From NCBI RefSeq assembly GCF_027943255.1, contig NC_072897.1, positions 21,452,044-21,516,043 of the forward strand: DNA of 64,000 bases, written 5' to 3'. Shown here in pieces: positions 1 to 64,000 of this stretch. The stretch is from Anastrepha obliqua. Taxonomy: Eukaryota > Arthropoda > Insecta > Diptera > Tephritidae. Positions within the stretch are counted from its first letter, which is position 1; each line of letters begins with the position of its first letter. The notes beneath the pieces were generated by a model. That model saw only the letters and a program-made list of their open reading frames with translations, did not search any database and was not told the origin of the DNA. The translations under genes were made by a program, and so were the position numbers.

Positions 1-430
1 TTTCGTTCTACATTAACAGAAATAATGCGCTGCCTAAAAGCAGAACGAAATTTTACTTAATTTGCCGAACTCCTTGATAACTCAGTCTATGAATATAATT
101 ATACCATCCACTCAACAACAAAAAAGAAACCAATAGAGATATTTTTCGGGAGAAGAGTCTCCACAGACCCAAGCCAGTTCGAAAAGGCAAGGGAGGAAAA
201 CATCTTAGAATTAAAAAATAAACAGGCAAAAGATCTTTGTTTTCACAACAAAAAAAGAGAAACCATAAAAATTTATCATCCAGGCGCAACTATCTATGTA
301 AAAATAAACAAAAGGTTAGGCACAAAAATTACCCCAAAATTCAAAAAAGAAATAGTAAAGGAGAACAAACACTCAACCATAGTAACAGAATCGGGAACAA
401 TAATTCACAAAAGCAATATAAAAAACTAGA
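1..430 (+). pseudogene. Errantivirus A pol, integrase C-terminal end (fragment)
   Basis: Reading from base 1, the translation matches the C-terminal end of gypsy/17.6-type integrase: a stretch typical of the end of the catalytic core (TLTEIMRCLKAE), then HSTTKKKPIEIFFGRR, then a basic tail ending in a stop at about 427-429. Integrase joins element cDNA to host DNA in the nucleus. An in-frame TAA at 58-60 breaks the frame. The gene is cut by the window edge, so length cannot be judged. It is followed almost at once by env, as expected for errantiviruses. Confidence 0.8.
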
Positions 431-1014
431 ATAAAACCGTCTAACCTTCTTTTCAGAACTCTCTTTATTTCGACCACCGCAACAATAGACATTTATGACT
501 ACTCTACTGCTCAACTGGTTACAATCAATGACGGGACAGCAAAAATTCAAAACGGAGCCTTTAGGCTAATACATATAATCGACCTTAACAAATACGAACA
601 ATTTCTAACGGACATTTACGGATACATTTCTTCAGACATTCCTAAGGATAGCATTTTACTACCTATCCTAAAGCACGAATTAGTCCAATCTCTCCAAATC
701 CTTGATACCCTTAAACCAGCAAACTTACGACAAAAAAGATCAATAAATATTCTAGTTACTGCCTGGAAATTTATAGCCGGATCCCCCGATCATGAGGATC
801 TAGAAGCAATATCAAATAATCTAAACCAGCTTAACAGCAATAATGATAAACAAGTTCTTATAAACGAAATTTTTAATGAAAAAAATTAATAACGTTACAC
901 AAATTGTGAATAAACTTTTTAATAATATACGGAAAGATATGAGTATAGTAAATGAAATGATCATTCATTTACAAAATAGAATTAGAATAATAAAAGAGGA
1001 ATTAATAAATATTA

Positions 1015-2108
1015 CCAGGTGTATAAGCTTAAATCCGCTGTTTTTTAGTAAAAAAAAATCCATTTTTTTTTATAGAAAGCAAAAAAATAATTTATTCAAA
1101 GTATTTGCCCTCGCTAGCTATACATTTTTCCCATCTCTCGGGCAATTTGTGTAAACCACGCCAAAAGAATTCTTCATCTTTCGAGGCGAATCACTCGTCA
1201 AGCCATTTCCGGACGTCTTCGTACGAATCGAGGTGCTGTTCGGCGAGCGCGTGACCCATCGATGAAAACAGATGATAGTCCGAAGTGGCCAGGTCTGGTG
1301 AATAAGCGGGATGAGGTAGCACCTCCCAATTGATTGTCTCCAAGTAGTGGAGTGGAGGAAAATCAGCTTCTCATGTCTTTGTTCATAACGAGGCCTTTTT
1401 TCACGCAAAGCACGGCGCAATTTGATGAGTTGTTGGTGGTAGCGATGAGAATTAACAGTTTCACCAGGTTTCAACAGCTCATAGTAAACGACACCCTGCT
1501 GATCCCACCAAACGCACAGCATCGTCTTGCGTCCAAAGCGATTAGGTCTTGATGAAGAAGTTGATGGTTGGCCGGGATCGACCCATGATTTTTTTCGTTT
1601 AGGATTCTCAAAGTATATCCACTTTTCATCGCTAGTCACCACAAGATGCAGGAACGACTTTCTTTTATGCCTAGCCAGCAAGATTTTGCATGTGTTTTGG
1701 CGTCGCTCCATCTGTCTATCGTTCAATTCATGGGGTACCCATTTTCCGACTTTTTGGACCTTTCCCATGGCACGTAAACGCATGGAAATGGCTGGTTGAG
1801 TGACACCTAACTGCTCGGCAAGCATTTTTTGCGATTGGGTATCGTCCTCATCTAAAAGAGCCTGCAATTCATGGTCCTCAACTTTTCTGGGTAGAGCTTC
1901 CGGCATATGCTCTTTTTTTTGCACAAAATTAGACATGATTACGCAAGGAAAAACGTGTGTTGCTGTATGAAATCACTGATGATGTGCAGTGATTGATGTA
2001 AACAGGTGTCGAGCCCATGCAAAAAAAAATATGACATTTCTATGGTAACTTGATATGCTCACCAACGCCATCTACGAGCAATCAGCGGATTTAAGCTTAT
2101 ACACCTGG
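1015..2108 (-). mobile_element. mauritiana-type mariner, internally deleted, in errantivirus env
   Basis: A 1094-bp element bounded by inverted repeats starting CCAGGTGTATAAGC (1015 onward; mirrored to 2108) and flanked by TA duplications (1013-1014, 2109-2110). The terminus resembles that of mauritiana-subfamily mariners. The element is about 200 bp shorter than the usual 1.28 kb, explained by loss of the helix-turn-helix coding region. It interrupts errantivirus A env, so it arrived later. Confidence 0.9.
1118..1936 (-). pseudogene. mariner transposase, N-terminal domain deleted and C-terminus frameshifted
   Basis: A 272-codon frame with clear mauritiana mariner transposase motifs: WVPHEL, a first catalytic Asp in VTSDEKWIYF, and KTMLCVWWDQQGVVYYELL. 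Right after the first nine residues the frame jumps to the segment DHELQALLDEDD, so roughly 55 residues of the paired-type helix-turn-helix DNA-binding domain are missing. Near residue 195 the sequence LIFLH should lead into the second catalytic Asp (HDNARPH) but shifts frame; the rest of the catalytic domain is readable only in another frame. The protein cannot be active. The start is the ATG at 1936, which matches the family's conserved start (MSNFV). Confidence 0.85.
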
Positions 2109-2539
2109 TAAATATGCCGTACAATGGGCAAAGAGGGATATATTAAACTCATTATTGTTAAACAAGAACGAAATTGAAATTGCACTTGAAAAATTAGAAG
2201 ATGATGAAATTCCATTTAAAAATGCGGAACAGGCATTAGAAATATCAGAAGTTAATGTTATTATGTCGGAGGATGGCTCCATGTGTAGAAGTCCACGCAA
2301 GTGGGGAAAGTTACTGATCGCCATTCACTTGGGAATGGCCAGGACGATTCTTCTGCATATGGTTCAAGCAGCTCACAACGGCCGGGATTAGCCCACGTAT
2401 CCTCTGGGTAGCTTCCGAACACCCGTTCGGGAGTGAGCTAAAGTGAGAAGGCGAAACACTCCAGGATAGCTGGTTGTGCGTTGGGTTTGGGACCCGCCAC
2501 TTAAAAATCCCCCCAATGAAAACTTTAAAAAAGCCTCGG

Positions 2540-3415
2540 ATGAGACCTCCCTATACTGATGACGACCCCTGCAAACGAACTAAGGAATACGATTTGAGGG
2601 CATGCACCTGAAATGTCCGGTCCCTTAATGGGGAAGGTGCCTCTGCCCGGCTGGTTGATGTCCTCGTGACAGTAAAGGCTGACATCACTGCCATCCAAGA
2701 GATGCGATGGACGGGGCAAGGAAAGAAAACCATTGGACCTTGCGACGTCTACTACAGCTGCCATGTAAAGGAGCGCAAATTCGGTGTCGGATTTGTTGTG
2801 GGAGAGAGACTTCGTCGCCAAGTACTGTCGTTCACTCCGGTGGACGAGCGTCTCGCAACAATCCGCATCAAAGCCAGATTTTTCAACATATCGCTAATTT
2901 GCGCCCACGCCCCGACGGAAGAGAAGGACGATGCGACCAAAGATTCCTTCTATGAGCGCCTGGAACGTTCCTATGAGTGCTGCCCCCGCCACGACATAAA
3001 AATCGTGCTTGGCGACTTCAACGCCAGGGTGGGCAAGGAGGGAATTTTTGGTCCAACAGTCGGAAAATTCAGCCTGCACAACGAAACATCCGGTAACGGA
3101 CAGAGGCTGATCGACTTCGCCGGGGCCCGAAACATGGTAGTCTGCAGCACCAGATTCCAGCATAAGAAGATTCACCAAGCCACCTGGCTGTCTCCTGATC
3201 GAAAAACACGAAACCAGATCGATCATGTTGTGATAGATGGAAGACACGCTTCTAGTGTATTAGATGTACGTACGATCCGAGGACCCAACATCGACTCGGA
3301 TCATTACCTTGTTGCAGCCAAACTGCGCATATGCCTCTGTGCAGCAAAAAACGTGCATCTACCTACGCAAAGAATGTTCGGCATCGAAAAGCTGCAATCA
3401 CAACAGACAGCCAGA
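2540..3415 (+). pseudogene. RTE copy A endonuclease domain
   Basis: Apurinic/apyrimidinic-type (EEP) endonuclease that nicks target DNA for target-primed reverse transcription. In frame from the ATG at 2540: NVRSLNGEG (metal-binding Asn), ADITAIQEMRW (catalytic Glu), GDFNARVG (Asp/Asn pair near 3010-3035) and DSDHYLVAAKL (C-terminal Asp-His near 3295-3320). A TGA at 2609-2611 sits where Trp is expected just before NVRSL. The frame is lost near 3410 and continues into the RT in another frame, which points to a one-base indel. Not translatable as one protein. Confidence 0.85.
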
Positions 3416-5508
3416 AGATCGCCACTCGACTCTCACTCCTGCTCTCAGAGAGTACTGCCCAACAAACCGGCATCCACGAACAATGGAGCAACATTTCTCG
3501 TTCTCTACGTACCGCCGCCGAAGAAGAAATCGGATTCCGGCGAGCCCGAAAAAACAACTGATACGACGAGGAATGTCATGCTGCCGCAGAAAGAAAGGAT
3601 GCCGCCTATAGAGCCACGCTGCGATCGGGCGCAACGCGAGCCATGTGGGATCGCTACAGAGAGCTGAAAAAGGAGGAGAGACGTATTATACGAAAGAAGA
3701 AACGAGAGACCGAAATACGTGAGTGCGAAGAGCTTGAGATGCTGGCCAACAGGAACAACGCCCGAAAATTCTACCAGAAAGTTCGGCGGCTTACAGAAGG
3801 TTTCAAGACCGGGGCGTTTTCCTGTAAGAACAAAGACGGCGAACTGGTGACTGACGTACAGAGCAATCTTAGATTATGGAGGGAACACTTCTCGAACCTA
3901 TTAAACAGTGACAGCTGCGCATGTCACCGAGAAAGTGAAGATCCCGATACCCCAATCGTTGATGACGGAATTGTCGTTCCGCTACCCGATCATGACGAGG
4001 TGAGAATAGCGATAACGCGGCTAAAGAACAACAAAGCCGCGGGCGCCGACGGACTGCCGGCTGAGCTATTCAAACATGGCGGCGAGGAGCTGGTAAGGTG
4101 CATGCATCAGCTCCTATGCAAAATATGGTCGGATGAAAGCATGCCTGCCGATTGGAATTTAAGTGTGCTCTGCGCAATCCATAAGAAGGGCGATCCTGCA
4201 ATTTGTGCCAATTACCACGGGATTAGTCTTCTAAATATCGCCTATAAGGTTCTAGCGAGCGTATTGTGTGAAAGGCTGAAGCCCACCGTCAACCAACTGA
4301 TTGGACCTTATCAGTGTGGCTTCAGACCTGGAAAGTCTACCATCGACCAAATATTCTCAATACGCCAAATCTTGGAAAATACCCATGAAAGGAGAATCGA
4401 CACACACCATCTTTTCGTCGACTTCAAAGCTGCATTCGACAGTACGGAAAGGAGTTACCTGTATGCCGCGATGTCTGAATTTGGTATCCCCGCAAAACTA
4501 ATACGGCTATGTAAGATGACGTTGCTCAACACCAGCAGCGCCGTCCGAATTGGGAAGGACCTCTCCGAGCCGTTTGATACCAAACGAGGTTTCAGACAGG
4601 GTGACTCGCTGTCGTGTGACTTCTTTAACCTGATGTTGGAGAGCATCGTACGAGCCGCAGAACTTAATCGCTCGGGCACAATTTTTTATAAGAGCGTACA
4701 ATTGTTGGCGTATGCCGATGATATTGACATCATCGACCTTAACAACCGCGCTGTTAGTTCTGCCTTCTCCAAACTGGATAAAGAGGCAAAGCGAATGGGT
4801 CTGGTGGTGAACGAGGACAAAACGAAGTACCTCCTGTCTTCAAACAAACAGTCGGCGCACTCGCGTATCGGCACCCACGTCACTGTAGACAGTTATAATT
4901 TCGAGGTTGTAAAAGACTTCGTCTATTTAGGAACCAGCATTAACACCGATAACAATGTCAGCCTTGAAATCCAACGTAGAATCTCTCTTGCCAACAAGTG
5001 CTACTTTGGACTAAGTAGGCAATTGAGTAGTAAAGTCCTCTCTCGACGAACAAAACTAACACTCTACAAGACTCTCATCATGCCCGTCCTAACGTATGGC
5101 GCAGAAGCTTGGACGATGACAACATCCGATGAAGCGACGCTTGGAGTGTTCGAGAGAAAGATTCTGCGTAAGATTTTTGGACCTTTGCACGTTGGCAACG
5201 GCGAATATCGCAGACGATGGAACGATGAGCTGTATGAGCTTTACGACGACATAGACATAGCGCAGCGAATAAAGATCCAGCGGCTACGTTGGCTGGGTCA
5301 TGTCGTCCGAATGGATACAAACGCTCCGGCTTTGAAAGTATTCGATGCGGTACCAGCTGGTGGTAGCAGAGGAAGAGGGCGGCCTCCACTGCGTTGGAAA
5401 GATCAGGTGGAGAAGGACTTGGCTTCACTTGGTGTGTCCAACTGGCGCCGGTTAGCACGAGAAAGAAACGACTGGCGCGCTTTGTTAAACTCGGCCAAAA
5501 TCGCGTAA
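3370..5508 (+). pseudogene. RTE copy A reverse transcriptase domain
   Basis: The RT half of the RTE polyprotein. A long open stretch runs from 3643 to the stop at 5506-5508, and the same frame extends upstream to about 3370 except for a TGA at 3559-3561, again in place of a Trp codon. Visible motifs: NNKAAGADGLPAELF, GFRPGKSTIDQIF, VDFKAAFDS (catalytic Asp), the RGFRQGDSLS turn and YADDIDII (catalytic YADD, near 4711-4722). The tail contains WLGHVVRM and GGSRGRGRPPLRW, typical of the RTE C-terminus. The 621-codon uninterrupted part is complete through the RT core. Function is prevented only by the upstream lesions. Confidence 0.88.
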
Positions 5509-6396
5509 GCGGTTATCGCGCCAATTAAGAAGAAGAAGAATGTTATTAACAAAAATTTTACAATTTTTTATATGGTAAAAATACCATTAACAATTAAAGA
5601 AAATTTTCAAAAAATTATTATAAGACCTGTAATAAAAGCAAATAACACTATAATTAATGTCGAATATAGTGAAATATTAAAAGGAAACAATCAAGTTTAC
5701 GGAATAAAAACTCATTGTAATAACTATAAGATAATTGAAATTTGTAAACAAAAGCAGATAGTTAATATAACTAATAGTAATTGTATACCTAGAATAATTA
5801 ATAGCTTTAATTCAACTTGCACCATAAGCAACGGGCACCATATTCCACATATTGAAGAAATAAAATCAGGCATTTTACTACTTAATGGCTTTGTGGGAAA
5901 AATAAATGCTGACGCAACAACCCAGAACTTGACGGAAACTCATGTTATCAACTTCCATAACTCAACATTGAAAGTTAATAATCAAATATTCATCAATTAT
6001 GAGGTAATTCCTCCTCCAGCTATCCCAGCTGTCCTACAACCAGCACCAATCGAAAACGAACGAATTGAATTCCTTTCACTAAAATCTCTGCAAGAACTGC
6101 ATATAAATAATACCCGAAAAATAAATCTCCTAAAGACAGCAGCAATATCAACTGGCTCACTTTCACTTGGATCAATTGCAGCTATTACTTGCATAGCCCT
6201 AATATTTTTCAAATTTTGGAGGAAAACTCAAAACAAAATAATCATCGCACAAAGCCTAGACAGCAACCAAATGCCTCCAGCAGGCCTCAACTTGGGTCAA
6301 CTCAAAGATCTGCCAAAATATCAACCAAGATATGTAAGTTTCAATAACTTACCCTATTTCTAACAACGCTCGAGGACGAACGTTTTTAAGAGGGGA

Positions 6397-6739
6397 AGTG
6401 TTAACGTGGCTAATGTTAACTTTTCACACGCCGATCAGCAACATGAGTACAGCGGATGTACAACGCTTACATAGCGCTTCCCACAATATTCCAGACGCAC
6501 TGTCAGCAGAAAAGCCAACGGCAGCAACACCCCAATTTGATTAGGCCGGATGTTATGCACGCGCCACCAAAGTCAGCGATTCCTGGAAATTGCTCACGCC
6601 ACCACAGGTAGCTCGGTGCATTTTAAGTTTAGGTTTTAGATTAAGAAATTTTTTAATTCAGTTTTAGATTGAACTCAATAAAGAGCGGTCATACCGCAAT
6701 CTTTTTTAAAAAGAGATTTCCACGCGAAAATCTTTAACT
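6397..6739 (+). repeat. LTR of errantivirus A (3' LTR)
   Basis: Begins AGTGTTAAC right after a purine-rich tract (aagagggga) and ends near TTTAACT, matching the AGT...ACT style of gypsy-group LTRs. An AATAAA signal lies at 6677-6682. The 5' LTR is outside the window, so the edges are estimated from the purine tract and terminal bases and not from a pairwise match. Confidence 0.6.
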
Positions 6740-6852
6740 TGTATATTAATATGCATACAAACTTACAACGAACGGAAAATGTATGTATGCCTATAAAAAA
6801 CAACAACTGCGACCGCCTTCTAGTCCGTCAGTGAAAAGTTGGGATATGTATA

Positions 6853-7270
6853 CCCTACGATCAAAAAGGACCGGGAAGGGAATGTTGACTGTTTTCTTCG
6901 ATTGCCAAGGCGAACTGCACCATGAGTACCTTCCATCGGGCGAGACAGTCAATAAAAAATATTACTTATCCGATTCGAAGCCTTTGAGAGATGCTGTATG
7001 TTGCAAACGGCCGGAAATGTGAGCAAACTATTCTTGGATTTTGCATGATGATAACGCGCCATCGCACCGATCAAAGGGATCAAAGAGAATACGACGAAGG
7101 AGGCGAAGGCAACGTCGGCCTACCGGGGGTGTTTGGAGGACTGGATTAAACGTTGGCACATGTGTGTTGCTTCAGACGGGTCATATTTTGAAGGAGATAA
7201 TATGAATTTGCCTGAAATTTAACTCTGTTTTGTTTTATTTAAACATTCCCGGTACTTTTTGATCATAGGG
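6853..7270 (+). mobile_element. Short mariner deletion derivative (418 bp)
   Basis: Terminal inverted repeats CCCTACGATCAAAAAGGACC (6853) and, on the other strand from 7270, CCCTATGATCAAAAAGTACC are flanked by TA at 6851-6852 and 7271-7272. The left repeat is followed directly by mid-transposase coding sequence (GMLTVFFDCQGELHHEYL, then a stop after KRPEM), a trace of the second catalytic motif (HDDNAPSH in another frame near 7045), and the C-terminus (EDWIKRWHMCVASDG, near 7136-7180). The N-terminal half and part of the catalytic core are therefore deleted. Non-autonomous. Confidence 0.8.
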
Positions 7271-7963
7271 TACATATATATGCCGCTTTGCGGACAGCAA
7301 AATGTGATTCGCTGGAATTGTTCAATGAATCTAAGTCGCATTAACTCGCGACTGTCGAACAGTTAGAAGACATATTTACATACATATAAGGGTGCATACA
7401 TACATACGGAGCCGCGGCCACTCGACATGACAAAAATTCAAGATTTATCAAATATTGGCAAATAATTCCACGCGAAATATTCTAATATTGACTATTTTCA
7501 AATGGTCGCGAAAATTGACATATGGGCGGCTCGTTTTATAAATGAAAGTACTTTGCTCCTAGAAATATGAGCTCGAACTTATGAATGAATTTACTTTCGT
7601 TGTGATATGCAATATTTGGGACTGTTCAGCGCCGTCGCGACTAAAAGAATCGTGGGCGCTGCTACTGCGTCTACGAATGTATTTTGTTTTTGTATTCGCT
7701 AAGCTTAGATTTTGGCTTCGGACGACATACGCATGTTGAGGCATGTGTTTTGTTGTGTTCTAGAACATTTTGGAATGCGTGGTGGCAATGCGGCCATCGC
7801 GTTGCGCTTGCTGCTGCTTTTGCGTCAATCAAGGTATTTTGTTTTTGTAATTGCAATATTCGGAATCTCGACTGCCGGTAGACAAAAGTACAGGGAAGCA
7901 AAAAGGGAGCGCTGTGCTCGCGCATATATGTATGTATGTATGAACGTGAATGGATGTAGTTAC
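7271..7963. other. Unassigned AT-rich sequence
   Basis: No coding region I can support. Open frames here are short and lack recognisable motifs. ATGTATGTA-like microsatellite runs are present near 7375-7410 and 7920-7942. Confidence 0.5.
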
Positions 7964-7971
7964 ATACATAT

Positions 7972-8497
7972 TAGGGGCGGGATTATTTTCGAATAATATT
8001 CGAATAAACATTATTCGAATAAAACGAATAATACTATTCGTTTCAAATAATTCGAATAGTTCATTATTCGAATACCTTACTATTCGAATACCTCACTATT
8101 CGAATAGTTTACTATTCGAATACCTTACTATTCGAATACCTCACTATATATTCATTTACATCAGGGAGAAAATGCTTTTAAAAATATAAAAATTACATTG
8201 GCCCTTCTCATGGTGCATGCACTTGTACATAAACCGATTAGTAGTTCGCTAATCTAAATAAATATTTACCAAAAATGTTAGAATAGTGAAGTATTCGAAT
8301 AGTGATGTATTCGAATAGTAAGGTATTCGAATAGTAAGATATTCGAATAGTAAGGTATTCGAATAGTGAGGTATTCGAATAGCATTATTCGAATAAACGA
8401 ATAAAAAATTCGAATAAATATTATTCGAATTACGAATACCTCTCGAATAAAAGATTTTATTATTCGAATAATTTTTATTCGAATAGTCCCACCCCTA
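7972..8497. mobile_element. hAT-like foldback element with TTCGAA minisatellite arms
   Basis: A 526-bp non-coding element with ends TAGGGGCGGGA (7972) and TAGGGGTGGGA (reverse strand from 8497), flanked by an exact 8-bp duplication ATACATAT (7964-7971, 8498-8505). An 8-bp duplication fits hAT transposases. Both arms contain arrays of about 15-17-bp units built on TATTCGAATA followed by CCTTAC or CCTCAC (about 8060-8140), with the inverse arrangement at about 8279-8380. The arms can pair, leaving a roughly 140-base AT-rich centre. No transposase is encoded, so it must be mobilised in trans. Confidence 0.85.
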
Positions 8498-8505
8498 ATA
8501 CATAT

Positions 8506-9100
8506 GAATACAATTATTTTGTAGGGTATTGAGAAGGCAAGTAGGTATATATATATGTATAGTATGTATACTAGGGGATAAAGTGGGTATATGTATATAC
8601 ATATACCCACCTACATATACTTTAAAGCAGAATTTTTTTTGCACTTGTTAGGAAGAAACTCGCTCACTAGTGCCTATTTATATTTGACTTCTTGTGATGT
8701 GCTTTGACATGTGTAAATACATAAGCCAAGGTTATTTCGGCTTACATGAAAACATAGATGTACATATGAAACGAAGATGTTGTTGTTGCACTTGTGCATT
8801 ATTGTTTTTATGTACAAATGCACATATGTAAATACATATGTATGTAATATGCTGCCGCATACATAAACTATAAATTTACATAAAATATGAAATAAGTATT
8901 GGCTTATCCTAAACGATTATTTTATTTGTGAATATATGTATGTATTACATTTCATAATGTTATATACATATGTATGTGCATTAAGTAAATACAAAGTTTG
9001 TACATTCATTTATGTATGTCATGAAAAAACGCTATGAATTTCTTTCAGAACTTTATTAAAAATTATCTTCGTCACGTGCACGCATATGTTTATACATGGA
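8506..9100. other. Unassigned AT-rich sequence with a short palindrome
   Basis: Microsatellite-like ATATGTATGTA runs and a palindrome around 8585-8612 (GGGTATATG...CATATACCC). No gene recognised. Confidence 0.5.
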
Positions 9101-9149
9101 CTTCACAAACGCAGTAGCAGAAGCAAACGCACCGCGCCGCCCAAAGTGT

Positions 9150-10055
9150 TTTTTTTTATTTAAGCCTAGCCATAGAACTTTTCACATCTATACAGACGGC
9201 TCGAAAACTCCAGACGGAGTGGGAGCGGGTATTTACTGCTCAAAACTAGGAATAAGCAGCCTATCAAGCTGCCAGACCACAGCAGTAATTTCCAAGCGGA
9301 AGTTTTTGCTGTGAGGAAAGCCGCGGAGCTATCCTACACTATAACAAGAAAGAACTCAACAATTAATATATACGCGGATAGTCAAGCAGCAATAAGAGCA
9401 ATAAGCTCATATTGTATTAAGTCCAAAAATGTTCGACGTAGCAGCTAGGACATAGAAAGGCTAGACGGAGAAAGTAGGCTGCATATCTACTGGGTACCTG
9501 GTCACAAAGGCATTATGGGGAACGAAATAGTAGATGAGATAGCAAAAAGTGCTGTGAGACTACCATTTGAACAAGAGAACGACATACCAAAACCGTTAAA
9601 CACAATATACAACGAAATGGACGACCACATCAAAAGGCAAGTGGAAGCTAGGTGGACTAACCTGACCACATGCAAAACAGCAAAAGTCATGTGTAGAACT
9701 AACGACAAAAAACTGACTCAATTCGTACTTACGCTCTCGCGAAAGGAATGCAGAACTATCATAGGTATGCTAACGGGTCATAATCTATTGGCTGCACATG
9801 CGTACAAGAGAACACCTTCTGTGCGTTTGTCCGGGATTATTAAAAACGCGACTAAGATGCCTGGGAGCCCCACTGTTTGAGGGTCTGGAAGACGTCTCAA
9901 AAGCGGAGCTCCCAGCCCTACTTAGATTCGCCAAAAGCGCTGACATCCTACATGATGTCTTCTTTAGGTATTCATAGAGGTCGGTCTTCATTTGGTATCG
10001 CTAGGGACCAAAAGGTCTATGCGTGGCTTATTGCCAACCAGGCTAACCTAACCTA
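9150..10055 (+). pseudogene. Loa-type non-LTR element, 3' end with RNase H domain
   Basis: 5'-truncated, frameshifted copy of ORF2 of an RNase H-bearing (Loa/I-group) non-LTR retrotransposon. The RNase H residues can be followed across frames: FHIYTDGSK (near 9178-9205), YADSQAAIRAI (near 9372-9402) and YWVPGHKGIMGNEIVDEIAK (near 9488-9547). A conserved downstream segment MLTGHNLLAAHAYKR follows at about 9766-9810. The tail ends in CTAACCTAACCTAACC, similar in style to the CCTA tails of the other Loa copies here. Confidence 0.75.
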
Positions 10056-10059
10056 ACCT

Positions 10060-10325
10060 TTTTATTTATTCCTTTTTTAATGTAATCGTAAAAAAAATTG
10101 TAATAAATTTTATGTATCCGCTTATAATTTCAAAAGTAACAAAATAGTAAAAAAATAAGCAGTCGCAGAAATAAACGCACCGCGTATTTTTCCTCGCCAT
10201 ATGTTAGACTCGATATCAATTCCCGGCGCCAATTTTCTTTTTTCATTTTTCTTTTATGTAATCGAAAAAAAAATTTGTAATAAATTTTACGTATTCGCTT
10301 ATTATTTCAAAAACTTTTGTAAGTA
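10060..10325. repeat. Diverged direct duplication of about 175 bp
   Basis: 10070-10140 and 10248-10312 are similar (shared: TGTAATCG, A-run, TTGTAATAAATTTTA, CGCTTAT). The block gcagtcgcagaaataaacgc at 10162 also echoes gcagtagcagaagcaaacgc at 9110, just before the Loa fragment. The Loa piece probably inserted into a tandemly repeated AT-rich sequence. No coding content. Confidence 0.55.
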
Positions 10326-10502
10326 GTAAAAATTTAATTGGTTTAATGTCGAGGTGAGAAATGTGTTGTGTGTTGAGGTGAAGATGTGTGGTGATTCAAT
10401 TTTTGTGTGGACAGAACTCAGTGTGGTGTCTATAAAGTCGGTGTTCTAAAATCCCTTACTACAAATCTTTCAAATCTCAATTGTACTAAAAATATTTAAC
10501 AG

Positions 10503-10651
10503 TAACATTTGCTCCTTCTCATTCCATTAACGTTCTCTGTTAATATTCTCTGCAAGTATCATCAGAGAATGTTAATGATAATTATCTAGTCTAATGATAA
10601 TTAACATATCACACCAGAGAATGTTAATGGAATGAGAAGGTGCAAATGTTA
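10503..10651. repeat. Short hairpin element (MITE-like)
   Basis: Arms 10503-10539 and 10615-10651 are inverted copies with about two mismatches over 37 bases (TAACATTTGCTCCTTCTCAT against TAACATTTGCACCTTCTCAT). The loop holds two further copies of AGAGAATGTTAATG-like sequence. A clean target duplication is not visible, so the element type is unknown. Confidence 0.65.
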
Positions 10652-10689
10652 ATATAAATGAGATTTTTTCGGGTACTAATTTGTAGATT

Positions 10690-10872
10690 CATACTAAGGG
10701 ATTTTCAAATTCAACTTTCCTCACTAGTGGGGGATTGCAGATATTTACCACGCTAGTGGAGGGTTTCTATATTTACTTACCTCGCTAGTAGAGGAATTCA
10801 GATTTTTCCGGCGTTTACCACACTACTAAGAGATTTCATAAGATTTTTCGCCACACTACTAAGGGATTCGAC
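10690..10872. repeat. Degenerate tandem repeats (about 40-45 bp)
   Basis: Five spaced copies of a motif CTAGTGG-GGATT / CTACTAAGGGATT (near 10723, 10752, 10787, 10832, 10858), most preceded by TTACC-AC. An outlying relative, atcccttactac, is at 10451. Non-coding. Confidence 0.5.
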
Positions 10873-10966
10873 TTATTTCATGCCCACAGCGAAGCGAATG
10901 AATTTGCAATTGAGAAACGCGCGCAGCCAATTAATTTGTGGCGCATAAGCTAAAGTCGACGGAATT

Positions 10967-11019
10967 ATTCGTTTGGTTTTATTCAAAAAAAAAGTTGAAG
11001 CGCACCTATTGAAAAACGC
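10967..11019 (-). repeat. Terminal fragment of a mariner like that at 61681-63284
   Basis: This stretch ends AAGTTGAAGCGCACCTATTG-AAAAACGCTT and matches both ends of the mariner at 61681-63284, including the adjacent T-rich segment and GAATAAAAC. Only one terminus is present; the rest of the element is missing. It abuts CGCTTCGCTGGG, probably Helitron end sequence. Confidence 0.65.
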
Positions 11020-11174
11020 TTCGCTGGGTGAAAGAAAAATATAAATGAAAAGTGTTCTTTGTTTTTTTCTTGTGTCATCATTTAATTCATGCTCGGCCAT
11101 TATTTTGTGACTTATTCTAATAACAATGTTTTATTTATTTTAGTGACTTACTCTAATGATTGTAAACTAACAAC

Positions 11175-13075
11175 TTATTCTAAAGCCTTCTGATACACAA
11201 AATTTTTGGTTTTATTTTCATGCGGTGTATAAATATAAAGTAACGATGGTTTCCCTACTCGAGAACATCCTACATACAGTTGCCCATGTCCAAAGCATGG
11301 ATAAGCTAGGTCAATTCCACATAATTGAAGTGTTTGACCTTGAGACTTATTGATTGTAATAGCAAAAGCAAGGCGAATGGGAAATTGAAGTCGCTTAAAA
11401 TCAAAAGGCAAATCTGTTGAAATCATTGGAATGCGCGGAATCAAAACATCTTCACTTTTAAATTTGCCTTTCAAAATTGTTGCTTCAATTACATTGTTCA
11501 TTGTCCGTTTCACTGCTATTCTTGTCCCATTGCATAGTTTCGGCTGATTGATATTTCGCAACATAATGATCACTGCGCCGACTTTCAATTGCAAACGATG
11601 TGGTGGCAAGCCAGGCAAATTAAGTGAATTCAAAAATTCAATTGCATAATTCACTACATCGTCGGGATCAGTGATTGAATCAATTGATTTATAGGTGACA
11701 ACTTCACCTGGAATTTGAGTCAAAATACTGGCATTGATTTCATTGACATCGACATTTTTGGCAGCTAATATAGCTCTCTCGCTAAGCCAATCTTGATTTC
11801 GATAGTTTTGTGCAATATTTGGGAATACATTTTGCACTAATTGTACTCTTGGTTCTGTTACGGTACAAAAATGAGTTGGAAGTGTGATCATGCCTGTATT
11901 CTTCTCAATTGGCTTTCGTCCATTTCCAATTTGCAACAAATGTTCGGAAAATTCAGCAGCTGTTGGATCATTCTGTAACTGCACAGATTAGAAGATTTAA
12001 GGCACGCTCTCAATTCATCAGCTGCTGTTGATTTGGGAATAACAGGCAAAGTTTGTCCAAAATCACCGGCCAATAGAATTAGTGCACCACCAAATATGTT
12101 TGTGTTATTTCGAAAATCTTTCAGTGTTCTATTTAAGGCTTCCAGTGATTTTTTATGAGCCATCGTACATTCATGCCATACAATAATTTTACATGTTTGT
12201 AAAACCTTTCCCATTCCAGAATTTTTAGAAATGTTGCAAGTTGGTTCTTCATTTACTTGCATATTTAATGGTAACTTTAATGCAGAATATGCAGTGCCAC
12301 CGCCGTCCAATAAAGTTGCCGCTATTCCAGATGATGCCAAAGCCAATGCAATATTATTCTGTGATCGAATGGTGGCCAAAATTAACGACAACAAAAACGT
12401 TTTTCCAGTCCCACCTGGTGCATCTAAGAAGAACATTCCTCCCCTTTCATTTGCAACATTGTCTATAATTGTGTCATATGCCTGCCTTTGTTCTGTGTTT
12501 AATTTTGGTAGGTTTGTTGTTACAAATGTGTTCAGATCATTTCGATCATATTCTTGTTCACGTCTTAATTCTGCATTGTATGCATCATGCATCGGACGAT
12601 TTGGTGCGATCATACCTAACTCACTCAGAGTTTTATTTGCAATCATCAGGCAAAAGTCTTCGATTTTAATTAATGCCTCATTATATAATTCATCTGTATA
12701 ATTCAAATTTGGATTTGCAGTAATGCGACGTACTTGATGTAGGATATCTTCTGTCATGTATTCTCGGTAAGTACTCCACAATTCTTTTGGGTTTGCTGGG
12801 AAACATGTAGCAATAATGATGGCAAATAGTGTTCTTATTTGGTGTGGAGAACTTGTTGCACATGCATCCATAAGAGTTGCATCCCACTGATTATGATTTT
12901 CAAGCAAATTCAATTCCTTGCATGCTTGCTGATAAGTACAACAAGGATGACCATTAACTCGTTTCAAACTTTCGAATGATCTTGGGCCGGGAATATCAAA
13001 TAAGAGTACATGTAAATAGAAACATTCCACTTTACTTGGATGCACAGTGTAAAGTCGTCCGATTGCATCACTCAA
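11175..13075 (-). pseudogene. Helitron helicase domain (PIF1-like, superfamily 1)
   Basis: C-terminal half of the Helitron protein, which unwinds DNA during rolling-circle transposition. Motifs: Walker A DAPGGTGKTF (12399-12420), SSGIAATLLDGGGTAYSALK downstream, an imperfect Walker B region (IIVWHECTM), LILLAGDFGQTLPVI, and near the end RLAFAITINKSQGQTL and VGCSRV. The reading shifts frame between about 11900 and 11985, where the linking sequence is also disturbed, so the gene is broken. It follows the Rep portion without a real gap. Confidence 0.85.
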
Positions 13076-13144
13076 ATGAACACCTGGATATCCATCTACA
13101 GGTATTCCTCGTTGCCTTCGTACCCAGGACCTTGATGATGCATT

Positions 13145-15552
13145 TCAAGTATAATATTTAGGAACATTTGAATAAAGCAATGTTCTTGCAAATGAATCTG
13201 TTTCACATAAGTTGAAAAATGCAGTTAGTGTTGTTGCTGGTGGTCGTTCGGCCATTTGTTGAGCAGTATTTTCAGTGAAATAAACACTTTGTTCATTTTC
13301 TAAATGGACTGACAAATGAATAACAGCTGGATGGCGATCATGAATCGGAAATGATAATATTCTCAAAACTGCTTCGTTGCTACTAATGTATCTTCCCATT
13401 TGGCAATTAGTAATTTCATTATTTCGATTTACAACTCCAAATACTGCCATGTCACTTCCTTTATTGATATATTTGCATATGTATTTGATGGATTTTACGG
13501 AGTTTCAATATTCAACATTTATATTTGCGTTAAATGTTTTCGATAATAATTTGGAATACGGAACTATCCAACGATTATCGATCTCCACATCTTGATTATT
13601 TATTTTCACAGAGACGGTTTTTCCATTATCTTCTGGGGATCTTCTACGGTACAATGGATATCTATCATTTCCAGTCATTGTTTCAGCAATTAATTGCCTT
13701 GGGTAGTTTTTTGAACATTTACCATCAACCATACATGGATAATTTTGATTTAACGTACCACACGGTCCATGAATCATGTTTTTGGTTACAGTAGTATGTA
13801 ATTCTGGATCTTCATTTATATCTGGAATTTCAGCACATATAATATGATCAATTTTATCTGTGGTTAGTTTTTGTTTTAACCAAATCAAAATATGCGCATG
13901 ATGCAAGCCTACTTTTTGCCATTCCACAGAATACATGAAACATTCTACATCTCCGTAAACTTTATGTTTTACAATGAAATCCATTAGAGACTGTAGCTTT
14001 CGTCTAAACACTCTTGCAGTAATGTCATGCCTATCAGTAGCTGATTGCCCAGTATATAAATGATTCTTAATATCATCCCATTTCGGATTGTATGTGAAAG
14101 TTATGAATAAGTCGGGTCCACCATAATTTCTGACATAACACATTGCATCTTGGGCGTATTCATGCATGTACCTTGGACTGCCTGTACACGATGAAGGCAA
14201 TATTACCATTTGACCAATGTTATTAACGTTGGTATCGTTGTTAATTGCAGGTCGTAAATGTATGTATTCGTCACAGCGTAATTTTCTTTGCTTGAATCTA
14301 ATGTAATTCAATCGTTCTGTTTCTATTTTCGCATACATGTCAACAATATACCGATGAAATAATTTACGAAATTTTAAAATGCGATTCTCTTGATTTTCTC
14401 TTATCATGATTCTGTATGCATAATAATTCATTGCGCTTACAGTTTTATTTGTTTCTTGACCATTTGCTGGATTTATTTGTTTTATATCAATCGAATAACC
14501 ATCTTCACCACAACAGAACATAAGAGGATATTGTAATGCATCATATTTTCGATGCGTTTCATTAACACGTTGCAGTGTATCATTTCATCTTTGCAAAACA
14601 ATATCTCTTGGTTGAAATTCTTCTCCAGATATAACAATTGCAACCTCGTTGCTTGAAGTTGGTTGATTGTATCTTCCACGATGTTCGCGGGCAGGCGATT
14701 TATTTGCATCAATTTTAATTTTATGATTATCAGATGACAATCTTTCGATTGTTGTTTTAAAACTTTGCACCAAAACATTGTGTGTGTGTAATAAATCTTG
14801 TAACTCTCTCATAATGACTCTGTTTATATTTCTGGAAAATGCACACCGTGCTTCAAGTTCATCATCGTTGTCATTAATGAAATAAATTTGCAAAAATTTT
14901 GACTCTTGATCGGGTACTGGTAGTAATGAACCTATTAAGTGATATGCTTGCCCTTGAATCTGAAGAAAGCCATAATTAGTGTCCATAAAATCTAATGATT
15001 CATTAGATGTGTCAGCGAATGTTGTTGAACGTTGAAGTTTATGTATTACCTTGAACGTTGGCATGAAGTTATTGGTTATAATTTTTCCAGCACCAAAAGA
15101 TGTCATTTGAAAACATGAATTATGTGTGGAAATTTTTTCAAGAAAATGTTTGGAATCGGGTGATGTTCCCGATAAAAATGTAGCTAATGGTTCGGGCGGA
15201 TATTGTATGTCTGGTAAACGAACTTTTCCTGCAGCGCAACACATGGCTGGTGTTTCAGATTTGAATTTCAATGCTTGACAAAATCTGCAAATTTTATCCA
15301 TACTTCCAATGACAACGTATAGTATTTGTGAGATGAATAATCAAGTTGTGGATTATATTGAAATGCTGCACCATTCAAATTTACAGAATTGATATTTATT
15401 GGCCGATTTTGAGAACGTGACCTAGTACGATCTCTTTGTTGACTTAATCTATCAGCATGATTTTCCTCACTTTCATTTTGTCTGTGATTTTGCACATTTC
15501 TATTGTGACGTGTATTACGTCCGATGTTAGCATGTCTTCTACCTCTTGGCAT
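13145..15552 (-). pseudogene. Helitron Rep portion (N-terminus, HUH nuclease)
   Basis: N-terminal half of the same gene, in four overlapping frames. It starts at the ATG at 15552 (MPRGRRHANIGR, a usual Helitron start, Arg/Asn-rich), continues with a Cys-containing segment (KICRFCQALKF...MCCAAGKVRLP) and then the Helitron-like N domain with GGPDLFITFTYNPKW and the HUH signature GLHHAHILIWL (13880-13910). The catalytic Tyr region should lie downstream. Breaks occur near 15290, 14550 and 13500, so the nuclease cannot be produced. Confidence 0.82.
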
Positions 15553-16692
15553 TTCTTTTACCGAATCAAAGTGGTCTTCTTTATGTTACTCTGAGCTCTT
15601 GATTCCTACTTTTCTTGTTTTTAAACTGGAATTCAAATTAACATACTGTTAGCGCTACCTTTTAAAAATATAATTGAACTGTGAGCACGCGTTGAAATGA
15701 AAATTACGCAGAACAGAAATGGGAAATAATCAGGAAAAATAATATATATTTTTGAAATTTTTCTTGAAAATATCTACGGAAAGTGTGAAAACAATCTCTT
15801 TTCTTAAATATCTTAAGTAAAAACTTCTAAAATATTAATTATTTTTGCCGATTTCTGTTGTGTGTATTTTTCACACCATTTATTCACTGTTTCACTTGTT
15901 ATCAATCATTTGCAAAATAAATATATATATTTTATATTGAAAATATCGTTGGAAAATGTGAAAACAATCTTAAATATCGTAAATATTTCTGACGCACTTT
16001 TTTTATCTCTTTGGTTGATGCCTGGAAACTGCTTCACTTGAACACTTTACCAAATAAAACACTTTCTTGTTAGTTTTAACACTTACTTTCACTATGCACT
16101 ATTACTGATAACCTTTGGTAATCTTCTAAGAAAACGGCCTTGCTTAAGTATTATACTTTTTTAGCGACGACCTGTTCAGGTTCGTTGAGCTAATGGTTTT
16201 GCTTCGGTTATCCCGAAGTGTGGGTGTAAAGAAGAAGTATTTAAGCAAAGTGTTAAGTTAGTCACAGCAGCATTGTGTTACGATTAATTATTGCAGGCGG
16301 TCAGCTACAGCTGTGCCTGCTAATTTGTATGTTTCTATTCTATGCGAATGCAGGCGTGCAGCCACTGCTGTATGAATATATGTATGTATGTTTGCATTCC
16401 ATTGAAATGTATGTAATGGAATGAAAATTTAGGCATAAATATTGCTGCGTTAACTTGTACATAAGTGAGTAAAATGTACGCTCCATGCAACCGTTTACAA
16501 TAACAACCACACGCGTAAAAAGAACGCTACCTCGTGTATACTGTGTGTTGACGAAGAAGTAAAGGAGATTTTAACCAAACATATTTACAAACCTTCTCCA
16601 CATGTGTCTCTTCAATGTGGCAAAGTTTGGTTAAAATCGGTTGAGCCATTCTCCGTAAAGTTCATCACAACACGAAAAACGGCTGAATTTTT

Positions 16693-16748
16693 ATATATAT
16701 AGATAGATATATAGATATATATATATATATATACATATATGTATCTAT
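16693..16748. repeat. AT/GATA microsatellite
   Basis: TATATATAGATAGATATATAG followed by a (TA)n run, at the proposed 5' edge of the Helitron. It blurs the exact terminus (16703 or 16707). Confidence 0.8.
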
Positions 16749-16759
16749 ACTATCTAACA

Positions 16760-17850
16760 TTAATCACATAAAAATAGGTACCAAGTAACGAATCAAAGAG
16801 AATTAAGATCTACTGTAGAAAGTATAATTTATTACATTTTTAAAATGCAGGTAAAAGCAAAATATTTTTTACGTATTTTTCGGGCGATAAATTTTAAACT
16901 ACTTCAAAACTCGTCAACTATTTGAACAATGTCAAAGTTTTTCTTCACTACTTACTGAATCCACAATAAATCTATCAATACAAAATTTGTTCATTCGAGT
17001 AGTGATATATTAGTATTTTAGTTCACTTATAAAGATGTTTTATTTTCAATTGAATTAGTAAGATTGGCATGACTACGTTTTTCAAATAGCCTTTTAGTCA
17101 AATATAATAAATTAGAAAAAATTTTTGTAGGCCAATGCTTAAAGATGTCAACGATTATAATCTGTTTTGGTATTTGATTCTTTGGTGGATTGATTTATTT
17201 TTAAATAAATATATACCTTTTCATCTTCAATAACGCACATGATCCGCAATGTGTTAATACCGTAGCCACTAACACCCATATATTCACCAAGGAATTTAAT
17301 TTTTATTACTTTGCAACTTTGTACACAAATACTCACACTCTTCACTTCACCAATGTTTGATGTTCCACCATTAACACCCAACAACACTGTGTTGCACTTT
17401 AGGAACTGCATCTTTATGTCACAATTACTGCAAAATCTACAACAAATCTTCAACATAAGTGTTGCAGTTTTAGGAGCAAAAAAAAACATAAAGCAATTTC
17501 ATCTTATGTATACAGAACTTTCTTCCCCTTGTTTACTTTGTAAGAAAAAACCAACATGGAATAATTTCTATATTTCTTTAATAAAGCGCGTAAGTTAGCT
17601 CTAATTACTACGTACAATACAAATTCGTTTAAAGTAATTTTATTCTAATAACAGTTGTACGAAGAATGCACGAATCGTGTGCATTACATATTACAAAGTA
17701 AGCAAGAACCAACATAGATTAATTTCTATAATATTTCTACAATAGTGTTGTAGTAACTGAATGTTCAAATTTCGCATCTTTTCGCTGATTATCACAAACG
17801 CAGAATGTGTTCTAATTAAATTATTTATTTAAAAATATCTGGAAAAGTTG
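16760..17850. other. Unassigned sequence with a diverged internal duplication
   Basis: A minus-strand open frame of 113 codons (17148-17489) has no motif I recognise and unremarkable composition; I do not call it a gene. Two related blocks occur near 17535-17580 and 17692-17742 (shared: TTTACTTTG/TTACAAAGTAAG, ACCAACAT, AATTTCTATA). Confidence 0.4.
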
Positions 17851-17856
17851 GCAATA

Positions 17857-18535
17857 CTGCTGTTTCCGTGGCGCCGCAATTTAATGGCGGATTCTTATAG
17901 AACTCGACAAAAGAAAACGAAATGAAGGAGTAAAATTTTTAGATATCTCGCTTAATTTTCGAGATATTAAATAAAAAAAAAATAATATAATAATAATAAT
18001 AATTTTTTCTTCAGTTTCGATAGAATTCGGCGAGATAAGAAAAAATATAGGAGTAAAATTTTTCGATATCCCGCGCTTCAAAAAAATAACCCTCATCAGT
18101 CCTACTCCGGCTACGCAATCCACAGTATTTTTGCGTAGAACTTTTTTTCGCGTGGGCGGCCTTCGGCCGCGCTTCAAAAAAATTAGCCTCATCAGTCGAC
18201 TCCGGCTACGCAATCCACCGTATTTTTGCGTGGAACTCCTTTTCGCGTGGGCGGCCTTCGGCCGCGCTTCAAAAAAATAACCCCCATAAGCCCAACTCCG
18301 GCTACGCAATCCACAGTATTTTTGCGTAGAACTTTTTTTCGCGTGGGCGGCCTTCGGCCGTGCTTCAAAAAAATTACCCTCATCAGTCCGACTCCGGCTA
18401 CGCAATCCACCGTATTTTTATTCAATATCTCGAAAACTAAGCGAGATATCAAAAAAATTTGCTCCTTCATTTCGTTTTCTTTTGTCGAGTTCTATAAGAA
18501 TCCGCCATAAGATTGCGGCGCCACGGAAACAGCAG
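17857..18535. mobile_element. Foldback element with 95-bp tandem repeats
   Basis: Long inverted repeats (about 110 bp) form the ends: 17857-17970 begins CTGCTGTTTCCGTGGCGCCG and 18420-18535 is its inverse with few changes. Between them is a tandem array of a 95-bp unit (anchors GGCTACGCAATCCAC at about 18109, 18204, 18299, 18396), GC-richer than the surroundings and containing GGCGGCCTTCGGCCG. Because 95 is not a multiple of 3, each copy is read in a different frame, so long antisense frames here are by-products of the array. A target duplication is not clear (AATA/AATC). No transposase is encoded. Confidence 0.8.
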
Positions 18536-18606
18536 AATCCCCGAAAAGTTCAATATCATGAGATTGAAAGCGTATTCTCGGCGTGGGTTTTATAGATCGA
18601 GTTTAC

Positions 18607-18720
18607 TTACCACTCATCAGCTTTGCACTCGCCCATTTCGTGCCCAAAACCTTCACATGTTTCACAGTATTTTCGTGGCTCTGCTGTTTCTTCTCCCTCT
18701 TTAGGAACTTTGCAATACAA
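18607..18720 (-). CDS. Candidate host exon: CLIP-170/CLIP-190-like C-terminal zinc knuckle
   Basis: Reading the minus strand from 18720 gives VPKEGEETAEPRKYCETCE and then GFGHEMGECKADEW with a TAA at 18607-18609. The spacing C-x2-C-x4-H-x4-C with YCE-CE-FGH matches the C-terminal CCHC knuckle of CLIP-170-family microtubule plus-end proteins, which normally ends in an acidic tail closed by an aromatic residue. A GTAAGT donor overlaps the stop (18605-18610 on the opposite strand), so either this is the end of the protein or the exon is spliced to another. The upstream acceptor is unclear; a stop lies just before 18720. It could be a real terminal exon, a pseudogene piece or, less likely, chance. 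Confidence 0.45.
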   Translation of the reverse strand: MYCKVPKEGEETAEPRKYCETCEGFGHEMGECKADEW

Positions 18721-18724
18721 TTAT

Positions 18725-20040
18725 TTCGCGCGTTTTTTCCAACAAAACTCGAGTCGAAAGTTTTCACGAGAAAAGATGCGGCAAACAAGACTAGTTACGT
18801 TTGACAGAAAGAAAATGTTGCTGGGGATGTTTGAAAAACAGAGTTGTATACTTACGAATACTCAGATCATAATGCTTCGCTCAGACTAAGATAACTACTT
18901 GAGGGCGGCGCTCGTTTATTTGCCAAATATTTTTTTTTATTGTTGGTGTTGAAATTGCACCATTGATAATTTTGCTAAACTGTTAATTACGCGTGTTCTT
19001 TGCACATTATGTTCATAAAATCACTTAGAAATTAGCATCGATTACGCTCATGTAAATACCTACATACATATACGTATATAATTTCTTAAGGGCTTAATCC
19101 TTTTACAGATTTTTTTACGCACTTTTCATTTAGCCTTTATTCACCGCAAAACCGAAATACCAGCAAATTATTATAACACTTTTGGAATGAATATAACGCT
19201 CGATCTGAAATTTTTCATAGATTTTTTTTTAGCGCGACAGTTTTTTCCTTGGGCAGAGGAACGTCAAGTCCGAACACTACGAAGTTTTTTTTCACGAATT
19301 CACTCTATTTCATGATTTTTTGTCTTGTCGAGAACACAAAAAAAAAGGACCCGACCCGCCGTCTACACGTGTCAAAAGGAAATGGGCCGAAGTCAGCCAA
19401 TAAGGAAATTAGGCTTTAAGAAACAAAAACAAAAATACCCTACAGGAATGATATAAATGGGTTCCACATTCCAGGGATAGTTTGCGTAAAGTAACGCAAT
19501 TAGTTTTTCTAACATCATGCACTTATGTATGCAAATGCTACACAAAATTATATTTATATATACATATAATTTTTTTGCTTATCATTTTGTTCTTATTATA
19601 GACAAAATAAAATAAGAATAAAAGGAAAAAATATACCACGTTCACCACGGCAGGACACCTTGTACTTGGTTACGATCCACACATAGCCAAGACACGATTA
19701 GTATGTACCCACCCTCTCGCGGTGAACATATTAAAATCACATTAATTTGCGATTGTATCCAATTAGGTACATTTTTATTTTTTTTGGGTGGCAGGGTATC
19801 TCATAGGGCTATCAAAATTCCTCATAGCCAAAAAATATATATATTATTTTATTTTTGTCTTCTCCTTCGCTGTGATCAGCACTGCACTGACCAGCCAATG
19901 CACCACTACCAATACAATCCACAAAAGCTAATTAAGCAACTATTTATAAAGCCGTGTACACACTACACATTTTCAGTTAAAAAATAAAAATTAAATTCAA
20001 AATCCCTTTGTTTGTAAAAACCAAAACAAAGGACTGAGTC
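18725..20040. other. Unassigned sequence
   Basis: No supported gene. The segment around 19640-20040 could be LTR-like or regulatory DNA, but I see no partner copy in the window. Open frames are short and featureless. Confidence 0.4.
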
Positions 20041-20041
20041 T

Positions 20042-20170
20042 AGAGCGGAAACTAGGCCTTTCCGCCTAAACAAGCAGAGCGGAAACAAGGCCTTTCCGCC
20101 TAAACAAGCAGAGCCGAAACAAGGTCTTTCCGCCTCAATGAAAATAGGGGATTAGAGACGAGGCCTCTCC
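20042..20170. repeat. 34-bp tandem repeat, three to four copies
   Basis: Units start at 20042, 20076 and 20110 (AGAGCGGAAAC-AGGCCTTTCC), with a degenerate fourth near 20154. Each unit has a small inverted GGAAA...TTTCC pair and so could form a hairpin. Non-coding. Confidence 0.8.
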
Positions 20171-20179
20171 GACCCCAGC

Positions 20180-20930
20180 TGCAGCATGACCGGTGGCGTG
20201 GGCGTGGATCGGAAACCATGCCTTTTCGATAATGCGCCAAAATTAAAGAACGGGTGACAATACACTGGCGACTAGGCCACGCCAGGTATCACGGCCCTAA
20301 TATGATTTGTCCGTAACGTATCACAAATTTTAATATAATAAATTTTAATCCTTTTTTGTGTGCAATAAGTATCCACGTATGTATATAATGTTTATCGTTA
20401 CAGCATTTTTCAGACGTCACCAGCAGCCTCAGATGTCTCACCACAACATACCGAACGTTAGCTGACACCTCCGTCCTAGCGCAATGATTGCTTATCGCAA
20501 GGAGGCCGGCATGTTTAGGCTACACCCTAATATCTTATAAATGTTTAGCCACCCTAATGATTACTGCGCCTACCGTTCCGACTGTTGCTAACCACCGTTT
20601 CCAGTCGCTGCAACGTGAAGGCCGTTAACCCTGGCATTTCCCCGCCGAACAGTTGAAACGTTTACCGTGTTAAACGCTGTTCGGCGAGGTTACTTTCGCC
20701 TCAATTTTTATTTTCACTCTCACTGCGATTTCTTAAATCCTACCATCAGGACGTGTCAGCCGACTCAGGTAACTATCCGCAAATAGCATTTGTTATATTA
20801 ATACAATACGTAGGTAACGTATTTCTGTATATGTACAATTTGTATACGCTTTAAAGCCATATATACTGAAAATAAATGATAATAACTGAAAACTGACACG
20901 CCTTTGTACTTTTTTATATTCCTCTAAAAA
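20180..20930. other. Non-coding stretch with one clear hairpin
   Basis: Holds an inverted pair CGCCGAACAG (20643-20652) and CTGTTCGGCG (20677-20686) with a 24-base loop that is itself partly complementary (AAACGTTTA / TTAAACG). Base composition is more GC-rich than the neighbours. It could be part of an LTR or a non-coding RNA gene; nothing settles this. Confidence 0.45.
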
Positions 20931-20934
20931 TATA

Positions 20935-21286
20935 TCTTTGGAGGGACCGTGGAGGCCCCACATTTCTAAACCGCTCATTGCGTCGCACTCCGATGATAAC
21001 AATAGGATGCCCTGTAATTGCCGGTATCGAATACACAGAAAGGAATATAGTCACAAAAATTCTACACCAAGAAATAGCAAACAAATTACAACTATTGGAA
21101 AACGAGGTACCATTTTATAAATACTCAACACAAAAAAGTGTTCGAACAATCCCATTTATAATATCAGGCAATGGTATATTACACAAAACATTTATACCCA
21201 ACCTGAAATATTTAGAGTTGCGTGGGGTTGATAATAATGATAAAATATTACGGCTTTTAGTTCATGCTTCAGTATGTTATTTCTAG
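20935..21286 (+). pseudogene. C-terminal fragment of a non-LTR-type reverse transcriptase protein
   Basis: The open frame from 20978 contains ENIV-type TERNIVTKILHQEIANKLQ and then SVRTIPFIISGNGILHKTF. These two segments recall the conserved region after the RT domain in many insect non-LTR elements, where they are normally separated by about 80 residues; that piece is deleted here. Family uncertain. The preceding GGAGGGACCGTGGAGGCCCC is G-rich and may belong to the same element. Confidence 0.4.
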
Positions 21287-21561
21287 AGCATGTGATGAGC
21301 AAATTCTGTAGGTGAACTTGGACTTCACCTATCTCGCGCTCTTCAAGTTCACCCTATTAGGTTAAGTTATATAAATTTCTTATTGCTTAAATTTTAAACA
21401 GATTACAATAAAATTGGAAATAAAAAAAAGGCCAGGCGCACTACGAGTATATGCTCATATTTGAAGTGAAACTTCTTAATTTATGGATTAAATTTAAATA
21501 TTGAAATGAGGATTGAAATGACTTTTTATACAAATACACACAATAATAGTGGATAATAATA

Positions 21562-22300
21562 TTATTCATTTATTTTTGAAATTTCTACATTAGTCGGTGC
21601 TTCAATAGCCTGTACATTTTGTATTGATGGTGCAATAGCAGCAGTGGATACAATCGGTTTGTGGTAATTGAAATATATGTATATAAATCCATATATGTAT
21701 ATATGGATATATATGTATGTTCTTGACTCGATTGTGTTGATATAGCGAAACAATACGGCATCTATCGTTGTTCCTGATTTTGTTGTTGAAATATAGCGGT
21801 CATTACTCATTTGTAAATTCAGTTGATGTTCTAAAAATTCTATTAAATTCATGGAAGTGTCCGATGCAAAATTTACATTGAAATCTCCAGTTAATAATGT
21901 ATGAGAGGTTTCAGATCGTCGCGTTGAGGAAGAAGTTTACCACCATCCCGAGTGTGTCTTAATAACAAACCATGTAAAAATGCGAATATGTCGTTGATAT
22001 GTGAATTCGGAGTTATGTAGACACCCACAATTACTATGTTTTGTCCATTTATCGCACGGAACACAGAAATATCAAATCAATAACGAATATCACCGACATC
22101 TTCTGCTATAGCTGCATTTGATGTTGACTGTACAGCGCTAAATCGTAAGTGTGGTGTGAGGACATTCAAGGTATCATTTTTGTTGTGGTAGATAGCGACT
22201 TCTCCGGTTCGAACATTACTTCTTTTACACTGGATGATGCAGTTAAAATTCGGTAAACTGATTTCCTCGTGTTCACGCAACCACATTGCATTTTTCTATA
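21562..22300 (-). pseudogene. Helentron endonuclease domain (EEP type), decayed
   Basis: Downstream of the helicase, minus-strand segments read CNIIQCKRSNVRTGEVAIY-like sequence, NISVFRAINGQNIVIVGVYI near 22025-22085 and, towards the C-terminus, DRYISTTKSGTTIDAVLFRY (about 21745-21805), a usual ending for the Helentron endonuclease. A TATATG microsatellite has expanded inside the coding region (about 21675-21720). Several stops are present. Confidence 0.6.
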
Positions 22301-22445
22301 ATTGGATTCAATACGTCAGTAGCATGAGCACGTAGACTTTGACAATTAAAAGAGTATATCGACAATCCTTCTCTTTGTTGTATAATTGAATCATTTGTTG
22401 ATCAAGAGTTTCCAAACAATTCATCGACAGTCTTCGAAATTCTGC

Positions 22446-22766
22446 TTACAATGATGTCATTGTTATTGATGGTCTCCGGCCATGGTAGAATCTCAAATCA
22501 TCATTGCGTGTAATTATAAACAATCCATCAATGGAAGTAATACGTGACAGTGCGACATACACTAACGATTGAGACTGCTTTTTATCGTATTCATAGACTC
22601 TCTCAGAATATGTACCGCCCTGAGATTTGTGTATGGTACTGGCACATGCACAAACTACAGGAAAATGCGTACGTTTTGCATTTATAGTTTTATTGTGATT
22701 TAATGGCATTGTAGCTGATCGTCTAGCTATCGGTACTGCTGTTTTACTAATATTGTTAGCTATCAT
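22446..22766 (-). pseudogene. Helentron helicase, C-terminal motifs
   Basis: An open 106-codon frame containing RTHFPVVCACASTIHKSQGG (helicase motif with the THKSQG core) and LVYVALSRITSIDGLFIITR (motif VI region). These are typical of the end of the Helitron/Helentron helicase. The frame is truncated upstream at an artificial ATG. It differs clearly from the Helitron at 11175-15552. Confidence 0.75.
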
Positions 22767-23032
22767 ATGTGCACTGCATTTCTTTCGAAGTTTTTGTCCT
22801 GTTTTCGGAGTATTAGGAAAGTCAAGCCATTCAAAACGCTAGCTCGTGTGTCCTGGCCTTGAAATTATACTCTGACGCGCATAAAGAAGTTTAATTTCAA
22901 AAAAATTGGTTTGAAAGGCGGTATTACGCTTCTATGTTGATCTACCGTAGTTGTTTCACACCCAAATTTAAAATATGATCTACTACTTCTCTATTTGCCA
23001 ATTTTTTAAATTTTTTTGTATTATTATTTACA

Positions 23033-23235
23033 ACTAGCGGCCTCGCTCGCGTAGGAGTAGTTTTGAGGGATTTAGGATAGCTGTATAAAAGAATTACAAA
23101 CAATAATTTAATAGAAAATAATTTTTTATTAATAACCATAATATTAAAATACCCGGCATCCGTTGCTATGCCTCGTTGAATAAAATCAAAACAACCAATC
23201 AGAAAAATATCGAGCAAAATTATTTCTATTAATTT
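23033..23235 (-). repeat. Possible short Helitron-like element end
   Basis: On the minus strand the sequence runs through CCGGGTATTTT...CTACGCGAGCGAGGCCGCTAG followed by T, a GC-rich CTAG|T ending after an AT-rich body, which resembles a Helitron 3' terminus. The hairpin is weak and the 5' end is not fixed. Confidence 0.35.
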
Positions 23236-23236
23236 T

Positions 23237-24051
23237 CTATCTCAAACCGTTTTTGAACTTTGGATTTGGGTCATAGATGTGTAGTGGCAGATATTTGATT
23301 TTCTTCTTCGTGAAGTCTAAATGAACCGATTTTGTTTCGTTTAGTTTTATGCGCAATTTAGTGGTCCACTCGGAGATTTTATTTAAATAAATTTGAAGTT
23401 TTTCGATGGAGTCAAACTGAGTTTCTCCTACCGACAAGATGACTGTGTCGTCAGTAAAAGTTGCTGTGGAGCAATTTGTCTCATTAGGTAAATCACATGT
23501 AAAAATAATATAGAGAGTGGGCCCAGCACGCTGCCCTGTGGGACGCTAGCTTTTATTTACTTAAGTTCGGAATATATGTCTTCGTATTATACTTCGAAAA
23601 AACGATCCTTCGAAAAAACGATCCTTTTTTCCTCAAAGGCGTTTTTAATGATGCGAGTAATTCTGTGCACTTGATCAATGGTAGAGTGTTTTATGCAAAA
23701 CCAAATTGATGTACTGGTATTATATTTCTTTTTTTTAATATTAGTTATGTTGAGACGTTTGGCTAAAAGCTTTTCCATCAGTTTTAATATAATTGGTAGG
23801 GGCGAGATAGGCCGATAAGATTTGATTTATTAAACATAATTATTTCAGCTGTTTTCCAATATATAGAAATATGGTGCAATTTGAGTGTGGTGTTCATTAT
23901 TTCAGTAAACTTAGATATTGTGCATTGAGGAAGTTGCTTTAGAATTTCAGCAGTAATAAGGTCACACCCGGGCGCCTTTTTTGATTTTAGCTTATTTATT
24001 TCACTAAGCAATTCAGAATCCGTAACAAGGGGAATTTCGACATCAGTTTTA
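23237..24051 (-). pseudogene. Jockey-clade reverse transcriptase, core part
   Basis: Decayed Jockey ORF2. In order on the minus strand: KLKSKKAPGCDLITAEILKQ (near 23930-23990), a SAFCIKHST-like segment near 23690, GSVLGPTL then ATFTDDTVI (a variant of the FADDT catalytic box, about 23437-23470), and KLRIKLNETKSVHLDFT (near 23320-23370). Several frameshifts. It is cut on the left near 23230 and split on the right by a mariner piece (24054-24930). Confidence 0.75.
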
Positions 24052-24053
24052 TA

Positions 24054-24930
24054 AAGGGTGATTTTTTAAGAGGAAAGTTTTTCAAAAGAAGCATACGTAA
24101 AATTCAGAAAAATGCACGACATTTTTATTTAAATCGATAGTACAGTCCATATAATTTAATTTTTGAAGATTATTTCATGCAAATGTTGACGCGACTGCGC
24201 TTCAAATGGTCCATCCGCTTAGTCCAATTTTGGCATACTCTTTCCAATGTTTCGGCCGGTATCTCACATATAAATGCTTAAATGTTGTCTTCCAATGCGT
24301 TAATTGAAGCAGGCTTGTCTGAATAGACATGAGCTTTAACATAGCCCTACAAAAAGTAATCTAGAGGCGTTAAAGGCACGATCTGGGTGGCCGATTGACA
24401 GGTCCCGAACGTGAAATAAAATGTTCACCGAACTCGTCTCTCAACAAGTCCATTGTTACGCGTACTGTGTGTCATGTGGCATCGCCTTGCTGAAACCACA
24501 TGTCATGCAAGTCAAGCTCTTGCATTTTGGGCAAAAAAAGTTAGATATCATTTCACAGTTACGTTACGATTCGCAGCATCTTTGAAGAAGTACGGTCCAA
24601 TAATACCTCCAGCCCATAAACCGCACCAAACTGTGACCTTTTCTGGATACGTTGGTAGCTCTTGCAATTCTTCTGGCTGATTTTCACTCCAAAATCGACA
24701 ATTTTGCTTATTTACGTACCCATTGATCCAAAAATGAGCTTCGTCGCTGAACACAATTTTTCGATAAAAAAGTGGATCTTCGGCCAACTTTCCAAGAGCC
24801 CATTCACCAAAAATTTTGCGTTGCGGTAGGCCGTTCGGCTTCCATTATTGCACCAGCTGTATTTTGAAAGGCTTTACACCTAAATCTTTTCGCAGAATTT
24901 TCCTCCCTACTGCTGTTGGTCCAAGAACTG
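24054..24930 (-). mobile_element. DD41D-like mariner fragment inside Jockey RT
   Basis: The left end reads TA followed by AAGGGTGATTTTTTAAGAGG (24054). Coding traces on the minus strand: GPTAVGRKILRKDLGVKPF (near 24860-24925), KIVFSDEAHFWINGYVNKQN (first catalytic Asp, near 24690-24750), VTVWCGLWAGGIIGPYFF, then DMWFQQGDATCHT with the second catalytic site altered (GD for DG), and PPRSC followed by stops. The 5' end is truncated, without a matching terminal repeat or TA. Jockey sequence continues on both sides. Confidence 0.75.
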
Positions 24931-25465
24931 TCTTGTTATTTTGTGTTATTGGCTGTGAAAACTTTTTGGTGCCTTTCCGGAGCCAGTAATCAGTGTTGCT
25001 TTCGTTTGATAAGCGCTTTAGATAAGTACTCAGAGATCTATTTTTAAAATCTTTTATCTTCTTGGAAATTTCTTTTGTAATTTTATTTAGCCGTTTTTTG
25101 TCGGATGGAGATCTGCTATCGTCTACTTTTTCTGCAACCATATCTTTAATATCTTTGGTATATTTATGACTTAAAGTGACAAACTTTTTTCCGAAGTGCT
25201 ACTCCAGGCTGCCTGTTGTATAAGGTTAGATCGTTTTAATATTACATCATCTAAATCGGAAGTGTTGGTAATTTCTGCATTGTGATTATCCGCGGTTAAA
25301 ACGTTCCTGAAATATTCCCAATCGGTATATTTATTTTTTAGCGTAAATGACAATTTTTTGATAAACGCATTTTCGTTTAATGTTAATAAAATTGGTCAGA
25401 GTTCATGTCCAACCCGCTTTCTATACTGATATAATTAGCTGATATTTTTTTGGCAATGATTCGAT
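24930..25465 (-). pseudogene. Jockey-clade ORF2, linker between endonuclease and RT
   Basis: Minus-strand open segments SKKIKDFKNRSLSTYLKRLS and STDYWLRKGTKKFSQPIT-like (24940-25140), a further segment at 25171-25353 (NKYTDWEYFRNVLTADN), and at 25400-25465 ISANYISIESGLDMNSDQ, the end of the endonuclease. This is the part upstream of the RT core at 23237-24051 and belongs to the same copy. It is cut at 25465 by the mariner at 25466. Confidence 0.7.
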
Positions 25466-26593
25466 TAGGTCGGGTATTTTCAAGCTGTTGCAGCAGCTGA
25501 GAACACACATTCACTCTCTGCTGAAGGTTGGCAGCGGAAAGTCTATGGTCCATGCGATGAATTTAACCTCTGAGCTATCATATCGACTGTCAACCTTGAC
25601 TCAGCTTCCACGAGTTCGAGCAAGGCGTCGGAGTTAAAGACTTCAGGACGACCAGCGCGCGGGGCATCCTCCACGTCGCAGTTACCACTTAGGAATTTTG
25701 AAAACCACTTTTGCGCAGTCCTTAAACTCAAGGCATCCTCTCCGTGAACAGTGTTTATTTCTGCAGCAGCAGTTGTTGCATTTTTACCACTTTTATAAAA
25801 AAAATACAAAATATGCCTCTTATACGCGTTCGAAGACTCCATTTTATTTTTTAACAACACGTGCTTCTATCCGCAATTAAATTCACTTGTTGAATGCACA
25901 GTATATCAAAGAAAATACTATTAGCTCCGTTATATTAGGTAGGTAGGTATAGTGGTTGTCGGTTGATACACCTAGGCCTACTGTAGGTCCATTGTGATAG
26001 CACCGGGGCTGTCCCCTCTCCTAACTCTACATCGTCCTCATTGAACCAACCTGTGGCTTTGATATATCTAACAAAACTTGTTATTTTTATACTGGCTACT
26101 TCTGCCAAGTTATTCAGGGAACTTTTTCCTAAAATATTAAACCTTCGTCTATCCAGAGCCAAGCACCTGCATATCAAGTGCTCTATAGTCTCTTCTTCTT
26201 CGATGTCATTACAGCTTCTGCAATAGTCGTTATAGGGCGCACCCAGTCTGCTGGCATGTCTGCCAATCAGACAATGCCCCGTTAGGACCCCGAAAAGATT
26301 TCTCATATTTTTCCTGTTTAGTTTCGGGCCACGTCATTCTGCTAGTTGCACAGGTTAGGGACTGAGACCATAGCCTTTTGGCGGCACTGATAGTGTGTTT
26401 ATCTATAAGCATCTTACAAGTTGCTAAAGAACTAGGTATGTTCGCTTAGTCTGGTTGGATCGGTAATGTGGTACCCAATCTCGCTAGTTCATCTGCTTTG
26501 CAATTGCCTTCCATGTCTCTAGGCCCCGGCACAAAGTACTGTGATAGTTCTGTCAAAACGTCGGTACATTCTTTTACTGTCTTCGAGTTAATA

Positions 26594-27882
26594 CAGGGTG
26601 GCTGATGAAAGCCGCTACCAAAAAAAAATTGAATAACTTTTTTTCTTTTTAAGTTATCTGTTCCATTTTTGTTTTAATTTGCAGATTGATCTTTAAAATT
26701 TATTAAAATGGATAACTGGGACACGCAAACAAGAATTTGGATAGTTCGCCGCTATCACGCACTGGAGTCCGTAGTTTTGGTACAGAGAGAGTACAGGCGG
26801 ATGTTTGGCGGCGATCCCTCGAGCAGATGGACCATAATGAGACTGGTGAATAATTTTGCTGAGCAAGAAACAGTCGCAAGAAGGCCTTATCATCGAAACC
26901 CACCAGTTCGGACGGAGGAAACGATCGCTGCTGTAGCTGCAGCTATACAAAGCAATCCAAGGGTTTCAACAAGAAGCTTATTTGCTCAACTTGGTGTCAG
27001 CCGACAGTCTTTGCAAACAATAATGCACAAAGATTTAGACTTATTTCCCTACAAAGTTCAAATGGTTAACAAACTGAATGCAGCAGACTTGCCGATTCGC
27101 TTGGAATTTTGCCAGAAGATCCTGCAAATGGTGGAAGAAGACCAAAACATGTTAAACTACCTTTTCATGTCTGATGAGGCCCATTTCGATTTAAACGGCA
27201 ATGTGAACAAACAAAATTGTCGAATATGGAGTACTTCTAACCCACAGATACTCCACGAGACGGAATTGCATCCTCTTCGCGTGACAGTGTGGTGTGCGGT
27301 TTCTTCACGCTGTATTGTCGGGCCTTATTTTTTTGAAGAAAATGGTCACACCGTTACGGTTACTGGAGACCGTTATATGAAAATGCTGAAAGAATTTTTC
27401 TATTCAGAACTACGCCGAAAGAGAATTCCTTTCAACTCTGTGTGGTTTCAACAAGATGGGGCAACGTCTCACATAGCCCAGACTGTTATGACAGAGTTGC
27501 GACGAAAATTTCCCAATAAACTGATTTCAAGAAACTCCGAATTTCGTTGGCCCCCCAGGTCGCCTGACCTTACTGCACCTGACTTTTTCTTGTGGGGTTT
27601 ATGTAAACAAGAAGTTTATAAAACAAAGCCAACAAATTTGGATGAACTAAAACAATCCATTCGGGCAACAATTGCGGCTATTCCTGTCGCAACTCTCAAA
27701 GCAGCAATGAACAACTTTTTACTAAGATGCCGCACTTGTGTCAACGAGCATGGGGGGCATTTAAATTCAATTATTTAATAAAATTTAATGACCTTCAACT
27801 TGAAACAAAAATAAATGAATTCCATACACTAAAAAAAAGTTATTTGAGTTTCTTAATGTAGCAAAATTCATCAGCCACCCTG
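26594..27882 (+). mobile_element. DD41D ('rosa'-type) mariner, apparently intact copy 1
   Basis: A 1289-bp element with inverted ends CAGGGTGGCTGATGAA (26594) and its complement ending at 27882, flanked by TA (26592-26593, 27883-27884). It holds one uninterrupted transposase gene. Inserted in the Loa element at 25936-28620, upstream of the RNase H active-site segment. A second copy lies at 55621-56935. By D spacing it falls with the DD41D 'rosa' elements which, from memory, were first described in tephritid flies. Confidence 0.9.
26708..27778 (+). CDS. mariner transposase, DD41D, 356 aa
   Basis: Cut-and-paste transposase acting in the nucleus on its own terminal repeats. The N-terminal ~110 residues form the DNA-binding part (helix-turn-helix type; AIQSNPRVSTRSLFAQLGVS includes a recognition helix). 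Catalytic residues: Asp in FMSDEAHF (about residue 155), Asp in FQQDGATSH (about 248) and Asp in APDFFLWG (about 290); I count 41 residues between the last two. VTVWCAVSSRCIVGPYFFEE is also conserved. No stop or frameshift is seen; the start ATG lies 114 bp inside the left end and the stop about 100 bp before the right end, as usual. Of all the TE proteins in the window, only this one looks intact. Confidence 0.92.
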   Translation: MDNWDTQTRIWIVRRYHALESVVLVQREYRRMFGGDPSSRWTIMRLVNNFAEQETVARRPYHRNPPVRTEETIAAVAAAIQSNPRVSTRSLFAQLGVSRQSLQTIMHKDLDLFPYKVQMVNKLNAADLPIRLEFCQKILQMVEEDQNMLNYLFMSDEAHFDLNGNVNKQNCRIWSTSNPQILHETELHPLRVTVWCAVSSRCIVGPYFFEENGHTVTVTGDRYMKMLKEFFYSELRRKRIPFNSVWFQQDGATSHIAQTVMTELRRKFPNKLISRNSEFRWPPRSPDLTAPDFFLWGLCKQEVYKTKPTNLDELKQSIRATIAAIPVATLKAAMNNFLLRCRTCVNEHGGHLNSII

Positions 27883-28822
27883 TATTAGTCGATTTTAAGG
27901 CTTTTGGGGCCGATTGCCGATTGGCTATCTGAATATATGTTTATATCTCTTATTGTGAGGAAACTTTTGTTTAGGGCTAGCAGGCCCTCCCTGATAGCCA
28001 ATATTTCAGCTTGAAATACACTGCAGTGATCCGGTATCCAGAATGAGATGTTGGCATTCATTCCTTCAGAGTGAAGGCCTCCGCCTACTTAAACATTCAG
28101 ATTGGAGCCATCAGTATAGATGCTGATCCCGTTTATATTGTCCATTACCCCTTTATCCCAATCTTCTCTGGTTGGGAAGGTTGTGGTAAAGGATGTGTTT
28201 AAATGCAACTCTACTGAGCTACAGAAGTCTGTCGTTTGATGTAGGAAGGGTTATTCGTCTAGTATTCTTGCGTGACCTTTTCTGTTAGTGGCTAAGTTAG
28301 AAAATTCTCTCAACCTAAGTGCCGATTTCGCCGCTAGCTGTTCGCTGTAGGCCTCAATCGGTAATAAGTACAGCATGACATTCATCGCAGCCGTGAGCTA
28401 AAGACTACGCTTATGCAGAGACTAGCACGCCTTTGAATACTTTCTAGGCATTTCACTGTTGTTCTTTTCTCGAGTATTGGCCACCAGACTAAGACACCGT
28501 ATGTCTTGATAGGCCGTACCACTGCTGTATATAGCCAGTGTACTATTTTTGGGGTTAGGAAAGTACACCACCCTGAGGGGTGCCCCTCTTGACAGATCTG
28601 CGTATCGTCGAGGGGCCCGACGTTATATTCCGCGAATAGATTTTTGTATCCAAAAATCGTACAAAAGTGAAATTATGGGTAAAATACGCACGAATTTATG
28701 GACTGACTTGATATTTATTATGATTGTGAACTTTATAACCATTTTTAAAAGGAAATGTGGTTTTGCAAGGTTGAAATGACTTATACCGTTTTCAAAATTA
28801 ACTGCATGACTTTATAAATGCC

Positions 28823-29640
28823 TTATACCATCAATAAGGAAATAAAGTGTTTGTGAAAAATTGGTGGAATATAGGGTAGTAAATCCATCATATCTTTACA
28901 TTTTTCTTCTGTTAATGGTCTAATGGTTGTGTATAATGGAAGTAAATCAATATTTTCGTATATTCTAGGACTTCCTCTTTTAGATGAGAGGTATAATACT
29001 TTGAATTTGGAATTGTCATCCAAGGAAGTTTTATAAAACATCGTATATTGAGCATTTCTTAGAAATCTGATCCATTGTATTTTTAGCCAAGACACAGCTT
29101 CTCCATTGGTGTTTTTCTTTCAATTATTCGTTGATTCTTTTAGTTGTTTTGCCGAAATGACCATCCGTTCCAGGTGTTTTAGCATATAATGCACGGCTTA
29201 ATCTTCCGTTAGATATTTTGAAAATATCCAAAACAAAAAGTTTTGCAAACAGAAACTTCTGAATTCCGTACATTTAGATGAAACTTAAAACTACATTTTC
29301 TCATATATCCTTCGTAATTTCTGCGTCGTCTTTGTTTTATTGATTGTTTTCGAACCAAATCATACAGAAATAAATTCTGTTTTTCGAAACTTGTTAATTT
29401 CCAAAAAGAATCCAAATTAGATTTCTTGCCTTCATAACCGATTCTCCACATTTCTCTGCATTTTTCTTATATTTTGTGCATAATTACGTTGATTTCGTGT
29501 CCTCTTTCTTGATTTCATGTTGCTTTCTTCCATTTGTAAGGGTTCCGAATTCACTTTTAAAGTATGAGCTGATTCATCTTAAGACGATATTAGTCTTATT
29601 CGTTTCCACTTCTTGGAAGCATTACTTATACTTCTGCTCC
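28823..29640 (-). pseudogene. Unidentified DDE-transposon-like gene, internally deleted
   Basis: Minus-strand pieces recall a recurrent uncharacterised insect transposon protein: an N-terminal basic segment (KRTRNQRNYAQNIRKMQRN near 29455-29510), a FWKLTSFEKQNLFLYDLVRK region (29330-29410), then NGRLSRALYAKTPGTDGHFG (29140-29210), and abruptly the C-terminal part LLPLYTTIRPLTEEKCKDMM and LLPYIPPIFHKHF (28830-28950). The middle, where a catalytic core would sit, is missing. I cannot name the superfamily. Confidence 0.45.
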
Positions 29641-29649
29641 ATATAATGT

Positions 29650-29989
29650 CTAAAATTAACTATAAATAGGATTACTTGATCATACCTGAACCGTTATCTG
29701 AAGACATGAAAGAATTACTAATTATTTTGCCAAACTTTGTGAACAGACTGACTTATACGAGTACCACTATCAAAAAAAAAAACAGTAACCATATATTGTT
29801 TACCCACCAAAAAATAAACACATTTTATCGAGTTAATTTTCATCACATACTGCGAATCTCTTCAGATTATGTTATTTTTTAAGATTTGATATGAAATAGC
29901 TGATAACTAAATTTTTAAAATTTTTGACTTATACCATTTTCAAAATCAAGGACTCATATATTGGAAAAAAACCATTAATAAAGGTATAA
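29650..29989. other. Unassigned AT-rich sequence
   Basis: No gene seen. The phrase gacttatacc-ttttcaaaat occurs here (about 29928) and at about 28778, on either side of the gene remnant at 28823-29640; the copies are direct, not inverted. Confidence 0.4.
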
Positions 29990-30790
29990 ACATAAATTAA
30001 AATTCTTTGGAATTAATATTCTTTGCAGCGGATAAAGTATTGAAAATAATTGATAAAATTCTTAATAAGTTAAACAGCATGTGTATATATGTATGACCAA
30101 ACTAATGTTAATAATACGTTCACATATACATACATAAGTTGATGATCTACTTTTTCGCGCTTAACTACAAATCCGTAATTAAAAAGCGGAATTTCCCATA
30201 CAAAATTTCTCTCCCAAAATCTGAGATTATAAAAATAATCTTATATAATAACGATACTTTTCGACATACAACCCTGTGTTTTCTGTGTTATCGATAATTA
30301 TTATTACGAATATAGGGAGAAACATCAAAATAAAAACTAATGAAATGGCTGCCGGCAAAGAAAACAGGTCTGTAAACATAATTCTAATAAAATTTTTGTT
30401 AAATAATATTAATTGTGGATTCATTTTACAGAAAAAAGCGTGTGTCCATAAACGTTTTGTCTTATTATAAAATGTAATATTAAATATCCCATGCGGATTT
30501 CCTCCAACTGTTTATTATTAGCAGCCAGTTAATTGCGCAATTAAATTAGCTATTCCTTCTCCTTGTATTTTCTTCATATCGTTAATAATAAATAAAAAAA
30601 ACCAAAACACCGAAATATTTCACCAAAATAATTCCTATGAAGAAAAACCTCTCAAAGCAGTTGATTGAAAATTTTGCAGGTAATCTGCCATACATGAAAG
30701 GGTAGATTAATTTGGTGTATTTATAGGTGATTAATGCATATGTGAACGTATTATAAGAGAATAGTGGGAGACACTATGACAACCCCACCG
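29990..30790 (-). repeat. Errantivirus B 3' LTR (left), partial, with an insertion
   Basis: 29995-30110 matches 43700-43830 (shared: TTAAAATTCTTTGGAA, TTTGCAGCGGATAAAGTATT, TTAAACAGCATGTGTATAT) and 30755-30780 matches the U3 motif ATAGTGGGAGACACTAT. Between them lies the 644-bp element at 30111-30754. The outer portion present in the right LTR (43274-43700) is missing here, so this LTR is truncated or recombined. Confidence 0.7.
30111..30754. mobile_element. 644-bp terminal-inverted-repeat element in the LTR
   Basis: Perfect 17-bp inverted ends ATAATACGTTCACATAT (30111-30127) and its complement (30738-30754). Flanks differ from each other and give no obvious duplication beyond TTA/AAG. The plus strand holds a short open frame ending in MAAGKENR directly followed by GTCTGTAAAC-like sequence, which could be the first exon of a lost transposase gene; this is speculative. 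AT-rich, non-autonomous. Confidence 0.65.
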
Positions 30791-30899
30791 TTTGTTTGAG
30801 AGTCCAACGAAATTATATTATTTTTATTGGGTTCTTTATAGTCGTATAATTTTTTAGTTGTGGGTTTAGAATATATGTTGTTTGTCTGTTCTTAAAGAA

Positions 30900-32240
30900 G
30901 TATGTAAAGGTATCTAAAATTGATATGTAAGTGAGATTTCTATGCAATAACTAATTAGTTTTGAATTTTTATCTGTATGTAGTACTTGTTGCAGTGTTTT
31001 TTCGTACTCCGTTTGTTTTAGATATAAATATTCAATTTTTATGTCTGCTAGTGTTGTATTACTATTGTCTTTAATTTTTGTTATAAGCTTAGGTAAGATC
31101 ATTTTATCGTATGATTTTATTTTAACTTTGGTAAATGTTTTATTCAATATGTTTACTTCGCAATTTTCAAATTTGATTAAACAATTTCCTGTAATTTTCA
31201 ATTCAGCTTTGTTGCAATTATGGCATATTGTATTGTTAAAGTGCTTAAGAACTAATATTCCAGAAACTATTTCGATTATTTTTTGTATATTTAATTTTGC
31301 AATTAGCTTCTTCTTAGATTAACCTTAACATACGCACTATAAATATTGTTTTCTAAATCTATAAGAACATCAGAATGGTTAAGCTTTATGGACTTATTAT
31401 TTTTGTCAGGAATGGGTACAAATGTCTCCATGGAAAGTGAGTCTTGTAAATATTGTTGTATAGAGAGATTTATTATAATGTTACCTTCGTGAAGTGCTAT
31501 GGCTACTTTAATATTGGTATAACTGTCAAAGTCTGTGATTAGTTCAAGTTTGGTTTGGGTTAGAATATCTGTGGGGATGTCTGTCCGATGTCGTCTACAT
31601 GATGCCGTAAGAGTGAGATGTCGTTATTAATCTGGTATATGAGTTCTATAAATGTTATCTCGCCTTCTATGGTTGAAATTTAATTTTCTATAATATTCTT
31701 GAATTTAGTTAAGTAATCTCCGATAGTGTTATGATAAGTTATGTTCTCGATTTGGGACTTCCTGATATTGTTTATATTATATGAGTTAGTTTGTTCATCT
31801 TGTTTTTTATGTTTTCGTCACTTGCTTCTAGCAATTTAAGAGTTTTATATTACTTATTTGTTCCCTGTCGTTGCTGTCCATTGTACCTGCAATTATTTTA
31901 AGGCCTTTGCCTACAATGTTTAAGAGAGTCCGTTTCTTTCGGAAGTGAGGATTAAGATTTTCTATTTTTGCCCTTAGTAGCATAAAGTTCTTTTTTACTG
32001 TAGTTATTAATTTTTATGATTCGCTACTGGATGTCTTTAGGATGTCAATGTTGTTTTTGATTATTTCCATAGTTCGCTCTTATTCTGTGGTGTTTATTAT
32101 ATACAGTACCTTTGTGTAGTGTTCGACAATTTTGGTTTCCCCTGTTTTTATTGGTATGTATCCATTATTGTTCGATAGGTCATTTAGGTCGATAGTTTGA
32201 GCCGTGAATGTTGGAACAATTGTTATGATCCATTTAATCA
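30900..32240 (-). pseudogene. Errantivirus B env, decayed
   Basis: Between the integrase end and the left LTR. Minus-strand pieces show an env-like plan: a start near 32240 with a hydrophobic signal-like stretch, a basic cleavage-like site near 31940 (RKRN), helical Asn/Lys-rich segments (31700-31900), then a part with paired Cys (near 31200-31240 and 31145). Many stops and frame changes; the C-terminal membrane segment is not clear. The assignment rests on position and resemblance to the env of errantivirus A. Confidence 0.55.
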
Positions 32241-32249
32241 TCTAAAACA

Positions 32250-32548
32250 AAAATATATTTATTTAATTGTTGCCTTGATTTTCGGGTTATTTTTGCTTTG
32301 GTATTTCTTCTTAGATCTAACGTATGTCCAGTTCTTGGAGTATGTAAGTATGTGGTCAACGCCTATTTTTTCTGCGTTTACTTTTCTATATTTTCTGTGA
32401 TTTTTCCCACCTCTTACCTCATTAATGTAATGTGGTCCGCTTTCTAATTCAGCATCTTTCCGGTTTTCATTTAACTTCTGAATATATATTATTATATATT
32501 TATTTTTTTCTTTGCGTTTATCAGATCACGAATTTCTCTATATCTACC
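32250..32548 (-). pseudogene. Errantivirus B integrase, C-terminal tail
   Basis: Continuation of pol across the RTE B insertion. The minus strand reads KLNENRKDAELESGPHYINE (near 32430-32490) and a Lys-rich end with a stop near 32255, like the basic integrase tail of errantivirus A. The duplication CTCATGTACTT (32549-32559 and 40349-40359) joins it to the upstream part. Confidence 0.65.
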
Positions 32549-32559
32549 CTCATGTACTT

Positions 32560-33087
32560 CTTCATCTTAATTGGCGCGATAACCGCTTACGCGATTTGGG
32601 CCGAGTTTAACAAAGCGTGCCAGTCGTTTCTTTCTCGTGCTAATCGGCGCCAATTGGACACACCAAATGAAGTCAAGTCCTTCTCCACCTGATCCTTCCA
32701 ACGCAAAGGAAAGCTTGCTTTTCCTCTGCTACCACCATCTGGTACCGCACCGAATACTTTCAGAGCCGGAGTGTTTGTATGCATTCGGACGATATGACCC
32801 AGCCAACGTAGCCGCTGGATCTTTATTCTATGTCTATGTCGTCGTAAATCTCATACAGCTTATCGCTCCATCGCCTGCGATATTCGCCGTTGCCAACGTG
32901 CAAAGGTCCAAAAATCTTACACAGAATCTTTCTTTCGATCACTCCAAGCGTCGCTTCATCGGATGTTGTCATCGTCCAACCTTCTGCGCCATACGTTAGG
33001 ACGGGTATGATGAGAGCCTTGTAGAGTGTTAGTTTTGTTCGTCGAGAGAGAACTTTACTACTCATTTGCCTACTTAGTCCAAAGTGG
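32560..33087 (-). mobile_element. RTE copy B, 3' portion
   Basis: Minus-strand RT C-terminus (TLYKALIIPVLTYGAEGWTM through WRRLARERNDWHALL) ending in a short GAAG-like tail next to the target duplication CTCATGTACTT. The upstream part of the same copy lies at 38609-40348, beyond the inserted Loa element. Confidence 0.85.
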
Positions 33088-33444
33088 GGGTGTAGAGCAG
33101 AACGCCTCCGCGTGGTGCACCCTGGGTAGCGCTAAATGATCTGCGGCCTTAACGGCCTTCCTGAACGATGACGACCCCCCCGCTTTCTGATTTGGACTTA
33201 TTTCTTCTTCAACACTTTTTAGACTTTTTCTGACCCCAGTGCTGGTAGTCGCGGAATTCTGCCACTTGAGTATGCTGAGGTGAAACTCAGCAGAAATGGC
33301 TGGTGGGCTAATGACGTGACTGCCCCCGTCCCGCTAAAACCTTGGCAGGCCTCGAAGTACGTTCCAAACCCGTAGACAATAGGTTGGCGGTGTAGGTGCG
33401 GTTGAGACGACTCCCGTCTTTGTGTCCGGTCTGGCTCTGAACGC

Positions 33445-35101
33445 ATGCCCCATAAGGACATGCGTCAACCCTCGCATGGCCTCCCTGCTTCGGCACAGAC
33501 AACCATGGGACCCTTTAAGGACGACTACACACTACGGGTTTGGATAGCGGCTTCGAGTGAGGACCCACTCAATACAATAATGAACAATAAAACAACAACA
33601 ACAACAAACAACAACACAACTAGCAAAACAATAAACAAAGCCTCAGACGGTGGCGGGAACTCGGAACCGAGTCCCAAAACCAACTCCCTCAAGACAGGAG
33701 GAGCGAAATCGCCTCCTAGGAAATTTTTGCCCCGGGGGGCAGTCTCTAGTGGGGGTAACGCATCGGAATCGATGCGGAAGGTAGTAACCAAGGGAGACAC
33801 CGAGGGAAAGTCGGAACCGACTTTCAATGCTAATCGGGGGGTAAAAGGTGGGAATCCACCTTTGATAGGTAGCGGAATACAGGCGATGGATGGGAAAGCC
33901 AGCACCAGCAAGGGGCTTTCCTCTAGTTTTCCGGGGACTTCGGGAGCATCTCTCCGGGGACCCTCCACTAGGCCTAAACGGCAGCTAGGGCAGAGCAAAC
34001 GGTTCTTCTCTGATCTTCGTATGGCTACCAAGATCCTGGAGCGCTACGGTGGGCAGAATGACTCCCAGGTATCTGAGAAGCATTCTCAGACGCTCGAGTG
34101 GGCCAGGAAGGTCATTAGGGGAGCAGAGGAGGGCAGTGAAAAAGGAGTGGAAGCGAATGCGCCACAATCGGACTCGGGAGTTAAAAGACAACGCTCCCAG
34201 GAAGAGGATATCCCGCAAGAGAAGAGGCCCAGGATTGGTGGTGGCCCGCCAAAATCATTTAGCGAAGTCGCTAAACAGGCGGGCTCGATCATTCTTGGAG
34301 TAATGGACAGCGGTAAAGAAGACGGCGCTATCTCTAGGGAGGAATGGAAGAGGGTAGCGTCCGCCATCTCCGCAGTATTTATGAGGGTAGTGAGGGAAAA
34401 GCCTGCCCCCCCTCCCAAGCTGTGAAAGTGCCGGATGGCACTACGGTTCGTATAAAAGAATCGTCTGCGCTGACGAACGGTCAGCCTCAATGTACAGGGC
34501 GGCAGCAGCCTTGGTGGGAGAGATATGGGAGGGAGCTAAGCTGAGGGTAGTGGACCGAAAGGATCTACCTGTATGTCCGCGAGCACATGTCTGGCTCCCC
34601 TCCGAACCCTCTGCTTCGAAGGAGTTGGAGGAAATACCCTGCTACTGCAACCCTACACTTCCCACGCACAACTGGAGGGTGCTGAAGGTGGAGAAGACTG
34701 AGGGATCCTATCGCCAAGCGCTGATTCTGCTGAATGCAGAGTCTCTCAGTCCTCTCGCTGAAGAAAAAGGGGTCATTAACTATGGCTTCGAGAAGGCAGT
34801 CCTTAAGGTCTACCAAACCGATGCCAGAGGAGATGCCCCTGCACATCCGGACGTACTGGGAAACGTAATGCCCACAGTGGAGGAAGCTGCTGTGGACATG
34901 GAAGTGGAATCCGTCACGTCGGAGGGTGTCAATGCAGATGACGCTCGCTCTTTACCGGGGTCCGTCATAAGCATCGGGTCGTTCTTCGACAGGGCGGAGG
35001 CGGAGAGGCTTCTGGCCTCTGAAAGCGAGGACGCCGTCTTTGGGGTGATGGAGAGGATACTGGAGGATGATTATTCTTCAGATAAATCTTCAACATTCTA
35101 A
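33445..35101 (+). pseudogene. Loa-type ORF1 (Ser/Lys-rich region plus DUF4780-like domain)
   Basis: RNA-binding, particle-forming ORF1 product. From the ATG at 33445 the first 326 codons are low-complexity: a (CAA)n/Asn-Thr run near 33580-33620, Ser/Gly-rich and basic stretches, then a short helix. A stop at 34423-34425 is followed in another frame (34490-35101) by ALVGEIWEGAKLRVVDRKDL, RAHVWLP, NWRVLKVEKTEG and ALILLNAESLSPLAEEKG, resembling the DUF4780 domain found in ORF1 of related elements, and an acidic tail. One indel near 34400-34480 therefore splits an otherwise complete ORF1. Confidence 0.75.
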
Positions 35102-35109
35102 GGCGGCGT

Positions 35110-38100
35110 CCTTGAGCAAGATGGAGCTGACATAGTCCTGATCTAGGAACCATGGCTGAGCAGCAACGGCATTTCTGGGCGCAGGACGAAAAGCTACAAT
35201 CTGGTGGCGTATAGCGGGACAGGTAAACCAAGATCCTGAATACCCATCAGAAGGGAACTTAACGCATTTATTTTGCCTAATTTCAGCAATGAAGACATTG
35301 TAACGGTGAGCCTGGAGGGCCCTTCTGGGAAACTATGGCTGATGTCAGTCTACATGGCACATGACGACGAGGTGGAACCACCTCCGGTGCTGCTAAGGAA
35401 AACCCCAGCCGCAGCAAAACGCAGAAAAATCGGCGTTATTATAGGCACTGACGCGAACTCCCATCACACCTGCTGGGGAAGTTCAAACATCAATGCAAGA
35501 TGTGAGTCACTTTTTGATTATATTCTAAACGAGAACTTGTATATTTGTAACAGGGGTAAAGACCCCACTTTCATTACCGCAGCCAGAGAGGAGGTGCTTG
35601 ACCTCACTCTGGCTTCTTCTTTACTGATAAGCCGAATCTCCGATTGGAAGGTGCTAAATGCTCACTCCTTCTCGGACCATAGGTACATTCAGTTCTCTCT
35701 CGCTGAAACCCGTCCAATAAGATCCCCCTAAAGGAACCTGAGGAGGACGGACTGGGATGCATACAACAGAAATTTGCTGAACCTACTCCCCAAAGCACCG
35801 GGAGGAAATCTAAATCTATCGGAAGATTCGATCGACGAACTGGTGGAGACTTTCATCTCAGCTTGCAACAATGCCCTAGAAAACCTAGAAACGTAGAGGG
35901 CTGCCATGAGTCTTCCAGATTTAGACGAGTACTCACGAAGAGTTCCGCTCCCTTGGGGTACTTAAGAGACGAATTGGGACGCTGGGCGATGAGCAGCGAG
36001 AAGTCACTAAAGTTACTTCTCGACGCCCATTTTCCGACGAGCCCAGCACCTAGCAGCACCGGCCTGAAAAGCAGTTCAACCTGCACTCGAGACCGGGGCT
36101 GGTTGCTGGATAAGCGCCGCCTGTCTTGGACCATTGAATCCTTTAGGCCCTTCAAGTCGCCTGGTCCTGACGGCATCATTCCTGCACAACTGCAAAAATC
36201 AGTGGAGATATCATGCCCTTGGTTGAGCCCTATCTATGCGAGCTGCGTAGCCAGGGGCTATATACCGAGGTCATGGAGGGCCGTGAGGGTTGTCTTTATA
36301 CCCAAGGCAGGCAAGTGCTCGCATGCCTCCCCTAAGGACTTCAGGCCAATCAGTCTCTCATCTTTTTTGCTAAAATCCCTTGAGAGACTGATTGACCTGC
36401 ACATAAGAAGCGAAATTCCTCGGGGTCGGTTGTCGCATACCCAACATGCTTATTGCAAGGGCAGATCGGAATCTGCCCTACATACAATCGTGGAAGAAAT
36501 CGAAGAGTCTCTTTCTCAGAAGGAGCTTGCGGTGGGCGCCTTCCTCGACATCGAGGGGGCTTTTAACAACGTCCTCCCGGAGGTAATCACCAGGTCTCTG
36601 GGTAAACTGGGGGTCGAAACAGACCTGATCAGATTTATCTAATTATAAAATGCTTAGCGACAGAACTGTCGCGGCAGAATGGGGCGGCATCTCCATTCAC
36701 CGGCAGGTGAGTAGGGGCACTCCGCAAGGTGGTGTTCTCTCGCCTTTCCTCTGGGTCGTTGTTGTAAATGACTTGCTGGAGGAGCTGGTGAAAGGGGGCT
36801 GCAGAGTTGTTGCCTACGCGGATGATGTCGCATTAATCGTCAGAGGAAAATTTGTGGATACTCTGTACAACCTGATGCAGGGATATCTTAACGTAGTTGT
36901 TAGATGGGCAACGGACTGCGGCCTGTCGGTGAATCCTCTTAAGACGGAGCTCGTCTTATTTACTAGGAAATATAAAATACCCAGAGCTCAACTTCCCTCA
37001 CTAGGGGCGCTCCTCTGATGCTTTCTGACAAGGTTAAGTACCTACGGATTATCCTTGACAGCCAGCTTACATGGAAGCCCAATATTGAGGAAAGAGTGAG
37101 GAAGGCAACAATCGCCTTGTATGGCTGCAAGGGCGCAATTGGTAAAAGATGAGGCCTCTCGCCTAGAGTTGTTTTCTGGCTATACAATACTATTGTAAAG
37201 CCTATCTTGTTATATGGAGTCATAGTCTGGTGGAACTCACTAGAGAAGACGACGTTGGTGAAGAAGCTGGAGAGAGTCCAGAGGTCGGCACTCATTGGAA
37301 TCAGTGGGGCGCTTCGAACGTTTCCCACTCTGGCGCTCAACGCAATGTTAAATGTGGTACCCGTAGACATCGCAGGCAGAATTGCCGCCTCGCGTACCGC
37401 AATCAGACTGAGGGGCTGGAGCTATAAGCTTAACCTCACTTATGGGCACTCAAGCATTCTCAGAAACTTCGAGTTCATCCCTCTGTCAACGGATCAGTGT
37501 AAACCCTCGTTTAGCCCAACCGGAACCTTCTCCACTTATATTCCGTCAAGGGAAGAGTGGACGGAGGGCTACACTTGGGGGCAGGGACTGCTGAACTTGT
37601 TCACGGATGGATCGAAGTTGGAAGGAAAGGTTGGCGGAGGAGTCTTTTGCGAGGAGCTCCCCATCCGACTCAAATTCAGGCTACCGGACCACTGCAGTGT
37701 GTTCCAGGCAGAGGTAGCCGCAATCAAGGAGGCAACCGATTGGCTGCTGAAATGCGTATTAACGGTCAAGAAAGTAAATATTTACTCCGACAGCCAAGCG
37801 GCAATAAGGGCCCTCGGGTCTATGACGGTGCATTCGAAATTGGTCAAGGAATGCTTGACCTCGCTTTTGACTGCGTCCGAATTCTTTAACATCAGCCTCA
37901 TCTGGGTTCCTGGTCACAGCGACATTGCTGGAAACTGTGAGGTGGATGAGCTGGCCAGACAAGGGACATGCGAGGTGATTTCCCCGCGAAGGGAGAGAAT
38001 CGGGATCCCCCTGACTACTTGTGGTCTGCTCCTGGAAAGATGGGCATCGCACCAACTCAGCGAGCGCTGGGCAAGTACACAAACGTGTAAGGTCGCGAAG

Positions 38101-38427
38101 TCCTTCTGGCCACGTGTGGGCTCGGGCGAGCTTCTGAGGCTGACAAAATATCAGCTCTCCAATCTCGTGGGTTTTCTCACAGGACACAATGCGCGAGGAA
38201 TGCATGCTGTGAGACTTGGAATCACCTCGAGTCCTTTTTGCGATGGATGTATGGAGGATGAGGAGGAATCATCTCAGCACCTTCTTCTTAGCAGCCCTGC
38301 TCTGGCGGGGCTAAGATTTAGGCATCTTGGCTCCTACTTCTTTTTCACGCCTGCTGATATAGCTGGCGCTGACATTAAAAATCTGATGAATTTCATCAGC
38401 AGCATAAAGCGGTTGACGCAAGCATAG
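35110..38427 (+). pseudogene. Loa-type ORF2: endonuclease, reverse transcriptase, RNase H
   Basis: Endonuclease: EPWLSSNG (after a TAG at 35144-35146), GTDANSHHTCWGSSN (about 35446-35490), HSFSDHRYIQFSL (near 35665-35700). RT: FKSPGPDGIIPAQL, DFRPISLSSFLLK, AFLDIEGAFNNV (catalytic Asp), RGTPQGGVLSP, VVAYADDVALIV (YADD about 36814-36825). RNase H: FTDGSK (about 37600), FQAEVAAIKEA, IYSDSQAAI and GHSDIAGNCEVDELAR supply the D-E-D-D residues; the last 406 codons are open. Frame breaks: TGA at 35237-35239, shifts near 35730, 36640 and 37020-37200. All domains are present, so lesions are few and recent. Confidence 0.85.
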
Positions 38428-38608
38428 TCATCGTTCGTAATCCGTACGCTCCTAACCATCCCAGCACCACCTCTCCCCGCCCTCTCCCTGTATCCCATCG
38501 GTCTTTCTCTCCCGCCTCACCCCTCCATAATGGCATCACAAAGGACGAATCCTTCTTCGTCCAAGTGTGCCCATTCCCTGGGCAACCATATCAACCTACC
38601 TACCTACC

Positions 38609-40348
38609 TAGTCCAAAGTGGCACTTGTGGGCAAGAGAGATTCCACGTTAGATTTCAAGGCTGACATTAGTATCGGTGTTAATGCTTGTTCCTGAATAAA
38701 CGAAGTCCTTTACAACCTCGAAACTATAACTGTCAACAGTGACGTGGGTGCCGATAGGCATACGCGAACAATTGTACGCTGTTATAAAATATTGTGCCTG
38801 AGCGATTAAGTTCTGCAGCTCGTACGATGCTCTCCAACATCAGGTTAAAGAAGTCACACGATAGCGAGTCACTCTGTCTGAAACCTCGTTTGATATCAAA
38901 CGGCTCGGAGAGGTCCTTCCCAATTCTGAAGGCAATGCTGGTGTTGGGCAATGTCATCTTGTATAGCCGTATTAGTTTTGTGGGGATACCAAATTCAGAC
39001 ATCGCGGCATACAAGTAGCTCCTTTCCGTACTGTCGAATGCAGCTTTGAAATCGACGAAAAGATGGTGTGTGTCGATTCTCCTTTCATGGGTATTTTCCA
39101 AGATTTGGCGTATTGTAAATATTTGGTCGATGGTAGACTTTCCAGGCTTAAAGCCACACTGATAAGGTCCAATCAGTTTTTTGACGGTGGGCTTCAGCCT
39201 TTCACACAATACGCTCGCTAGAACCTTATAGGCGATATTTAGAAGACTAATCCCGCGGTAATTGGCACAAATTGCAGGATCGCCCTTCTTATGGATTGGG
39301 CAGAGCACACTTAAATTCCAATCGGCAGGCATGCTTTCATCCGACCACATTTTGCATAGGAGCTTATGCATGCACCTTACCTCGCCGCCATGTTTGAATA
39401 GCTCAGCCGCCAGTCCGTTGGCGCCCGCGGGCTTGCGGGTTTTTATCCTCGTTATCGTTTTGCTCACCTCGTCATGATCGGGTAGCGGAACGCCAATTGT
39501 GTCGTCGACGATTGGGGTATCGGGATCTTCACATTCTCTGTGACATGTGCAGCTATCACTATTTAGATACGTAGGGATGGAGAAATGTTGCTCCATTGCT
39601 CGTACATGGCGGTTGGTTGGGGAGTACTCTCTGAGCGCAGCAGTGAGAGTCGAATGGCGAATCTTCCGGCTGTCTGTTGTGATTGCAGCTTTTCGAGGTT
39701 GAACATTCTTTGCGTAGGTAGATGTACGTTTTTTGCTACACAGAGGCATGTGCGGAGTATGGCCGCAACAAGGTAATGATTCGAGTCTATGTTGGGTCCT
39801 CGGATCGTATGTACATCTAATACACTAGAAGCGTGTCTTCCATCTACCACAACATGATTGATCTGGTTTCGCGTTTTTCAATCAGGAGACAGCCAGGTAG
39901 ATTTGTGTATCTTCTTATGCTGGAATCTGGTGTTGCAGACCACCATGTTTTGAGCCCCGGCGAAGTCGATCAGCCTCTGTCCGTTACCGGATGTTTCGTT
40001 GTGCAGGCTGAATTTTCCGACTGTGGGACCAAAAATTCCCTCCTTGGCCACCCTGACGTTGAAGTCGCCACGCACGATTTTTATTTCGTGGTGGAGGAAG
40101 GAATTTTTGGTCGCATTGTCCTTCTCTTCCATCGGGGTATGTGCGCAAATTAGCGAGATGTTAAAAAAACGGACTTTAATGCGGATTATAGGGAGACGCT
40201 CGTCCACCGGAGTGAACGACAGTACTTGGTGACGAAGTCTCTCTCCCACAACAAATCCGACACCGAATTTGCGGTCCTTTGCATGGCAGCTGTAGTAGAC
40301 GTCGCAAGGTCCTATGTTTTTCTTGCCTTGCCCTGTCCGTCGCATTTT
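38609..40348 (-). mobile_element. RTE copy B, 5' portion (endonuclease and RT)
   Basis: Minus-strand remainder of copy B. Endonuclease pieces: RRTGQGKKNIGPCDVYYSC (40280-40345), ALICAHTPMEEK-like, GDFNVRVAKEGIFG, HASSVLDVHTIRGPN (near 39800-39850). RT: NRHVRAMEQHF joined directly to LNSDSCTCHRE at about 39565, showing a deletion of about 370 bp relative to copy A; then VDFKAAFDSTERSYLYAA and KRGFRQSDSLS. The 5' end is truncated at the position equivalent to 2702 of copy A, next to the duplication CTCATGTACTT at 40349-40359. Confidence 0.85.
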
Positions 40349-40359
40349 CTCATGTACTT

Positions 40360-41230
40360 ACCATTTACAAAATCAATCAGCTGGATGGCCGTCATGCTAT
40401 GTGTTTTGTTGTTGTAAAAATTTATTATTCTTATCATTTTATCTTGCATACTTTCGTCTTTGTTTTCTTTATCGGGCCTCAGCAAGCGTATGTTTTCATT
40501 GATTGTGTTATGTAGTCTTTCAATATCGGCGTTAGACGTATGGTTACTATTTGAGGTATAGTGAATATCCATATTCTCTTTTTTTAAAATTTCTGCATCG
40601 GTATAGCCGTAAATCCTAATTCAGTATCCACAATAATTTTATGTATTTTCCCGTAAGTATTGATTATCAGCAATAGTTTTGTTTTGAATTCCGTCCAACT
40701 TCTACCGTTTATTTGAATTGCTAAAGCGAATTTTGAGAATTTTTCGATTGCTGTCACAAAGAGTTTTTTATCTATGTAATATTTCAAGAGATTTATATGG
40801 GGTTTCCGTAATTTTATAACGGATCCTTGGAGATTTCCTGTCATATTTTTCTAAGTTACAAATTTTACAATTATTTGTGAACTGAGTTATCCTTTGATTC
40901 TATTTCGGATTGAAAATTCGCGTAATTAATTCCTTATATACCGCCCGAATTCCTATAATGCTTGCCGAGGGGCGACCGCTATTAGAAAACTGTTTTTCTT
41001 AATTTTGGTGCTTCTCCGAGATTCGAACCTACGTTCTCTCTGTGAAATCCAAATGGTAGTCACGCACCAATCCCTTGAGCTACGGCGGCCGCCTGTTACC
41101 TATGAGACTATCGTAAGAATTATGAAATTTTATTATGTAAAATTTTAGTGTTTTATTTGTTCCAATGTCGCTAAATTCTTCGAAAATACGTATTATGACT
41201 TTTTCGTTAACGTTATTTTGATGTTGAAGG
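40360..41230 (-). pseudogene. Errantivirus B integrase (N-terminal and core), split by a SINE
   Basis: On the minus strand: FHNSYDSLIG (near 41105), then across the SINE GIRAVYKELITRIFNPK and NCKICNLEKYD (zinc-binding HHCC region), KKLFVTAIEKFSKFALAIQI (core, first Asp missing or shifted), KIIVDTELGFTAIPMQKF (second Asp region) and NADIERLHNTINENIRLLR (third acidic residue, near 40480-40540). Continues at 32548. Several frameshifts. Confidence 0.7.
40965..41095 (-). mobile_element. tRNA-derived SINE head (3' truncated)
   Basis: The minus strand from about 41095 reads GGCGGCCGCCGTAGCTCAAG followed by GGATTGGTGCGTG (A-box region) and, 35 bases on, AGGTTCGAATCTC (B box), then CACCAAAATTAAG. Pol III boxes in the right order and spacing with no CCA end or complete cloverleaf indicate a SINE head and not a tRNA gene. 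The body ends near 40965 at CCCCTCGGCAAGC. From memory, a SINE with this head is common in fruit-fly sequences. It sits within errantivirus B pol. Confidence 0.7.
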
Positions 41231-41339
41231 GTTTTAATTAAAAGTGGGTTGGTTGAATGAATGAATTAAAACAGGCGCAACAAGTGCCTATTATAAGTTT
41301 CATAAAACCTATCTTTGTTTTTATTATTAATAAATGGTA

Positions 41340-42340
41340 ATTTATTCCTGAGGCTGACTCCTGAAAATTTTCAGCTACTTCTATTTCTGCTATGTTCATA
41401 AGTTCTGGTTGGTTTCTAAAAGTTGGTCTGTGGAATGAAATGAATGAGAATGAAATTTGAGGATTGTGGTTTTGTGGGTATGCTTGTTGATATGGGCGGT
41501 GTTGTTGGAATGGTTTTTCGTATGGCCGGTGTTATTGGAATGGTTGTTGGTAGTCTCTTCCGTTATTTTAGGTCATTTATTGGAAGTTCTTTCTGTGGTT
41601 TTGGAATGGTTGTTGGGAGTTCCTGTATTGTGCGCTATTTCTACTTCGGCTACTATCTTTTTTATTGTATTGTGTGTTGTTTCCATAGTGGTTACTATTC
41701 CTATTATTTGAGTTTTAAATTCTGGGCCATTCCCATTATTGTTCCCAATATATGCAATAATGGGAACAATAAAGGGAATGAAACAGTATATCCATAGCCT
41801 GTTCTAAGTCTTCTGGGTTCCTAAAGAATAGGTTGGATTTCATTGCCTCAGGGATTTTGGTTTTGAAGATGTTGAGGACAGTGCGTTTGTTGTTCATGGC
41901 ACTCTGTCTAGTTGCTTCGGTTTCTCCTAGAATAATTACTAGTTTGTTATTCAATCTGTGTAACTTGTTTTTCACATCGTTGAAGAAATCTAAGGTGTTT
42001 GTTCTAAAAGTCACGCTTCGAAATCGTCAAAAAAGTTCTTCGCAGGAACTCCTGTCCCCAAAATTATTCTGTAGTGTATTTTTAATATCTGGTCAAGAAG
42101 TCGCGTGACAGTTTATTTCGTTTGCCTGCCTTGCGTTTCCTTTGAGTTTTGATTTTATTATGTCCGACAAAAGTAGTACGACAGTTCGTCATATGTTTGT
42201 AAGTGTGGGTGTATTCTGTCAATAAGTGTAGTGAACGTCCGTAAATCTTTTGAGTCACCACAGAATTGAGATAAGTTGTTTAGGTATTTCAAAAGGTTTA
42301 TAGTTAATCTGTTCGTTGGCGCTTCAGCCTGTACTGCCAT
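41340..42340 (-). pseudogene. Errantivirus B gag
   Basis: Starts MAVQAEAPTNRLTINLLKYL at 42340, continues DLRTFTTLIDRIHPHLQTY, then in another frame RTVLNIFKTKIPEAMKSNLF and NPEDLEQAMDIL (capsid region, near 41780-41880), followed by an Asn/His/Pro-rich region (41450-41720) and AEIEVAENFQE (near 41375) where gag normally ends and protease begins. Structural polyprotein of the particle; no zinc knuckle seen, as is common in errantiviruses. At least two frame breaks. Confidence 0.65.
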
Positions 42341-42382
42341 TTTTAGTTTTTAGTTTTAAAAATATATTTAAAAAGTGCTCTC

Positions 42383-43145
42383 TCGATAACCGCTTACGCT
42401 ATCTTGGCCAAGTTTAACAAAGCGCGCCAGTCGTTACTTCCTCGTGCTAACCGGCGCCAGTTGGACATACCAAATGAAGTCAAGTCCTTCTCCACCTGAT
42501 CCTTCAAACGCAAAGGAAGGCCTGCTCTTCCTCTGCTACCACCATCTGGTACCGCATCGAATACTTTCAGAGCCAGAGTGTTTGCATGCATTCGGACGAT
42601 ATGACCCAGCCAACGTAGCCGCTGGATCTTTATTCTATGTCTATGTCGTCGTAAATCTCATACAGCTTATCGCTCCATCGCCTGCGATATTCGCCGTTGC
42701 CAACGTGCAAAGGTCCAAAAATCTTACACAGAATCTTTCTCTCGATCACTCCAAGCGTCGCTTCATCGGATGTTTTTATCGTCCAAGCTTCTGTGCCATA
42801 CGTTAGGACAGGCATGATGACAGCCTTTTAGAATGTTAGTTTTATTCGTCGAGAGGGGACTGTACTGCTCAGTTGTCTACTTAGTCCAAAATAGCACTTG
42901 TTGGCAAGAGAGATTTTACGTTGGATTGCAAGGCCGATATAGTTATCTGCTGGTTCCTAAATAAACGAAGTCTTTTACAACCTCGAAATTATAACTGTCA
43001 ACAGTGACGTGGGTGTCGATAGACGAGTGCGCCGACTGTTAATTTGATGCCAGGAGGTACTTCTTTTTGTCCTCGTTCCCCACCCGACCCATTCGCTTTG
43101 CCTCTTTATCCAGTTTGAAGAAGGCAGAACTAATAGCGCGGTTAT
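42383..43145 (-). mobile_element. RTE copy C, 5'-truncated
   Basis: Minus-strand 3' part of an RTE element: begins at the position equivalent to about 4745 of copy A (NNRA-ISSAFFKLDKEAKRMG region), runs through PVLTYGTEAWTIKT and DIDIE to WRRLARGSNDWRALLNLAKI and ends near 42383. Very close to copy B in the shared part (for example YEIYDDIDIE). Target duplication not clear. Confidence 0.85.
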
Positions 43146-43252
43146 TATTTTAAAATGCCACTTTAACTAAAGTTCCGTTACGGATATTGAAATATCCAAT
43201 ATCCTTTATTAGGTAACTCAAAAACTGAAGGATTTACACGCGAGGATACACG

Positions 43253-43273
43253 GGTATCCTACCGACTGCGCCA
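43253..43273 (-). promoter_or_regulatory. Primer-binding site of errantivirus B
   Basis: The minus strand reads TGGCGCAGTCGGTAGGATAC right at the inner LTR edge, the tRNA-Ser-type primer site used by 17.6/297-like elements. It fixes the element's orientation and the LTR boundary at 43274. Confidence 0.75.
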
Positions 43274-43908
43274 CTTATTTCTCCGATACGAGGAGCATCG
43301 AAAAAAAAAATAAAACAACTGGTTTGAACTTCAATCAATAAAAAGCGATCATTCTTTATTTTCTTCTTTCTTAAATACTATTATTTTGTTTGTTCCTGCA
43401 TTTTTATTGGAAATTTAGCTATACAAATATAAATTAATTTAAAATAAATGTTTACATAATAATTCCTAGGAAATTTGACTGATGCGCTTTGTTAGCAGAA
43501 ATGCACCTGAACAAAGTATAACAATTCTTTTGAAAAAATATAAAGTTATAAATATATATTAAAATTCTTTGGAGTTAATAGTGCATTTTGTTAATAGTTA
43601 CATTTTTGTTAGCGGAAATGCACCTGAACTAATTATAGCACTTCTTTGGAAAAATAGAATTAATAAATATGTATATATTAAAAAAAAAATAAAATTAATG
43701 AATTTATAAATATATATTAAAATTCTTTGGAAATAATATTCTTTGCAGCGGATAAAGTATTCAAAATAATTGATAAGATTCTTAATAAGTTAAACAGCAT
43801 GTGTATATGTGCACGACCAAAATAATGTTAAGGGAACAGAGGGGGACACTATTACTAAGAGAATAGTGGGAGACACTATAACTAAGGGAATAGTGGGAGA
43901 CACTATAA
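43274..43908 (-). repeat. Errantivirus B 5' LTR (right)
   Basis: Bounded inside by the primer-binding site and outside by TTATAGTGTCTCCC at about 43908. U3 carries three exact-length 27-bp tandem units (43830-43856, 43857-43883, 43884-43910). A second internal duplication repeats ATATATTAAAATTCTTTGGA at about 43552 and 43715. Only part is shared with the left LTR. Confidence 0.7.
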
Positions 43909-43914
43909 CAATTA

Positions 43915-44345
43915 ATCTCGAGCCCCAGTGTGTGTGCTCCCCATTGAAGTCACCGCCCATTAAAAATCAGTTATCGTGACTATTAATTGGCTCTATGTAT
44001 TGGTCGCATTTGATCTGATGTTTTGGGGGACTATAGAATGCGGTGACTGATAAATACTTATCGCCCTCCACTTTTATGGTTATTGCTTGAAATTCAGGTA
44101 TAGAAATGATGCCTTCTTCGTAACGTTTTCAATATATTGCTTTTTATAATAATAGTAGCGCCTCCTCGTACGGCGTTGTTTGGGTGAATTGAATGATATG
44201 TATTGTAGTTTTTGAATTTGAGGTATGACTGCTAGGTGAAGTGCGTCTCAGATATTAGACAGATGTCGATTTTTTCGGTTTCTAAAGTCATTTCCAGCTC
44301 GCTTTGGTGTTTAAACAAGCCGTTTGCATTCCATAGCATTATTTT
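43915..44345 (-). pseudogene. Jockey-clade ORF2 endonuclease, N-terminal part
   Basis: Minus strand from about 44345: IMLWNANGLFKHQSELEM, then TEKIDICLISETHF (catalytic Glu), SYLKFKNYNTYHSIHPNNAV, RGGATIII and, near 43950, GGDFNGEHTHWGS. Frame changes occur. It follows ORF1 directly, as in Jockey elements, and is cut at 43908 by errantivirus B. The endonuclease tail and RT at 23237-25465 have the same orientation and lack just this part, so they may be the other half of this copy. Confidence 0.7.
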
Positions 44346-47130
44346 AAAAAAATTAGTCATTTTCATTCAGCTAGGTGTAGTGTTTTTTCGGGTTTTTGCA
44401 ATCTCTTTTCTGGTGTAGTCATAAACTCGTTTAGTATCGTTATTTTTTTCGATATTTGTTGTAGGATGTTAGCGTTTTCCGAGTGATAGTTTTCTTTTAC
44501 TACCTGTGAGAATGTGGGTATTTTAAGTGGTATAGCAGATGCTTTCCATTTCAATTCAACCGGGCTATTCGGGTCATGTTCTTCGATTTCGATGTAACTG
44601 AAATATGTTGCTCTATGGTCAAAATAATGAGACACGTATTTTTTTGTTCGCCCGAAAAAAAATTTTTTCAAGAGTTATCGGCAATTTTGTTTTTCGGCTC
44701 AAACTCGATTTTTTTTAAATATATAAGAAAAAAAATTTTTTAAATGCCCATAACTTAGTCAAAAATGAACCGATTTTAATAATTCTGGGTTCAAAATGAT
44801 CGTCATTAATTACTCGAGCGACTTCATGTAAAAACAATTGCAAAAAAGTAGTCGAACATTTTTTATTTAGGAAAAAAGAAAAAGAATTGAAATTTTTTCG
44901 AAATTCAATATTTCAAAAAGTGTATTTTTTTTGTTTTTTATAACTTTTTCCAAATCAAGAGGACACCTCAAACTTCAATTAAGATGAATGCCCGGTAGCT
45001 AAAATGAGTTGTTTTTGAGTAATGCATTTTTGAGTAAAAACCCTGTTTCGCACTTTTTGTTTTTTGCAAAATAAAAAATTTTCAGCGACCTTTTTCCAAC
45101 TGTTTCTACATGAAATCGCTCGTGTAATTAATGACGATCATTTTGAACCCAGAATTATTAAAATCAGTTCATTTTTGATTAAGTTATGAGCATTTAAAAA
45201 AAACTTTTCTTATATTATTAAAAAAAAATCGATTTTGAGCCGAAAAACAAAATTGCCGATAAAGCTTGAAAAAAAATTTTTCGGGTGAACAAAAAAATAC
45301 GTGTCTCATTATTTTGACCAGAGAGCAACATATTTGCGCTACATCGAAATCGAAGAACATGTCCCGAATAGCCCTTTTGAATTGAAATGGAAAGAATCTA
45401 TATAAGAAAATTTTTTTTAATTACTGATAACTTAGTCAAAAATAAGCCGATTGGAATAATTCTGGGTTCAAAATAATCATAATTACTTACACGAGCGACT
45501 TCATGCGGAAACAATTGCAAAAAAGTAGTTGAAAATGTTTTATTTTGCAAAAAACAAAAAGTGCGAATCAGGGTTTTTACTCAAAAATGCATTACTCAAA
45601 AACAACTCATTTTAGCTACTAGGCATTCAGCTCAATTAAAGTTTGAGATGTCCTTTTGATTAGAAAAAAGTTATAAAAAAAACAAAATACACTTTTTGAA
45701 ATATTGAATTTCGAAAAAATTTCAATTTTTTTTCTTTTTTGCTAAATAAAAAATTTTCAACTACGTTTTTGCAATTGTTTCTACATGAATTCGCTCGTGT
45801 AATTAATTACGATCATTTTGAACCCAGAATTATTAAAATCGGTTCATTTTTGACTAAGTTATGGGTATTTAAAAAAAAAAATTTTCTTATATAATTAAAA
45901 AAAATCGAGTTTGAGCCGTAAAACAAAATTGCCGATAACTCTTGAAAAAGATTTTTTTCGGGTGAACAAAAAAATACGTGTCTCATTATTTTGACCAGAG
46001 AGCAACATATTTAAGTTACATCGAAATCGAAGAACATGACCCGAATAGCCCGGTTGAATTGAAATGGAAAGCATCAGCATTGTTTTGCAAAATTGGTTTG
46101 CGGGTAAGGTTGTTTGGGCAGCTTTCTATAAGCTTTTTATTTATATATATATTTTTTTTTGCCTTGAATACTATTTAATTTATTTATTTTTGAGCCAGCT
46201 TTGTTGGTCATGTATCTTCTGCAGTTCTTTGGTAACAACCCATCCCCTGTAGCTCGCAGGATGGGCTTCGTCCCAATTGCAACATTTTGGTTGTTGTTCA
46301 GGCTTTGTGCATTCAATCGTTTTATGGTTGCCTGCGTATTTGACACACCTTGGTTGCTTGCCACAGTAGTTTTGCGTGTGTCTATACGCCTGGCATGATT
46401 TGCATTGCGGTTTGAGTTTTGATTGCCTCACAGCTTCAATAGCGACAGAGTGTAAGATTGTTTTTATTTCATTTATTTTCCTGATGTTTTCACTGGAATC
46501 AAACGTAACGAGAAACATATTAAAAGTTCTTTAGTTTCTCATTTTAATTTATTGACTGCGCTGATGGCTTTAAGTCCTTGCTTTTGAAGATATGATATTA
46601 CGATATGAAGATATTCTCCTGGATCACTCATATGATGCAAGTTCTTTACTATCACCTTAATAGGCCGGGATTGCTGTTTTCATATGTATACCAAGACAGT
46701 GGTTAGCATTTTTTCCATGTTTCTATAGTCATCAGGATCTGATGCATTGATTTTATAAGTATTATTATTTAAAAGTGTAATAAGAAACTATTTTTTCATA
46801 TCCTTTATCACAATATTAAAGATTTGTTGATAATCGCATTCTCCAGATATCATTATGGGTGAATAACGCGGCTTTTCTTCTCTTTTTGCTGAAGGATGCA
46901 ATTGCAGTAACTTTTGAGTTAGGAGCCTGTATTCCAGGTGATACTTCAGCCTTCCTTTTCTTACTTGGCCTTTTTTCAGGATCCAATCCGTTTCTGGTGC
47001 AAGTTCGTCTTCATCCGTTTCATATTGTACGTTAGTATCATTTCTTTTAGGAGTTGTATTACTCTCAATTTCGAATGTTGGCGTTAGACTATCTTATGGA
47101 ACGTAGAATTATCCCAACACCGGATAGTTC
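44346..47130 (-). pseudogene. Jockey-clade ORF1 (nucleocapsid-like), split by the foldback element
   Basis: ORF1 binds element RNA. The minus strand from about 47130: an acidic, Ser/Thr-rich N-terminus (near 47000-47100), PIKVIVKNLHHMSDPGE (46620-46680), then FLVTFDSSENIRKINEIKTI (46450-46515), and Cys-His knuckles CKSCQAYRHTQNYC, CVKYAGNHKTIEC and CCNWDEAHPASYRG (46250-46420), the second and third slightly altered. Past the foldback element it resumes as IPTFSQVVKENYHSENANI and ends at 44363. Frameshift near 46520. Confidence 0.75.
44538..46075. mobile_element. 1.54-kb foldback element made of two palindromes
   Basis: Ends GATGCTTTCCATTTCAATTC (44538) and the inverse ending at 46075, flanked by AGCA (44534-44537, 46076-46079). 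Inside are two successive palindromes, one centred near 44960 (arms about 44538-44870 and 45055-45395) and one near 45650 (arms about 45405-45560 and 45740-46075). The same end sequence (cgtgtctcattattttgacc) appears three times: 44600, 45300 and 45978. AT-rich, non-coding; short frames at the ends derive from the terminal repeat. It splits Jockey ORF1. Confidence 0.82.
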
Positions 47131-47339
47131 CGGAACAGAGTCACAATGACATTTCTATTCTATTATTCATTCTACTATTTCTTCTTCTTCCTCGTCTGTA
47201 CAACTTCTGCACTATTCATGCGAAAATACTCCTAGCCTAGAAAAGTGCCTACCTAACAGCCAATGGCCGGTGACAAAAGCCACTACCTTCGAGATGTTCT
47301 CTCTTGAGAGATTGAACAGTTCGCCTGATATTTTCCTAT

Positions 47340-47845
47340 CTAAAGGGTTTTCCTATAAGAGGTGTTATTTTGATATTAAAAGAAAAATTCAATTTTTTAA
47401 TATTATATAAATGATTGCATGTTTATTTCATTATAAAGACGAGGGAAGGTATGTCATTAATAGTGGAATATAACATCAGGCAAATGACCACCACGACCAC
47501 GCTTACAGAACAATATCCTTTTCATTGCAAAGTGGCTGCCCTATGTCCTCGATAGCCTCACGAATTCCATCTTTGAGGTCTTGAATCGACCCTGGGATGT
47601 TGTCATAGACCTTCTCTTTCACGCGGCCGCAAAGAAAAAAGTCACAAGGTGTTAAATCACAAGATCCCGGTGGCCAATTGTGATCACCTCTACGAGAGAT
47701 AACATGGTCCGGAAACTTTTCCCGTAAAAGATCAATGGTTTTGTTGCTTGTGTGGCACGTAGTGCCGATTCGTTGAGAATAAACATTGTCCAGATCAATA
47801 CCATCCAACTCTGGCCATAAAAATCGGTAATGCTCGGCTAATGGG
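47340..47845 (-). mobile_element. DD41D-like mariner fragment
   Basis: Left end near AAGGGTTTTCCTATAAGAGG. Minus-strand coding ELDGIDLDNVYSQRIGTTCHTSNKTID and SRRGDHNWPPGSCDLTPCDFFL are present in separate short stretches. The second catalytic Asp is replaced (RIGTT where QDGAT is expected), and the spacing to the third is the DD41D value. 5'-truncated near 47845. Confidence 0.75.
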
Positions 47846-48226
47846 CTAAGACTTCTGTCAGAAGTCCGGAAGTCGGACAGATAATTCTAATCGTAATTAT
47901 TTTGAAAAAACGCCGTTCGCATTTTCTAGCTTTGGTCCACCCGTGTAAAAATTTCTTTCCACCTTCTCCATGGTCTTTGGCCCTTATTATGAGCAACATT
48001 CGATCTTCGAAAATAGTCGAAAGTGCTGATCGAACGAATTTTCATTTGGTATTATGGTGCTCATTCGTTGAAGAATAGGACTATTGTGAATTTCGATCGC
48101 TCGACGCATTTACAATAGATAATTTTTTCAGCTGATACAGCAAATCAAAATAAAAGAAAAACCGATTGTGTTGAAATTCTTTGCTAACATTATTTTCAAA
48201 AGTTAAAAAAAGTAATTTATGTGAAA

Positions 48227-48705
48227 ATGAGTACAACGGAGTTGTGGTTCGACGATTCATCGGACGATGAAAGATTAGTGGAACTAGCTAGAAGTAGAAA
48301 ACAGTTAAGGGACGCATCCAACCCCCTAGAAATGGCTTCCACTGAGTAAGTTCAGAATTTTCAAAATGTGTTGACGTACTTAATATAACAGAAATTTCCT
48401 TACAGATTTTTAAAGAACTTTAGATTATCTAAAGAGGCGTTTGTGAACCTACTGTCCACTACAGAAAACCAGTTGCGGCAGTGCACCCGAGCCATGAGCT
48501 CTTCACTATTCTCCAAAAAAAGCAACACAAATTATTAATGTGTGTGCAGCTTTGCACAACATTTGCTTGTTTTATAATGTTCAACTTCCGGATGAAGAGT
48601 TATCCGATGAGACCCTCAACGATGATGCTGAAGATATTGAAGTGGAGCCAAATAACGGAGAAGCAGAAAACATTAGAAATGAAATTCTTAGAATATTATA
48701 GAAAA
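48227..48705 (+). pseudogene. Harbinger transposase remnant (N- and C-terminus only)
   Basis: Exon 1 starts at the ATG at 48227 (MSTTELWFDDSSDDERLVEL) and ends at 48345 before GTAAGT; exon 2 starts at 48406 after TTACAG and reads FLKNFRLSKEAFVNLLSTT to about 48490. It then jumps, in another frame, to VCAALHNICLFYNVQLPDEE and an acidic end with a stop near 48700. VCAALHNIC is the usual C-terminal signature. The DDE catalytic core between these parts is deleted, so there is no activity. Confidence 0.75.
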
Positions 48706-48780
48706 ATCTAAAAAGTATTAAATAGAAACCTTTACGCCACAGTTTCTGTTTTATTTTTGTTATAAATTTTCTTTATTCAA

Positions 48781-49154
48781 TTATTCGTCATTCGAAAAAA
48801 ATATGTATTTCAGTTCCTTTACGTATTTCAGCCCATACCTGCCAAGGGAAAATAAAAATGTATTTCTATAAACATCACAAAAAAAACCATTATTAACCTT
48901 AATCCATTTTGCTGCCGTTCTAACTGGTGGTCCCAAGCAATTCAGCTCCGTTGTAAATTCCACCCATTTTTTTGCTGCTTGTACTTTGGTGGAAATCCCT
49001 TTTGCGAATTGTGGATTCTCTTCCATTAATGCAACTAGCCTTTCTAATTGCTGTTTGGTACTCACGACTTTTGACCTGCATAATATTAACAAAATTAGTA
49101 TATATTTATTATTTGGTTACTATAAAACAATTAATAATCGCAAACAACTTACAT
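48781..49154 (-). CDS. Harbinger accessory Myb/MADF-like protein, truncated C-terminus
   Basis: Second gene of Harbinger elements; known partners carry a Myb/SANT-like DNA-binding domain and escort the transposase to the nucleus and element ends. The coding part joins 49153-49154 to 48781-49075: exon 1 ends in AT before GTAAGT and exon 2, after an ATGCAG acceptor, begins with G, so splicing makes the start codon. Residues: MSKVVSTKQQLERLVALMEE, then KKWVEFTTELNCLGPPVRTA and KWIKV, matching the domain. After KWIKV the sequence becomes unlike the family, so the C-terminal part is probably deleted. About 99 aa. Confidence 0.6.
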
Positions 49155-49367
49155 TTTAATTAACAAGTTTTCCCACAATACGCTACACAATCGAAAGCAA
49201 AATTGCATCGACAACCAACGGATATCGAAGATCGAATGCAACTCATAATAGGGGCCTTTGAGTTTGTTATTCTCATCTTGGCGGGATGCTAGTCATGAAG
49301 AGCCTGTCTAAGGTGGGTTTAGAGAAAGTGTAGTCGATTTCTTGATTAAAACTACTCATAGTATGTA

Positions 49368-50634
49368 TCAGGTCAGTCCATAAGTTCGTGCGTATTTTAC
49401 CCATAATTTCACTTTTGTACGATTTTTGCATACAAAAAGTTTCGCGGAATATAACAGAACTATCAATATTTTCTTTGATATATTCAACAAGTGATTTTAA
49501 TCGCGGATAGAAGCACGTGTTGTTAAAAAATAAAATGGAGCCTTCGAACGCGTATAAGAGGCATATTTTGTATTTTTTTTATAAAAGTGGTAAAAATGCA
49601 ACAACTGCTGCTGCAGAAAGAAACACTGTTCACGGAGAGGATACCGTGAGTGTAAGGACTGCGCAAAAGTGGTTTTCAAAATTCCTAAGTGGTAACTGCG
49701 ACGTGGAGGATGCCCCGCGCGCTGCTCGTCCTGAAGTCTTTAACTCCGACGCCTTGCTCGAACTCGAGGAAGCTGAGCCAAATTTGACAGTCGATATGAT
49801 AGCTCAGAGGTTAAATTCATCGCATGGAGCAGTTCACAGGCACCTAGTCCAGTTGGGAAAGGTTTCAAAGCTGGAAAAATGAGTTCCGCATAGACTTTCC
49901 GTCGCCGATCTTCAGTAGAGAGTGAATGTGTGTTCTCAGCTGCTGCAACGGCTTGAAAATGAAAGTTTTTTGAACCGTATCGTTACTGGTGATTAAAAAT
50001 GGGTCCTTTACAATAATCCTGTTCACAAACTCCAATAATTAGATAAAGATGAAAGACCAGAATCGACCCCTAGAAACGGCCTTCACCCCAAGAAGATTAT
50101 CCTGTCTATTTGGTGGGATATGGTCGGTATTGTTTATTATGAACTTCTGGAACTTAACCAGAATATAACTACTGATTATTATTCCCATCAGCCATAAAGT
50201 CTGAATGAGCCACTTAACAAAAATCGACCGTCTTTAGTGAATAGACGCAAAGTTTTGTTTCACCACGAGAACGCAAGACCTCAAAACACAAGGCCAACAT
50301 TAGGCAAGCTGAACGAGCTTGGATGGGAGCTAATTCCGCATCCGTCATACTCTCCGGATATTGCACCTTGTGATTGTCACCTTTTCCGTGGACTTCAATC
50401 TCGTATGATTAACAAGAAGTACTCATCAAAAGAACCTATAAAAAGGGATATCGAAGCGTATTTTGGCTCCAAGGACAAAAAAATTTTAGAGCAGGGAATT
50501 AAAAATCTGCCTAAGCGTTGGTAAGGCATTGAAAATGATGGAGGGAAATATATTATTGATTAATAAATACTTTAAACACCTTTTTTAGTTTTAAGGACAC
50601 CTTTAAAAACGCATGAACTTATGGACTCACCTGA
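49368..50634 (+). mobile_element. mariner (DD34D type), complete ends, dead transposase
   Basis: A 1267-bp element with ends TCAGGTCAGTCCATAAGTTC (49368) and TCAGGTGAGTCCATAAGTTC (reverse from 50634), flanked by TA (49366-49367, 50635-50636). Transposase from ATG 49517 or 49535: SNAYKRHILYFFYKSGKNAT, WFSKFLSGNCDVEDAPR, stop at 49880-49882, then RIVTGD followed by a stop, WWDMVGIVYYELLELNQN, HHENARPQ (second catalytic Asp changed to Glu), HPSYSPDIAPCDCHLF (third Asp). At least four stops. The minus-strand copy at 25466-28711 belongs to the same family. Confidence 0.85.
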
Positions 50635-52799
50635 TAGTATAGAAACGTGCCCAAACCGCAAGATGTTTATCACACCGAGCGTGTTATTGAGGGTGGTCCT
50701 TAAAGCTCCGGTGATGCATAAAAACGCAATTCTTTGGTTCTTGTTCAGCCGCTTCGTATAACTTGCCTTTTAAGTTGATGGCCACCATACATCAAAGAAG
50801 GCCGAACTACCGAGTTGTAGAGCCAGTGTGTGATATGGAATGTTAATCCCCATTTGATTCCGACCAATTTTTTGCATGGGCTCAATGCAATGTTAGACTT
50901 TTGATCCCTATTCTCAATATTAGATTTTCACGTAAATTTCTTGTCAAATATGCTCCCTAAGTGTTTAACATTATCTTTCAAAGGAATCTCTACACCCATG
51001 AAAATTAGCGGGGAGACTGTGGAGTGGAAACTATTTTTCCTTGTAAAAAGAATTAGTTCAGTTTTATTGGTGTTTATTTCGAGTCCCCTATTCTCTGTGC
51101 AGTAACTAAGTGTGGCCATGTTAGAACGCAGAATATCCCTGAGCGTGCTTGGATACTTGCCTTTAACCGCGATTGCCAAATCGTTAGCATTAGTTGTGAT
51201 ATAGCAACCTCCTCTCTTTAGGCCCAGCAGAAAGGAGTTCACTGCCAAAATTCAGGAGTTCACTGCCCCTCCCGAAGGAGTACTTGTGCAGACCTGTCTG
51301 CTTACTATTGTGGAGCCTAATCTTCCAGTTACCTTGCGTCTAACAAGTATAGTCTCGATCAGAGTAGACTGCAAAATCTTCTAGGGCACCCGTTATGACA
51401 CTTTTACTAATATTGTTAAAGGCCCCTTCAATGTCTATAAAAGCTACCAAAGCACACTCTTTTCCTACCAGGCTCTTTTCCACGAGCCCGACAAGCGAGT
51501 GTAAAGCAGTTCCTGTAAATTTGACTCTTATGTATGTGGGTTGTGTCAGGGAGAACCTGCTGATTGGTATGACGGACCGTAAATACTCATCGACAATCCT
51601 TTCTAGAATTTTGAGGAGGAAAGGCGTGAGACTGATAGGTTTGAATTCTTTAGGATTAGTGTGTGCGTCTCCCTCCAATTTAGCAGAATGTAGCCCTTAT
51701 TCAAGCAGCTTCTAACAATGGCTGTAATGAACGGAGATATTTCAACCCGTGATTGCTGTAACTCTGCCGGATAATAATAAATAAATAGTCTAGGTGATCC
51801 AAAAGTGCTAACAGCCCATTCAATTTTCTCATTTCGATTACCCTCCCATTAATAGCAGAGTCATTACGCTCTACCGGCTTGTTGACTGAGAAGTGTGCGT
51901 CTAAGAGGAGACCTAAAGATTCCTTACTTAAAGTGCTCCATGAATTTCCTAGACCTTTTAGATAGCCAGCTGCCTTTATAGGAATTCTTCTAAACTGGCC
52001 GCTCCTGTAGTGTCTTCAGTTTTTGCCAGGATTCGCGTTGCGCAGTTCTAACTGCTTTTCTGAAGATCTTTAAGTCAGCTTTGTAAGCTAATCTGTCTTC
52101 GTACCTTCTCATGGCCTTGGCCAAATTGAATAGAGTCCTCTTGGATTTTCCTAACGACTTTATTGTTTATCCACCAAGGTGGTTTTGTCTTTCCTCTATG
52201 GCGCACAACCGGGCATCCAGCTTCGAGTGAACTATTCATGGCTTTCATTACCTGATAAACCAATGCGTCTAGTTCACCGTATGTGGTAGGATAAAGCAAT
52301 AAAGCCCTGCATATGTTTTTGTATACTTCCCAGTTTGTTTTTGGATGTTCCTAAACTCATACACTTGGAGAAGCTTATGATCAATGACAAATTCTATGTC
52401 GCGACGGTCAGAGTACAATTTTTTCTCAAGACTCGCCATCTCTTAACGTGGGTAGAAAGTAGGTCAGAAGCCAGGGTCAAGTCCAAAACTTCTGACGCCG
52501 TTTTTGTTTCAAAGGTCGACTCTGAGCCTAAATTCAAGACATTAAGTTTATTTTCTAATAACGACTCATCTCTGTCATTAGTGTCTCGTTACTCCCCCAC
52601 AATTTATTATGGGCATTGCATTGCAGGAGACAACTAGGTGCTTTTTCAGTTTAGCTGGCTCCTTAACAAGCACCCTCACCACATATGGCGGGGCGTCCAT
52701 TTCGTGTGCGATATAAGCGGAGGCTATCCAAAGCTGTTCTTGCCCAGCTCCATATTTGCCGCCACCAACACATACATAGGTATGCTACCTTAAATTTAT

Positions 52800-53430
52800 G
52801 TGCAATATAGTAGTCACAATTTGTTCTAATGTCCAATATGAGTATGTTTCAGAAATTATAACTCTTTACAAATATTTATAAAGCAAGAATATCTGAAATG
52901 AGCATGGTTTTTTACAAAGTGTGAAGAAAGGTGATAAAAAGTAGAAATAAATAGTAAAATAATAAATACTAGGATTGCCCGTACGTCGAAATTTCGACGT
53001 TATATAAATACGGAGAGCAAAATTTAGTCACACCTTTTTTTAGTATATCACCAATGAAATTAAAAAAAATCGCAATGTACAAATTATTTTATTTTCATTC
53101 GAAGCACTTTTTTCCTTATTAAAATTAATCTATAATTAACACTTACTCTCAATTTTTGTTTGAAACACAATTAACTTCACACTTCCTTCACAATTTTTAA
53201 TAGAATGAAATGTTATTTTTTTGTTTGCAATTATGCTACACTATCGTCACACACCATCCCTTTCTAATTAATACTATGAAAAGAGATAAGAAGTGACGCC
53301 AAAATTATTTACCCATGCAAATGTACGAAGAAATCAACTTTTAATACATAAAAAAATTTGTTTGCAACAGCTGATCAGCTATTGAAACGCATAAAAACTT
53401 TCCATATACACATAAACGTTAAAACGTATA
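52800..53430. other. Unassigned AT-rich sequence with an 18-bp perfect palindrome
   Basis: Contains ACGTCGAAATTTCGACGT at 52983-53000, a perfect palindrome. No gene seen; it may be the edge of an unknown element (preceded by TACTAGGATTGCCC). Confidence 0.5.
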
Positions 53431-53433
53431 AAC

Positions 53434-53555
53434 GAATAGTGTGAAAATGAAATGATTAAGAGTGCAGCTATAGTAAATAAATATATAGCTATGTTTCTTA
53501 ATCTTATTCTTATATACATAGCATCATTGTTTTGTATTTCATCTTCACACTATTC
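53434..53555. repeat. Short inverted-repeat hairpin
   Basis: GAATAGTGTGAAAATGAAAT (53434-53453) and its near-inverse ending at 53555 enclose about 80 AT-rich bases. A related TTCACACC occurs near 53590. MITE-like, family unknown; a target duplication is not evident. Confidence 0.55.
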
Positions 53556-53824
53556 TATTATGTGATTATATACATAATATATATAGAATTTTCACACCAA
53601 AAACTCTGTTGCCATTACAGTGCGACTATATCTATGTAAAAATATATTTCTCCCGCTCTAACATACTATTAATACAGGTAAAAGAGTGTGATTATTTTTA
53701 CCTGCACCTATTCACTTATGTACCATATCCATTTTAATACATTGTGCAAAGGCCCAAAGCTTTGTATAAAATTAATGATTTAAATAATGCACTTGTCTAA
53801 TAAAAAATAATTTGTCAATTTCAG

Positions 53825-53991
53825 GAGTTTTGCAATTAAACAAATTCGGTCGTCTGTATGACCTGGAGATACATTTACGGCAGGTGGATCCTACTACATA
53901 CATCAAGGCTTTGAATGAGCTGAAAGACAAAGAAATACATAATTTGATAATCGATACAAATGCTGCAAATATTTCCATCCTGCTTAGGGGG
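53825..53991 (+). CDS. Candidate host exon: ionotropic glutamate receptor amino-terminal domain
   Basis: A 167-bp stretch bounded by a good acceptor (TTTGTCAATTTCAG, ending 53824) and donor (GGG|GTAAAG, 53992). It is open in one frame and reads LYDLEIHLRQVDPTTYIKAL then NELKDKEIHNLIIDTNAAN and ISILLRG. The pattern of a beta strand, LRQ, about ten residues, LKELK-like, KEIHN-IID and a closing ILL resembles the amino-terminal (LIVBP-like) domain of kainate-type receptors. Phase: it begins with two bases completing a split codon and ends on a codon boundary. No TE features. Neighbouring exons are not visible, which fits large TE-filled introns. Could be an isolated remnant; subtype not assignable. 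Confidence 0.55.
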
Positions 53992-55044
53992 GTAAAGTAG
54001 TAAAATTCATAATTTATATATTTACCTAAAAGTATTTGTGCACTAGCATTACAAAATATTTTTTATCTATGCTAGGTTTTACTAAGTAATAAGTGGAAGT
54101 GGAACAATTACAGCGGCAATAGTCAGCAGTACGAGTTTAATTAATTTAAATTAGGCATTAGATACGTGTATTCTCATTCGCTTATACCATAAAAAGCTAA
54201 ACGGTGTTATCGATTAGTAATGATGTAATACTTCACTAGCATATTGCTTCGAGTTCATATGAATATGTACGTAGTAGAGGTACAAAATTAGGTGGGACTT
54301 CAATTTGGAACACAGTATCTTTATGCACGAGGGACTTAGTCCTACATAGGCAGAATTATGACCGCTTCCTTACAAACGAAATGCAAAAATCTCATATAAA
54401 CAAAAAAAGTTATACTATCCCATAAAACTAAGCGCATACTATGCTTTTATAATTCTTTTTTTTATTTAATTATCTTAGTAAATAAGTACATATACGAGTA
54501 TTTAGCCCTTTTAGATCCTGCTGTAGACATCGTAAAGGTTGGTGGAATTTGTTATACTCATTTGTATATAATATAAGACAAGGGCACCTATTAGTCGGTT
54601 ATTTATTTTTATTTGCAATATATGTTATTCCTATCATTAAAGTACACTTACTTCACAATTTTTTGTCAATCAAATGGTAATTATGTTGCTTGTGAAAAAG
54701 AGGCGTGCAGGTAAGTTCAGATATTTTTGATAAATTTAAATTTGGACTACATAAGTGTGATGTTGTGTGATTGCACAATTAATATTACATACTAATTTTT
54801 TAGAGAAGTGTTTCTTTTGTCAGTTTTGTGAATTTTTTCTAAATGCGTAAATTTTTAATGATTATTAAGAAACCAAATTAAGGGTTTAATTATGTCTTAG
54901 AATTATGAAAACATTTTATTATCGAAAAAAATATTTTAACAGTACTTTAACCATGAGTCTGAAAAATATTTTCGAAATTACAAGCAAGCTTTTAAAGACG
55001 TGCCAACGATTTCTTCAAACTACTTTAAATCACATTGTTAGCCT
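53992..55044. other. Unassigned AT-rich sequence (probable intron)
   Basis: Follows the donor of the candidate receptor exon. No further exon of the same protein was found. A donor-like GCAG|GTAAGT at about 54708-54717 has no convincing coding context. Confidence 0.45.
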
Positions 55045-55480
55045 ATTCCAATACCAGCCGCACCGTTAGAATAGGGAAGGACCTCTCCGAGCCGTTTTAT
55101 ACCAAACGAGGTTTCAGACAAGGTTGTGTAACTTCTTTAACTTGATGTTGCAAAATATCTAGCGAACCGCAGAACTTAACCGCTACGGCACAGTTTCTAA
55201 TAAGAGCGTGCAATTGTTGGCGTATGCTGATGATATTGATACCATCGGCCTTAACAACCGCGTTGTTAGTTCTGCCTTTCCAAAATTGGATAAAGCAAAG
55301 CGAGAATAAAACCGAAGTACCTCCTGTCATCAAAGGAAAAGTCGGTGCACTCGCACATCGGCACCCACGTCACTGTTGACAGTTATGATTTTGAGGTTGT
55401 AAGGGACTTCGTTTATCGAAGAAATAGCATTAACACCGATGACAATGTTAGCCTTGAAATCCAACGTAGAGTCTGTGTTT
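55045..55480 (+). mobile_element. RTE copy D, short internal fragment
   Basis: Matches the RT core of copy A from about 4525 to 4985: TVRIGKDLSEPF-like, RGFRQG, LLAYADDIDTIGLNNRVVSS and the HIGTHVTVDSYDFEVVRDFV region, with several small deletions and stops. Truncated at both ends; the right edge is a Loa fragment. Confidence 0.8.
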
Positions 55481-58015
55481 ACGAGTAATATATTAATAGT
55501 TTCTCTTTCTATCAGTAATTTACAAGTGGCTATGTGCAGAGTTTCAACGCTTTAACCGATTGATTGGTTTGGATTGTACCTTTTCTGGTAAGATCATCTG
55601 CTAAACAGTTTCTTGCTATACAGGGTGGCTGATGAATTTTGCTACATTAAGAAACTCAAATAACTTTTTTTTAGTGTATGGAATTCATTTTTTTTTTTTT
55701 TTTCCAGTTGAAGGTCATTAAATTTTATTAAATGTAGCTTAACTAGTTTTAAAAATAATTGAATTTAAATGCCCCCCATGCTCGTTGACACAAGTGCGGC
55801 ATCTTAGTAAAAAATTGTTCATTGCTGCTTTGAGAGTTGCGACAGGAATAGCCGCAATTGTTGCCCGAATGGATTGTTTTAGTTCATCCAAATTTGTTGG
55901 CTTTGTTTTATAAACTTCTTGTTTACATAAACCCCACAAGAAAAAGTCAGGTGCAGTAAGGTCAGGCGACCTGGGGGGCCAACGAAATTCGGAGTTTCTT
56001 GAAATCAGTTTATTGGGAAATTTTCGTCGCAACTCTGTCATAACAGTCTGGGCTATGTGAGACGTTGCCCCATCTTGTTGAAACCACACAGAGTTGAAAG
56101 GAATTCTCTTTCGGCGTAGTTCTGGATAGAAAAATTCTTTCAGCATTTTCATATAACGGTCTCCAGTAACCGTAACGGTGTGACCATTTTCTTCAAAAAA
56201 ATAAGGCCCGACAATACAGCGTGAAGAAACCGCACACCACACTGTCACGCGAAGAGGATGCAATTCCGTCTCGTGGAGTATCTGTGGGTTAGAAGTACTC
56301 CATATTCGACAATTTTGTTTGTTCACATTGCCGTTTAAATCGAAATGGGCCTCATCAGACATGAAAAGGCAGTTTAACATGTTTTGGTCTTCTTCCACCA
56401 TTTGCAGGATCTTCTGGCAAAATTCCAAGCGAATCGGCAAGTCTGCTGCATTCAGTTTGTTAACCATTTGAACTTTGTAGGGAAATAAGTTTAAATCTTT
56501 GTGCATTATTGTTTGCAAAGACTGTCAGCTGACACCAAGTTGAGCAGATAAGCTTCTTGTTGAAACCCTTGGATTGCTTTGTATAGCTGCAGCTACAGCA
56601 GCGATCGTTTCCTCCGTCCGAACTGGTGGGTTTCGATGATAAGGCCTTCTTGCGACTGTTCCTTGCTCAGCAAAATTATTCACCAGTCTCATTATGGTCC
56701 ATCTGCTCGGGGAATCGCCGCCAAACATGCGCCTGTACTCTCTCTGTACCAAAACTACGGACTCCAGTGCGTGATAGCGGCGGACTATCCAAATTCTTGT
56801 TTGCGTGTCCCAGTTATCCATTTTAATAAATTTTAAAGATCAATCTGCAAATTAAAACAAAAATGGAACAGATAACTTAAAAAGAAAAAAAGTTATTCAA
56901 TTTTTTTTTGGTAGCGGCTTTCATCAGCCACCCTGTATTTCTATAGCCTGGCACCCAAATGAAGTTTGCATTGAAATGCTGGGATAAGTCGTTTATGAGT
57001 TTATAACGTTCTATAACTGTTTTTGACGAGTTCGTGTTGGGTTCTAGCGCTTTTGTTGCTATGAATGGATAATAAAATTCCTGATAGATAATACTCTCGT
57101 ATTTATTGCTGTAAGTCCTTCCTTAATATAGCAGCGACTTCCGCTTCAAATACTCTACAGTAATCGGGTAGGCGGAAAGATTGCTTTATCTCCGGTTTTT
57201 CGGAGTGGACCCATTCACCTACTAATTATCTAATTTTGAGCCACCTGTATAGATAGTTATTTTATTTTCATTTTCAATAAGTCCGTTATCCCGATCTTCC
57301 CTTGAAGGAAACATTGCGATACAAGATTTATTTAAGTTAATGTCCTTGGTATTACAAAAGTATGTTTCACAAGGAGTACAATCCAATATGGTCAAATGGG
57401 GGTCGTTCTGAATGAGATTATTTTCCTTAATCTGAGAGCTGGCAGCTACTTGCTTACCGAATAGTTCGTTTTGTAGAAAGTTCAGCATAATATTAATGCA
57501 TCTGTAGGTGTGGAGCCGTTAGCCACAAATACAATCCCTAGTATTTTTGATGTACCCCCTATTTAAAGTCGGGCACCATATCAGTACGCCGTAAGTTAGG
57601 ATTGGTCTTACTATTACTGCTGTGTAAAGCCAATGAACAATATAAGGGGAAAGCCCCAAGTTAATCCTATTAATATTTTACGTGAGTAAAGTGCTACAGT
57701 GGTTTTTCTTACTCTATCTGTACCGTGCCACTTCGTTACGCAGGAACTATTTTCGGAATATTGTGTTTCCTATTAAATAGAACCATTTCGGTTTTGTTTG
57801 GGTTGGTGTTTTGCCCGTTTGCTTTCGATCACTTTCGAAACGAATTGAATAGTCAATGCATAATTTAACATAGCGTATTGGAAAACCCTCTTACTGCAGT
57901 AGCAACATCATCCTCGTAGGCTGCGATTTGGGCTTCGATTTTCGCCAGTCCCTTTAGCAATACATTTATTGCCAGTACCCAGAGAAGAGGGGAGAGAATA
58001 TTACAACTGTCTATA
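55481..58015 (-). mobile_element. Loa-type fragment (RT thumb and RNase H), split by a DD41D mariner
   Basis: Minus strand: NPNKTEMVLFNRKHNI (near 57760-57810), WLYTAVIVRPILTYGVLIW (near 57565-57630), ENKITIYTGGSKLDN (RNase H start with Asp changed to Gly, near 57225-57270), VFEAEVAAI-like (near 57135), then NFIWVPGYR (near 56940), where the DD41D mariner is inserted, resuming at 55618. Multiple frame breaks. 5' truncated near 58015. Confidence 0.7.
55621..56935 (-). mobile_element. DD41D ('rosa'-type) mariner, copy 2, one nonsense codon
   Basis: Inverted ends CAGGGTGGCTGATGAA and TA duplications (55619-55620, 56936-56937). The transposase reads from ATG 56821 to 56525, stops at 56522-56524 (TGA in place of the CGA Arg codon of copy 1, in LGVSRQS), and is otherwise open from 56518 to 55739 with all three catalytic Asp residues. 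The protein differs from copy 1 at only a handful of residues (for example N for D in KDLDLF, C for Y in LNYLF), and the C-terminus is a few residues longer. A very recent relative of 26594-27882. Confidence 0.9.
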
Positions 58016-58084
58016 TTAACAATAAGTAATTTGTTTTACAAATATTTGGATAGTTAAGTAATACTGTAAGGCCATTGCTCTTCC

Positions 58085-59920
58085 GGATCATTTAGGAATA
58101 TCTAATTCGTTTTTAAGATATTTGCTATGATAATTATCATTATAATTTAGATAAATACATAAATATATTTCCTATTATTACACTACAAGAGGTCGGTTGG
58201 TGTTTTTCGTTTAAGCTTCCTATCCTTCAGCAGAAGGCATTCTCAGTTTGTATTGCTTCGTCAACTGTGTCGATGTTTAAGTCGCGGTGAATGTCAGCGT
58301 TTGGTATACGACTTATTGTCCTAAATATCTTCGATTAAGCACGTTGTAGTGTTGTCAAATTGGATTTAGAAGCTGTACCCCAAACTTCTATACCATACTT
58401 CCAAATTGGTGAAATTTTCATTATGTAGATTAAGGCTTTGTTTTGCAGCGAAAACTTTGACTGAGGTCCTTGCGGCCAGTACAGTTGCGTGAATTTACAT
58501 TGTACAGTACAGTGAATTTTAATTTCATTACATTTTTTATTATTTGGTCCTTCCAGTTTAGTCTAGAGTCAATCGTAATGCCTAAGTATTTAGTTTTCGT
58601 ATCAGTAATCGCGTCAGAGTTTCCAATCTTTAACGAGTCTATGGTTTCCTTTCTGTTCGTGTAATTGACTTGAATTGTTTTGTCGCCATTAATTTCTATA
58701 TTTTTTGAACCAATCTAGTGTTTTGTTCAGGTCGTTTTGTAAATTCGATTGTGCTGTATTCGGGTCTCTATTATATGCCATTAGTAAAGTATCATCTGCA
58801 AACGTCGCAATCATGCCGTTTCCTTAAGACGGCTCCGATAAATCAGCGGTGTAGATGAGATACAGAATGGGTCCTAGTACACTGCGTTCATACGTTCAAC
58901 GTATGAACATGCGTCGTTATATTTAACATAAAATTTTTTGTCTTGGATGTATCTTTTTAGCATTAGAAAATAGTCATTCGGTAACCAAAGTTGGAGTTTG
59001 TACAGTAATCTAGGGGGTCATACTTTGTCAAAGGCTTTAGCTATGTGGAGATATACAGTCACATATAATTGCTTATTGTTAAGTCAATTTTGTGAGTGAC
59101 ACTGACCACCTGTTGGATTGTTGGATGTTTTCGACGTAGTCCGAACTGATGTTGGGGAATTTAATTTATTTATGTGATGATAGGCTCTATGCGGTCAAAG
59201 AGTAGTTTCTCAAATATTTTTGATATTGCCAGCAGCAGACTTGTTTTGGTCGGTACCAAGATTGAGTTTGGGACCGCAATGATTTCGGCAACTTTCCACG
59301 TTCTTGGGAGGTATTTGAGCTTTATAGCAGTGTTGAAAACGCTCCCAAGACAAAAAACTGCTTCGTCATATCCAAGAGATTTGTTGTTTTTTAATGTCGA
59401 AATTTATCTCCGTTAGTGAAGTTTTTTTAATGGTTTGCTCGAATATTTTTAAAATCTTGAGCTAAAAAAGTCGCTTTTTCCGATGATGTTCGGGCCTATT
59501 GTCAGTTTGTGGTTCTTATTGGTGGGAGGTGTATTGTAGCTCCGAAATCTTGTATTCTACCATGTTTTCCTCAGTTTCCCCTCTTGGTTTTTTATTGCGT
59601 CAGGAATGTAATATTTTATAGTTTAAAGTTGTAGAGTTGGTGTAGATCGGTTTAGTGACATAATAGCCGTGTCATTAAAAGAGCTATTGCAATTTCATTA
59701 TCGTTGGTAGTTTTTAAAGGAATTTTCCAGTCAAGGCTTTGTTCCATTATTTCCATAAAAGCCTCCCAGTCTTTTCGATGGTTATAGAGTGTCCGACTAA
59801 GTGTTAGTTGCAGGCGGATTTGAATTGGCAGGATGATTAGTGAATGATCAGACGAAAATTCACAACAGGATTTAATTGTCAGCATTTTTAAATTTATTGC
59901 CAGTCTGGCACTCCTCAAGT
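58085..59920 (-). mobile_element. Second Jockey-clade fragment (ORF2)
   Basis: Minus-strand pieces: endonuclease end SSDHSLIILPIQIRLQLT and NHRKDWEAFMEIM (59750-59860), SVLGPILYLIYTADLSEPS and ATFADDTLLMAYNRD (FADD catalytic box, about 58775-58875), TKYLGITIDSRLNWKDQI (58540-58590), and KYGIEVWGTASKSNLTTLQR (58345-58410). Frameshifted many times; no ORF1. Different from the Jockey at 23237-25465 (distinct wording of the same motifs). Confidence 0.7.
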
Positions 59921-59924
59921 AGCA

Positions 59925-60890
59925 CTAAAGCGCCGTTTTGAAACCATTATCAGACCTCCACCAGACAGATATCTACAGCCAGCCAGAGCTGTTGATATAA
60001 TGGAGAAGATTGATACGATTTAGGTTGGCTCACTGCTCCAGGCTGTCAAAGAAAGGAACACCCAGTGGCGATTAAGGCTGCCAAGCACGGAAATTAACAG
60101 AGAAAGTGCTCAACAGTCTCCTTCTCTTAAAGCTCCCCACAGCTTATGCAATGAGGTTAAATGGTAACCATACGCGGAATAGCGCGTGTATGTCGATCGT
60201 CCAGTGAGCGGTATATACAGTTACTAGTTTTGAAATTGAATGGCGAGGAGTACAAAGGACTTTCTGCGTTCTACTTATATTGTACTGCTGCTAAAAGGTT
60301 TTCGAAATAGCACATGAAGAAATGGAGCTCCATCGTTTCTGCGCTTTCCTGAGAAATAATTTGTGCAGTTCCCTTTTAACAACTGCTAGAGGGATGCCGC
60401 TGACCGGGTAGGAGGTCTCTGAGGCCAATTCAGTCTCCTTCCTGGCAAAGCTAATCAGCAATTTCATTTACCTCCATGTTCCTATGTCCCGGAATCCAGA
60501 TCAGAAAAATGTTACCTGCACACCTAAGAAATTTGTTATCCGCCTTACACGAGCTTACTAGCTTCTTCTGCACTATGGCGTCGTCAGAACCTTGATCGCG
60601 GCGTGACTATCAGAGAAAATGTTAATATCTCCCTCGCTCCCACGTTCCCTAAGCATTTTGCATGCCTGCCTGATCACATAGATTTCTGCTTGAAAGACAG
60701 CAGTATTCGGCAGATTAAAAGAGATGGATAAATTGGGTGATTTAGAGAAAACCCCTGTTCCGACTCCCGATTCCATCTTGAAACCGTCAGTGAAGACAGA
60801 GGTGCATGCTTCGGTGCAGATTTCCCCTTGATCCAATCCTGCCTATTTGGAAAGATTACCCTAGCACGACCCTCAAACTCTAGTTTTCGG
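59925..60890 (-). mobile_element. Loa-type fragment with RNase H
   Basis: The minus strand 60836-60573 is open and reads TSVFTDGFKMESGVGTGVFS (catalytic Asp kept, Ser of FTDGS changed), AVFQAEIYVIRQACKML and INIFSDSHAAIKVL, three of the four RNase H motifs. The WIPGHRNMEVNEIAD-like fourth motif is at about 60460-60500. The rest to 59925 is degraded 3' sequence. Confidence 0.7.
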
Positions 60891-60894
60891 ATAA

Positions 60895-61680
60895 AAAAAG
60901 AGGTTGTCTGTAAAGATAGTTTGACGTGACAACGTCATAAGAAAATACTGATGGAATGGTTGCACTTTTCAAGAGAAAATTTTAATTTTATTTGTTTGAT
61001 AGATATTTTGTATGGATATAGAGAAGGAGGTAAATGGAATTGCAATGAAATTGATAAAGTTACCTTTACACAAACATGAAAAATGACGAAACATTTATCA
61101 AATTCATAAAAGATATGTTCAATTTCGATTGGGCATCAGACAACACTAAGAGGCAACATCATCGATTTGACTTTTTTAATACGCATTACACTCGAAACAC
61201 TCCCTTTCGTTTCCTACTTTTCTTATCATATCATATCGTAGAGAATAGATTCGTCTTAAAATTCGATTTGATATGTCCATATGATTTGTATGCATCTTTA
61301 CAAATAGATTTTTTCTCTTTGTTTGCAAATTGCGCGAAATTTTATATATGCATGTTTATATGTGTTGGCATAGGACATATGTATATTAGTCTATGAAAGT
61401 TGCACCAAAGTATATGTATGTATACATTTTTATATATTGTACATATATTAGTATACAACATATCTTATAAGGTATGTGGTAAATATATATTACCATACAT
61501 TTTTTCCTTCATATATAATAATAAATTAATAATAAAAACATTAAAACAACAGGTATAATTAACAACTAGTCGTCACTAATTATAAATTCTGTATATAATT
61601 ATATATCATTATTTATATTTATATACAATATCTTTAGTTCTATTTTTATATTTATATATATATATATATAACCCATTATA
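60895..61680. other. Unassigned AT-rich sequence
   Basis: Includes TATA microsatellites (61640-61670) and a 106-codon open frame at 61076-61396 without recognisable motifs, which I do not regard as a gene. Confidence 0.5.
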
Positions 61681-63284
61681 AAGCGTTTTTCAGTAAGAGC
61701 GCTTCAACTTTTTTTTTTGAATAAAACACAAACGGTTTGACTTTTTTAACTAATTTTTTTTATTATTATCGAGTTTGAACATATACATTTAAGTATGAAA
61801 TTCGATTTCTTTTGCATGACCACCGCGTGCACGTTTTACGAAGTCCAATCGTTGAACCCAATTTTCGACCACTCTTTTGCATAAATCGGCCGAAATTCCA
61901 GCAATTTCGCGTTCAATATTGGCTCTGACTTCACATCACCCCAAAGAAAATAGTCTAGAGGCGTCAAATCACACGAGCGCGGCGGCCATTCGACCGGTCC
62001 ATTTCTGGAAATAATGCGCTCATCGAATTTACTCTTCAACAAATCAATTGTAGCGTGTGCTGTGTGGCTTACGGTCCCGTCCTGTTGAAACCACATGTCG
62101 TCTAAGTCCATACCATTCAATTGCGGTCAAAAATAATTGTTTATCATGTCGCGGTATCGATTTCCATTCACAGTAACGTGGCGATCGTTCTCGTCAACGA
62201 AAAAATATGGGCCAATTACGCCGCAGGCATGTAAACCGCACAAAACAGTCACTCTTTGTGGGTACATTGGTTTTTCGGCAATCTCTCTTGGATTATCTTT
62301 CGCCCAAATGCGGAAATTCTGCTTATTGACGAATCCACTGAGGTGAAGTGCGCGATATGCATTTTGATTTGAGGGGGAAGTCTACTGTGAATTTTTCAAA
62401 AAATCGATTTTTTTTTATTAGCTTAAAAAATACTTTGAACCCTCTTAAATAAGGTACAATATGTGTTACAGCTGGCTAAATTTTTCTTCGTTGAAATTTC
62501 GACCTTTTCCCGAAGCGCTCCAAAGCGCGTACCTGCGGCACATTCCACTTTAAACGCATTTTTCTCGAAACTAAGTTTTTGTATACGGTGTACACGATAT
62601 CTCGAGTTCTGATAAATGAATCAGCTTAAAAATTTAATTATATATTCTCTGTAATAGTGTCTCTCGTCTGACATAGGATTCTTTTGATATCGTTATTTGT
62701 TAAATTGTTATAAACAGTAGTAACATCAATTTTAGGCAAAAAAAAAAGAAAAAAATTTCAAGAATTTTTTTTTCAACGCCAAAATTTTTTATCGACATAA
62801 TCCTACGAGAGTCAATACTATGTATATGATAACAATATTTTGTTTTTTTGTTTTAGATCACCGAAACGTAAGATTTCATGTACACCGTTTAGGCACCTAA
62901 GAAAAGCGGACCTGCGCTTGCAGAAGTGCCACAGCGGCCATTTTGAATATTTTGACTTAAATTTTTTTTTTTCAAAAACTTAAATATATAATAAAGATAA
63001 GAGTTTAAATAGATTTTATGTACGAGCAATATTTTGTTAGAAATAAAATCCGGAAAATAAGCCTGTTTTTTCCCTTGTCACAGTAGACTTCCCCCTTGAA
63101 CGCCCGTTTTCATAATAAGCCTAAATAACTTTAACGCGTTGCTCAAGTGTGTAGCGTTGAAATGTGTGTGTGATGAAATGTATACTAATGAAGTTTACAA
63201 ATGACAAGCGAAAAATAAAAAAATATTGCGTCGTTCGCCCTCCCTATCGGAAAAAAGTTGAAGCGCACCTATTGAAAAACACTT
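61681..63284 (-). mobile_element. DD41D-type mariner with a nested element and an internal deletion
   Basis: Ends AAGCGTTTTTCAGTAAGAGC (61681) and AAGTGTTTTTCAATAGGTGC (reverse from 63284), TA at both sides (61679-61680, 63285-63286). The minus strand gives the N-terminus TLEQRVKVI and YYENGRSNQNAYRAL (63100-63165), then after the nested element HLSGFVNKQNFRIWAKDNP (62280-62345), MWFQQDGTVSHTAHATIDLL and WPPRSCDLTPLDYFLWGDV. I count 41 residues between the second and third Asp. The stretch between AYRAL and LSGFVNKQN is deleted (first catalytic Asp lost). A terminal piece of the same family is at 10967-11019. Confidence 0.82.
62373..63095. mobile_element. 723-bp inverted-repeat element nested in the mariner
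   Basis: Ends GGGGGAAGTCTACTGTGA (62373-62390) and the exact complement (63078-63095), flanked by TTGA (62369-62372, 63096-63099). Non-coding, AT-rich apart from the middle (two short GC-rich segments near 62500-62560 and 62900-62945). The 4-bp duplication and G-rich ends do not match a family I can name. Since it cuts the mariner, it is younger. Confidence 0.8.
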
Positions 63285-63458
63285 TATAAATATTATTGTT
63301 AAATTTATTTGTAAATAAACATAATAATAACATATATAAACATCATTATTATATTTATTTTTATGTAAACATAACAACAATAATATATATATGTATCAAC
63401 ACATCGTTGTTATGTATATAAACATAATAACGCACACACGCCCACACGCATACAAACC

Positions 63459-63541
63459 AAACAAAACACAACATAACACAACATAACCTAACATAACATA
63501 ACATAACATAACCTAACATAACATAACATAACCTAACATAA
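63459..63541. repeat. AACATA / AACCTAACAT minisatellite
   Basis: Runs of ACATA and CCTAACATA units (about 5-20 bp mixed periods). The only long open frame across it is a by-product of the repeat. Confidence 0.8.
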
Positions 63542-63724
63542 CGAGAATGGGCCAAAATACCTCAAGATCACATTCGTGCAGCATGCAACTAAAATTGTAA
63601 TCATTTTTGAACAATTTTTTCTTTGAAATCAATAAAAACTAATGTCACACATATCACCAAATAAATTTAATAATATTTTCACATACATATACATATATTC
63701 GAAATTTTAAATAAGGCAACTGCC

Positions 63725-64000
63725 TGGGCCCAGGCTATGGTTGGGGGCTCATCATTTGTTAATGCAGAGGCACTATTATTGAAGACTCTTTGCTATCGAC
63801 CGATATGGTTGTATTAAACGATGGAAACCTCATCTAGTCCCTCTCAGTACATGGAAAATAATCAATGACCTTTACGGAAGTGACCATTTTCCTATTGTTA
63901 CTGAAATAGCATCCACTAAGGAGTACAACAAAAACAAATATAACCCCAAGTTTTTGACAGACAAAGCAGATTGGACTAAATATCAAGAAATGTGCACAAA
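63725..64000 (+). pseudogene. Non-LTR endonuclease (C-terminal part), runs off the window
   Basis: From about 63765 one frame reads SLLSTDMVVLNDGN and a second LVPLSTWKIINDLYGSDHFP then IVTEIASTKEYNKNKYNPKF. GSDHFPI is the conserved Asp-His motif near the end of the EEP endonuclease of Jockey/I-type elements, and TDKADWTKYQEMC is the usual linker to the RT. One frameshift near 63835. The RT lies beyond base 64000. Confidence 0.7.

What the first reader, a model, noticed from the sequence alone, without database searches (positions are those of the whole stretch)
53825..53991. Possible single glutamate-receptor exon stranded in TE-filled DNA
Acceptor, donor, one open frame and a protein pattern like the kainate-type receptor amino-terminal domain, in a region otherwise nearly all TEs. 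If real, the flanking tens of kilobases would be introns of a neuronal or gustatory receptor gene, making this a case of extreme intron growth.
Basis: partly seen in the sequence, partly recalled or inferred. Interest (0 to 1): 0.75.

Follow-up and report, generated by a model that had tools for sequence, protein, structure and literature searches.

The report
Fly glutamate-receptor gene, 1.6 megabases long
A tiny stretch of code lost among jumping genes looks like a real exon of a fly brain-receptor gene whose coding parts are scattered over 1.6 million bases, because four of its introns have swollen to hundreds of kilobases.

Summary
Window 53825-53991 is exon 4 of a kainate-type ionotropic glutamate receptor gene in a fly closest to the tephritids. 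Alone it is too short for Pfam or PDB searches. Searched with the Bactrocera dorsalis receptor, the genome returns it at E = 1.6e-20, 75% identity. Eleven further exons (the first tentative) lie on the same strand, in order, with GT-AG borders and matching phases: 944 codons without a stop over 1,623,077 bases. Four of 11 introns are gigantic: 504,697, 279,187, 646,539 and 173,598 bases; the other seven are 63 to 6,426. A paralogue on the same chromosome has introns of 59 and 74 bases at the two positions flanking this exon, yet spans 1.13 Mb through other introns. Thirteen ionotropic-receptor clusters on other chromosomes span at most 163 kb, though an autosomal GABA-B-like gene reaches up to 487 kb. 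The chromosome carries 7 of 9 loci of the Drosophila fourth chromosome, so it is probably Muller element F, the ancestral fly X. This is intron gigantism, a known phenomenon, in a new place. Transcription and splicing are inferred.

The parts
53825..53991 (+). Exon 4 (167 nt; enters with two bases that finish a codon, leaves in phase 0) of a kainate-type glutamate receptor gene: part of the amino-terminal (ANF_receptor) domain
   Evidence: E = 1.6e-20 in a genome search with B. dorsalis P0005; 44/55 identical to B. neohumeralis; same borders and phases as the paralogue's exon; one match in a DNA search of the genome
53803..53824 (+). Splice acceptor of intron 3 (T-rich stretch ending TTTCAG)
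   Evidence: Sequence; phase fits exon 3 at C6:21000919-21001170
53992..53997 (+). Splice donor of intron 4 (GTAAAG)
   Evidence: Sequence; phase fits exon 5 at C6:21785222-21785449
1..53824 (+). Last 53.8 kb of intron 3 (504,697 bases in all), with many mobile-element ORFs
   Evidence: Exon coordinates; mobile-element ORFs; no N in the window
53992..64000 (+). First 10.0 kb of intron 4 (279,187 bases in all), with a mariner-like element at 55753-56839 on the - strand
   Evidence: 'mariner-like' is a name given by eye

Best explanation
The exon is a working part of a kainate-type glutamate receptor gene that spans at least 1.62 Mb on chromosome C6. C6 is probably the Muller F element, that is, the ancestral fly X. 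Shown: twelve collinear exons (the first tentative), one open frame, compatible phases, close relatives of the whole protein in other flies. Inferred: the whole stretch is transcribed as one pre-mRNA, and the giant introns are removed so that the receptor is made in neurons. Also inferred: four introns grew because mobile elements kept inserting on a chromosome where they are poorly removed, while the other seven stayed small. At a recalled elongation rate of about 1.5 kb per minute one transcript would take about 18 hours. That would suit long-lived, non-dividing neurons and hardly allow expression in fast cell cycles.
For:: exons found in order on the + strand of C6 with the B. dorsalis receptor; 12 exons, 944 codons, 0 stops, 12 of 12 acceptors AG and 11 of 11 donors GT, introns of 63 to 646,539 bases; best of the 120 matches listed are B. 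neohumeralis, B. tryoni and C. capitata kainate 2; best solved structures GluK2, ahead of GluA. ANF_receptor, Lig_chan-Glu_bd and Lig_chan all over cut-off; the paralogue's two introns at the same places are 59 and 74 bases. C6 kainate clusters 1.62 and 1.13 Mb against 13 ionotropic-receptor clusters on other chromosomes of at most 162,891 bases; mobile elements in the introns, one family with at least 40 copies 98 to 100% identical; 7 of 9 fourth-chromosome marker loci on C6.
Against: No transcript evidence exists here. The start-codon exon was not found. Exon 1 (14 aa, 8/14 identical) is tentative. Several donors are poor (GTACTG, GTGATT, GTATTT). Most of the intron sequence was not read, so assembly gaps or false joins there were not excluded. 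RpS3A, an F-element gene in Drosophila, lies on C3, and one of two plexins on C14. Large introns are not confined to C6: four pieces of a GABA-B-receptor-1-like gene on C5 run over 487,016 bases, two of the four below the family cut-off. Nor are all C6 genes large.
Confidence: 0.92

Rival explanations
1. The gene is really much shorter and the assembly inflates it: wrong joins or misplaced repeat blocks separate neighbouring exons.
For: Repeat-rich regions are hard to assemble; outside the window I read only 200 to about 3,400 bases around each exon, and the rest of the introns was not inspected.
Against: The exons are in order on one strand of an 80.85-Mb contig. The window has no N. A second kainate gene and a MUN-domain gene on the same contig show the same pattern, while ionotropic receptors on other chromosomes do not.
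Confidence: 0.05
2. The exon belongs to a dead or broken gene: the exons are relics in a decaying locus.
For: A partial inverted copy of exon 11, with a stop in the match, lies in intron 7, so fragments of this gene do get copied.
Against: 944 codons without a stop, all phases compatible, exon 9 35/35 identical to each of six other flies, exon 10 202/219 identical to B. neohumeralis.
Confidence: 0.02
3. Two separate transcripts are made, one from the exons before a giant intron and one from those after it, and are joined by trans-splicing or not at all.
For: Introns of 505 and 647 kb would be hard to transcribe; no transcript evidence is available.
Against: Genes with megabase introns are transcribed in Drosophila (kl-3 and kl-5, PMC6508621, passages); here the exons are collinear on one strand, which trans-splicing would not need.
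Confidence: 0.01

Closest known systems
Ekar (CG9935) and CG11155, the two kainate-type receptor genes of the Drosophila fourth chromosome
   Same: Two kainate-type genes on one chromosome that in Drosophila also carries mGluR, unc-13 and plexins (PMC10847715, passages; PMC4382183, passages), as C6 does; full domain set
   Different: Which of the two it matches was not resolved. Both genes here are megabase-sized; the Drosophila ones are, from recall, tens of kilobases at most.
Expanded Muller F element genes of Drosophila ananassae (PMC5555453, passages read)
   Same: Transposon-rich introns; a subset of introns expanded, giving a bimodal size distribution; coding part little changed
   Different: There the median increase of the coding span is 32.5 kb and the top quartile of intron increase starts at 97.6 kb; here four introns of one gene add up to about 1.6 Mb.
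Gigantic Y-linked genes of Drosophila such as kl-3 and kl-5 (PMC6508621 and PMC11207136, passages read)
   Same: Introns of hundreds of kilobases or more and over 99% of the gene intronic
   Different: Those are Y-linked, expressed in the testis and filled with satellite DNA; this one is presumed neuronal on a presumed X, and in the window mobile-element ORFs rather than tandem repeats stand out (8 tandem-repeat rows in 64 kb).

Membership tests
Kainate-type ionotropic glutamate receptor | Amino-terminal domain, glutamate-binding domain and channel domain in order | tested here: met
   PF01094 156.7 bits, PF10613 146.6, PF00060 172.4, all over cut-off, on 813 of the 944 residues
Kainate-type ionotropic glutamate receptor | Closer to kainate than to AMPA or NMDA subunits | tested here: met
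   With the 648-residue model, of the 60 PDB rows shown (of 388) the first 17 are GluK1-3 or two entries named only 'Glutamate receptor', and GluK5 follows; best 593.7 bits, best row named Glutamate receptor 1 464.5. The 120 homologues listed (of 1,853) are named kainate 1 or 2 or Ionotropic receptor 3 or 9, or carry uninformative names.
Kainate-type ionotropic glutamate receptor | Glutamate- or kainate-gated current | not testable with these tools
   Needs expression
Gene with intron gigantism | Introns of hundreds of kilobases within one open coding sequence | tested here: met
   4 of 11 introns are 173,598 to 646,539 bases
Gene with intron gigantism | Introns are transcribed and spliced out | not testable with these tools
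   No RNA data held
Satellite-filled Y-type giant gene | Introns dominated by satellite DNA | tested here: not met
   Only for the 64-kb window: 8 tandem-repeat rows at score 100 or more, the longest 349 bases
Muller element F gene | Lies on the chromosome that holds the other Drosophila fourth-chromosome genes | tested here: met
   7 of 9 loci on C6: two kainate, one mGluR-like, one Eph-like, one plexin, two MUN; exceptions: the other plexin on C14 and RpS3A on C3. Eph and the second MUN gene (Cadps) as F markers are recalled; the rest are from PMC10847715 and PMC5555453 passages.
Muller element F gene | Sex-linked (half coverage in males) | not testable with these tools
   That the dot chromosome is the tephritid X is from PMC4400102 (passages); not tested in this genome

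The most novel reading that the evidence does not exclude
In this fly the ancestral X has turned a large share of its neuronal genes into megabase genes, and intron length itself has become a regulator: transcription that takes most of a day confines these receptors to long-lived, non-dividing neurons, and the splicing machinery copes in somatic cells with introns that in flies are known mainly from genes of the male germ line.
Probability: 0.18. Interest if true: 0.78.

Novelty: new member of a known kind. Interest (0 to 1): 0.6.

Why it matters
Gigantic introns in flies are known mainly from Y-linked testis genes full of satellite DNA and from a few autosomal genes (PMC11207136, passages). 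An intact-looking channel gene with 0.17% coding sequence, in DNA with copies of a recently active element family, offers a natural experiment. Paralogous introns at the same position and phase differ by a factor of about 8,500 (504,697 against 59 bases), so the cost of intron length for transcription and splicing could be tested in one animal. It is also a warning for gene annotation: a pipeline with a limit on intron size would cut this gene into pieces.

Tried and rejected
Exon alone against Pfam and PDB: no receptor hit; at 70 residues it is short and diverged, so I do not count this against it. Chance open frame: not excluded by the frame alone (0.024 per frame), excluded by homology. Recursive-splice (ratchet) sites in the window: 3 matches to YAGGTRAG on the + strand and 1 on the - strand, only one (31093, +) with at least 13 of 20 pyrimidines upstream; too few to claim anything, so dropped. 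RpS3A as a marker of element F failed (on C3) and is kept as evidence against. Naming the gene as Ekar or CG11155: not resolved, since the listed homologues do not bear these names. Naming the species: not attempted beyond 'closest to tephritids'; the Anastrepha ludens genome paper is not held. Searches for print on giant introns in a tephritid or F-element X listed nothing on this gene or on megabase introns on a tephritid X; these are ranked listings of at most 20 papers each, and alone had 817 papers with at least 3 of its 4 terms. In two papers on the dipteran X the word intron does not occur (PMC13231274; PMC10715201; passages). This is not proof of absence.

Full report
What is there. 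Window 53825-53991 is flanked by an acceptor (TTTCAG) and a donor (GTAAAG) and is open in one frame. A DNA search of the 836,466,488-base genome finds it once, at C6:21505868-21506034. Alone it hits no Pfam family at E up to 10 and no receptor in the PDB at E up to 1. Its translation finds one other place in the genome, C6:50884247-50884375, 40% identical, E = 1.3e-4. That place turned out to be the same exon of a paralogous receptor gene.

The gene. Family searches for the ligand-binding, amino-terminal and channel domains of ionotropic glutamate receptors showed further pieces on the + strand of C6, far beyond the window and in domain order. The nine exons first joined gave 648 codons without a stop. 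A protein search scored the 7,987 candidates sharing most words; of 1,853 with E up to 0.001 the 120 best were listed, led by kainate 2 receptors of Bactrocera neohumeralis and B. tryoni (80% over 100% of the query) and Ceratitis capitata (73%). In the PDB the best is GluK2, at 593.7 bits; the best row named as a GluA subunit has 464.5. A search of the genome with the B. dorsalis protein P0005 then gave the missing pieces, and the window exon at E = 1.6e-20 and 75% identity. The final model has 12 exons (C6, + strand): 20997014-20997058, 20997145-20997303, 21000919-21001170, 21505868-21506034 (the window exon), 21785222-21785449, 21785541-21785693, 21785757-21785960, 22432500-22432703, 22606302-22606406, 22607023-22607680, 22613004-22613192 and 22619619 onward. 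They join to 944 codons with no stop; 12 of 12 acceptors are AG and 11 of 11 donors GT. The fetched stretch ends inside exon 12, whose open frame is 217 aa. The start-codon exon was not found, and exon 1 (8 of 14 residues identical to B. neohumeralis) is tentative.

Sizes. The model spans 1,623,077 bases, of which 2,836 (0.17%) are coding. Introns in order: 86, 3,615, 504,697, 279,187, 91, 63, 646,539, 173,598, 616, 5,323 and 6,426 bases. The distribution is bimodal: four giants, seven small. The window exon sits between the 505-kb and the 279-kb intron.

Controls. The second kainate gene of C6 (- strand, 49754349-50884902, 1,130,554 bases) has an exon with the same borders and phases as the window exon. 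Its introns on the two sides are 59 and 74 bases. So the same two introns differ by factors of about 8,500 and 3,800 between paralogues, while the paralogue grew elsewhere: the largest gaps between its successive matches are about 351, 260, 206 and 232 kb. Clustering all 180 rows by one rule (same contig and strand, gaps up to 700 kb) gives 38 clusters, 4 of them on C6. Sixteen hold rows of the ionotropic-receptor searches: the two C6 genes, one C6 fragment of 117 bases, and 13 on other chromosomes that span 168 to 162,891 bases; some of these are partial or hold more than one gene. On C6, MUN-domain pieces of one gene run in profile order from 19219474 to 20040014 (0.82 Mb), while those of the other MUN gene lie within 37 kb. 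Two amino-terminal-domain pieces of an mGluR-like gene lie 0.44 Mb apart (only the first was checked further). Eph-like and plexin pieces are close together. So large genes are frequent among the few C6 genes looked at, but not universal, and not exclusive to C6.

Which chromosome. In Drosophila, Ekar, CG11155, mGluR, unc-13, PlexA and PlexB lie on the fourth chromosome (PMC10847715, passages; loci 102D1 and 102F8 for Ekar and CG11155, PMC4382183, passages); RpS3A is an F-element gene (PMC5555453, passages). Eph and Cadps are recalled. Of 9 such loci sought here, 7 are on C6, one plexin is on C14 and RpS3A is on C3. C6 is therefore probably Muller element F, which is the X in tephritids (PMC4400102, passages). 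Sex-linkage was not tested.

What fills the introns. Of 20 ORFs of at least 160 aa in the window, 10 were searched. Eight match reverse transcriptase, transposase, Helitron, PIF1-helicase, endonuclease or RNase H families. The other two lie in two copies of one element, at 26690-27778 and 55753-56839; 40 of its 279 candidate places in the genome were scored, all 98 to 100% identical. That family has thus moved recently. Tandem repeats are few. The rest of the introns was not read.

How it most likely works. Shown: an intact-looking, conserved, collinear coding sequence. Inferred: one long transcript, spliced to a normal receptor, in neurons. Growth of a subset of introns by mobile elements is what was described for the F element of D. 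ananassae (PMC5555453, passages: coding spans larger by a median of 32.5 kb, bimodal intron sizes). Megabase introns are transcribed through in the Drosophila testis (PMC6508621 and PMC11207136, passages). The present case combines the two at a scale that I did not find in print (listings). The Ceratitis orthologue is listed on a contig of 292,840 bases. If its model comes from that contig, the gene there is under 0.3 Mb and the growth is lineage-specific.

Verdict. It is a striking member of a known kind, not a new kind of system.

Noticed in passing
G000:C6:22356744-22356860 (- strand), inside intron 7, outside the window: An inverted partial copy of exon 11 (residues 735-773 of P0005, 85% identical, with one TAG in the match): a fragment of the gene copied back into its own intron.
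   Followed up: no
window 26690-27778 (+) and 55753-56839 (-): Two copies of a mariner-like element (name by eye; no Pfam match) with at least 40 genome copies at 98 to 100% identity (40 of 279 candidates scored): a recently active family.
   Followed up: partly
G000:C6:19219474-20040014 (+): A MUN-domain gene (Cadps- or unc-13-like) whose five domain pieces run in order over 0.82 Mb, about 1 Mb upstream of this gene: a third giant gene on C6.
   Followed up: partly
G000:C5:16412357-16899372 (+): Four pieces in profile order of a GABA-B-receptor-1-like gene over 487 kb on another chromosome (two of the four below the family cut-off): large introns are not confined to C6.
   Followed up: partly
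window 11175-15340 (-): A Helitron-type element: Helitron_like_N and PIF1 helicase ORFs close together on one strand.
   Followed up: partly
window 5509-6363 (+): A 284-aa ORF directly after a reverse-transcriptase ORF; by eye it has a membrane-anchored tail like a retroelement envelope protein. Not searched.
   Followed up: no
G000:C3:70971773-70972788 (-): RpS3A, an F-element gene in Drosophila, lies on another large contig here, so it may have moved in one lineage.
   Followed up: no
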